Below are positions 1 through 33,192 of a stretch of 33,192 bases of DNA, piece by piece. The position numbers and the translations under genes were made by a program. Origin of the DNA: a virus. The notes under the pieces are model-generated. The model ran no database searches, was not told the origin of the DNA, and worked only from the letters and a program-made list of their open reading frames with translations. Position 1 is the stretch's first letter; each line of letters opens with the position of its first letter. Where the stretch lies: positions 1-33,192 of the IMG/VR virus record IMGVR_UViG_3300021438_000050; one strand, given 5' to 3'.

Positions 1-1275
1 GCTTGTGCCGCCCAAAAAAAGGCAGTTCTGGCCGAACGTTGAAACAACCCCGTCGCCGCTCACACCCTCGATGATGCAGTTATCGAAGATGCAGTCGGCC
101 ACACCCTCGACTGACGGCGAAACGTTGCGCGCGTCCAGTTTCATGGCGTTGACAGGGCGCGTCACCCATGGGGCCTCGTTGACAGATGTCGTCACCGAAA
201 AGCGCGTTGCCACTGCGAAATTGACTTGCAGCGCAGTGGTCGCGGCGGCCGTGCAAGTGAACCCCACATACCCGTGGTGCATAGAGCGCGACCACAGTGC
301 TGCCGTGGCAAGTGGCGCCTCAATGATCGGCTTGTTTCCGCGCCCAAACTCCACATCCCAGCGCAGGCCAGGCGCCACCCCGCCATCGATAATCCACGCC
401 GCAGCCGTAGCGCCGCCTGTGTACCGTAGCGTTACCCGGCCCCGGAACGTCACCCGCGCATGGTCCCAATCGATGGTCATCGGGGCGCTGTGCTTATACG
501 TGCCGGGCGCAAACTCGATGCCGTAATTGTTGGCCTTGGCGAAGGCGATACAGGCAGCTAGACCTGTTCCACCTGCCAAAGTTTCAGCAGCGCCGCTGCG
601 ATCTGCCAGCCACGGGAAGTCATGCGGGCAGACCGTGCCTATGCGGTGCCCGCCGAACGTACCTGCAACGTAGTTGACGGCGCCGGAGTAGCCAACCAGC
701 GAAGCGCCCTTGCCGATGGCCGTGCTGGCGAGGTCGGCCAGCGCCACCCCGGCGCCAGCGGTCGGTGCGTAGTTCACGAGCGATGCGCCGTCGACGCTCC
801 AGCCCAGCAGCTCGCTCGCGGCCGGCACGGGCAGCGACGGGTCCACGCCGGCGGTGGTGTCGGCCAGCATCACCGCGCGCCCGAGCTGGTCGCGCAGGGT
901 CATGATCTGCTTGGCCAGCTGGTCCAGCGCGTTCTCGTAGACCGTGGGGGAGAACGCGCCGCCGGTGGGCAGGTCCGAGGCCTGACCGTAGGCCACGTTC
1001 TCCCCGGTCACGACCAGGGCGTAGCCCGACGGCAGCGCGGTGGCCACGCCGCCCACGGCGTACTGCACCGAGCCGCCGGGCGAAGTCTCCTGGTCCCCGT
1101 TCAGGGTGACCAGGAAGCTGCTGTTGAGCACCAGGGTGGACTCGACGTCCGACGTGTCGGCCACGACGACGCGCAGCTCGGTCGCGTCGGTCACCTTGAA
1201 GGTGAAGGGGTAGCTGACGAGCGCGCCCGTCCCGGTGAAGGGGCCGGCGCGGCGCGAAGTGCTGGGGACGGTCAT
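1..1275 (-). CDS. Tail spike/tail fibre protein, N-terminal part (runs off window)
   Basis: This is the receptor-binding spike, attached to the podovirus tail and probably acting on host surface polysaccharide. The ATG at 1275 has an AGGAG ribosome site at 1282-1286. The frame stays open for 425 codons and runs off the window edge. Residues 1-150 resemble the T7 gp17-type virion-attachment domain (GPFTGTGALVSYPFTFKV near the start, then a helical stretch around LDQLAKQIMTLRDQLGRA). A linker with GKGASLVGYSG near residue 190 is typical of the head-binding/spike junction. From about residue 205 the sequence looks like a right-handed beta-helix (FAPGTYKHSAP, then short beta repeats such as CIFDNCIIEGVSGDGV). 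No catalytic residues can be assigned because the C-terminus is missing. Base composition becomes visibly less GC-rich from about position 650 leftward, suggesting mosaic exchange of the host-recognition part. Confidence 0.85.
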   Translation of the reverse strand, partial: MTVPSTSRRAGPFTGTGALVSYPFTFKVTDATELRVVVADTSDVESTLVLNSSFLVTLNGDQETSPGGSVQYAVGGVATALPSGYALVVTGENVAYGQASDLPTGGAFSPTVYENALDQLAKQIMTLRDQLGRAVMLADTTAGVDPSLPVPAASELLGWSVDGASLVNYAPTAGAGVALADLASTAIGKGASLVGYSGAVNYVAGTFGGHRIGTVCPHDFPWLADRSGAAETLAGGTGLAACIAFAKANNYGIEFAPGTYKHSAPMTIDWDHARVTFRGRVTLRYTGGATAAAWIIDGGVAPGLRWDVEFGRGNKPIIEAPLATAALWSRSMHHGYVGFTCTAAATTALQVNFAVATRFSVTTSVNEAPWVTRPVNAMKLDARNVSPSVEGVADCIFDNCIIEGVSGDGVVSTFGQNCLFLGGTS

Positions 1276-1293
1276 GTCTGGCTCCTGCCGAGA

Positions 1294-4200
1294 TTATCGG
1301 GGTTCCTGGTAGCCCAGCAACACGGCTGCCGGGTTCTGCGTCTGCCCTTCCACCAGGGCTTGCGTGCCGGTGATCGAGCGATTGAGCTGCGCGCTGGGCA
1401 GACCGAAGATGTCGCCCAGCAGGTTGATGGCCGCCTTGCGGAAGCTGTCGTCGAACTCGCCCTGGGCCGCCTGGGTGCTGAACTTGTAGGCATCCCCGAT
1501 GGCGCGCAGGCCGGGCGGGCCGGCGTAGTCGCGCGGCTGGCCCGCGCCGGTAACCGTTGTGGCCACCTGCCCGAACTCGCGCCCCACGACGAAGAGACCC
1601 ATCAGGAAGGACAACTGCTCGGCCAGCAGCTTGCGTGCCAGCTTCTCCCAGTCATCGTTGCCCGAATCGCCCGGCGTGATCGCGTCCTTCAGCAGCGCAC
1701 CCAGCACGGCCGGCACGGTGTAGAGCAGCAGCATGTCGGCCGCGAGCTTCGCCCGGCCAGCAGCCGTCCGCTCCGACGTCATGGCCCGTGCCGCGCCCAG
1801 GTTCGCCGCGGTGTTCATGAAGCTGTAGAAGGTCGTGAACAGCTTCAGCGCCGGGCCGCCGCGCTCGATGGCGGCGAGGTCCTTGGCCTGGCCACCGCCC
1901 TGCGCGTCGATCACCGCCTGGTCGGCCAGGGCCACCGCGCGCTTGTCGTCGTTGCCGTCGGCCACCGCCTTCTCGTAGGCCCCCAGCCAGGTCGGCACAT
2001 CGACCAGCTGCTGGAAGGCCATCATCATGCGGTAGGCATTCTCGCTGATCGCGCGCTTCACACCGCTCTGGCCCTGCACCCGGTTGCGCAGCTCGTTGAG
2101 CTCACGCAGGCGGGTGCGGCTGCGGCTGCGCATGAAGCTCGACATCTCGTTCGTCTTGCGCGCCGCGCCGAGCGGGCTGGCGAGCGACTGCATGACGCCC
2201 TTGCCGACCCACTTGGCACCGATGCGCACGATCGACTGCGTAAGGCCCAGCGGCTGCATCAGCGCTGACACCACGTTGAAGCCCAGGCCCGCCACGCTGA
2301 CCGACTGGCGCAGGCGGCCCAGGGCCATCTCCAGCGCGCTGTTGGCGCCCTGGTTGCCCGCGGCGATGTCATCGCGCCAGGACTTGAACTGGCCGACCAC
2401 CTCGGGCCCGTAGCGCTTGCGGATCGTGGAGTCGATCGCCTGGTTGCGCAGCAGCCTGTTCGTGTCGATCAGCCACTCGTGCCAGGCCAGGTCGTGGATC
2501 ACGTCCTGCACGCCGGTGTAGACGCCGGCCAGGGTGTAGAGCAGCGGCCGGCCGACCACCTCCTCGGCGCGGGACTTGGTGAAGCTGCGCCGCGTGGTGG
2601 CCGCGTTGTAGGCGCCCTTGAGCTGGGCCTTGGCCTCCTCGGCGCTGGCATGCTGCTCGGCCTTGCCGCTGGCCGACGGGTCGTACTTGATCGGGTAGTA
2701 GCCGCCGCGCAGGCCCTGGGCGTCGGTGACCGGCGAGCCGGGCTCGATCCACTCAGGCTCCTTGCCGAAGACCCGCTTTTCCTTCGCGCCGATCTCCGGG
2801 CGGAAGGTCTCGAAGTAGTCCCAGATGGACTGCACGGCCTTCCAGTCGGCCGGCGTGAGCGTGGCCAGCACGGGCTGCAGCTGGTCCAGCGTCCAGCCCT
2901 CACCGCCCAGCAGGCGCTGCAGGTTGCCGTCGTTGCCGGTGTTGAGCGCGATGGCCAGCACCTGCTCCTTGTTCAGGCTGGACCCGATCGACGGGAACCA
3001 GGTGCCCTTGCCGCCGAGCTTCGCCGCGTCGAGCAGCGGCTGCATGATCGAGGTGAGGTCGGCCGTGGCCTTGGCGATGCGCTCGGTCTCCCAGTCGCCG
3101 CGCTCGTTGGCGTTGCGCACGAAGTATTCCCACACCGGGCCGCCGTCCTTGCCGCCGTCCATGATGCGGGCCCAGGTGGCCACCTTGATGTGCGCCGCGC
3201 CGAAGTTGCGCAGACCCTTGAGCGCGCGGCCCAAGGTGTCGGCCGGCGTGCGCGTGATGCCCTTGCGGTTGCCTGCGTGGGCCACGATGCCGTCGACGAT
3301 GGTCTGCACGATGGTGGCGAACTCGCGCTGGTCCTGCGCGGTCAGCAGCTTGTTCTTCAGCCGGCCCAGGTGCTCGATCTGGCGCACCGTGTCCAGCAGG
3401 CCGAGGAACTGCTCGACGGTCATGTCACGGTAGCTGGTGAGCTGCGCGTCTTCGAGCAGGTAGTCCGGGATGTCGGGCTCGATGCCCAGGTCTTCCTGCT
3501 CGGCAATCCACGCCGCCAGCTTCGCGCGCCGGTCCAGCGCCGTGTTGGACTGCTTGCGCAGGTCGACCCGCTCCAGCAGCTTGTGGATCTGGTCCGTGTA
3601 CTCCTGGTCCAGGCCCTTGAGCACGGCCTTGTCGAACTTTTTCAGGTACTCGCGGCCGCGCTCGACCTGGTCCAGCGCCTCGGCCGAGGCCTTGTTCGCG
3701 TAGTGCTGCAGCAGCTGGTCCTGCTTGGCCTGGGCCGCTGCGGCCATGTCGCCGGCCGCCAGGGCCTTCTCCGCGGCCTTGGCTGCGCGCGTCTCCGCGG
3801 CGGCGTGCAGGCCAGGCTTCAGCTCGCGCACCTTGCGCCGGCCAGCCAGCTGTCGGCCGAACTCGCGGGCAGCCTTGGCCAGGACGCGCGGCGTCGGGCC
3901 GGCGACCTTGCGCCCGGCGGCCGAGCGCGCGCGGTCGGCCTTGGCCACCGCACTGTCGACGGCCGAGGTGAGCTTCGGGCTGGCCACGCCGTCGCGCAGC
4001 GCGGCGAGCTCGGTGGCCAGGAAGCGGCCGCGCGCCTCGTCGTGCAGGGCCTCGTCGACCGCACGGGCCAGGCCCTCGGGCGAGGACACATCGCCGTGGC
4101 GCTCCAGCATGCGCTGGTCTGTCATGCCTTCGATCACGCTGGTGCGCGGCTCGGCGTCGATGATCGTGCGCACGAGCTGGTCGCCCGAGGTGTAGCCGAA

Positions 4201-7200
4201 CATGCCGGCCACGACGTCGGGGTGCAGGCCGTTGGCCGCGGTCAGCCCTTTGAGCTTGCCCAGGTCCGGGTTGTCCAGCGCGGTGTCCGGGTACATCTCG
4301 GCCAGCGCCGAAGTGCTGAGGCGGAAGCCCTTCTCGGCCTTCACCTCCTCGCCGTCGGCGGTGGTCATCTCGCCCTTGCGCAACCAACGCATGGCCTGGT
4401 AGACAGGCATGGCGTCGACCTCGGCGGCCACCTCTGCCATCACCGCCTTGCGCTGATCCTTCACCTGGGCCTGCATCTCCTTGATCCGCCGGCTGCGGGC
4501 GTTGGCCAGCCAGCGCAGATCGCGCAGGCTGCGCGCCTGCAGCTTGTCGACGGCGCCCTCCTCGACCGCTTCAGCCTGCGCCTGGTAGGCCTGCCAGGCC
4601 ACGTCGGTCATGCCGGCGGGCTTCTCGCGGAACGCGGGCACCAGGTGCTGCGTGGCCTCGGCCTCCTTGATGGCCGCGTCGACGGCCAGCATGCGGTCGA
4701 ACACCGCACGCACCTCGTCGCTCAGGCCCAGGCCGTCGGGCGCGCCGCCCGGCGTGGCCTTGCGCCCGTCCAGGAAGTCCTTCAGCGAGCGGTAGACGTT
4801 GAGCATCCAGGCGCGGAAGCGGCGGAACACCGGGCGCAGCTCGGTGCTCGGTGCCTTGCCCTCCAGCAGGTACTGCTCGAAGCTCTCCGCGAAGCGCTCG
4901 TGGTGCTTGCGCTTCTGGCTGACGCTCAGCTGCTGCCACTCGGGCAGCGTCGTGCCGAACCACGTCATCAGCGTGTCGACGTCGCGCGCCACGTCAGCCG
5001 GCGCGTCGGTGCGCGAGCCGATGTCGGTGAGCACCTCCAGGAAGAAGTGCCCGGACTCGTGCAGGAAGCTGCTCAGGTCAGCGCCCTGCAGCAACGTGAT
5101 GGCGTTGGTGCCTGGCGTGAAGAGGGCGCGCGGCGATTCGGCGCTCACCTGGTAGAACTGGTTCCTGATCGCCACGTCATCGCCGCTGAAGACCACGTAG
5201 TTGCGCGCGGAGCTGTCGGCCTTACCGCTCAGGGACCCCACGGGGTAGCTGATGCCGCGGATGCCGGCGTCCATCATCACCAGCGAGGCCGCCTTCGCCA
5301 GGTCTCCGTCGATTGCCGCCTGCTCGGCTTCCCTCTCGGGGATCAGGGCATCGTCCATCAGAGCACGCTTAACGACCTTGAGCATGTCCTGGCCGGTCAG
5401 CTCATCGCGCTCGACGTTGAGCCTGTCGAGCACGTCTTCGAGCCAGTCAGCGGGCATCCGGTCGAGCAACGAATCGGCCGCCTTGCGGGCAACCCCGGGC
5501 TGCTCGCTCAGCGGCTTGTCCCAGTGGAGCATCTCGTCGTCGCCGGGGATGTCGACTTCGTAGACCTGCCCACCATCCGGCGGGTTGAACGCCTCGTCGT
5601 GAGACTGGATCCAGCCGTACAGCTCGGTCCACTCCTTCGCCGGCGCTGGCTCGTCCTCGGCCACGATGATGTTGGCACTGATGTCGTCATTGGCGGCCAG
5701 CATGTCGCCCTTGTGCTTCATGACGAGCGCGGCCAGGACATCGGTCGCCGCCTTGCTCAGGCCATCCTTGCCAGCCACGTCGCGCGCGAACCGCACGGCG
5801 TCGGCGCCCAGCATGCCGTTGTAGGTCTTGCCATCGAACACCAGGGCGTGCGGGTTGTGGTTGGTCAGCTTCTGCCGGTAGTGCTCCGCGATCTCCCTCT
5901 TGCCCGCAAAGTAGAGCCCCCAACCAAAGGCCTGGTGACCCTCGCCCGTGCCGATCTTGTCGGCGCTGAACTTGTCGATGCCGCGGTGTGGCGTGCCGTG
6001 GTAGGCGGTCTGCGCCAGCGAGTCCATGTCGCCAGCTCGGCCCTCGGTCCAGGTCCACTCGGGCATGAGCCCGGTCTTCTGCTCGGCGAAGACCGTGTCC
6101 TCGACCTTGGCTGTCTGGTTGGCCGCGCCGTGCGGACCGTAGTTCAGCCAGCTGTTCTGGCCGCGGGTCTCGCTGGTGATGGCGCCCACCGCGCTGCCGG
6201 TGAACAGGCGGACGTGGGCCTGCCATGCGTTCTCCTCGCCCTGGGCGCGGAAGCCTGCGCCCTCCAGGCCATGGCCGAAGGCGTCGTGCACCGCACGGAA
6301 GAGGTCGTTGGCCAGCACGCGGCGCTTCGGGCCATCGGGTGAGCCGAAGCCCCACTCGATGCCGGTGTCAGCCAGCAGCGGGTTGACCTTGTCCGAGGCC
6401 TTGGCGCCGTCCAGGCGCAGGAAGTAGTCCGGGTTGTAGGGGCCCCAGGCCTCGGCCTTCGGGCCGAAGAGGTCGCCCGTGCCGTTGTCCAGGCGCTGCG
6501 CGATGGCCTCCTGGCCCAGGGCCTTGGACAGCGCGTCGCCCTGCTCGGGTGTCAGCGGCGCCTTGAGCTTCACCACGACCGTCGGCTCGGTGTCCGAGGT
6601 GTGCACGGCGTTGGCCTCGACCTCGCCGCCGGCATCGCGGATCGCCTGGATCACCGCGGCGGGATCGAGCTGCGGGCCGCCGGCCGGATCGGCCAGGCCC
6701 ACGTTGAGCTCGGCTCCCACGCCGAAGCCAGCCTCGGTGGCGAACACGCCCATGCGCTGGTTGGCCCGCAGGTCGCGCATGGCGTTCCACGGGTTGCCGG
6801 CGTAGGGGTCGTTCGTCTCGTCGTGCAGGTAGAACACGTAGCCCGCGGCCTGCAGCGCGTGGTACTGGTCCAGCGTCTGCCGGATCAGGTTCTCGTAGGC
6901 CTCCTTGACCGCCGGGTTGTCGGGCTCGTTGGGCATGTCGGCGTAGGCCTGCGCGATGCGCGCGGCGCGCACCGGGTCTACTTCGACGTAGCGGTCCTGG
7001 CGGCGGAGGGCGATGCCGCGCTCGGCGGCGTACTGCTCGGCGACGGCGACGAGCCGCGGGTCGGGGCCGCTGGCCCCTGCCACAGTCGGCGCGCCCGCAA
7101 GCGGCGCAAGGCTTCCGCCCGGAGCCCCTGGTCCTCGGTTTCCATTCAGGCCCCCTTGCTCGTAGCTGCCGGCGGCGCGCTGGGCGCGGAGCCGTTCGAG

Positions 7201-10200
7201 GCGCCGGGCGGCCTGGAGCTGGAGCTTGCGCTGAGCCTCTGGATCAAACGCAGCTGCTTCTCCGCCAGGCTGGGTTGCTTCGTCAGCGACGCCTGCATCA
7301 GGTCGCTGAGCGCTTGCGAGGGCGTCGAGCTTGTCGGCATAGCCGGCCTCCTTGAGGATGGCCCCGTAGGTGGGGTCGTTGAACAGCGAGCTGAAGTCCG
7401 GGGTGGCGTTGATCAGGTCGTCGGTAAGCTTGCCCTCCTGCAGCGCACGGGTGGCGGTCATGTCGCCGACCTGCAGCTCGTAGAGGGTCTTGGCCCACGA
7501 CCACACCGTCTCCTGCACCTCGGCCGGCGTCCAGGTGTCGCCGGTCACCTTCGTCAGGTAGGCCGCCGCCTCGCGCGTGCGGGCTGACATGGCCAGGTAG
7601 CCCGAGCCCTTGCCGGGGTCGGTGCCCAGCACGTTCATCGAGCCGGCGAACATGACCTGGTCGATCAGCGCGTAGTTGGCCATCCAGGCGTCGTTCGTCA
7701 CCTCGCCGGCCACGCCGATGAGGTTCAGGAAGAAGCTGTTGACCTTGGGGCCCGACAGCATCACGCGCGACGTGGCCGCGCCGGCCGGGTTCTCTTCGGT
7801 CAGCGCACGCACCGAGTTGTTGATCCAGGCGTCCAGCACGCTGGCCCGGCCGCGCCCGCCCTGCACGCTCTGGCCCATCACGTCGATGATGGCCTCGCGA
7901 TCGGTCGGTCGACCCTGCTCGGTCCAGTTCTTCCAGATGTTCAGCGCGTTGAGCAGGTTGGTCTCGACCGAGCACTGCGGGCTGGTGGCGGCCAGCAGCG
8001 CGGCGAAGCGTGGGCCGTCGGGTCCGAAGACGGCGCTGATGGTCTCGGCCGAGGCCTTGTACCAGCCGCGCTTGGCCTGGCCGCCCAGGGCCACCGCCGC
8101 CATCTCCTTGGCCGACGGCAGCGACTGCAGTTGCGCGATGACCTTGGCCGCGGTGGCGTCGGTGATCTTGCGCTGCTCGGTCGGCGTCAGGTTCTTCAGC
8201 AGTTTGCGCACCGCCGGCGTCATGTCCTTGACGCGCGACTGCTCCAGCGGGGCCGCCTGCTTGGGCCGCGACTGCAGCTCACCACCCGCGATACGCAGGT
8301 CGTAGTTGGCCCAGGCCGGGCTGGCCTGCATGCGCTGCAGCTTGGCCTGCAGGTGCTCGGGCTGGCCCGCGGCCTGCGTCGTCCAGGTGGCCTCGGCGGC
8401 CGGCAGCGGCTCGACCTTCTGTCCCGCCTCGATCTGCGACTGCGCGCCCAGCAGCTCGGGCTGGAAGGTCTGCCGACCCAGCATGATGACCTGGCCGGGC
8501 TGCGTGCCCTCCAGGCGCGTGGCGTAGCCCCGGTAGCCCAGGTCCAACAACTTGCTCTCGAAAGCCCGGGCGTCGCCGGTGCGCAGCTTCAGCGGGTCAG
8601 CGTCGGCGTCGTAGACGCCCGTGAGCTGCACGCGGTGGGCGCGCGCCCCGACGCCGGCCTCCGGCCGCACGCCGGTGCCCTTGTCGAAGTAGAAGCTCAG
8701 CCGCTCGCGCAGGCGCGCATCCGGGTGGGCCATGATCTCGTCGCGCGCGCTGCCCTTCAGCCCGGTGCCGAAGAAGCTGGTCGACAACAGCGTGCGGTCC
8801 TGCTTGCTGAAGTGGTAGCCCTCGACGTTGATGGCGCCGGGCAGGCCCGCATCCCTGTAGGCCTCGCCCACGGGGCTGGTGGCCTGCACCTTCAGGGCGT
8901 GCCGGTTGAACAGCTCCTCGGCCGTCGTGCCGGTGCGCTGCGCCATGGTCGCGAAGAACGCGGCGTGCAGCGCGGCGTAGGCCGTGTTGACGTCGGCGGT
9001 GAAGCGGCCCGCCTTCTGCAGCTCGTCGAACACCCGCTGGCGCACGGCCTCAGCGCTGGCGCGCGCGGCGTCGTCCTGCGAGGCCTGGGCCAGCACCTCC
9101 TCGGCCTTGGCCTGCACGTCGGCCGAGGCCTTGCTGCTGGCCTCCTTGGCCTCGGCCTGGCTGAGCTCGTTGTCGCCGATGCGCGCGTGCTGGAGCAGCA
9201 CCTGCTCCAGCGGCGTGCCGGCCAGCTGGCTGAACTCGCCGACGGGCACGGTCACTTCACCGCCGGCGGCGACAGCTTCGACCAGGCCGGCCGCCGCGGT
9301 GGGCAGCACGCGGGCGATCTGCGCAGGCTCGACGCCGGCCTGCTGCAGCGCGTCGACCAGCGTGCGCGCGTCGAAACGCACCTCGGTGGGCGCGCCGTCG
9401 GTGCCCTCGGCCAGGGCCTGCATGAGCCCGCCCGACACGTCAGGCGCCCGCTCGTGCAGCTTCATGGCCGCCTGCAGCTTCATGAGCTCGGTGAGCGTGG
9501 CCGCGCTGTTCTCCGCGCGGTGGGCCTTCTCCGCGTCGATCGCGGCGGCACCCAGCACATGCGTCAGGCCGTGGCCGACAGCCACGTTGCCGCCCACGCC
9601 GATCAGCGTGGCGATCAGCGTTTGCGCTGCCGCGCTGGGCCGTTCTTCGAGGTAGGCCGAGAAGGGCTTGTCCTTGTTCTCCGGCAGGACAGCCCACTCG
9701 TTGAGGTCTTGCAGCAGGGTCGCCACTTGTTCGCCGGGGATCTCCTGCGCGGCGTCCGTGAGCGCGGTGCGCACGAGCGAGGTGCCACCCTTCAGGTTCT
9801 TCAGCAGCGTGGCCAGGGGGATGACCTCGGTGGCGTACTCGATGGCCGCCTGCGACGCCGCAAAGGGCAGCGCCTGGCTCATCGGCATGCCCTGCTCGCG
9901 CCCCTGCTGGTAGGCATCGCCGCCGGTCTGCGCGGACATGCCGGCCAGCGCGGCGGCCTGCCCGCCGGGCAGGAAGGCCAGGGGGAGCGTCAGCAGGTTC
10001 TGGGTCAGGGACTGCACGCCCGAACTGACGCCGCCGGCCACGACGCCTGGCTGCGCGGGGCTCAGTGCCTTGCGCTGCGCGTCCGCGGCGGCGCCCTGCA
10101 TGGCGAAGCCCTCGGCCAGGCGGCGCAGCGGGTTGCCGCCCAGGCCAGGGTAGCGCTCCAGGGGGTCGAGCAGCGGCGCGGCCAGTTCGGCCGCTGCCTG

Positions 10201-10644
10201 GCCCACGCCGGCCGCGCCGCGCGACGCGCCGAACACGCCCGCACCGACATCGCCGGCCAGGGTGTTCTTGGCGCTGGGGTGGCTGGTGAGGTACTTCGCC
10301 ACCGCGCTCGCACCGTCCACGAACGCACCCAGCGCGTCGGTGTCGTCGTGCACCAGGCGGGCGAAGTCCGGGTCGAGCATGCGCTGCTGCAGCACCGGGT
10401 GCTTGCCGGCCACCTGCGCCGCGCTGTTGGCCTTGTCCTCCAGGCGCGACTCGGGCCAGGTGTTGACCACGGCCTCCACCGGCAGGCCCAGGCGGCCAGC
10501 CACGCGACGCTGCGCCGCAAAGGTGTCGCCCTGGAACTGGTCGGCCTGCTGCGCGGTGGCGCGCACCGCGGCGCCATCCAGCGCCTGGCGGCCCCGGATC
10601 TTGTCGAGCAGGGCCTGGTCTTCGGGCGTCAGTTCACCGGCCAT
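1294..10644 (-). CDS. Giant polyvalent virion protein (3116 aa) with ADP-ribosyltransferase-like and zincin-like modules
   Basis: One uninterrupted 3116-residue frame in the place of the very large internal or ejected proteins of Bcep22-like podophages. Modules by residue: 175-370, glycine/alanine-rich hydrophobic segments; 605-730, an ART-like module (GYHFSKQDRTLLS, RPEAGVG, LGYRGY); 840-1055, a helical module with GPKVNSFFLNLIG and VTNDAWMA; 1235-1530, a module with PDNPAVKEAYENLIRQTLDQ and later VHDAFGH, GEENAW and ETRGQNSWLNYGPHG; 1545-1790, an ART-PolyVal-type domain (AYHGTPHRGIDKFS, GWGLYFAGK, then GIRGISYP); about 1845-1960, a zincin-like HESGH (H1862) with FAESFEQYL downstream; 1980-2450, coiled-coil-rich; 2780-3116, a C-terminal LPD38-like region with hydrophobic helices. 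The ATG follows GGAG by 7 nt and overlaps the preceding gene by 11 nt. Family knowledge suggests delivery with phage DNA to modify or protect against host factors. Individual activities are inference. Confidence 0.85.
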   Translation of the reverse strand: MAGELTPEDQALLDKIRGRQALDGAAVRATAQQADQFQGDTFAAQRRVAGRLGLPVEAVVNTWPESRLEDKANSAAQVAGKHPVLQQRMLDPDFARLVHDDTDALGAFVDGASAVAKYLTSHPSAKNTLAGDVGAGVFGASRGAAGVGQAAAELAAPLLDPLERYPGLGGNPLRRLAEGFAMQGAAADAQRKALSPAQPGVVAGGVSSGVQSLTQNLLTLPLAFLPGGQAAALAGMSAQTGGDAYQQGREQGMPMSQALPFAASQAAIEYATEVIPLATLLKNLKGGTSLVRTALTDAAQEIPGEQVATLLQDLNEWAVLPENKDKPFSAYLEERPSAAAQTLIATLIGVGGNVAVGHGLTHVLGAAAIDAEKAHRAENSAATLTELMKLQAAMKLHERAPDVSGGLMQALAEGTDGAPTEVRFDARTLVDALQQAGVEPAQIARVLPTAAAGLVEAVAAGGEVTVPVGEFSQLAGTPLEQVLLQHARIGDNELSQAEAKEASSKASADVQAKAEEVLAQASQDDAARASAEAVRQRVFDELQKAGRFTADVNTAYAALHAAFFATMAQRTGTTAEELFNRHALKVQATSPVGEAYRDAGLPGAINVEGYHFSKQDRTLLSTSFFGTGLKGSARDEIMAHPDARLRERLSFYFDKGTGVRPEAGVGARAHRVQLTGVYDADADPLKLRTGDARAFESKLLDLGYRGYATRLEGTQPGQVIMLGRQTFQPELLGAQSQIEAGQKVEPLPAAEATWTTQAAGQPEHLQAKLQRMQASPAWANYDLRIAGGELQSRPKQAAPLEQSRVKDMTPAVRKLLKNLTPTEQRKITDATAAKVIAQLQSLPSAKEMAAVALGGQAKRGWYKASAETISAVFGPDGPRFAALLAATSPQCSVETNLLNALNIWKNWTEQGRPTDREAIIDVMGQSVQGGRGRASVLDAWINNSVRALTEENPAGAATSRVMLSGPKVNSFFLNLIGVAGEVTNDAWMANYALIDQVMFAGSMNVLGTDPGKGSGYLAMSARTREAAAYLTKVTGDTWTPAEVQETVWSWAKTLYELQVGDMTATRALQEGKLTDDLINATPDFSSLFNDPTYGAILKEAGYADKLDALASAQRPDAGVADEATQPGGEAAAFDPEAQRKLQLQAARRLERLRAQRAAGSYEQGGLNGNRGPGAPGGSLAPLAGAPTVAGASGPDPRLVAVAEQYAAERGIALRRQDRYVEVDPVRAARIAQAYADMPNEPDNPAVKEAYENLIRQTLDQYHALQAAGYVFYLHDETNDPYAGNPWNAMRDLRANQRMGVFATEAGFGVGAELNVGLADPAGGPQLDPAAVIQAIRDAGGEVEANAVHTSDTEPTVVVKLKAPLTPEQGDALSKALGQEAIAQRLDNGTGDLFGPKAEAWGPYNPDYFLRLDGAKASDKVNPLLADTGIEWGFGSPDGPKRRVLANDLFRAVHDAFGHGLEGAGFRAQGEENAWQAHVRLFTGSAVGAITSETRGQNSWLNYGPHGAANQTAKVEDTVFAEQKTGLMPEWTWTEGRAGDMDSLAQTAYHGTPHRGIDKFSADKIGTGEGHQAFGWGLYFAGKREIAEHYRQKLTNHNPHALVFDGKTYNGMLGADAVRFARDVAGKDGLSKAATDVLAALVMKHKGDMLAANDDISANIIVAEDEPAPAKEWTELYGWIQSHDEAFNPPDGGQVYEVDIPGDDEMLHWDKPLSEQPGVARKAADSLLDRMPADWLEDVLDRLNVERDELTGQDMLKVVKRALMDDALIPEREAEQAAIDGDLAKAASLVMMDAGIRGISYPVGSLSGKADSSARNYVVFSGDDVAIRNQFYQVSAESPRALFTPGTNAITLLQGADLSSFLHESGHFFLEVLTDIGSRTDAPADVARDVDTLMTWFGTTLPEWQQLSVSQKRKHHERFAESFEQYLLEGKAPSTELRPVFRRFRAWMLNVYRSLKDFLDGRKATPGGAPDGLGLSDEVRAVFDRMLAVDAAIKEAEATQHLVPAFREKPAGMTDVAWQAYQAQAEAVEEGAVDKLQARSLRDLRWLANARSRRIKEMQAQVKDQRKAVMAEVAAEVDAMPVYQAMRWLRKGEMTTADGEEVKAEKGFRLSTSALAEMYPDTALDNPDLGKLKGLTAANGLHPDVVAGMFGYTSGDQLVRTIIDAEPRTSVIEGMTDQRMLERHGDVSSPEGLARAVDEALHDEARGRFLATELAALRDGVASPKLTSAVDSAVAKADRARSAAGRKVAGPTPRVLAKAAREFGRQLAGRRKVRELKPGLHAAAETRAAKAAEKALAAGDMAAAAQAKQDQLLQHYANKASAEALDQVERGREYLKKFDKAVLKGLDQEYTDQIHKLLERVDLRKQSNTALDRRAKLAAWIAEQEDLGIEPDIPDYLLEDAQLTSYRDMTVEQFLGLLDTVRQIEHLGRLKNKLLTAQDQREFATIVQTIVDGIVAHAGNRKGITRTPADTLGRALKGLRNFGAAHIKVATWARIMDGGKDGGPVWEYFVRNANERGDWETERIAKATADLTSIMQPLLDAAKLGGKGTWFPSIGSSLNKEQVLAIALNTGNDGNLQRLLGGEGWTLDQLQPVLATLTPADWKAVQSIWDYFETFRPEIGAKEKRVFGKEPEWIEPGSPVTDAQGLRGGYYPIKYDPSASGKAEQHASAEEAKAQLKGAYNAATTRRSFTKSRAEEVVGRPLLYTLAGVYTGVQDVIHDLAWHEWLIDTNRLLRNQAIDSTIRKRYGPEVVGQFKSWRDDIAAGNQGANSALEMALGRLRQSVSVAGLGFNVVSALMQPLGLTQSIVRIGAKWVGKGVMQSLASPLGAARKTNEMSSFMRSRSRTRLRELNELRNRVQGQSGVKRAISENAYRMMMAFQQLVDVPTWLGAYEKAVADGNDDKRAVALADQAVIDAQGGGQAKDLAAIERGGPALKLFTTFYSFMNTAANLGAARAMTSERTAAGRAKLAADMLLLYTVPAVLGALLKDAITPGDSGNDDWEKLARKLLAEQLSFLMGLFVVGREFGQVATTVTGAGQPRDYAGPPGLRAIGDAYKFSTQAAQGEFDDSFRKAAINLLGDIFGLPSAQLNRSITGTQALVEGQTQNPAAVLLGYQEPR

Positions 10645-12391
10645 CGAGGAGCTCCGGGTTCTCGGCGACGAAGCGCGAGAGGTTCGCGGGGGTGGGCGCG
10701 TAGCGCTGCTTGTCGGCCTCGGTCTTGGCGCCCTTCAGCAGTTCCTGCATCAGGCCGGCGGCGCGGGCGCGCACGGCCTCGGGCAGCACCAGGCGCTCGC
10801 GCTCGGCCGGCGTCGTGGCCAGCAGCGGCACCGACTTGTTGGGCAGCAGCGTGCGGTTGACGATGACCACGCGGCTGAATTCGCGGTTGATCACCGCGGT
10901 GCGCTCGGCCGCGGTGAGCTGGCGCTTCTTGTCGGCCTGCTCCTGGCGGATGGCCGACTCGACCGCGTTCTTCGCCTCGACCAGGACGCCCTTCTGCTCC
11001 TCGCTCAGGCCCTTCTTGTTGGGGTTCAGCCCCGCGCGCTGCGCGAAGACGTTGAACTCGTCGTTGTCCAGGCGGGCCTCGCTCAGGCCGCCGGGCTTCT
11101 GCAGCGCGTCCCACTTCTTCAGCAGGTCGTCGGCCTTCTCGCGGCCGACCAGGCGCTGCGCGGCCATGACCTCCTCGCGCGTCATCCGCGCCAGCAGGTC
11201 AGGGTTCTGCAGGCGCATGTAGTCATCCCAGTTGCGGATGGCCAGCAGGTGGTCCTGGACCTGCAGACGGTGCAGATCGCGCGAGGCCTCATCGGCCTGT
11301 GCGCGGATCCGGGCGTGCAGGCGCTGCTCCTGCTCGTAGGTGATGCGGTCCTGCTCGTGCGCGGGCAGCGCCTGCCAGGCGTCGCTCGTGCGAGCCTTGC
11401 TCAGCGGCATGCCCGCATTGAGCTGGGCGTAGACCGCGTTCACGTTGCCGGTCATGCGCTCCTTCTCGGCCGTCTGCTGCGCCTGCACGAGCTCGTCCAG
11501 GGCCTGGCGCGCAGCATTGCGGCGAGTCGGGTCGTTGCCGAAGCGCTTGTCGATGGCCGCCAGCATCTGGTCGGTCTGCACCGGCGCGAAGTCAGCCTTC
11601 GGGCCCAGGGCTTGCCAGACCTCCTGCGCGGCTGCGGCGCCATCGACCGCGGCGCCGATCTGCTCCAGCTTGGGCAGGATCTGCCGGCGACCGGCGTCGC
11701 TGATCTCGCCGCGCGCGTTGACCTCGTCGTAGTAGGCCTGGGCCGCCTTCGGGTCGCGGCGCACCAACTGTGTCAGCACGGCGTCGTGCAGCACCGTGCT
11801 GTTCGTCAGCCGGTCCTGGCTGACCTGGTCCGCGTCCCAGCCCTTCAGCGCCCCGTAGGCCGCGCTGCGCTGCTTGATGTCGGCCAGGGCCTTGGCCACG
11901 GCGTCGGGCGTGCCGATGCGCGCGGCCTCCTCGATCGACGCGCTGTTGGACGCCCGGTAGGCACCCTCGGCCGCGCCGTTGAGCTGCTGCTCACGGTAGC
12001 TGTGGGCGTTGGCCACGCTCTGCAGCTGGCTCTGCCGCAGGGACTTGCTGACCAGCTGCCTGGCGCGCGGGCTCAGGTCCGGGCCGACCGTCTCGGCCGC
12101 GGTCTTCCACCAGGTGTCGACCTCGTCCGGGTAGGTCTGTGCCTTCTCGCCCTGCCGCTGGCGGCGCAGCTCGCCGTCGTAGTCGAGCCACTTCGCCCGC
12201 ACGGCGGCCTCCGCGTTGAACGCGGCGATCTGGTCCTGGCGCTCCTGGTAGCGGTCGAGCTCACCGGCCGCCGACTGCAGGCCTTGCGCCAGTGCGCGCT
12301 GCTCGCGGGTGACGTCGACCTGGTCGTAGCGTGCGCCGGGCAGCGCCTGCTCGATGACCTGTGGGCCGCCGTACTGGGGGACGACAGCCAT
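10634..12391 (-). CDS. Internal virion protein, helical (585 aa)
   Basis: A 585-residue protein that is almost entirely charged alpha-helix and coiled coil, with no signal peptide or membrane segment. It opens with MAVVPQYGGPQV, followed by long Ala/Gln/Arg-rich helices (DRYQERQDQIAAFNAEAAV, YPDEVDTWWKTAAETVGPDL). Proteins of this look and position, between a small membrane-type internal protein and a giant internal protein, are common in podoviruses. They are thought to be internal core or ejection proteins analogous to T7 gp15, although I see no residue-level similarity to T7. The start lies 3 nt after the preceding stop and its end overlaps the giant gene by 11 nt, so the three internal-protein genes are probably translated together. 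No enzymatic motif is recognisable. Confidence 0.7.
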   Translation of the reverse strand: MAVVPQYGGPQVIEQALPGARYDQVDVTREQRALAQGLQSAAGELDRYQERQDQIAAFNAEAAVRAKWLDYDGELRRQRQGEKAQTYPDEVDTWWKTAAETVGPDLSPRARQLVSKSLRQSQLQSVANAHSYREQQLNGAAEGAYRASNSASIEEAARIGTPDAVAKALADIKQRSAAYGALKGWDADQVSQDRLTNSTVLHDAVLTQLVRRDPKAAQAYYDEVNARGEISDAGRRQILPKLEQIGAAVDGAAAAQEVWQALGPKADFAPVQTDQMLAAIDKRFGNDPTRRNAARQALDELVQAQQTAEKERMTGNVNAVYAQLNAGMPLSKARTSDAWQALPAHEQDRITYEQEQRLHARIRAQADEASRDLHRLQVQDHLLAIRNWDDYMRLQNPDLLARMTREEVMAAQRLVGREKADDLLKKWDALQKPGGLSEARLDNDEFNVFAQRAGLNPNKKGLSEEQKGVLVEAKNAVESAIRQEQADKKRQLTAAERTAVINREFSRVVIVNRTLLPNKSVPLLATTPAERERLVLPEAVRARAAGLMQELLKGAKTEADKQRYAPTPANLSRFVAENPELLDGR

Positions 12392-12394
12392 GGC

Positions 12395-12853
12395 TCAGCC
12401 CTTGGTCCGGTACCACTGCCCGGCCACCGCGGGCGCGCTGGTCAGCAGGGAGGTGTTGAAGGCGTTGTTGGGGTCGTTCGCGGCCGACTGGATGCCGTAG
12501 TTGTTCTGCGCCACCGTGTGCGCCCAGGCGTCCTTGCGCGCGTTCGTGCGTGCCGTCGCGGCGTCGACCTGGCCGAAGAAGTCGGTCTGATCGATGATGT
12601 CGGCCGCGGTGCCCTCGCTGACGTCGATGCCCCGGGCGGCGTAGGCCGCGCGCTGCGCGCTGGCGATCTGCCGCGCGCGGCGCTGCGCCAGCATGGCCTG
12701 GTCCTCGCCGCGCTTCAGGTCGTCCTGCGCCTGCATCTCGGCGACCTTGGCGTTGTTGTTGGCGATGGCCCGATTGGCCGTGGCCTGGTTGCGCGCGGCT
12801 TGCGCGCCCACCAGCGCGGACACGATCATCGTGCCGACGACGAAGTAGCTCAT
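12395..12853 (-). CDS. T7 gp14-like internal virion protein (152 aa)
   Basis: The start is placed at the ATG at 12853 (MSYFVVGTMIVSALVGAQAA). It overlaps the upstream stop as TGATG and has GGAG 7 nt upstream. A longer in-frame start at 13021 would add 56 Arg/Pro-rich residues encoded inside the upstream gene and is unlikely. The product has an N-terminal hydrophobic segment at about residues 3-20, a charged helical middle (AQDDLKRGEDQAMLAQRRARQ), then AARGIDVSEGTAADII. That last pattern recurs in short podovirus internal proteins of the gp14 type. In T7, gp14 inserts in the host outer membrane as part of the DNA-ejection conduit. A similar role is inferred from the membrane-type N-terminus and from its position ahead of two large internal proteins. 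Confidence 0.65.
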   Translation of the reverse strand: MSYFVVGTMIVSALVGAQAARNQATANRAIANNNAKVAEMQAQDDLKRGEDQAMLAQRRARQIASAQRAAYAARGIDVSEGTAADIIDQTDFFGQVDAATARTNARKDAWAHTVAQNNYGIQSAANDPNNAFNTSLLTSAPAVAGQWYRTKG

Positions 12854-13278
12854 CAGTGCTCCAGGGCGGACGCGGGCCGCATGGCGTCGAGCAGGCGGAA
12901 GTCCTCGGTCACGGCGACGCGCTCGAACTCGTCGGGGTCCAGGCCGACCAGGTTGCTGTGCACGGTCGTGACCCAGGTGTCGGTGATTGCGGCCAGGGTG
13001 CGCTGCACGCCGGCCTTGCACTCCAGGGTGTGGTAGCCCTCGTAGTGCGTCAGGCCCGCCTGGTCGTAGACCCAGACGTCGCCCAGGATGAGCACCGCGT
13101 GGTCACGCAGGTGCAGCTTGCCGATGACCATGGAGCCGGCGCGCATGAACATCTCGCGCAGGTAGACCCCGCCGACGTTGAAGTGCCGGATCTCCGGGGT
13201 GGCCAGGGCTTCAGGGTGTGCCCGGGCCTGGGCCAGCAGGGCCTCGACCCGCTCGCGCATGTAGGTGCTGGTGTCCAT
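12853..13278 (-). CDS. Cupin-like phage protein
   Basis: A 141-residue protein. From about residue 38 onward it alternates beta-strand patterns typical of a small cupin/jelly-roll domain: YLREMFMRAGSMVIGKLHL, HAVLILGDVWVY, EGYHTLECKAGVQRTLAA, TWVTTVHSN. The His residues H56 and H60, an E near residue 85 and the H of TVHSN could line a metal pocket as in cupins, but this cannot be confirmed by eye. Small cupin-like proteins of unknown function occur in podovirus tail/internal-protein clusters. The start overlaps the upstream GNAT-type gene by 68 nt, an unusually long overlap for this phage. A second in-frame ATG at 13260 has no better ribosome site. The stop overlaps the next start as TGATG. 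Confidence 0.6.
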   Translation of the reverse strand: MDTSTYMRERVEALLAQARAHPEALATPEIRHFNVGGVYLREMFMRAGSMVIGKLHLRDHAVLILGDVWVYDQAGLTHYEGYHTLECKAGVQRTLAAITDTWVTTVHSNLVGLDPDEFERVAVTEDFRLLDAMRPASALEH

Positions 13279-13741
13279 CGGCGTGCATCTCGAAGCGGTG
13301 GAACATCTCGCCCCTCACGCCGAACGGCCCCGCAGGGTGGATGGTGAACCCCAGGCGGCGCAGCCAGCGGACGGCGACCACGTTGTCGGCGTGCACATAG
13401 TTCAGCAGGTGCTGAAACCCAGCCTCGAACGCCCCGTCAATGTAGCCCAGGGGGAGGCGCATAAGTGCCACGCGCTGCGCACGCATGGCCTCGGTGCCCA
13501 GCAGCCAGATGGCGCCGGTGGTGCTGAGCAGGCCGCCCAGCGGGGCGATGCCGAACATCGCGATCGGCTCACCGTCGAGCACGGCGGTGCGGGCGTGCAC
13601 CGAGGCCTCCAGCCCCTGGCGCAGCGCCCCGTAGGGTGTCAGCCCGACGGCCGCGCACTCGACGATGTCGATGTCCCGCAGGTGCACGGCCAGGGTCCTC
13701 GCATCGGAGGCCGTGGCCGGGCGCAGGACGACGTCAGCCAC
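13211..13741 (-). CDS. T7 gp13-like, GNAT-fold protein
   Basis: A 176-residue protein with a GNAT-like arrangement: LRPATASDARTLAVHL at the N-terminus, a central beta region (HARTAVLDGEPIAMFGIAP, GAIWLLGTEAM) and a C-terminal LNYVHADNVVAVRWLRRLGF. The last segment is the usual final helix and strand of GNAT proteins. The WLLGTEAM context matches the T7 gp13/DUF2833 family, which is associated with assembly of the internal virion core. The start codon is a GTG at 13741 and overlaps the nozzle gene stop by 8 nt. The last 25 residues are Gly/Pro/His-rich and are encoded in the 68-nt overlap with the next gene. Acetyltransferase activity is not established; the usual acetyl-CoA loop is not obvious. 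Confidence 0.65.
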   Translation of the reverse strand: MADVVLRPATASDARTLAVHLRDIDIVECAAVGLTPYGALRQGLEASVHARTAVLDGEPIAMFGIAPLGGLLSTTGAIWLLGTEAMRAQRVALMRLPLGYIDGAFEAGFQHLLNYVHADNVVAVRWLRRLGFTIHPAGPFGVRGEMFHRFEMHADGHQHLHARAGRGPAGPGPGTP

Positions 13742-15962
13742 CGAGCGTGACGTCCAGCGCGATGGCGGCCACGGTGAGCGGCAGCGGGCGGTCCTGGCGC
13801 ACGCACATTGCGCCGTCGGTGCCCCAGGTGGGGTCGATGACCATGGCGGCCTCGAAGGTGCGCAGCGCCGGTGCGGAGCCGGGCGTGTCGGAGACCTGGC
13901 GCGCGGGGTACTCGCGCAGCTTCGCCGTCGTCGGCCCGGCCTTGATCAGCGCGCTGTCGACCACCCGCAGGAAGACCTTGTTCACGTTCTTCATCGTGCC
14001 CTGGCCGGCGGCCTGCGCGCCCTCGACGGCGAGCGGCAGCGTCTGCAGGTCGCTGACGTAGGGCAGGCCCACCTGCACCTTCTCCGCGGCGGTGGCCAGC
14101 GTGATGGCGCCGGCGGTGACCGTCTGCTCCGGCACGTCGGCGCCGTCGGCCAGGATCTGCACGGTCTTGCCTTCGAGGTGCCACAGGCCGCTGATCGTGG
14201 TGGCGGCCGCGCCGGCGTAGGTCAGCGCGCTGTCGACGAAGATGGCGTCCTCCTGGTCCGTGAAGTAGCGCGTCCTCAGCCGCTCGATGTAGCGCACCGC
14301 CCGGCCGTTGATCGTGCGCTTGACGATGGCGTAGAGCACGTCCTCGCCGGCCTCGGGGATGGTGGCCACCGACTCGAAGGTGCCGTCGGTGGTGTGCCGG
14401 TGCCAGCCATAGACCTGCTGGTCGGGCACGTAGGTCATGGCCAGCAGCGCGCCGTCGGAGCGCACTGCCCACAGCACGGCCTCGGGCGCGCGGGTGAACG
14501 CGAGCTCGGAGATCGTGTAGCCGTTGAACAGGTGCGTGGCCAGCAGGCTGACGTCCTGGCTGCGGTAGTAGCCCGTGCCGTTGGGGTCGTAGCTGAGCTC
14601 GCGCACGCGCGACCCCTGGTACTGCACGTAGAGCGCCGACTGCGGCGTCAGCACGGGCTGGGCCTCGGCCGCGCCGCTGAAGCCCTGGGGCTTGATGCTG
14701 ATGGACGTGGGCGTGACCGCGGAGTCCGCCGTCGAGTAGATGCGGAACTCGCCACCCACCGTCAGCGCGATCATGTCGGCCAGCGGGATCAGGTGGCGGA
14801 TGGCGTTCTGCTGCGTGGCCGCGATGCGGAACTCCATGCCGTCATCGTCGCGCGAGGGGATCGAGCTGGTGAGGTTCGAGAGCGTGCCGTTGCGCGTGGC
14901 CCAGACCGTCTGCGGCTTGTCGAGCGTGCCCGCGAACCAGCGGCGGCGCTCGTAGTGCGCCGCGGTTGACGGGTAGGCCCCGGCCGCGCCGTTCAGCGTC
15001 AGGTTGGCCTCGGGCGGGCTGAGCGTGGTGTCGGCGACGATGTTGTCGTCGACGAGCGAGAGGCCCGTGGTCTGGCCGATGAAGCCGTAGATGCCGCCGC
15101 GCAGCTTGTAGACGTAGTAGCGCGACGCGCCGGTGGCGGCCGACCAGGTGATCGTGTTGAAGTTGCCGGCCAGGCTCAGGTTGTTGCTGCAGCTGGAGCT
15201 GCTCGACGCGAGCGACTCGGTCACCAGGTCGGAGGCCACCGACGTCACGACGTAGGTCTGCGTCGTGAGGTTCGTGGCCACCGCCACCGTGGCCGTGGCC
15301 GTCACGCCCGTGGGCGCCGCCAGCGTGGGCGTGAAGCTCACGGTGCTGAACGACCAGGACGTCGCGCCGGCGCGGCTGAGCTCCTGGGCCGACGCCACGG
15401 TGGTCGTCAGGGTCAGCACGTCGCTGTCCTGCGCGTGCGTGAGGCCCAGCACCTGGTCCGCAGTGAACGGGCTGACCAGGGTGTAGACCCGGGCCGCGGT
15501 GGTGCCACTGGGCACGGTGGCCGCGCCCCAGAGGTCCTTCGTGGTGAAGTGGTTCGCGTCGGTGACCGTGATGCGGTGGAAGCGCGTGCCGATGAACACA
15601 TCGTCGCCGGTCGACCAGCCGTGGCCCGCCACCCGGACGGTGCTGCCGACGATGCTGACGATGGCCTTGGCCGTCTCCAGCAGCGTGCCATCGCCGTCGT
15701 GGAAGCGCACGTAGAGGTCGCCGAACTCCAGGATGATGGCCTGCAGCGCGCTGAACACGAACGGGATCAGTCGGCTGCGCTTCGTCGAGTCCTTCGTCTC
15801 GTTGACGAAGAAGAACCCGGCGCGCCGGGCCGCGGGCCCGTGCGGCAGCACCATGAAGTTCAGCGCCGTGGCCAGGCCCGTCTGGAACTTCGGAAGGTCC
15901 AGGCGCCCGTACAGCTCGGGCGTGATCTCGCCGCCCGCGAACGATCGGAGAAGCGTCTTCAT
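13734..15962 (-). CDS. Tail nozzle/tail tubular protein B-like
   Basis: A 742-residue structural protein with the N-terminus LRSFAGGEITPELYGRLDL followed by NFMVLPHGPAARRAGFFFV. This is the recognisable start of podovirus tail-nozzle (T7 gp12-type) proteins. The bulk is beta-rich, including WFAGTLDKPQTVWATRNG, DDDGMEFRIAATQQNAIRHL, MIALTVGGEFRIYS and a late YIERLRTRYF. Residues about 215-315 form a fibronectin type III-like insert (PTGVTATATVAV, YVVTSVASDLVTES, ITWSAATGASRYYVYK, YGFIGQTTG). The protein should form the distal part of the short tail below the adaptor ring, through which DNA and internal proteins are ejected. The start overlaps the adaptor stop as ATGA, so the two are probably translationally coupled. 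Length is close to that of other podovirus nozzle proteins. Confidence 0.85.
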   Translation of the reverse strand: MKTLLRSFAGGEITPELYGRLDLPKFQTGLATALNFMVLPHGPAARRAGFFFVNETKDSTKRSRLIPFVFSALQAIILEFGDLYVRFHDGDGTLLETAKAIVSIVGSTVRVAGHGWSTGDDVFIGTRFHRITVTDANHFTTKDLWGAATVPSGTTAARVYTLVSPFTADQVLGLTHAQDSDVLTLTTTVASAQELSRAGATSWSFSTVSFTPTLAAPTGVTATATVAVATNLTTQTYVVTSVASDLVTESLASSSSSCSNNLSLAGNFNTITWSAATGASRYYVYKLRGGIYGFIGQTTGLSLVDDNIVADTTLSPPEANLTLNGAAGAYPSTAAHYERRRWFAGTLDKPQTVWATRNGTLSNLTSSIPSRDDDGMEFRIAATQQNAIRHLIPLADMIALTVGGEFRIYSTADSAVTPTSISIKPQGFSGAAEAQPVLTPQSALYVQYQGSRVRELSYDPNGTGYYRSQDVSLLATHLFNGYTISELAFTRAPEAVLWAVRSDGALLAMTYVPDQQVYGWHRHTTDGTFESVATIPEAGEDVLYAIVKRTINGRAVRYIERLRTRYFTDQEDAIFVDSALTYAGAAATTISGLWHLEGKTVQILADGADVPEQTVTAGAITLATAAEKVQVGLPYVSDLQTLPLAVEGAQAAGQGTMKNVNKVFLRVVDSALIKAGPTTAKLREYPARQVSDTPGSAPALRTFEAAMVIDPTWGTDGAMCVRQDRPLPLTVAAIALDVTLGG

Positions 15963-16609
15963 CGCGAGCGGATGTGTTGAGGTAGATGGTCGCCGCGTTC
16001 GGCGCTGCCGTTGGCGTCGTCCATGGCCGCGCTGGCGCGCTGGCGTGCCGCCATGCTGAGCAGCGACGTGGCCGTCTTGCGGCCCTCGTCACCCTTGATG
16101 ATCGGCCCGGCCAGCATGGCGCCCAGGCGCATGGCCAGGTAGAGGCAGAACTGCTCGGTGAACTTGGTGGTGTCGGTGACGTCGCGCGTGTAGAGCAGCA
16201 CGGCCTCGGGCTCGTTGGTGAGCAGCACGCCGTCCTCGACCTCGAAGTCGGCCGTGCCGCGCTCGGTCCAGAAGTTGAGCTCGTCGACGGTCAGGAAGGT
16301 GCCCCAGGGCCAGACCAGGAAGTCGACCAGGGCGGTCTGCTGCAGCACGCGCTTGGGGCTCAGGCAGTCGGCCGGCAGCGCGTAGGCGTAGGCCCACACC
16401 GTGCTCGGGTTGGTCACCGTGGCCAGGGCTGCGCGCGTCTTGCTCCAGGTGAAGGTGCCCTCCTCCAGCGCTGTCTTGCGGACGATGGGGTAGAAGCGCG
16501 CGCACAGGCCGGCCTCGACGCTGCCGTCAGGAGGCGTGATCGAGGTGATCGTGGCGTCCGCGCCGATGAGGCTCAGCCCGATGTTGCAGATGTCGGCGAC
16601 CGAGGACAT
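15959..16609 (-). CDS. Tail adaptor/tail tubular protein A-like
   Basis: A 216-residue protein matching the T7 gp11-type adaptor that binds the portal ring and carries the nozzle. It begins SSVADICNIGLSLIGAD, the typical first helix. It continues with ARFYPIVRKTALEEGTFTWSK and YALPADCLSPKRVL, then ends with a helical segment (FTEQFCLYLAMRLGAMLAGPI). An AGGAG ribosome site sits 5 nt upstream and includes the stop codon of the preceding gene (TAGGAG). The stop overlaps the nozzle start. This order, adaptor then nozzle, is conserved in podovirus tail modules, which makes the call firm even though individual residues are variable. Confidence 0.85.
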   Translation of the reverse strand: MSSVADICNIGLSLIGADATITSITPPDGSVEAGLCARFYPIVRKTALEEGTFTWSKTRAALATVTNPSTVWAYAYALPADCLSPKRVLQQTALVDFLVWPWGTFLTVDELNFWTERGTADFEVEDGVLLTNEPEAVLLYTRDVTDTTKFTEQFCLYLAMRLGAMLAGPIIKGDEGRKTATSLLSMAARQRASAAMDDANGSAERGDHLPQHIRSR

Positions 16610-16617
16610 GGGATCTC

Positions 16618-17259
16618 CTATGTGCGCCGGCGCAGCAGCACCGGGCGCGGGGTGGTATCGGCCGGCGGCGTGCCGGCATCCGCATCTTCCACCAGGTCCA
16701 AGGGTTGCACACTTTCGGCGAGAGATGCGCCCATGTCGAGCGCCCCGCCGACCGCGTCAGCGGGCGCCACAGCCTCCGAAAGCAGGGAGGTGAAGGCCTG
16801 GGTAGCGTCGGCCAGGTCGGTGGGCGCCACGGGCTCGCTGAGCGCTGCGGCGAAAGCCTGCGTGGCGTCGACCTGGTCGGCGGGCGCCACGCTCTCGGCC
16901 AGGGCGTCGGTGTAGATCGAGCCGCCCGTCGCGGCGTCGGCCGGCGTCACGCTCTCGACCAGTGCGCTGGCCATGGTCTGCACGGAGCTGACCGCGTCGC
17001 CGGCGGCCGCCGACTCGGCCAGACTGGCCAGGAAGGTCTGGGCCGCGGTCAGTGCGTCGGCCGCCGCGACGCTATCGGCCAGGCTTGCCAGGAAGGTCTG
17101 GGCTGCGGTCAGCGCATCGGCCGCTGCGATGCTCTCGGTCAGGGTGTCGTTGTAGGTGGTGCCGCCTCCGCCGCCCGACGTGGCAGACGGATCGCGCAGC
17201 CACACATCGGCGCCCGCAGGCACCGTGGTAGACCACAGGATGACGTCGTTGCCGGCCAT
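16618..17259 (-). CDS. Repeat-containing phage structural protein (20-residue repeats)
   Basis: A 213-residue protein. Residues 1-39 are a small leader ending in a poly-Gly stretch (VILWSTTVPAGADVWLRDP, GGGGG). Residues 40-199 are eight consecutive units of exactly 20 residues with the pattern L-x-E-S-x-x-x-x-D-A, followed by a variable T/A/S-rich half. The first two units share the stretch AAADALTAAQTFLAS. The tail ends in RPVLLRRRT. The regular spacing of E-S and D with a hydrophobic every 20 residues suggests a solenoid or extended helical rod. The gene lies between small beta-type accessory genes and the tail adaptor, which fits a virion decoration or fibre-like part. No enzyme motif is seen. 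No clear ribosome site precedes the ATG, which lies 12 nt after the upstream stop. Confidence 0.6.
   Translation of the reverse strand: MAGNDVILWSTTVPAGADVWLRDPSATSGGGGGTTYNDTLTESIAAADALTAAQTFLASLADSVAAADALTAAQTFLASLAESAAAGDAVSSVQTMASALVESVTPADAATGGSIYTDALAESVAPADQVDATQAFAAALSEPVAPTDLADATQAFTSLLSEAVAPADAVGGALDMGASLAESVQPLDLVEDADAGTPPADTTPRPVLLRRRT
16678..17142 (-). repeat. 60-bp tandem repeat array inside the structural gene
   Basis: Seven full copies and one partial copy of a 60-bp unit encode 20 residues each. The copies nearest the 5' end of the gene (about 17023-17142) are almost identical at the DNA level, sharing for example the word CAGACCTTCCTGGC in the coding sense. Copies further downstream diverge but keep the period exactly, with no insertion or deletion. 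This pattern fits growth of the array by duplication at the 5' end. Confidence 0.75.
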
Positions 17260-17271
17260 GGCGCGGCCGGA

Positions 17272-17634
17272 TCAAGCCGGCGTGAAGAACAGTGTGTTGA
17301 CCGAAGTCCCGGCCACGTCAGGCGAGCCGGGCTTGTATGCGACCAAGTAGAAAAAGCCCGCGTTGTTGCCAAGCGAGAAACTGAAGTTGCCCGACCCGTC
17401 AGAGGTGGTAATCCCAACCTCGATGTCCGTCGCAGCCTCGAAGCACTTCACCACGCACGAACCCAGCGCCGAACCGGTTGAGTCGCGCGTGACGCCCGAC
17501 AGGCTGAAAGCGGCGTAGCACTTGGGCGAGCGCATGGCGATGGTCCGCGCCTGCGCCGAGATGGGGTAGACGCCACCAATGCGCTTTTTCAGCGCCATCG
17601 CTGGCCGCCGTCCGCATGTGTTGGCGAGCGGCAT
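17272..17634 (-). CDS. Small Ig/carboxypeptidase-regulatory-like structural protein
   Basis: A 120-residue protein. Residues about 43-115 read as a small beta-sandwich of the carboxypeptidase regulatory-like type: FSLSGVTRDSTGSALGSCVV, TDIEVGITTSDGSGNFSFSL and FFYLVAYKPG, where a strand, a turn with D-G-x-G-x-F and a closing strand are recognisable. Such domains are common as add-on beta modules on phage virion proteins. The start at 17634 overlaps the preceding stop as TGATG; a second ATG at residue 13 is possible. It belongs to the slightly less GC-rich run 17270-18720. Its exact place in the virion is unknown. Confidence 0.6.
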   Translation of the reverse strand: MPLANTCGRRPAMALKKRIGGVYPISAQARTIAMRSPKCYAAFSLSGVTRDSTGSALGSCVVKCFEAATDIEVGITTSDGSGNFSFSLGNNAGFFYLVAYKPGSPDVAGTSVNTLFFTPA

Positions 17635-18137
17635 CAGAACCCCTCAAACCCGTAGACCGCCATCCATGTGCCGGCGTTGAGGTTGGCCCCGCCGCCGTCC
17701 AACGTGATGCGGGTGATCTGCGCCGTGTTGGTCCACACGCCCGCGCCGCTGGTGATGCTTGGTGCGGTGGCTGCGGACTCGCTCAGGTCGCTGGACTGAT
17801 AGACGATGGCATGTGGGTTGCCGCTGATGTTGCTGATGCTGAACTCGATCAACCCGCGTGCGCCGGTCGTCGCTGTCTGGCTCACCTTGATGCCGGCCGC
17901 GGTGGCGGCGATGGCAGAGGTCGGCACGGCAAGGTCCGTGCTCACCTTGTAGGCGTAGGCCGTGGTGCCGGTGTCGCCGTTGAATTGAAGCTGCGCGATG
18001 GCCGACGCTGAATAGCCAGAAATGCGCACGAACACGCGCAGCATGGGCGTCGCGTCGAAGCTTCCCAGCGTCAGCGAGGACGCGGCCCCGGCCAGCGTGC
18101 CCTGCGCCAAAAGGCGGACTTGGGAATAGCCGGCCAT
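17634..18137 (-). CDS. Phage structural accessory protein, unknown function
   Basis: The start is placed at the ATG at 18137 (MAGYSQVRLLAQGTLAGAAS), 2 nt after the upstream TGA. A longer frame upstream lies inside the neighbouring gene and has no support. The 167-residue product is rich in Ser, Thr, Ala and Gly with beta-strand periodicity (SSLTLGSFDATPMLRVFVRI, IAQLQFNGDTGTTAYAYKV, ITRITLDGGGANLNAGTWMA) and ends YGFEGF. It has no Cys, signal peptide or membrane span. Jelly-roll-like proteins of this style sit between head and tail genes in many podophages and are probably capsid or tail decorations. No specific family is recognised. Its stop overlaps the next start as TGATG. Confidence 0.6.
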   Translation of the reverse strand: MAGYSQVRLLAQGTLAGAASSLTLGSFDATPMLRVFVRISGYSASAIAQLQFNGDTGTTAYAYKVSTDLAVPTSAIAATAAGIKVSQTATTGARGLIEFSISNISGNPHAIVYQSSDLSESAATAPSITSGAGVWTNTAQITRITLDGGGANLNAGTWMAVYGFEGF

Positions 18138-18139
18138 GA

Positions 18140-18718
18140 TCAGTTCAGCGTTTCGACTGCGAACTGATGCAGCAGGATCGAATTCGACGCACTGGCGACA
18201 GACCACGTGCCGAACAGGTCCAGCGTCAAAGCCGCCGTGCCGTCGAAGCCGGTTCCGACTGCTGGGGCAGACTGCGGCAGCAGGATGACCTTCGCTTCGC
18301 CTGCTACCGTTGTCGCGCCGGCCGCTTCTGATGTGAACCGGCCTTGATGCATGAGCGTTGCGGCAGTGCCTGAGCCCACAGTGCGGCACGTCAACAGCCA
18401 CTCAAGATCCCACGCCACATTGGTCTTTGCCGTGGTCGAAAGCGTCATGGCGCCTCCGTTGGCAACCACCGTGGCACCAAGGCGGAGATCCAGTGTCAGC
18501 GTGCCGGGCGTGGTCACGACCGTGCTAATGCGGCCCGCTGCGCGCACGCGCAACGCACGCCCCACATACCACCAGTTCGCGGGGATGCTGTATTTCGCCG
18601 CGCTGGCGCCGGTGCCGGTGCCGCCAAGCAGGCTGGTCGCGGTGGTGCTGTTGGTGAGCGCTACGCCGTCCGTCGCTGCCGGTACGCCGATTGCCTCTAC
18701 CCAGGTTTGCATGCCCAT
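18140..18718 (-). CDS. Phage structural protein of a widespread uncharacterised family
   Basis: A 192-residue, Thr/Ala/Gly-rich, beta-type protein. It contains VEAIGVPAATDGVALTNST, WWYVGRALRVRAAGRISTVV, TPGTLTLDLRLGATVVANGG, LEWLLTCRTVGSGTAATLM and a C-terminal LFGTWSVASASNSILLHQF. This arrangement is typical of an uncharacterised family found next to head and tail genes in many phages. It is probably a surface or fibre-associated jelly-roll protein, but no function has been assigned. AGGA lies about 8 nt before the ATG; a second ATG at residue 3 (18712) is possible. The stop is followed 2 nt later by the next start. Confidence 0.65.
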   Translation of the reverse strand: MGMQTWVEAIGVPAATDGVALTNSTTATSLLGGTGTGASAAKYSIPANWWYVGRALRVRAAGRISTVVTTPGTLTLDLRLGATVVANGGAMTLSTTAKTNVAWDLEWLLTCRTVGSGTAATLMHQGRFTSEAAGATTVAGEAKVILLPQSAPAVGTGFDGTAALTLDLFGTWSVASASNSILLHQFAVETLN

Positions 18719-18728
18719 GCTGTGGTCC

Positions 18729-19211
18729 TCAGGTCGCGCTGACGGTCAGCGTCACGTTGAGCGTGTCGCCGCTCAGGACCGAGCGCGACGCCGCGAAGTC
18801 GCCCGCGCTGTAGAGCGTGCCGCTGGTGCCGGTGTTGACGCTGGCCGTGAAGGCGCCGGCCACGGTGGCGCTGGCGTTGATGGTGTAGCTCACCGCGGTG
18901 GCCGTGTTGCTGCCGCCCGAGGTGGTGCCGAAGGTGATGGCCGGCCGGTTGCCGGCGTAGGGCGTGACCTCGGCCCAGCCGGCGTGACTGGCCAGGGTGT
19001 CACCCACTGCCGCGCTGCCCGTGCCCTTGAGGCCCAGGAACCAGGCCGCGGTGTAGGCCGAGCCCTTGAAATACTTGTCGATCAGGTCGGTCTTGCCGGC
19101 CGTCGTGACAAGGTTGTCGAAGCCGTCACGCCAGCGCTCGACGCCATCCGCACCGATGCAGACGACCTCGTAGCGGAAGCGCGGCGCGGGCGTGGCGACC
19201 TTGCCCAGCAC
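18729..19211 (-). CDS. Phage structural protein, unknown function (GTG start)
   Basis: The likely start is a GTG at 19211, one nt after the stop of the preceding gene (TGA C GTG). An in-frame ATG at 19289 would add 26 Pro/Arg-rich residues encoded inside the neighbour. The 160-residue product opens with VATPAPRFRYEVVCIGADG and WRDGFDNLVTTAGKTDLIDK, continues with YFKGSAYTAAWFLGLKG, and ends in a beta-rich segment (AVSYTINASATVAGAFTASV, GDTLNVTLTVSAT). This combination recurs in short phage structural proteins near the capsid genes, but I know of no assigned role. A virion decoration part is the best guess. Confidence 0.65.
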   Translation of the reverse strand: MLGKVATPAPRFRYEVVCIGADGVERWRDGFDNLVTTAGKTDLIDKYFKGSAYTAAWFLGLKGTGSAAVGDTLASHAGWAEVTPYAGNRPAITFGTTSGGSNTATAVSYTINASATVAGAFTASVNTGTSGTLYSAGDFAASRSVLSGDTLNVTLTVSAT

Positions 19212-19212
19212 G

Positions 19213-19701
19213 TCAGACCCCCAGCTTGGCGGCCAGTGCGGACAGGGCCTTCTCGGCCTTGGTGATGCGCTCTTCGGCGGCGGCGGCACGGGCCTCGGCG
19301 TCGGTCGCCCGGGCTTCGGCGGCGGTGGCGCGCTCCTCGGCCTCGGCGACAGCGGCGCGCGCCGCGTCGGTGACGCTCTGCGCCTCGGCCTGCGCGCCGG
19401 CGAGCAGCACCTGCGCGTCGTCGGCGGCCTTGGCCAGCACGCTGGCAGCCTGGCCGTGCGCCGCCTGGGCGGCAGCCTGGGCGCTGGCGATCTCGCCTTG
19501 GGCGGCAGCCAGGGCCTGCGCGAGCCGCTCGCGCTCGGCGGCCTCGTCCTGGCGCATCTGGTCGACGCGGGCCTTGCCCTCGCTCAGCGCTTGCTCCAGG
19601 CTGCCGATGTCGGCCAGGGCCTGAGCGACCGCTTGGATGCCGGCGAACTGCGCGATGAGGCGCTGGGCCTGTTCGGCGGCCAGGTGCAGATCAGTAGGCA
19701 T
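19213..19701 (-). CDS. Coiled-coil phage protein, unknown function
   Basis: A 162-residue protein. After a short head (LHLAAEQAQRLIAQFAGIQA) it is one continuous heptad-like helix very rich in Ala, Glu and Gln, for example AQALAAAQGEIASAQAAAQA and AEERATAAEARATDAEARA. GGAGG lies 7-8 nt before the ATG, and the start overlaps the end of the upstream gene by 11 nt. A long parallel coiled coil in this position could be a trimeric stalk, a tape-like spacer or an assembly helper. The low-complexity sequence prevents a family assignment. Membrane segments and catalytic motifs are absent. Confidence 0.6.
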   Translation of the reverse strand: MPTDLHLAAEQAQRLIAQFAGIQAVAQALADIGSLEQALSEGKARVDQMRQDEAAERERLAQALAAAQGEIASAQAAAQAAHGQAASVLAKAADDAQVLLAGAQAEAQSVTDAARAAVAEAEERATAAEARATDAEARAAAAEERITKAEKALSALAAKLGV

Positions 19702-20053
19702 TGCCGGTCCTCCGGGCGCACATGATGGCGGTCAGCGAGGTCGTGCCGTCGCCGCCCGTGACGCGCGGGCGGATGGCCAGCACGTTCTCCAGGACAGCGC
19801 GGCCGCCGGCCGCAGTGAAGCTGATGGCCGTCGAGCTCGGGTCCTTCAGCGGGAACCAGTTGGTGCCGCCGTCGAGCGAGCCCTCGAAGATGATGGTGCC
19901 GCCAACGCCGAACGTGCCGAGCACCTGCACCGTGCGGTCGCCCGCGCCGGTATAGAGCGCGGGCGAGCCGTCGTCACCGTTGAGCAGCCCGGTCCAGGTG
20001 TGGACCTTGTTGTCGATGAAGGCGTCCTGCAGAGTGCTGGTGCGCGTTGCCAT
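19691..20053 (-). CDS. Small beta-rich structural protein, possible decoration protein
   Basis: A 120-residue protein with strand patterns HTWTGLLNGDDGSPALYTG, RTVQVLGTFGVGGTIIFEGS, NWFPLKDPSSTAISFTAAGG and LAIRPRVTGGDGTTSLTAIM. The V-x-G-T-F-G-x-G-G-T-I-x-F-E-G-S-x-D-G-G-x-N-W core is common among small phage proteins encoded just after the major capsid genes and probably forms a beta-sandwich. GGAG lies 5-6 nt before the ATG. The gene is separated from the upstream capsid genes by an intergenic hairpin and overlaps the next gene by 11 nt. A role on the capsid surface is inference. Confidence 0.6.
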   Translation of the reverse strand: MATRTSTLQDAFIDNKVHTWTGLLNGDDGSPALYTGAGDRTVQVLGTFGVGGTIIFEGSLDGGTNWFPLKDPSSTAISFTAAGGRAVLENVLAIRPRVTGGDGTTSLTAIMCARRTGNAY

Positions 20054-20070
20054 GGTGGCTCCAGTTGGGC

Positions 20071-20095
20071 GAAAGGCCGCGCGTGGCGGCCTTTC
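20071..20095. terminator. Intergenic hairpin after the capsid genes
   Basis: A perfect 10-bp stem (GAAAGGCCGC/GCGGCCTTTC) with a 5-nt loop lies in the only gap above 50 nt between the capsid and accessory genes. On the minus-strand transcript it is not followed by a U-tract. It is more likely a weak terminator, a processing site or a 3'-end stabiliser that sets capsid mRNA levels apart from downstream genes than a full stop. Confidence 0.5.
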
Positions 20096-20114
20096 CGGGT
20101 GGCGTCAGCGGGGG

Positions 20115-20318
20115 TCAGGCGAGAGCTTCGCCTTGCTCCTTGGCCAGCGCGCCGACGGTGGTGGGCCGGCCCGTGCCTTCGGCCTTGGCCTTGGCCTTGG
20201 GGGCGTCGGCCAGCGGCTCGAACCAGGAGCCCGTGCTGCCCTTGGGCATCTCGAACTCCTCGCCAGGGTCGCGGACCTTGGTGCCGTCGTAGCCGGTCTT
20301 CGTTGCGATGACGCGCAT
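20115..20318 (-). CDS. Small phage protein, unknown function
   Basis: A 67-residue protein. The first half reads MRVIATKTGYDGTKVRDPGEEFEMP, a short SH3-like beta pattern known from many tiny phage proteins near capsid genes. It is followed by a flexible Lys/Ala/Gly tail. A strong ribosome site (AAGGAGG, 8 nt before the ATG) includes the stop codon of the preceding cementing-protein gene. High expression is therefore likely, consistent with a minor head protein. No experimentally known function is assigned. It is the last gene before the intergenic hairpin. Confidence 0.6.
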   Translation of the reverse strand: MRVIATKTGYDGTKVRDPGEEFEMPKGSTGSWFEPLADAPKAKAKAEGTGRPTTVGALAKEQGEALA

Positions 20319-20331
20319 GGGTCAGGCCTCC

Positions 20332-20820
20332 TTAGGCGTCGACGGTGAAGCCACCCGGGTAGGCGACGTTCAGGCCGGGCTCGAAGGCCAGGAAGGCGAA
20401 GACGGTGCCCTGCGTCGGGTTGGCGCCGGTCACCGTGTAGCGCATGCCGAGGTAGCGCTCGTAGGTGGCGCCCACCGGCAGCGGGATGCGGGCAAGCACC
20501 GCGCCGGCGGTCAGCGAGGCCAGGGGGATCGCGCCCAGGCTGGCGTGCAGGGTGGCCGACGTGGCCAGGTTGGCCGTGCTGTCGGACTCCAGCGTGATGG
20601 TCAGCGAGGTCAGCGTGTTGAAGGCCTGGCCGACCTGGACGATCAGGTAGACGAGCAGACCCGTCGTACCGAGATCGGCCAGGGTCGGGCCGCCGGCCTT
20701 GCTGCCAGCGCGCGTGTCGATCACGTTGGTGCTGATCGCGGTCGCGGTGATGGCCTGGCCGCTGCGCGTGCCGTCCGCGGCGATGGCGCCGGAGAAGGCG
20801 CTCTGGGTGTCGTAGATCAT
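20332..20820 (-). CDS. Bbp16-like capsid cementing protein
   Basis: A 162-residue protein resembling the Bordetella phage BPP-1 Bbp16 family, a jelly-roll cementing protein that sits on the capsid lattice. It starts MIYDTQSAFSGAIAADGTRS. It continues with NVIDTRAGSKAGGPTLADLG, YLIVQVGQAFNTLTSLTITL and YERYLGMRYTVTGANPTQG and ends YPGGFTVDA. These are the order and phrases typical of that family. An AGGAG site lies 7 nt before the ATG. The gene directly follows the major capsid gene, as in BPP-1-like phages. High GC and an alternating beta pattern agree with a virion surface protein. Confidence 0.8.
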   Translation of the reverse strand: MIYDTQSAFSGAIAADGTRSGQAITATAISTNVIDTRAGSKAGGPTLADLGTTGLLVYLIVQVGQAFNTLTSLTITLESDSTANLATSATLHASLGAIPLASLTAGAVLARIPLPVGATYERYLGMRYTVTGANPTQGTVFAFLAFEPGLNVAYPGGFTVDA

Positions 20821-20850
20821 GGAGTGCTCCTGCTGATCCTTGGGTTGGGC

Positions 20851-21876
20851 TTAGACGACGCGCGCCTCGGTGGTCAGGATGCTGTCCACCGTGCGCACCG
20901 GGACGCCCAGGAAGCGCAGCTCGGGCACCGACACCGTGACGCCGCCGAACTGGCGCAGGGCCTCGGTGACGCTCAGCGCGTTCTGGCTCTTGTTCAGAGC
21001 CTGGATGCTGAGCATCTCCTTCACCGTGCGGTTCGCGTAGAACGCGTACTGCGCGTTGGCCACGGCGTTGGGCACGCGGGCCATGGCGCGGACCATCAGC
21101 TTGATGAGGTCCGCGGCCGAGGATTCGGCCACCAGGTTGGACACGTCGATGTTGCAGACGCGCACGACGGAGCGCCAGTCGCGGACATGCAGGCCGCACT
21201 GCCACTGCCACCAGTCGGCCAGGGCACGGAAGCGGTTCTGGTTGGCATCGAACGCGTCGATCTCGCCCAGGTCCTTGTGCTGCAGGCCCGCCGTCGACCC
21301 CTTGGGGTAGATGCCGTGCACGGTCTGCTTGCTCCAGCCCACCAGCCAGATGCTGGTGTTGTCCGAGCCGGTGCCGCCACCGTCGATGACGTTGGCCGCC
21401 GTGGCCGCCGTGGCCGTGCTCACCGAACCGAAGCGCGGCGCCAGGCCGTTGAACTGCTCGGGGTTGGTGGACATGTTGCCGTAGATGAGCGCGGTGGCCA
21501 TCTGCTGGTTCATGCCCTCGACGATGCCGCTGGCCTCGCTCAGGCGGAACGCGCTGGCGTTGCCGTTGAGGTTGGCCTCGTTGGCGTCGACCTCGGAGCG
21601 GTTCTCCAGGATCGCGCAGCTGTCGGTGACCTGCGCGCGCTGGGTCTTGGCCGGGGGCACGCCCTGGTAGAACGAGCGCCAGACGGCGTTCGGGATGCCC
21701 GTGCGCACGCTGGCCTTGTGGCCCGTGGGCAGGTTGCCCTCGAACCAGGGCATGTCGAGCAGGATCTCGTTGGACTGCGTCAGCAGTTCCGCGACGTCGG
21801 CGACGGTGCCGTCCGGGGCCATCGACTGCGCGATGTCCAGGAGGGTGACCTTGCCGGAGGTGCCAAGGGTTGCCAT
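20851..21876 (-). CDS. Major capsid protein, epsilon15 gp7/BPP-1 type (HK97 fold)
   Basis: A 341-residue protein forming the head shell. The N-terminus (VTLLDIAQSMAPDGTVADVA, ELLTQSNEILLDMPWFEGNL, PTGHKASVRTGIPNAVWRS) and the middle (VTDSCAILENRSEVDANEA, FRLSEASGIVEGMNQQMATA, LIYGNMSTNPEQFNGLAPRF) match the pattern of the epsilon15 gp7/BPP-1 capsid family, which adopts the HK97 fold. Later blocks such as DWRSVVRVCNIDVSNLV and QYAFYANRTVKEMLSIQA fit the peripheral and axial domains. AAGGA lies 9 nt before the ATG. It follows the scaffold gene by 12 nt and precedes the cementing protein, the expected head-gene order. No N-terminal delta domain is fused; a separate scaffold gene exists. Confidence 0.92.
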   Translation of the reverse strand: MATLGTSGKVTLLDIAQSMAPDGTVADVAELLTQSNEILLDMPWFEGNLPTGHKASVRTGIPNAVWRSFYQGVPPAKTQRAQVTDSCAILENRSEVDANEANLNGNASAFRLSEASGIVEGMNQQMATALIYGNMSTNPEQFNGLAPRFGSVSTATAATAANVIDGGGTGSDNTSIWLVGWSKQTVHGIYPKGSTAGLQHKDLGEIDAFDANQNRFRALADWWQWQCGLHVRDWRSVVRVCNIDVSNLVAESSAADLIKLMVRAMARVPNAVANAQYAFYANRTVKEMLSIQALNKSQNALSVTEALRQFGGVTVSVPELRFLGVPVRTVDSILTTEARVV

Positions 21877-21888
21877 GGTGAGCGTCCT

Positions 21889-22482
21889 TTACGCTTGTGA
21901 TGTGGCGGTGGTCGGGTACATCCGGGAAGCCCGATCGCCGGCCGCATTGGCCGCCGGGCGTCCCGCGACGAACCGGTCGTCGCTGAGCGCTTTGCCGATG
22001 GTGTAGGCCCACTTGACGACCGCGGGGTGGTTGCCCAGCCCACTGGCCTCCAGGAAGGTCTTCAGCTCGGGCGGCCCGAGATCGACGGCCTTGCGCGCCA
22101 CCGCCAGGGTCTGGTCCAGCTTGTCGCCGCCCAGTTCCTTGTCGTTGCGCACCGACTCGGCCCATTCCGCCACGCGTGCCTTGTGCGCTTCGACCCGGGC
22201 CGTTTCGCGTTTCACCGCGAGGTCCACGATCTTCTGCGCCCGCTCGCTTGCGGTCAGCGCCTTGTCACCGACGATCGCCTTGAACTCGTCGGCCGAGGCC
22301 TGGTCGAGCTCAACACCACCGGGGAGCTTCAGCTCGAAGGTGACATCCGGCTCCGCGGTCGTGGCCGACGTGGTGTCGACCTGGCCTTGGAGCTGGCTGG
22401 CGCCTTCGCCATCAGCTTGCTGCGTCGCGCCGCCTTCGGGGGTCCCTGCGGTGGCTGCGTCCAGCGGATCACTCATTCGCAT
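21889..22482 (-). CDS. Scaffolding protein (putative, possibly with protease role)
   Basis: A 197-residue acidic protein immediately upstream of the capsid gene, as expected for a scaffold. The first 50 residues are a disordered Gly/Ala/Gln/Thr stretch. A short beta segment (VTFELKLPGGVELDQAS) is followed by a long charged helix (KIVDLAVKRETARVEAHKARV) and the block WAESVRNDKELGGDKLDQTL, then PELKTFLEASGLGNHPAVV. The last two blocks are typical of scaffold or head-maturation proteins in many phages. Some relatives are annotated as proteases, but no catalytic triad can be read here. The start overlaps the preceding gene by 14 nt; the second ATG (22476) is an alternative. Confidence 0.75.
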   Translation of the reverse strand: MRMSDPLDAATAGTPEGGATQQADGEGASQLQGQVDTTSATTAEPDVTFELKLPGGVELDQASADEFKAIVGDKALTASERAQKIVDLAVKRETARVEAHKARVAEWAESVRNDKELGGDKLDQTLAVARKAVDLGPPELKTFLEASGLGNHPAVVKWAYTIGKALSDDRFVAGRPAANAAGDRASRMYPTTATSQA

Positions 22483-22774
22483 GCTCCTTCAACAGCACCA
22501 GGTAGGCCTCCGGTGCGAACTCCATCACCTTGGCCAGCAACCGCTGGCCAGCGTTGAGCTGGCCGCAGTTGAAGGCGGTGACAGAGCCCGAGTGGTTGAA
22601 CGGGTTGCGGTACACGCCCGCATCCGCCAGCCACTGCCTCACCAGGCGTCGGCCCTGCTTGTGCCCCATCAGCCACTTGTAGTCGTCGAGCTCCTGAAGG
22701 CGTTGGCGCTGGGCTTCCTGCTCTTCGAGCTGGGCCTCTGCTTCATTGCCGATCAGGTCCGTAGGATCACGCAT
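22469..22774 (-). CDS. Bbp19-like phage protein
   Basis: A 101-residue protein of the Bbp19 type known from BPP-1-like phages. It opens with RDPTDLIGNEAEAQLEEQEA, then DDYKWLMGHKQGRRLVRQWL, DAGVYRNPFNHSGSVTAFN, and ends FAPEAYLVLLKEHANE. The W-L/M-M-x-x-K-x-G-R-R segment and the small-aromatic pattern are the family signature. The role is unknown, but it is always found between staple and scaffold genes in head clusters. I see no ribosome site at its ATG. A short ORF bridges the preceding gene and this start, so translation is probably coupled. Confidence 0.7.
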   Translation of the reverse strand: MRDPTDLIGNEAEAQLEEQEAQRQRLQELDDYKWLMGHKQGRRLVRQWLADAGVYRNPFNHSGSVTAFNCGQLNAGQRLLAKVMEFAPEAYLVLLKEHANE

Positions 22775-22823
22775 GGCTGGAACGCGTTGAATTCTGCGAG
22801 TGGTTTTCGGGCATAAGCGCCAT
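22767..22823 (-). CDS. Possible 18-residue coupling ORF
   Basis: A very short frame (MALMPENHSQNSTRSSHA) starts in a TGATG overlap with the preceding stop. It ends 8 nt inside the next gene, whose own start lacks a ribosome site. It probably serves, if translated, to carry ribosomes across the gap rather than to make a functional peptide. Nothing else supports a protein-level role. Confidence 0.3.
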   Translation of the reverse strand: MALMPENHSQNSTRSSHA

Positions 22824-23164
22824 CAGCCGCCGAGCAGCGTCGGCGCGCCCGCCAGGGCGCCGTCGGCCACGCCACGTCCGCCGGTCAGCAACGAGCCGCC
22901 TTGCGTGCCCTGCCGCGCGCGGTTGCGCCGCGTCAGCAGCGTGGTGTCGGCCTCGTAGGCCGACTGCATCGGCGGGGGCGGCCCGGGGATCTTGGGTGCA
23001 TGCTGGCGGATCTCGATCGGGTCCAGGCGCTCCTCGTCGCCGGTCGCAGCGTAGGAGCCCAGGGGGTCCGCCCGGCTCGTGACCTTGCCGAACATGGTCT
23101 GGTTGTCGAACAGGTGGTCCGAGCCGATCGTGTTGGAGACGCTGCGCGTTTGCGCGGTGCACAT
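22823..23164 (-). CDS. Small proline-rich phage protein with C-terminal TLLGG motif (paralogue A)
   Basis: The start is placed at the ATG at 23164 with GGAG 7 nt upstream; the longer frame to 23404 lies inside the staple gene. The 113-residue product starts MCTAQTRSVSN, contains GPPPPMQ in the middle and ends with LLTRR, then GGSLLTGGRGVADGALAG and APTLLGG. The second half is clearly related to the 66-residue protein encoded at 25191-25391 on the other side of the portal and staple genes. Similar short proline-rich proteins ending in TLLGG accompany podovirus portal genes, but their role is not known to me. They may be minor virion or assembly factors. It appears mostly disordered, with a Cys at position 2. 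Confidence 0.65.
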   Translation of the reverse strand: MCTAQTRSVSNTIGSDHLFDNQTMFGKVTSRADPLGSYAATGDEERLDPIEIRQHAPKIPGPPPPMQSAYEADTTLLTRRNRARQGTQGGSLLTGGRGVADGALAGAPTLLGG

Positions 23165-23166
23165 GC

Positions 23167-23499
23167 TCAGCTCCGGTACATGCGGTCGGCCATGGGCCTG
23201 GCGGCCGGGGCACCCAGATCCATGTCGGTGATCTGCAGGCCCACCGAGCGCTCCAGGCTGCCGCCGTCCTCGGCGTCGGGCTTGGCCTCTTCGTACTGGC
23301 TCACGCTCGTGACCGTGGCGCGCGCGACGAAGGTGATCGTGGCGCCGATGGCGGGCATCGGCATGCCCAGCTTCTTCAGCGTTTCGTCGCAGAGGTTGAT
23401 GCACAGCCCGTAGGGGTAGGCCGGCTCCTCGTAGCTCGGCGCCACCATGGTGCTGGTCTCCTTCTCCTTCGGGTCGTTCTTCAGGTTGACCAGGGCCAT
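23167..23499 (-). CDS. Capsid staple-like protein
   Basis: A 110-residue protein beginning MALVNLKNDPKEKETSTM, followed by EEPAYPYGLCINLCDETLKK and LGMPMPAIGATITFVARATV, and then LQITDMDLG. The order of a basic flexible N-terminus, Y-P-Y-G-L, an L-x-K-L-G-x-x-x-P helix and a beta core ending in L-Q-I-T-D-M matches the capsid staple family, represented by epsilon15 gp10, which clamps neighbouring capsomers. GAGGAG lies 5-6 nt before the ATG and the start is 1 nt after the portal stop. Its position between portal and scaffold genes agrees. The C-terminal 20 residues are Ala/Pro/Arg-rich. Confidence 0.7.
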   Translation of the reverse strand: MALVNLKNDPKEKETSTMVAPSYEEPAYPYGLCINLCDETLKKLGMPMPAIGATITFVARATVTSVSQYEEAKPDAEDGGSLERSVGLQITDMDLGAPAARPMADRMYRS

Positions 23500-23500
23500 G

Positions 23501-25198
23501 TCAGCTCCTCACGTCTTGGGGGGATGGCGTGCCGTAGCCGGTGAACCGGTTGAGCACGTCCTGCACGTTGCCGCCGTCGGTCGCGCCCAGAGTCTGCGCC
23601 GTCTTGGCGAGCTCCGGCACGGCCGCGCCGAGCTGGGCCATCTGCTGCGCCTTGGCGCGCTGCTCGCGCAGCGCCTGCGCCTGGTCGGTCGGGATCACCA
23701 GCTTGGGATCCGTGCCGTAGAGGTCGGCGTAGCTGTCGATGACCGCGTCGATGTCGATCTTGTCGCGCGCCTCGGGGAAGATTGCGCTCACCGAGCCGAT
23801 GGTGCCCAGCAGCCGGTCGGTGCTCTGCGCCTGCACCGCGCGCTGCGCTTGCGCCAGCGTGCTGATGAACTCGATGTCCAGGCGCATGCCCGGCTGCAGC
23901 TCGCGCGGCGGCTCGGGCAGGATGCCGGCCTTGGCCGCGCGCTCGAACGCGTTGTCGACCAGGGGCGTGAGCTCTTCGTGATGCAGGCGCTCCAGCACCG
24001 GGCCGAGCATCAGCATCTTCTCCTCGTGCTTCTCGGCGATCTCGGACGCGGTCACGCCCGAGCGCTGGTCGTTGGCGACCATGAGGAAGAGGTCGGCGTA
24101 GAACGCAGCGCGGATGCGCTGGCGCACCTCGGCGATGTCCTCGCGCAGGTCGCCCAGCTGCAGCGGCACCTCGAACGCGTTGCGGATGCCGCCGGTCGGG
24201 CTGCTCGCGTCGACGAACATGACGCCGCCCGGCAGCCGCGAGCGGGCCGAGTCCTTGTAGGCTGTCGGCACCTGGATGGGTGGGTTCGACTGGTAGTCGA
24301 TCGCCTGGGCCTTGCGCAGCTGCTCCTGCTGCAGCTGCTTCACGTCGCCCACCGCGTCGGCGCCAGGGCCCGTGCCGTAGACGTCCTGGCCCTCGACCTC
24401 CCAGCGTGGCGTCAGCGCGGGGAAGCGGTCGTAGCCCGACTCGCGCAGGAAGGTGTCGCGGTTGTTGCCCGCCTCGATGTAGCGCGAGGCCCAGCGCTTG
24501 TGGCGCGAGTCCATGAGCCGGGGGTCGCGGTCACGGTTGGGCTCGACCAGGTGCACGATGGGCACCAGGGCGTTGTAGCGGTGGCCGTCGTAGAGGTTGC
24601 GCACCGTCTGGCTCACCGCGTCGCGGCCGAACTCCTCGACCACCTGGGCCGCGGTCTGCTGCATCTCGCGCGCCAGTGAGACCACGCGGCCACGCCCGTC
24701 GGTGTCGAGCGCGTACTCGCCGACGACCAGCGGGTAGCAGTGCTGCACGTTGTCGAAGTCGTCTTCGATAAAGCACGCCCAGTTGCCGAAGTAGCCGAGC
24801 TGGGAGTAGCCCTGGTGCAGGGCGTTGTACGTGTTGGACTTCGCGAACACGGACAGCAGCACCTCGCGGCAGTCGTGCAGCCACTGCTTCACGGGGCCGT
24901 ACTGCATGAGGTCACGATCGGCCAGCGCCAGGCGGAACCAGGGCCTGGCCGGGCTGGTCATGCCCGACATCATGCCGCTGGCCAGCGTGCGGCCCGCGAT
25001 CAGCACGGCGTTGTCCAGGATGGCCTGGGTGCGCTTGTTGCCGTTGTTGCGGTCGCTGGGCATGAAGCGCGCCGAGCGTGGGCGCATGAACTCGGCGATC
25101 TCTCGCCAGGCGGGCAGCCAGCTGGCGCGCTCGGTGAAGAGCTGCTCCTTGCGCTGCAGCGCCAGGCGGGCGGGCGACAGCCCCGTGCCGTCAGCCAC
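23501..25198 (-). CDS. Portal (head-tail connector) protein
   Basis: A 565-residue podovirus head-tail connector. Recognisable blocks are WLPAWREIAEFMRPRSARF, TLASGMMSGMTSPARPWFRL, NTYNALHQGYSQLGYFGNWA, YGTGPGADAVGDVKQLQQEQ and LREDIAEVRQRIRAAFYADL followed by MVANDQRSGVTASEIAEKHE. A long basic helix lies towards the C-terminus (ALREQRAKAQQMAQL). Twelve copies would form the DNA channel at one vertex, dock the terminase during packaging and later bind the tail adaptor. Length is usual for the family. The start overlaps the preceding small gene by 8 nt, and the staple gene follows after 1 nt. Confidence 0.93.
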   Translation of the reverse strand: MADGTGLSPARLALQRKEQLFTERASWLPAWREIAEFMRPRSARFMPSDRNNGNKRTQAILDNAVLIAGRTLASGMMSGMTSPARPWFRLALADRDLMQYGPVKQWLHDCREVLLSVFAKSNTYNALHQGYSQLGYFGNWACFIEDDFDNVQHCYPLVVGEYALDTDGRGRVVSLAREMQQTAAQVVEEFGRDAVSQTVRNLYDGHRYNALVPIVHLVEPNRDRDPRLMDSRHKRWASRYIEAGNNRDTFLRESGYDRFPALTPRWEVEGQDVYGTGPGADAVGDVKQLQQEQLRKAQAIDYQSNPPIQVPTAYKDSARSRLPGGVMFVDASSPTGGIRNAFEVPLQLGDLREDIAEVRQRIRAAFYADLFLMVANDQRSGVTASEIAEKHEEKMLMLGPVLERLHHEELTPLVDNAFERAAKAGILPEPPRELQPGMRLDIEFISTLAQAQRAVQAQSTDRLLGTIGSVSAIFPEARDKIDIDAVIDSYADLYGTDPKLVIPTDQAQALREQRAKAQQMAQLGAAVPELAKTAQTLGATDGGNVQDVLNRFTGYGTPSPQDVRS

Positions 25199-25391
25199 GC
25201 GCCACGCCGCCCAGCAGGGTCGGCGCTCCGGTCACCAGGGCGTTGCGGGCCACGCCCGAGGGGCCGGTCAGCAGCGAGCCGCCGGCCACCTGGGAGGCGG
25301 TGTCACGCCGCTTGAGCAGCGAGGCCGTCGGCGCCTTGACCTCCTGGGGAGGCGGCGGGGGCGGCGGGATGTTCGGCGAGGACGTGCACAT
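25191..25391 (-). CDS. Small proline-rich phage protein with C-terminal TLLGG motif (paralogue B)
   Basis: A 66-residue protein starting MCTSSPNIPPPPPPPQEV and ending ASLLKRRDTASQ, GGSLLTGPSGVARNALVT, GAPTLLGGVARG. The last 45 residues align with the 113-residue paralogue at 22823-23164, and the relation is also visible at the DNA level, indicating an old duplication. There is no ribosome site before the ATG. Instead, a nested inverted repeat occupies the whole gap to the terminase gene and reaches the start codon. It overlaps the portal start by 8 nt. The function is unknown; a minor virion component is likely from the context. Confidence 0.65.
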   Translation of the reverse strand: MCTSSPNIPPPPPPPQEVKAPTASLLKRRDTASQVAGGSLLTGPSGVARNALVTGAPTLLGGVARG

Positions 25392-25433
25392 GGCGCTGCG
25401 CAGTGTGCAGCGCGCTGCACGCGATAAGCGCCA
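25391..25433. repeat. Nested inverted repeat between large terminase and paralogue B
   Basis: An outer arm TGGCGCT (25391-25397) pairs with AGCGCCA (25427-25433). It encloses a perfect 16-nt palindrome GTGCAGCGCGCTGCAC (25405-25420). It begins 3 nt after the terminase stop and touches the start codon of the next gene, so it could stop part of the transcripts or control initiation of that gene. It has no U-tract. Confidence 0.5.
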
Positions 25434-25436
25434 CGC

Positions 25437-27008
25437 TCAGGCGTAGGGGTTGTGGCCCAGGGCCTCGAATGGGTCGTAGGCCATGGTCTCCTGCCTGGCC
25501 GACGCCGCGCGCAGGGCCGAGATTTTGGGCACGTCGATGTTGGCCAGGATCACCGCGGTGGCCCGGTCGGGTGAGTGCCCGATGCGCTTGATGATCTCCT
25601 CGCGCGCCTCGACGCGGATGGTCATGCCGCTCAGCGCCCACCGCGGCGCGCAGAGCTCGCGCAGCAGCTTAGGGTCGGGCGGCAGGCAGACGCCGGTGTC
25701 GTTGGCCGGGTCGAGCGTCTCGCGCATGCGCCACCAGAGCTCGGAGCGCAGGTTGAAGAACCCCAGCCGGCCCGACTTGTCGCGCCCCTGGCTGCCCTCG
25801 GCTACGTTGATGCCCAGGGTCTGCACACCCATGCTGTTGAGCACGTCGTAGGGCGAGGCGCCCACACCGATCACGTCGATCAGCACCGGCGCGCTGTCCT
25901 TGCGCTCGGCGATGACCAGGCCGGCCACGCGCGGGCCGTCGGGCGTCTCGGTGCCCGGGTGCTCCTTGAGCTGGTCGAACCACTTGTCGGTGCCGCCCTC
26001 GACCTTGTGCCGGTTGGCGATGGTGGTGGAGTCGCGGCCACCGCGGGCCACGTCCACGCCCTGTGCCAGCATCTCGCCCTTGGGTGACCGCGGCTTCCAC
26101 CTGGCCTGGGCCGCCTCGACCCACGCGGTGGGGATGACCTGCCAGGGGTCGTCCTGCATGCCGGCCTCGAAGTCGCCGTGCAGCATCTGCGAGCGCAGCG
26201 GCTCGGGCAAGGCTTGCAGCGTGGTCATGTAGTTGGTCCCCATCAGGTACGGGTTGTCGGCGATGCGGCTCGGAATGAACGTGCGCGACTGCGGGGTGAT
26301 CAGCTCACCCTTGTGGGTGAACGGCTCAGCGCTGTCGACCCACCGCTCCTCGCCGTCGACCATGGCCACGAAGCGCAGCTCGCCCGGCCTGGCCGGGTAG
26401 CCGGGGTGCTTCTTGTCGAGCCACGGGCCGAAGAACTGCACGATCCACCGGCCCTCGGCCGAGGTCGGCGGGTTGAAGGTCATCAGCGTTTGCGTGCGCT
26501 GGGTCGGGTCGGTCGTGCGCACCCAGCCCATGAGGAAGCGCACCTGGCTCTCCAGGAAGTTGGCGGCCTCGTCGATGAGCAGCAGGTCCTTGGGGCGGCC
26601 CTGGAACTTGCGCTCGTCGCCCAGGTTGGGCACCGAGCCGAACTCGATGAGCCTGCAGCCGCCCCACGGGTTGCGCCACACCGGCGGCTTGCCGCCCAGG
26701 CCGTCGCGGTGGCCGAGCAGCTGCTCGATGCGGTCGATGATGCCGCCGAGCTCGGTGCCCTCGCGGCGGAAGCACTGCACGACCTGGTGCTGGGTCAGGG
26801 CCTTGCCGACGGCCAGGTCGGTCTTGCCGCCCCCGGCCGAGCCCCCGAAGCCGATCACGTCGGCGGTGGACTCGTAGGCCAGGGTCTGCGGCCCGGGCAG
26901 CGGGCGCCAGATCGTGGCCTGCAGGTCCAGGTCGACCAGGGTGTCGAGCTCAGCGAGTTCGGCGGGCGTCAGGTAGGCCCTGAGCTCGCGGATCTCGGCA
27001 GGCGTCAC
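25437..27008 (-). CDS. terL: Terminase large subunit
   Basis: The 523-residue packaging motor. The N-terminal ATPase domain has a Walker A at residues 55-64 (GGSAGGGKTD), a Walker B LLLIDE at 142-147 followed by AAN, and a coupling-type TFNPP at 177-181. The C-terminal RNase H-fold nuclease has D319 in GVDVARGGRDSTT, D378 in VLIDVIGVGASPYDVL and D481 in HSPDRATAVI as the likely metal ligands. The protein cuts concatemeric DNA and pumps it through the portal. The start codon is a GTG at 27008, overlapping the small-subunit stop as GTGA, so the two subunits are translationally coupled. Length and motif spacing are ordinary. Confidence 0.95.
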   Translation of the reverse strand: MTPAEIRELRAYLTPAELAELDTLVDLDLQATIWRPLPGPQTLAYESTADVIGFGGSAGGGKTDLAVGKALTQHQVVQCFRREGTELGGIIDRIEQLLGHRDGLGGKPPVWRNPWGGCRLIEFGSVPNLGDERKFQGRPKDLLLIDEAANFLESQVRFLMGWVRTTDPTQRTQTLMTFNPPTSAEGRWIVQFFGPWLDKKHPGYPARPGELRFVAMVDGEERWVDSAEPFTHKGELITPQSRTFIPSRIADNPYLMGTNYMTTLQALPEPLRSQMLHGDFEAGMQDDPWQVIPTAWVEAAQARWKPRSPKGEMLAQGVDVARGGRDSTTIANRHKVEGGTDKWFDQLKEHPGTETPDGPRVAGLVIAERKDSAPVLIDVIGVGASPYDVLNSMGVQTLGINVAEGSQGRDKSGRLGFFNLRSELWWRMRETLDPANDTGVCLPPDPKLLRELCAPRWALSGMTIRVEAREEIIKRIGHSPDRATAVILANIDVPKISALRAASARQETMAYDPFEALGHNPYA

Positions 27009-27559
27009 GCCAGCGACTCTGGGTCGATCGCCGCTGCCTCACGGCGGGCCCTGGCGGCCTCCAGGATCGCCGCAACGCGGGCCTCCCTGGCGCTGGCGTC
27101 GGCGACCTGCATCGGCGCGCCCCCAGGGCCCGAGACCTCGGTGGCGCTGGTGCGGTAGCTGCTGCGCCTGGCGGCCAGCACGCGGCCCAGCAGGGCGTCG
27201 CTGTAGGTGCGCTCCAGCAGCGGCACAGGCTGGCCCTGGTCGTCCAGTTGCACCACGTAGTGCTCGTTGCCCTCGGCGTCCACCTCGCGCCGGGTGAGGT
27301 AGACGACGCGCCCCTGGTGCACCACCGGCTTCGTGAAGCCCTCGACGCCGCGCCGAAAGGCCTCCTGCTCGGCGCGGTCGATGCCGGCCTCCATGGCCTC
27401 GTCGTAGGCCTCGGCGAACTCCTTGTCCGTCTGCCGTCGGCGGAAGACGGTGCTGCGCTCGACCATGGCCAGGTCGCAGGCGCGCTGGATCACCGGGCAC
27501 TCGCGCAAGGAGGCCAGAAAGGCTGGGCGCCAGTCGGTGGGTGGGTAGTGCGTGGGCAT
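27005..27559 (-). CDS. terS: Terminase small subunit
   Basis: The start is placed at the ATG at 27559 (MPTHYPPTDWRPAFLASL); an earlier in-frame ATG at 27604 falls inside the upstream gene. The 184-residue product has an N-terminal helix-turn-helix at about residues 22-45 (VIQRACDLAMVERSTVFRRR) followed by DKEFAEAYDEAMEAGIDRAE, the classic small-terminase DNA-recognition layout. A beta-rich middle (GRVVYLTRREVDAEGNEHYV) and a basic helical C-terminus (AILEAARARREAAA) complete it. It recognises phage DNA and recruits the large subunit, with which it overlaps by 4 nt. The ribosome site is weak. The upstream HTH gene ends 13 nt before the start, so read-through coupling is likely. Confidence 0.85.
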   Translation of the reverse strand: MPTHYPPTDWRPAFLASLRECPVIQRACDLAMVERSTVFRRRQTDKEFAEAYDEAMEAGIDRAEQEAFRRGVEGFTKPVVHQGRVVYLTRREVDAEGNEHYVVQLDDQGQPVPLLERTYSDALLGRVLAARRSSYRTSATEVSGPGGAPMQVADASAREARVAAILEAARARREAAAIDPESLA

Positions 27560-27572
27560 GACAGCCGCGAGT

Positions 27573-27800
27573 TTAACGGCGCGGCGCACGCCAGCGGGTG
27601 GCAACCTGGCCGCGCCGCTCTCCGGACAGGATGCCCCGGATCAGCCGCCGACTGCAGTTGAAGCGCTTGGCCAGCGCTGCCTGCGTCCAGCCTTGGGCTG
27701 CCAGTGCGTGGATCTCGTCGACCTGCGCATCGCTCAACTTTGCGCGGTGATGGCTGTCGCCGATGGCATAGCCCTTGTCATTGCATGCGATGTATTGCAC
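27573..27800 (-). CDS. Small HTH DNA-binding protein heading the structural operon
   Basis: The start is placed at a GTG at 27800 because GAGGAG lies exactly 6 nt upstream. The in-frame ATGs at 27851 and 27821 have no ribosome site, and the first lies inside a probable promoter. The 75-residue product contains a helix-turn-helix of the resolvase/transposase type: KLSDAQVDEIHALAAQGWTQ, then AALAKRFNCSRRLIRGIL, with a basic tail ending RWRAPRR. It is the first gene of the leftward terminase-capsid operon and is divergent from another HTH-containing gene with a similar module. A role as a regulator of the late operon or as a DNA-packaging accessory is inferred from context. Confidence 0.65.
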   Translation of the reverse strand: MQYIACNDKGYAIGDSHHRAKLSDAQVDEIHALAAQGWTQAALAKRFNCSRRLIRGILSGERRGQVATRWRAPRR

Positions 27801-27885
27801 GTTCAGCTCCTCAGGACACATTTGCACCGCACGAGGGGGTGCGTTTAGCATATAGGCCCGTTAACACCCCAAGCGCAAAGCGAAA
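27801..27885. promoter_or_regulatory. Divergent promoter/operator region
   Basis: This is the only divergent gap in the window. Leftward, TTGCGC (complement of 27873-27878) and TATATG (complement of 27849-27854) are 18 nt apart and would give a leader of about 40 nt before the GTG at 27800. Rightward, TTGCAC (27822-27827) and TAGCAT (27846-27851) are 18 nt apart. The two -10 elements overlap, so the promoters would compete. An inverted repeat GCACC/GGTGC (27824-27842) and the palindrome GTTAAC (27860-27865) could be protein-binding sites. The promoter elements match the consensus only partly. Confidence 0.4.
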
Positions 27886-28473
27886 ATGCCAAACACCACT
27901 GTCCTCATCGATGGCCGTCGGTACACCTACCTCGGCCTGATCGATCACACCTGTCGCGACGGCAGGCCCACGAAGCTCCACGCCTGGTCCGTGGCGTGCG
28001 GGCACCCCGGCTGTCTGCAGGCAAAGGCGTTCAGGGTTGCGGCCCTCAACGCCTCCGGCTCGCTCACGGATCCGATGGACCCTCAGCGCCAATACGCCGA
28101 TTGGTTCAAGCGCGCCTGGTTCTGCCGGCCGACGCACCAACCAGAGGAGGTACAGGAGGCGAAGCGCCAGCGAAAGCGGGAGGTCAAGGCCGCCGCCCGC
28201 AAGCGCTACCGCGAACGCCGGCGGGTGAAAGCCATCCTGGCGGGGAAGGCCGTTACCGCGGGAGGGCGGCCCTGCAAGTTGACCGACGCCCAGGTGGCCA
28301 GCATGCGCGTCCTCGCCAGGGGGTTGCTGCTCGTGGCTGGAAGCATGACCGAGGTCTACCAGGAGGTCGGCGAGGCTTTCGGCACAAAGCCGAGTGTCGT
28401 GCGGGAGATCCTTGCCGGCCGGCGCCGTGTTGCTCCAGGAGATACCCCAGAACCCCTCCGGTGGCGCCGATAG
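27886..28473 (+). CDS. Putative zinc-binding/HTH regulatory protein (only rightward gene)
   Basis: A 195-residue basic protein. The N-terminal half has C38-x-H40-x2-C43 (ACGHPGCLQ) and a later C80-x3-H84 (FCRPTH), a plausible small zinc knuckle. A very basic linker (EAKRQRKREVKAAARKRY) follows. The C-terminus (about 130-180) carries a helix-turn-helix-like module with KLTDAQVASMRVLARG and VGEAFGTKPSVVREILAGRR, resembling the module in the divergent 75-residue protein. It is the only gene on the plus strand and is bounded by a divergent promoter region and a bidirectional terminator. It is therefore an independent transcription unit, possibly a regulator or late acquisition. No strong ribosome site precedes the ATG. 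No named family is recognised. Confidence 0.65.
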   Translation: MPNTTVLIDGRRYTYLGLIDHTCRDGRPTKLHAWSVACGHPGCLQAKAFRVAALNASGSLTDPMDPQRQYADWFKRAWFCRPTHQPEEVQEAKRQRKREVKAAARKRYRERRRVKAILAGKAVTAGGRPCKLTDAQVASMRVLARGLLLVAGSMTEVYQEVGEAFGTKPSVVREILAGRRRVAPGDTPEPLRWRR

Positions 28474-28509
28474 CTCAACGCATACCCCCTGCTCCAGGAG
28501 TGCACATGA

Positions 28510-28551
28510 CCCGGGGTAAAAACCCCTTAGTAGGGGGTTTTTCACCCCGGG
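28510..28551. terminator. Bidirectional intrinsic terminator
   Basis: The core AAAAACCCC (28518-28526) pairs perfectly with GGGGTTTTT (28534-28542) around a 7-nt loop. This gives a G/C stem flanked by A5 and T5, the classic two-way rho-independent layout. Outer arms CCCGGGGT and ACCCCGGG extend it by 8 bp with one bulged C (28543). It lies between convergent transcription from the rightward gene (stop at 28473) and the leftward early block. Confidence 0.85.
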
Positions 28552-28576
28552 GATCAAGTGCACTTCGCCCTGGGCT

Positions 28577-28778
28577 TGCAACGTGCAACGTTGACTGCAC
28601 GTTGCACCGCGTTGCACCGCGTTGCAGCTATTTTTTGCATGCTCGTGGTCGAAACGTGCCTGTTTTTTAGGCACAACGCCCCTCCTCCTGCGCGACCCGG
28701 CCAAGTTACCTCCCGGGGGTATCGGGCCAAAAACGCGCTGCAACGCGCTGCAACGCGTGCAGAAAATCGCGCGTTGCA
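28577..28778. repeat. TGCAAC/GTTGCA repeat array in a non-coding island
   Basis: Eight copies of the hexamer TGCAAC or its complement occur at 28577, 28584, 28601, 28611, 28621, 28739, 28749 and 28773. Copies at 28601, 28611 and 28621 are direct repeats 10 nt apart (GTTGCACCGC units), and those at 28739 and 28749 are also 10 nt apart (GCTGCAACGC units), i.e. one helix turn. Two perfect 9-bp inverted repeats are present: GTGCAACGT/ACGTTGCAC (28583-28607) and TGCAACGCG/CGCGTTGCA (28749-28778). AT-rich patches (ATTTTTT near 28630, AGAAAAT near 28761) lie between or inside. The stretch 28474-28781 has no convincing gene. It could be an iteron-like replication origin or a multi-operator control region. 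Confidence 0.7.
28656..28674. terminator. Small T-loop hairpin in the non-coding island
   Basis: GTGCCT (28656-28661) and AGGCAC (28669-28674) form a perfect 6-bp stem around the loop GTTTTTT. It lies between the two clusters of TGCAAC/GTTGCA repeats. The T-run is in the loop, not after the stem, so termination is doubtful. A structural element of an origin or a leader hairpin are alternatives. Confidence 0.35.
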
Positions 28779-28781
28779 CGC

Positions 28782-29156
28782 TCATGCACGCAGCTCCCTG
28801 CTGAAATTCGCGCGTTCATAGCGGCGACGCCTGCAGTTCTCGCTCGGCGTCACCAGCTCCAGGTGGTCCGGGTTGATGCACGACGGCTGCCAGCAGAGGT
28901 GATCGAGCTCCAGCCCGGCCAGCTGGAGGGCCTCGTAGGCCTCCATCAGCCCGCAGGCCAGGGCCTGGGCGTCGGTGGCCAGCCACGCCAGAATGTGAGC
29001 CATGAAGCGGCGCGCCTGGCCCAGGTGCGGCACCCACACCGTCAGCCTGGCGTAGCCCCCGGCGTCGGCCTTGCCCTTCCAAAGCCAACAAGCCTGCGCG
29101 TTGGCAGGCTCGTGGGTGTTGGCGACGAGGCGCTGGAGCATCGTCTCGTAGGCCAT
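28782..29156 (-). CDS. HNH endonuclease
   Basis: The start is placed at the ATG at 29156 (MAYETMLQRLVANTHEPANA), in a TGATG overlap with a micro-ORF; longer in-frame starts cover Pro/Arg-rich non-coding sense. The 124-residue protein has the small phage/homing HNH layout: ACWLWKGKADAGGYARLTV, AHILAWLA, then LELDHLCWQPSCINPDHL. D85-H86, N95 and H98 are the likely catalytic and metal residues, C88/C93 form a possible structural pair, and the block ends VTPSEN. Such enzymes nick or cut DNA and metal-bind through a beta-beta-alpha fold. HNH proteins encoded near terminase can assist packaging, but this one is separated from terminase by a rightward gene. It may equally be a free-standing selfish nuclease. 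Confidence 0.85.
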   Translation of the reverse strand: MAYETMLQRLVANTHEPANAQACWLWKGKADAGGYARLTVWVPHLGQARRFMAHILAWLATDAQALACGLMEAYEALQLAGLELDHLCWQPSCINPDHLELVTPSENCRRRRYERANFSRELRA

Positions 29157-29245
29157 CAATCGGGGTTCATGAGGTTGAACACCAGCCAGGCCAGGCCCAG
29201 GGCCACGGGGGCGGCCAGGGCGGCGCAGACCAGGAGCAGGATCAC
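29156..29245 (-). CDS. Micro-ORF: single-pass membrane peptide (29 aa)
   Basis: A 30-codon frame from a GTG at 29245 to a TGA at 29156-29158. It reads as one hydrophobic helix (VILLLVCAALAAPVALGLAW followed by LVFNLMNPD). The GTG overlaps the preceding stop as GTGA and the stop overlaps the HNH start as TGATG, so it fits exactly in an overlapping gene chain. An AAAGGCGG sequence lies close upstream. It could be a small inner-membrane effector, a holin-like peptide or only a coupling ORF. The hydrophobic composition with a polar C-terminus is not typical of chance frames here. Confidence 0.5.
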   Translation of the reverse strand: MILLLVCAALAAPVALGLAWLVFNLMNPD

Positions 29246-29331
29246 AGGCCACCGCCTTTCGTGGCGGCCCGGCGCAGCTCATAGGGCCGGTCACACCCGC
29301 CACGCGCCATCGGAGCGGGGGCGGCTTCCAT
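29242..29331 (-). CDS. Micro-ORF: 29-residue basic peptide
   Basis: A 30-codon frame from an ATG at 29331 to a TGA at 29242-29244. It reads MEAAPAPMARGGCDRPYELR and ends RAATKGGGL. It starts 3 nt after the stop of the 127-residue protein and its stop overlaps the membrane micro-ORF as GTGA. Translation is supported by this exact fit into the operon and by an ending (AAAGGCGGTGG) resembling the repeated gene-junction sequence found further upstream. It may start at the second ATG (29310). No function is known. Confidence 0.4.
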   Translation of the reverse strand: MEAAPAPMARGGCDRPYELRRAATKGGGL

Positions 29332-29334
29332 CGC

Positions 29335-29718
29335 TCACAGCTCGCCCCCATCGCTCAAGTCGTCCGCCGTCAGCTTGCACTCGCGCGTGCGGCCGACGAT
29401 GCGGAAGTAGCCCGACAGGTTGACGTGTTTGTCGGCCCATTGCCGCACCAGCGTGAGAAGTTCTTCCTTGGCTTCAGCGCCGGCGATGGAGAAGTTGCTG
29501 TCAGCGGTCTCGCCGACGACCCGGTATAGGTCGTCGTCCAGGAGATCGAGTATTTGCCCGATGAAGTTCTCGTGAACGAGCGCCGAGTTGGTCATCGGCT
29601 CGCAGTCAGCGACGTAATACGTGTCGCCGACCTTCGGTTCGTCCATGGCGTCGATGACGCTACCAATATCGGAATGGACGAAGTCCTCGTCGTTGGTGCT
29701 GTAGTAGTGGATGCTCAT
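29335..29718 (-). CDS. Acidic phage protein, unknown function
   Basis: A 127-residue acidic protein (SIHYYSTNDEDFVHSDIGSV, VGDTYYVADCEPMTNSALV, ILDLLDDDLYRVVGETADSN) with a helical C-terminal part (AEAKEELLTLVRQWADKHVN) ending in a strand-like FRIVGRTRECKLTADDLS. Proteins with this N-terminal pattern are encoded in early regions of many phages of high-GC hosts, but no function is known to me. GC is visibly lower than in the structural block. The start overlaps the preceding stop as ATGA and includes the repeated junction sequence. It lies in the early operon downstream of replication genes. Confidence 0.65.
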   Translation of the reverse strand: MSIHYYSTNDEDFVHSDIGSVIDAMDEPKVGDTYYVADCEPMTNSALVHENFIGQILDLLDDDLYRVVGETADSNFSIAGAEAKEELLTLVRQWADKHVNLSGYFRIVGRTRECKLTADDLSDGGEL

Positions 29719-29942
29719 GCCGCACCGCCTTCACTGCCTGCCGCCTTCGGCGGGTGAATCGTCACGTTGCGCTGCATGCCGCCATCCAGCGTGATGGGGA
29801 GCGTCGCGTCCACGCCTTTACGCCTGCACAGCTCGACGGTCAGGCCGACAAGGGCACCTGTCAGAACCGACAAGACATCCCCGACTTCCTCCTCGTCTAG
29901 TGCCGCCTCTATTGCCTCGCCGAGTCTTTCCAGCGCACTCAT
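29715..29942 (-). CDS. Small phage protein, unknown function
   Basis: A 75-residue protein. An acidic amphipathic helix (ALERLGEAIEAALDEEEVGD) is followed by a more hydrophobic helix (VLSVLTGALVGLTVELCRRK). A short C-terminal strand region (ATLPITLDGGMQRNVTIHPP) follows. It is not a clear membrane protein because the hydrophobic stretch is short and interrupted by charged residues. It starts at 29942 in an ATGA overlap and ends in an ATGA overlap, both within copies of the same 19-nt junction sequence. No family name is assigned. Its position suggests an early accessory role. Confidence 0.6.
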   Translation of the reverse strand: MSALERLGEAIEAALDEEEVGDVLSVLTGALVGLTVELCRRKGVDATLPITLDGGMQRNVTIHPPKAAGSEGGAA

Positions 29943-30463
29943 GCCGCACCGCCTTCCTTGGCGGTGGCCTCGATGGACCTGAACAGCCGCAATGCCTTTG
30001 GCGTCAATTCCGACACGCCAAGCGGGCCTGAATCCCTGATGACGCGAAGCACGTCACCGAAGCCTTCCCGCATCACGATCTGCAGCAAGACAGCCTCCGA
30101 CAGCGGCGCCCGCGCTGCGGCGGGTGGATGCAGAAGCGCGTTCGTCAGCTTGTCGATCCCATCGCAGAATGCGCGCCCATCGCCGCCAGCCGCGAGGATC
30201 TTCTCGGAGATTTCTGCCGCAGCGGCCCAGAAGCGATCCTCAGACGACATGGGTAGTGCATGGAGCTTCTGGGTCACCTCACCGTCCCCGTCCCCGTCAC
30301 AGACAGGGCAGTCCTCTGCCTGCTCATAGGTGTCCGGTCCGCGACCATGCATCACCATCACGCTGCCAGAGCCAGCGCAGTATTCGCAGTCGGCTGGCTC
30401 TGCCGGAGCCCGCGCTGCACCCTGCGCCACCGGAGCGGGGGCGTTCTTCTCATTCGTGCTCAT
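29939..30463 (-). CDS. Zinc-knuckle phage protein, unknown function
   Basis: A 174-residue protein. Residues about 27-57 contain C-x2-C-x-G-x-G (CEYCAGSGSV) and, 20 residues later, C-x2-C-x-G-x-G (CPVCDGDGDG), the paired motif of a DnaJ-type zinc knuckle, with an HGRGPDTYEQAE spacer. The remainder is helical (FWAAAAEISEKILAAGGDG, AFCDGIDKLTNALLH, LLQIVMREGFGDVLRVIRDS). The zinc module probably mediates protein or nucleic-acid contact; no chaperone J-domain is present. A GAGGAG site lies 7-8 nt before the ATG. It overlaps the DUF3310-type gene by 14 nt upstream and the next gene by 4 nt. Confidence 0.6.
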   Translation of the reverse strand: MSTNEKNAPAPVAQGAARAPAEPADCEYCAGSGSVMVMHGRGPDTYEQAEDCPVCDGDGDGEVTQKLHALPMSSEDRFWAAAAEISEKILAAGGDGRAFCDGIDKLTNALLHPPAAARAPLSEAVLLQIVMREGFGDVLRVIRDSGPLGVSELTPKALRLFRSIEATAKEGGAA

Positions 30464-30707
30464 GCTTGCTCTCCTCGTGCTCGATCAGCAGGTCCAGGAA
30501 GTGGCGCGCCTTCTTCAAGTCCTCGACGCCACCCTTGCCGCGCCAGCGGCTGACGTACTTCACCACGCAGCCCTCGATGAACGGCAAGGCGTTGGCCAGG
30601 ATGTACTGCACCGGCTGGATGGCCATGTCCTTGTAGTGGGCGCCGCCGACCTGGCGGTCGATGGCAGGTTTGATGGCGGGTTTGATGGCGGGTTTGATCG
30701 CGTCCAT
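30450..30707 (-). CDS. DUF3310-type phage protein
   Basis: An 85-residue protein with the DUF3310 signature: VGGAHYKDMAIQPVQYILAN, LPFIEGCVVKYVSRW, KGGVEDLKKARHFLDLLIEH. This small helical family is widespread in early regions of phages and is related to the T7 early-gene/nucleotide-kinase-associated proteins; its exact role is uncertain. The first 16 residues (MDAIKPAIKPAIKPAIDRQ) are an added Lys/Pro/Ala/Ile segment encoded by a 12-bp tandem repeat and are not part of the usual domain. An AGGAG site lies 6 nt before the ATG and includes the stop of the preceding gene. Confidence 0.85.
   Translation of the reverse strand: MDAIKPAIKPAIKPAIDRQVGGAHYKDMAIQPVQYILANALPFIEGCVVKYVSRWRGKGGVEDLKKARHFLDLLIEHEESKHEHE
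30661..30696 (-). repeat. 12-bp tandem repeat (KPAI x3)
   Basis: Three copies of a 12-bp unit (CAAACCCGCCAT in the coding sense, one copy with a single change) encode KPAI three times at the N-terminus of the DUF3310-type protein. Such a short in-frame repeat can change copy number by slippage without breaking the gene. Confidence 0.8.
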
Positions 30708-30716
30708 GTTTCACTC

Positions 30717-31031
30717 CTAGGTTGTGAGGCGCCGGCGGACGGTGTCCCCGCTGACGCCATAGAGCGCGCAAAGCTGCGCGATGGTCCACCCGTCGGCGCG
30801 CCGGCGGCGCAGGGCCGCCTGGCCTTCGGGGGTGTTCAGTACGTGGAACGGCATCTGGCCCTGGGTCAGCTGGGTGACGCAGTAGCTGTGCGCCACCGCG
30901 CCGAGCCAGGCCCTGCGGCTGCCCGGGCTGATGTTGCCGGCCACGAGCGGGCCCTTCGTGATGTGCGATGGCCGCATCGCAAGCTCGACGAAGCGGTGCT
31001 CGTCGATGGGTGTGCGCATGGCGTTCTTCAT
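30717..31031 (-). CDS. Small HTH protein in the replication block
   Basis: The start is placed at the ATG at 31031, overlapping the primase-helicase stop as ATGA; an upstream frame to 31088 lies inside that gene. The 104-residue protein has an N-terminal part that is not recognised (EHRFVELAMRPSHITKGPLV, SRRAWLGAVAHSYCVTQLTQ). Its C-terminal helix-turn-helix (ALRRRRADGWTIAQLCALYG, VSGDTVRRRLTT) is of the same general type as the one in the 75-residue protein ahead of terminase. It could be a DNA-binding regulator or a replication accessory factor. The last residues are inside the HTH, so the recognition helix is at the extreme C-terminus. Confidence 0.6.
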   Translation of the reverse strand: MKNAMRTPIDEHRFVELAMRPSHITKGPLVAGNISPGSRRAWLGAVAHSYCVTQLTQGQMPFHVLNTPEGQAALRRRRADGWTIAQLCALYGVSGDTVRRRLTT

Positions 31032-33004
31032 AGCACGGTGATGCAGTTGTCGTCGCCCAGCCAGTAGGGCGCGTCGTCCCCCTGGCACAGGCTCTCCAGC
31101 GCGCGCTTGACGCGCTGCTTGCGGGTGTCGCGCTTGCCGTCTTCTGGCGCCGGCAGCCGCTTGACGCTCTCAGCCAGCACGGCGGCCGGCTCGATGCCTG
31201 AGGTCTGCGCCTGGGCCATCTCCTGGATGACCTCGTTGACGATGGTCTCGGTCGGCCCCAGCACGCGCAGCGTCCGTGCCGTCGGAAGGTCAGCCTCGGT
31301 GACCACGCAGCTCGTGACCTGGTCGCCGTCGGCGTCGATGCCGATGGGCACGACCTCCAGCCCGAAGCCCCAGGCCAGCGCGTCGTCGCCGTCCTTCATC
31401 TTCGTGACCCGCAGGCTGCGGCCGCCGGCCATCTTCAGGACTTCGAGCTCGGCGTCGGCCGCCGCGCGCAGGCCGCTCCAGCCGCGGGCGCCCTTGCTGG
31501 CATCCTTGCCGGAGTGGTGCACCAGGACCACCAGCGCGCCCGTGGCGCGGTGCAGGCCGGCGCAGTGGGCCAGGGCCTTGCCCATGTCCTCGCCGGCGTT
31601 CTCGTTGGCCCCCGGCGTGGTCTGGGCCAGGGTGTCGACGATGACCACGGCGGCCGGGCCGATGGCGCGGGCCAGCGCCAGCGCGTCGTCGCGCTGCAGC
31701 AGGTTGGGCTGGTCCGGGATCACGTCCAGCGGCACGTCGGCCAGGTCGACGCCGTGCACCTGGGCGTAGGCCTGGACGCGGTTGCGGAAGCCGCCCGCGC
31801 CCTCGGCGCAGACGTAGACCACCCGGCCCTGCCGCACACGCCGGCCGCGCCAGGCCTGGCCCTGGCAGATGGCCATGGCAATGTCCAGCACCACGAAGCT
31901 CTTGCCGCTGCCCGACTCACCGAACAGCACGCACAGGCCAGCCCGCGGCAGCACGCCCTTGACGATCCACTCGGGGCTGGGCCGCTGCACGAACTGGCCG
32001 GCCGGGATGGGTGTGAAGCGCGCGGACTTGCCCGCCGGTGCGGGCGCGGCCACCGCGGCCTCGAACTCGGCCGGGCCCGCCGGCGCGTGCAGATCGATCC
32101 CGGCGCCGTGCTCGTTGGCCAGGTGCACCAGGCTGCGGGCGGTGACCGTCGGGCCGGTGCCCTTGCCGAAGCTGGCCCAGCGCGCCAGCCCGTACTCGCG
32201 GGTGGTGTACTTGGGCGAGAGCTGGCTGAAGCTGTCCCAGGTCTCGAAGCCCTCGGCCGAGCCACCCGTCTCGTGGTGGATGGCCATGCCGACCATGAGC
32301 CAGCTGTCATAGTCCAGGTCGTCGGGCAGCGCGGCCAGGCAGTTGCCGAGCTGCTGCGGCGTCAGGCCCAGCGCGTCGAGGTTCTGCTCGCCGCTCTCGG
32401 CCAGTGCCTGCAGCTCGCGCTTGAAGCGACTGCGCACGAAGCCCATGACCTCGGCGCTGATCGGCGCGACCTCGCCGGCGTTGCCCAGCATCTCGACCAC
32501 CGGCAGGACGTTGCCCGTGAAGGTCACGAAGCCCTTGGTGCTGAAGGTCTCGAAGCCGAAGGCGAAGCCCTTGGACGCGTGGCTCTTGCGGTCGCCCAGC
32601 TGGCCCTGGAGGAAGACGCGCACCCCATTGCCCGAGGGGCTGAGCTCGGCGTAGGTGTCGGCCAGCAGCGGCACGATGTCCTGGTGCACCTGGCCGGCCT
32701 TGACGCAGTCGTCGAAGTCCAGGGCGGTGATGCCGAACTCAGCCAGGGTGGCGAAGCCCACGCCGTCGAAGCCGCGCCTGGCCGCAGCGGCCCGAGCGGC
32801 GTCGAAGGTAGTCAGCTGCTCCAGATCCTCGGGCGTGCCGTGCTGCCGCGCGCGGCGGCCACCGTTGGCATACCAGGGCACCTTGCGGGGCTTGCCGCCC
32901 GGGTTGTCGTTGGGCTCGTAGCGCCAGATCAGCCAGGCGCGAGGCGCACGCAGCGCCGCGGGCGCGCGGATGTGCGCGATGTGGGAGACGTCGACGGCGG
33001 CCAC
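31028..33004 (-). CDS. Primase-polymerase/RepA-like helicase fusion
   Basis: A 658-residue replication protein. Residues about 20-200 are an archaeo-eukaryotic-primase-type domain (WLIWRYEPNDNPGGKPRKVP, then ITALDFDDC with D96 and D98, then ELSPSGNGVRVFLQG). Residues about 215-300 match a PriCT_2-like segment (LAALPDDLDYDSWLMVGMAI, ETWDSFSQLSPKY). Residues about 345-560 are a RepA/RecA-type ATPase with Walker A at 362-369 (GESGSGKS), Walker B VVIVDT (D457) and LVHHSGKD (H496/H497). The protein should unwind the phage DNA and make primers at the fork. The start is a GTG with GAGG 5 nt upstream. Where primases often have S-x-G-x-H, this one has SPSGNGVRV, with no His. Confidence 0.88.
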   Translation of the reverse strand: MAAVDVSHIAHIRAPAALRAPRAWLIWRYEPNDNPGGKPRKVPWYANGGRRARQHGTPEDLEQLTTFDAARAAAARRGFDGVGFATLAEFGITALDFDDCVKAGQVHQDIVPLLADTYAELSPSGNGVRVFLQGQLGDRKSHASKGFAFGFETFSTKGFVTFTGNVLPVVEMLGNAGEVAPISAEVMGFVRSRFKRELQALAESGEQNLDALGLTPQQLGNCLAALPDDLDYDSWLMVGMAIHHETGGSAEGFETWDSFSQLSPKYTTREYGLARWASFGKGTGPTVTARSLVHLANEHGAGIDLHAPAGPAEFEAAVAAPAPAGKSARFTPIPAGQFVQRPSPEWIVKGVLPRAGLCVLFGESGSGKSFVVLDIAMAICQGQAWRGRRVRQGRVVYVCAEGAGGFRNRVQAYAQVHGVDLADVPLDVIPDQPNLLQRDDALALARAIGPAAVVIVDTLAQTTPGANENAGEDMGKALAHCAGLHRATGALVVLVHHSGKDASKGARGWSGLRAAADAELEVLKMAGGRSLRVTKMKDGDDALAWGFGLEVVPIGIDADGDQVTSCVVTEADLPTARTLRVLGPTETIVNEVIQEMAQAQTSGIEPAAVLAESVKRLPAPEDGKRDTRKQRVKRALESLCQGDDAPYWLGDDNCITVL

Positions 33005-33011
33005 TGCTACC

Positions 33012-33192
33012 TCACGCCTCGTCGGCCACCGGGAAGTCGGCCCGGCCGACCACCTCCTGGCCCAGGCAGCGCCGCGCGAACGCGCACTCGCGGCAGGCCT
33101 TGACCAGGTCGGTGCGCCAGACCAGCGGCAGCCGGCCGCCGGAGGCCTTGTGTATCACGGCGATCTCGCGCTCGATGGCGGCCGCCAGCTCG
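33012..33192 (-). CDS. C-terminal end of a probable PD-(D/E)XK nuclease (partial)
   Basis: Only the last 60 codons are in the window; the frame runs off the right edge and ends in a TGA at 33012-33014. The tail contains a basic helix (AAAIEREIAVIHKASGG), then LVWRTDLVKACRECAFARRC with C-x2-C-x5-C spacing, and ends FPVADEA. Cys-rich ends of this kind occur in Cas4/RecB-type exonucleases encoded next to phage primase-helicase genes, where one more Cys lies further upstream to bind a metal or Fe-S cluster. The assignment is tentative because the catalytic domain is not visible. The stop lies 7 nt before the primase-helicase GTG. Confidence 0.5.
   Translation of the reverse strand, partial: ELAAAIEREIAVIHKASGGRLPLVWRTDLVKACRECAFARRCLGQEVVGRADFPVADEA

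Follow-up and report, generated by a model that had tools for sequence, protein, structure and literature searches.

A giant phage polyvalent protein in which two fixed ends enclose a variable cargo bay

What is the role of a single phage gene that encodes a protein of 3116 residues, and how is such a protein built? The question is raised by a 33,192-base virus record of 69.6% G+C, which was analysed over its whole length and is called the window here. The gene occupies positions 1294..10644 (stop codon included) on the minus strand; a preliminary description, made from the letters alone, had given the same open reading frame but had left the strand unstated. We accept it as a real gene because its third-position G+C is 0.93 and because it has homology to phage proteins at both ends. 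It overlaps the end of the upstream open reading frame by 11 bases. Two plus-strand frames opposite the gene (2479-6342 and 8131-10860) were dismissed as spurious, since they show the mirror image of the codon bias that goes with 70% G+C. The predicted protein contains a single cysteine.

In transcription order, the genes of the window include those for the small and large terminase subunits, a head-tail adaptor, a protease-type product, the major head protein and tail proteins. Internal virion protein genes (phrog_308 and phrog_418) come next, and the giant gene stands between one for an endolysin-type protein (phrog_10475) and one for a tail fibre. The structural cassette of Bordetella phage BPP-1 is arranged in the same way, with bbp10 in the slot of the giant gene, and DNA similarity to BPP-1 amounts to 72% over 10% of a 24-kb query. 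The neighbours also lie on the minus strand. An internal virion protein gene fills the bbp12 slot (12395..13021, start approximate; phrog_418, E 3.3e-28), the endolysin-type structural protein gene lies immediately upstream in the bbp11 slot (10634..12391; phrog_10475, E 1.5e-14, and BPP-1 order), and the tail fibre or tail protein gene lies downstream in the bbp9 slot (1..1275, cut by the window end; phrog_1640, E 9.3e-15). The slot of the giant gene may resemble that of T7 gp16. The location of the gene among structural genes, next to those of internal virion proteins, argues for an ejection-type product, and we think it probable that the gene encodes a giant internal protein of a BPP-1-like podovirus, in which a fixed chassis with an exchangeable bay would carry cargo directed against host defence. 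Two small genes lie between the tail protein and internal virion protein genes (13211-13741 and 12853-13278), matching an internal virion protein family (phrog_308) and a short tail fibre family (phrog_12032). An HNH endonuclease-type gene (28782-29351) lies close to the terminase genes.

The same slot has been given another meaning. Related records carry labels such as 'lysin' and 'lysis protein' (Caulobacter Jess A, a Nostoc phage and others), OANV1 gp16 is called similar to the Bbp10 lysin in the accessible text of PMC9239159, and the upstream gene is of endolysin type, all of which would suit a cell-wall lysin with modules that aid entry or lysis. However, no peptidoglycan hydrolase family in Pfam, PHROGs or NCBIfam matched the giant protein, and the wall-active part is the neighbouring gene, so that we regard a lysin as very unlikely.

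The architecture of the protein became apparent from its alignment with Bbp10 of BPP-1 (phrog_9880). The two share their gene slot, a zincin and both ends, Bbp10 (2052 aa) aligning with residues 7-593 at 44% identity and with residues 1828-3116 at 56%, and with nothing between. In contrast to the window protein, the bay of Bbp10 is only about 175 aa long and contains none of the five modules described below. From the Bbp10 alignment and the match to phrog_9880, which in the C-terminal part extends over residues 1831-3106, we define an N-terminal chassis of residues 1-597 (8854..10644, minus strand) and a C-terminal chassis of residues 1830-3116 (1297..5157, minus strand). The N-terminal chassis includes an LPD22 domain at residues 35-107 (10324-10542, minus strand; Pfam E 4.1e-9). 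The preliminary description had instead proposed a hydrophobic N-terminal part and an LPD38-like C-terminus, neither of which held up: the sole 19-residue stretch with a Kyte-Doolittle mean of at least 1.6 starts at residue 2967, and Pfam LPD38 matched none of 14 C-termini at E <= 0.1.

Relatives were collected from viral contigs with five baits (the chassis C end, M3, DUF7178, ART2 and ART1), at most 80 loci being kept per bait, and from prokaryote genomes with the chassis C end. This gave 411 loci (400 in viral contigs, some of which recur, and 11 in phage records) and 20 genome loci, the latter mostly in Burkholderiales-type bacteria and other proteobacteria. Open reading frames with a near-complete N chassis, the zincin and the C chassis numbered 145 distinct sequences, or 138, including the window, after removal of copies identical in the zincin and the end of the N chassis. 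In a separate tblastn search with the whole protein, Mycobacterium phages made up 187 of the 244 records. Across the 138 proteins the computed bay length ranges from 10 to 2053 aa, with a median of 858, and four bays are of 60 aa or less (L134, L106, L414 from Comamonadaceae and L431 from Caballeronia). Since module baits enrich for modules, the count was repeated with only the chassis as bait, which gave 67 distinct proteins at 100 loci. Here the bay spans 10-1259 aa, with a median of 504; DUF7178 is found in nine proteins, ART2 in seven, ART1 in three, and M3 and INS in one each. All five are absent from 52 of the 67, indicating that most chassis hold other or unrecognised cargo.

The order of modules is also free. 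Among the 138 proteins, ART1 precedes DUF7178 11 times and follows it 14 times, precedes M3 nine times and follows it nine times, and DUF7178 stands before M3 13 times and after it three times. One relative (L099) carries the window's five modules in the permuted order ART2-DUF7178-INS/M3-ART1 between the same ends. Given this freedom, the range of bay lengths and the restriction of the Bbp10 match to the two ends, the protein consists of fixed N- and C-terminal chassis around a variable cargo bay, an arrangement that the preliminary description, while naming several modules, had overlooked. The near-empty bays show that the middle is dispensable for the chassis, and they would fit a virion protein whose middle modules work in the particle or its assembly, for example in DNA binding or core filling, rather than as enzymes in the host, the variable middle being tolerated filler; so too would the 52 bays in which nothing was recognised. 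Yet filler does not explain the permutation of whole modules, nor why catalytic-type residues are kept in distant relatives (zincin 138/138, the Lys/Asp pair of DUF7178 68/68, the His/His/Glu set of M3 103-104/104), and we consider this reading rather improbable.

The zincin belongs to the fixed part. It spans residues 1836-1960 (4765..5139, minus strand) and contains HESGH at 1862-1866, exactly where the preliminary description had put it, followed by E1916 and E1923 as the downstream acidic residues; H1862, E1863, H1866, E1916 and E1923 are kept in all 138 relatives, the window included. Residues 700-1000 of Bbp10 served as a seed of the CLCA_X set in the zincin study of Lenart et al. (PMC3650047, as far as its available text goes), so this zincin has been described before. 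According to a proposal of Iyer et al. (PMC5512222, in the sections consulted), polyvalent proteins are divided into units by their zincins. Because the zincin of the window protein lies in the fixed part, it is more likely to act in processing or to have a structural part than to be an effector in its own right, and probably it would cut the cargo free or mature the protein.

The first bay module, ART1 (residues 599-742; 8419..8850, minus strand), was examined in an AF2 model of residues 598-1118, which covers ART1 and DUF7178 (71 aligned rows, mean pLDDT 90.5), by running VIA-align on the Foldseek candidates. The structural matches of ART1 are MbcT (Z 7.0), NatT (6.6), diphtheria toxin (5.6), the anti-CRISPR 6kyf (5.5), which we presume to be AcrIF11, and Rhs toxins at Z 4.3 and below, all of which we take to be ART-fold proteins; the Z range over this fold, 7.0-4.2, is moderate. 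Conserved residues include H611 (86/88), Y652 (79/88) and E696 (87/88). ART1 is thus predicted to have an ART fold, as had been suggested for residues from about 605 to 730, and the modelled domain is a confident one. It resembles phage ARTs such as 6kyf in fold, but differs from them in that it has no Pfam match and in that its third catalytic residue is uncertain.

ART2 (residues 1545-1830; 5155..6012, minus strand) was assigned from the Pfam ART-PolyVal profile PF18760 and from conserved residues. The profile match (E 1.5e-5) scores 26.2 bits, below the cut-off of 31.2, and spans only residues 18-62 of the 321-aa segment; H1549 and Y1578 are invariant, each in all 82 rows with a letter at that place. 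PolyVal-type ARTs are described with a His in strand 1, a Tyr in strand 2 and an Asp in strand 5 (PMC5512222, consulted in part), and NYVVFSGDD at 1815-1823 holds a candidate for the Asp. The sub-cut-off profile together with the invariant His and Tyr supports ART2 as a putative PolyVal-type ART. The segment of 1545-1790 first proposed for it was right in kind but too short, the module extending to about 1830. A zincin follows ART2 within 150 aa in 31 of 31 rows, in a set chosen for ART2 beside M3 or a zincin.

DUF7178 (residues 844-1083; 7396..8115, minus strand) was recognised by Pfam (E 1.9e-6). Its top VIA-align matches are 8-oxoguanine glycosylases, namely 3knt (Z 11.0, 184 aligned residues, rmsd 3.7), 3n0u (Z 10.9) and 3fhg (Z 10.7), followed by human OGG1 (Z 8.2) and MutY (7.4). 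Indeed, all of the first 17 rows come from that superfamily, and the best-scoring different fold in the region reaches Z 5.7, with the caveat that helical models may reach such Z values without kinship. A Lys/Asp pair with an 18-residue spacing, presumably that of Endonuclease III, had been predicted before the fold search; K967 and D985 are conserved in 68 of 68 rows. Like the HhH-GPD glycosylases MjaOgg, TmOgg and SsOgg, DUF7178 is predicted to have the fold over about 180 residues, and in its sequence a GPK turn is followed by a Lys and an Asp that are separated by 18 residues. Unlike them, it shares only 10-13% identity, and hhalign against HhH-GPD sequences (sets of 4 and 10) was not significant, with a probability of at most 1.5. 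A Foldseek search of the 598-1118 model against the PDB gave no match at E <= 0.001 (best E 0.35), and tblastn of DUF7178 against named phages returned no match at E 1e-3. On the strength of the modelled structure, we consider it likely that DUF7178 has an HhH-GPD DNA-glycosylase fold.

M3 (phrog_3170) is split in the window protein. Its first part, residues 1190-1308 (6721..7077, minus strand), is identified by being contiguous with the second in relatives, and the second part, residues 1419-1546 (6007..6390, minus strand), carries the motifs VHDAFGH, GEENAW and TSETRGQNSW. The two parts are contiguous in ctQRb9, in Nostoc phage Nsp-JY18 and in MinM2 proteins, as well as in viral contigs, L014 and L016 among them. 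M3 is widespread, being confirmed in at least 580 viral stretches; the window's copy has no Pfam match at E <= 1. H1453, E1470, E1471, H1477 and E1492 are invariant (104/104) and H1458 nearly so (103/104), and it could be that H1453, H1458 and E1492 form a metal site. The HDxFGH motif is common to M3 and to both PF00351 proteins compared. Kinship with the aromatic amino acid hydroxylases was nevertheless kept as a lead only, as hhalign was not significant (probability 4.4), and a Fic-like reading of the motif was considered and dropped. The viral structure library also contains M3-like folds that stand alone, in a 433-aa protein of Mycobacterium phage Spud and a 291-aa protein of Gordonia phage Skog.

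Between the two parts of M3 lies INS, a PII/ferredoxin-like domain of residues 1309-1418 (6391..6720, minus strand), defined by an AF2 model of residues 1187-1548 (M3 with INS; 59 rows, pLDDT 93.7, pTM 0.85) and its structural matches. The first VIA-align rows for this model all fall over INS and are phage SAM lyases: 6znb at Z 8.1 (98 aligned, rmsd 6.7) and 6zm9 at Z 8.0 (88 aligned, rmsd 2.5, 18% identity). Foldseek of the model against the PDB gave no match at E <= 0.001, and it lists the T3 SAM lyase 8bb1 for INS at E 0.062 and probability 0.97. In the viral structure library, INS has matches to short phage proteins (114-130 aa; E 5e-8 to 7e-4) and, at E 0.094, to a SAM hydrolase from a Vibrio phage. 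E1353, which closes the b2-b3 loop, and Q1378, which lies between a2 and b4, are each present in 15 of 15 rows, and G1339, whose position is less certain, in 14 of 15. SAM and SAM-AMP lyases have a catalytic Glu and a conserved Gln at those loop places (PMC7877911 and PMC12255297, in the parts available), and phage SAM lyases conserve Gly56, Glu69 and Gln104 (PMC7877911, same limitation). In its predicted structure, INS may thus resemble the SAM lyases Svi3-3 and T3 gp0.3 and the SAM-AMP lyase AcrIIIB4 in fold and in the loop positions of Glu and Gln. It differs from the SAM lyases in its place within a second domain of a very large protein, in that no equivalent of Tyr58 is seen and in the lack of significant sequence similarity: hhalign against seven T3-type SAM lyase sequences was not significant, its best alignment pairing the TE and QE/QD sites. 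Known SAM lyases are trimers. tblastn gave a weak match, covering 54% of the query at E 1e-3, among small genes that lie upstream of the primase in Acinetobacter phage PMK34.

Screening the PDB with sequence profiles of DUF7178, M3 and INS gave nothing credible; one match, 9i38 (a record named m4D2; E 0.0014, 37 residues), looks like a helix artefact. For both models, the first Foldseek rows in the PDB (transporters, TUTases, glutamine synthetase) had TM-scores of about 0.1 and were disregarded.

The modelled structure is also compatible with INS as a ligand-binding regulatory domain of ACT/PII type that senses a metabolite for M3, paired with DUF7178 as a protein of glycosylase-derived fold that modifies or binds DNA and is no glycosylase. 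ACT domains match INS at Z 7.4, a tie with the SAM lyases by the VIA rule, and in five distinct proteins INS lies within M3 as a regulatory insert would (the window, L080, L099, L227 and the single contig of L022/L339). For DUF7178, PaMx11 gp46, a phage DNA-hypermodification enzyme, is among the matches (Z 4.9). However, INS is found beside M3 in L388 and L340 and without a surrounding match to the second part of M3 in L111, L231, L175, L352, L354, L380 and L233 (the arrangement in L180 is ambiguous); it also has counterparts in small separate phage proteins, and its invariant Glu and Gln seem to stand at SAM lyase positions. Likewise, the glycosylases score far above gp46. This pair of readings is possible, though we would not bet on it, and we lean slightly towards INS being a SAM-lyase-like enzyme.

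With these modules, one phage polypeptide combines unrelated effector-type domains (ART1, DUF7178, M3 with INS, ART2 and the zincin) with LPD22. The preliminary description had rightly listed both ARTs and the zincin, but it had missed DUF7178, M3 and the nested INS. Its assignment of the protein to the polyvalent class is borne out by the phage-type make-up, with two ART-type modules and a zincin, and by the slot of a BPP-1 structural-cassette gene. Like the phage-type polyvalent proteins of Iyer et al. (2017, PMC5512222, judged on the sections consulted), it is multidomain and phage-encoded and has ART, zincin and LPD domains. What sets it apart is the single exchange bay in a fixed chassis, together with the modules that resemble SAM lyases and glycosylases; the main text of that paper, as far as it was available, contains none of the words glycosylase, SAMase, SAM hydrolase and adenosylmethionine. 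In the literature searched, we found no paper on DUF7178, none treating polyvalent proteins as virion ejection proteins and none joining a DNA glycosylase with a phage ejection protein, while SAM lyase and polyvalent protein were joined only within one reference list. Polyvalent proteins are thus known, whereas no description of the exchange bay or of the two fold assignments was found in the literature searched.

These results suggest a model whereby the ejection-type protein serves as a carrier. The computation itself shows the chassis and the bay, the permuted and nested modules, the predicted folds and the conserved residues, whereas packaging, ejection, cleavage and the individual activities and targets are inferred. 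The fixed ends probably secure its packaging and its passage through the tail together with the DNA, after which the cargo (two ARTs, the DNA-glycosylase-like module, M3 and the nested SAM-lyase-like domain), released or matured by the zincin, would act in the host before phage genes are expressed. The target would most likely be host defence, with SAM removal acting against restriction and BREX and the ART modules ADP-ribosylating host proteins. Delivery and zincin processing have been proposed for the polyvalent class by Iyer et al. (PMC5512222, in the portion seen). The literature yielded no virion proteomics for any family member; PMC3863775, in its accessible text, reports mass spectrometry for Bbp16 and Bbp17 only and does not mention Bbp10. 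The model is weakened by the non-significant hhalign results for INS with SAM lyases, DUF7178 with HhH-GPD proteins and M3 with aromatic amino acid hydroxylases, by the lack of PDB matches at E <= 0.001 in Foldseek, by the sub-cut-off score of ART2 and by the many chassis in which none of the five modules was found. Its fullest form, in which BPP-1-like phages carry a pre-loaded, exchangeable counter-defence magazine in the virion, a fixed chassis with its own protease delivers the bay enzymes, a SAM lyase and a DNA glycosylase act at DNA entry and M3 is a new metal-dependent family, is speculative, and we consider it unlikely to be correct in every part.

Viewed in this way, a loosely defined class becomes a testable machine, with one chassis and many natural cargo sets that are open to comparison with host defences, and with four natural near-empty versions as controls. 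The assignments also provide fold-based leads for two families of unknown function, DUF7178 and phrog_11722 (INS), and draw attention to M3 as a conserved domain that has no name. A virion-packed SAM lyase, if true, would bridge the time before early genes like T3 0.3 are expressed.

Finally, the C-terminal part is a separate open reading frame in some relatives, starting at about query residue 2245 in L096, L111 and L123 and at the zincin in L113. This could agree with the parts acting as separate chains, or could reflect frameshifts or contig effects. A second insertion site was noted in the C chassis (residues about 2084-2130, window 4255-4395), where alignments break near query residue 2088 and resume near 2134 and where many relatives add roughly 100-200 aa. 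A 3125-aa relative is encoded in the 39-kb genome of Limnohabitans phage DC33 (L008, PQ492659.1), whose record places the phage in Inoviridae, which is a poor fit.

Follow-up and report, generated by a model that had tools for sequence, protein, structure and literature searches.

An array of short direct and inverted repeats that lies downstream of the primase-helicase gene of a BPP-1-like podophage is very probably the replication origin of this phage, its repeats acting as iterons to which the primase-helicase encoded by the phage itself would bind through its C-terminal winged helix. The array, its conserved position, the AT-rich element that it encloses, its association with the primase-helicase gene and the covariation of repeat bases with a protein residue can all be read directly from the sequences compared here.

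Genomic setting

The analysis was carried out on an IMG/VR virus record of 33,192 bp (hereafter, the window), which represents a portion of the genome of a podophage, a relative of Bordetella phage BPP-1. Structural genes are encoded in the window, including the large terminase subunit (TerL), a head-tail adaptor and tail genes, and its TerL is 54% identical to that of BPP-1, 62% to that of Limnohabitans phage DC33 and 74% to that of the nearest distinct metagenomic relative. The DC33 record (L087, PQ492659) encodes a tailed-phage TerL, yet is filed as Inoviridae. More than a quarter of the window is taken up by an open frame of 3116 aa (1294-10644, minus strand). Two further contigs from a single metagenome, L180 and L006, match the window at 99.95 and 99.98% identity, with ends that flank the array region (window positions 29199 and 27917). 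The features relevant to the analysis are as follows.

25437-27008, minus strand: TerL (context)
27005-27604, minus strand: small terminase subunit, TerS (context, not the reader)
27573-27851, minus strand: small HTH protein, bbp27-like, conserved beside TerS (context, not the reader)
27886-28473, plus strand: 195-aa antisense-oriented gene between the array and the HTH gene, with homologues in relatives
28510-28551: two-way terminator-like hairpin, an inverted repeat with terminator-like matches on both strands (28523-28537)
28577-28626: iteron cluster A, with TGCAAC at 28577 and 28584 (plus) and GTTGCA (TGCAAC on the minus strand) at 28601, 28611 and 28621
28629-28668: AT-rich stretch between clusters A and B, candidate melting element
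28739-28778: iteron cluster B, with TGCAAC at 28739 and 28749 (plus) and GTTGCA (minus) at 28773
28782-31088, minus strand: small open frames between array and primase-helicase, including an HNH-like frame (28782-29351)
31028-33004, minus strand: primase-helicase, 658 aa, proposed initiator (Pfam, PHROGs and PDB sequence matches, fold match)
31031-31315, minus strand: C-terminal 95 residues of the same protein (564-658), predicted winged helix and proposed iteron reader (model, winged-helix matches)
31085-31123, minus strand: predicted recognition helix, residues 628-640, including R631 (covariation, model)

The array in the window

An earlier, sequence-only reading of this region had described eight copies of the hexamer TGCAAC/GTTGCA in about 200 non-coding bases, and proposed either an origin or a multi-operator. 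The eight exact copies are real, and so is the non-coding character of the region: long mechanical open frames run across it, but the longest has no Pfam match. All eight copies extend to CGTTGCA, so the unit of the array is at least 7 bp long. The hexamer is not comparably dense in the rest of the window: 8 of its 13 sites fall within the 202 bp at 28577-28778, whereas the largest TGCAAC cluster of this length among 300 dinucleotide-shuffled versions of the window held 4 copies. When any hexamer was allowed, the best cluster in 60 shuffles had 7 copies, a value reached twice, versus the 8 observed. No second array was found within the window.

Successive copies are spaced by 7, 17, 10, 10, (118), 10 and 24 bp. 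The exact 10-nt spacing claimed for each cluster thus applies to part of the array and fails elsewhere (7, 17, 24). Similarly, there are indeed two clusters, but these are not simply opposed, since both orientations occur inside each of them. The 9-bp inverted repeats are present, with certain arms extending to 10-11 bp, and the AT-rich patches were correctly described, the stretch at 28629-28668 exceeding every other 40-mer of the window in AT content (GC 0.40 versus 0.696). A scan of the array region for sigma-70-like promoters found none. Cumulative GC skew had been suggested as a check. Its turning point lies close to the array in the case of the window (27601) but does not coincide with the array in BPP-1, where it lies at 31427; as evidence of an origin the skew is equivocal.

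The rightward gene noted next to the array (27886-28473), from which the array is separated by the hairpin at 28510-28551, is also real. Among the fetched loci, tblastn detected homologues that agree with it in place and direction in L218, L230, L240, L198, L207 and L212, and a pattern scan of viral contigs with this gene returned no relative. The C-terminus of its product resembles the HTH protein (HTH profile match, 1.6e-7).

The array is conserved in position but not in sequence

Arrays occupy the same place in relatives. Both results that would have told against the earlier reading, an equal density of the hexamer elsewhere and its absence from relatives at the syntenic position, were thus looked for and did not appear. 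In the loci L007, L009 and L060 an array of the same hexamer is found between the primase-helicase stop codon and the small HTH gene, beyond which lie TerS and TerL. Across relatives the layout consists of tandem copies in opposite clusters around an AT-rich stretch, and the repeated word differs between phages: it is AGGCAA in BPP-1, where it occurs in tandem only at 26607-26710, AGTGAC in Acinetobacter phage 4316, and TTCCAA, GTCGCAA, TAGACA, GGGAACA or others elsewhere. Both-strand tandem pairs were present in 47 of 135 such regions, versus none of 562 random regions of those loci. Opposite clusters are separated by a median of 71 bp, and in 96% of 46 loci this intervening sequence ranks within the top 5% of the locus for AT content. 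Spacing within clusters is 9 bp in 87 of 121 cases among relatives, so the 10-nt helical phasing put forward as a hallmark of the array does not hold as one.

In most relatives the array begins within approximately 20-60 bp of the primase stop codon, while in the window the distance is about 2.25 kb, with small genes in between. Arrays also accompany primase-helicases of the D5_N type (BPP-1, 4316) and of a VapE-like type (L115, L127, L109), and in L187 and L253 an array follows the primase with no terminase match nearby. Related primase-helicases in L221-L229, L231, L238 and L244, mostly in loci without a nearby terminase match, have no such array behind the gene. As opposed to the identical copies seen in other loci, L102 and L170 carry two different units upstream of the HTH gene (CGTTTGGAT and CGTTTGTTA), with an exact mirror on the other side. 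In Caulobacter phage SR18 (L089), an annotated 2078-bp repeat_region at the start of the record (1-2078) ends within the TerS gene.

The array follows the primase-helicase gene

Whereas the HTH, TerS and TerL genes are conserved in nearly all loci, the array is not. It was detected in 70 of 74 loci with an adjacent primase-helicase gene and in 2 of 45 loci that have HTH, TerS and TerL but lack this neighbour (Fisher p about 3e-25, a value that is too small because the loci are related to one another). Adjacency was defined as a primase-helicase gene at most 900 bp upstream, and the window was scored as adjacent by hand despite its intervening small genes. A weaker class of array accounts for 27 of the 70; of 562 random regions, 35 contained arrays of this class as well. 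Among the four exceptions, L102 and L170 do have CGTTTG-TTA units in mirrored order, which escaped the detector.

The sharing of words between loci was then compared with protein similarity over 2211 locus pairs. Similarity of the primase-helicase predicted a common word well, with an AUC of 0.87 for the last 60 residues and 0.88 for the core, versus 0.66 for the HTH protein and 0.55 for TerS. In this all-pairs test the core performs as well as the C-terminus, and the two are not separated. Individual loci point in the same direction. BPP-1 and L097 have CGAGGCAA in common and C-termini that are 98% identical, with different TerS proteins; GTTCCA and the C-terminus are common to L030, L093, L104 and L101, whose HTH and TerS proteins differ; L158 and the window share GTTGCA and an RDTRKQ-type helix with unlike HTH and TerS; and, conversely, L030 and L070 have near-identical TerS proteins and different words. 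Both TerS and the HTH protein were considered as readers of the repeats and rejected on these patterns of presence, absence and covariation. TerS proteins of differing types lie beside a conserved HTH protein and TerL in L086, L097, L030, L070 and others, as if exchanged as cassettes.

Repeat bases covary with the C-terminal domain of the primase-helicase

The assignment of the reader to the C-terminus comes from evidence within clades. In the clade of the window, the C-terminus carries the motif RDTR(K/R)QX..RA, with small variations, in which X corresponds to R631 of the window protein. The word is GGTGCA in all 10 loci with His at X, and GTTGCA in all 24 with Arg, Lys, Met or Val there. All 34 loci are therefore concordant, and on a tree built from the enzyme minus its C-terminal domain the residue and the word each change 6 times. 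Four loci that have neither array (L103, L182, L183 and L251) were excluded from this count, the contigs of L182 and L183 stopping at most 800 bp from the primase-helicase gene. Five independent pairs on strongly supported branches are all concordant, which alone falls short of the 0.05 level (p 0.0625), and in the sister pair L203/L208 both residue and word differ.

The unit of the BPP-1 clade is CGTTTG-NNN, whose final triplet varies along with a short variable segment of the C-terminus: IDSTH occurs with CCT, MNTY or MNNY with GAA, LNSY with TTA, QNCA with TAC, RQCA with TGC, KDEY or KDSH with CGA, RDSH or RDTA with CGT, and RGEA with TGT. The closest cases have cores that are 0.87-0.94 identical to that of BPP-1, while segment and triplet differ. 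From these comparisons, the iterons seem to be read by the C-terminal domain of the phage's own primase-helicase.

The proposed initiator combines an AEP-type primase half with a PriCT_2 domain (Pfam; PDB matches 7ola and 6a9w) and a helicase half of the RepA/AAA_25 type, which matches the fold of RSF1010 RepA (Z 15.2, rmsd 2.7, 184 aligned residues). The full-length model is of low confidence (mean pLDDT 60). Modelled separately, the C-terminal domain is predicted to form a winged helix (mean pLDDT 83), with R631 inside the predicted recognition helix. A structure search with this model matched many unrelated winged helices, including the Fur family (Z up to 8.6), ORC and others; the P4 alpha domain 1KA8 is not among the matches listed, which has no bearing either way.

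Comparison with known replication origins

We infer physical binding, melting and origin firing by analogy with the P4 alpha protein and the Rep proteins of SaPI/PICI elements (PMC6092414, PMC7581432, PMC4234260). The C-terminal winged helix of the 31028-33004 protein would bind the CGTTGCA iterons as double-stranded DNA, and occupancy of both groups of sites would load helicase complexes on either side of 28629-28668. This AT-rich stretch would then melt, the helicase part unwinding and the primase part priming, probably in both directions.

The array shares the layout and position of the PICI origins in the pri-rep-ori arrangement of SaPIbov1 and EcCICFT073 (PMC6092414). These origins lie immediately 3' of the initiator gene, as do the arrays of most relatives, although not that of the window. 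In this type it is the C-terminal domain of the initiator that reads the iterons, and the covariation supports such a role for the primase-helicases compared here. SaPI/PICI origins are carried by satellites, whereas the window array belongs to a tailed phage, and the presence of phage structural genes indicates that it is not a PICI; the helicase part, of the RepA/AAA_25 type, is a further difference. P4 alpha likewise unites primase and helicase in one protein with a winged helix at the C-terminus, by which the origin repeats are bound (PMC4234260). Its primase, however, is of the TOPRIM type, as opposed to the AEP-type primase and RepA-type helicase of the window. The helicase of P4 alpha belongs to SF3, and the P4 iterons differ in sequence from those of the window. 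The fusion of a TOPRIM primase to an SF3 helicase that marks the P4 alpha family is absent from the window protein, which is not a member of that family because both primase and helicase differ. The best reading is that the array would work in the manner of the P4 and SaPI kind.

ORF904 of plasmid pRN1 also combines an AEP primase with a helicase and a winged helix, and a further common feature is a 100-bp inverted element 3' of the gene whose sequence is not conserved. In a 2014 study of pRN1 a replication protein resembling that of the plasmid was noted in BIP-1/BPP-1; MEME gave no iteron origin there, and a stem-loop with "not yet identified sequence motifs" was put forward (PMC4234260). 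These stem-loop origins were described as recognized by structure and without iterons, in contrast to the arrays reported here; the BPP-1 iterons at 26607-26710 lie approximately 460 bp from 27,177, the position given for the proposed BPP-1 stem-loop. No description of iterons in BPP-1-like phages was found in the open-access literature. The oriV of RSF1010 is also an iteron origin, and it is RSF1010 RepA that comes closest to the helicase part of the window protein, but in RSF1010 the functions are divided among three separate proteins, RepA, RepB' and RepC, with RepC reading the iterons.

Alternative explanations

The array could be bound by the primase-helicase and yet function as a copy-control, enhancer or autoregulatory site, with replication starting elsewhere. 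Phage P4 offers a precedent, having two alpha-bound regions, ori and crr, and the GC skew of BPP-1 shows no turn at its array. Against these points, each of the window and BPP-1 has a single array of its word, and two clusters around an AT-rich element are the layout of tested PICI origins, which makes a pure control site unlikely.

A stem-loop or cruciform origin recognized by shape, as proposed for pRN1 and BIP-1 (PMC4234260), in which the repeats would count only as stem arms, is less probable still. The clusters of BPP-1 do form a long palindrome (single-strand fold z -9.4), and pRN1 requires its stem-loop. In the clade of the window, however, the two arms have different numbers of copies and the clusters fold just slightly better than shuffled sequences (z about -1.8), and the base-specific covariation with a recognition-helix residue suggests that sequence is read.

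Comparison of relatives does not support the multi-operator reading, namely that the small HTH protein would bind the array and control a late HTH-TerS-TerL operon. The HTH gene directly follows the array in most relatives, but it occurs without an array in 43 loci, is a weak predictor of the word, and differs between loci with a common word (L093, L104, L030 and L101; L158 and the window). Taken with the lack of a sigma-70-like promoter and, in the window, the converging antisense gene between array and HTH gene, this makes an operator very unlikely. A packaging site (cos or pac), at which TerS would bind repeats to start packaging as at lambda cosB or SPP1 pac, is hardly tenable: the array adjoins TerS-TerL in most relatives, has central dyads, and several contigs were noted, without statistics, to begin near TerS, but the array is not found wherever TerS is, its repeats do not follow TerS type, even between the near-identical TerS proteins of L030 and L070, and in L187 and L253 arrays occur with no terminase match nearby. 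No mapped virion ends were found, and the BPP-1 record begins at the attachment site of that phage.

Implications

The interpretation of the array as an origin read by the primase-helicase is supported by its synteny, its tracking of the primase-helicase gene, the AT-rich element that it flanks and its covariation with the C-terminal winged helix. Concrete motifs, such as those at 26607-26710 of BPP-1, and a reader domain can now be offered where the 2014 search proposed a stem-loop. Since word and reading residue change together, origins may be matched to their readers by sequence alone across related phages, and the paired changes would make origin specificity predictable from metagenomic sequence. 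The pairs that can be named are His at 631 with GGTGCA and other residues with GTTGCA, and, in the BPP-1 clade, KD with CGA, RD with CGT and MN with GAA. More tentatively, winged helix and iterons might constitute a fast-changing, readable code that spans three helicase types and by which close phages could not fire each other's origins, a possibility that we regard as rather doubtful at present. If it is true, the code would bring about incompatibility at the level of replication, or offer a way to evade satellites with borrowed origins, and the same arrangement may underlie the stem-loop origins of archaeal plasmids of the pRN type.
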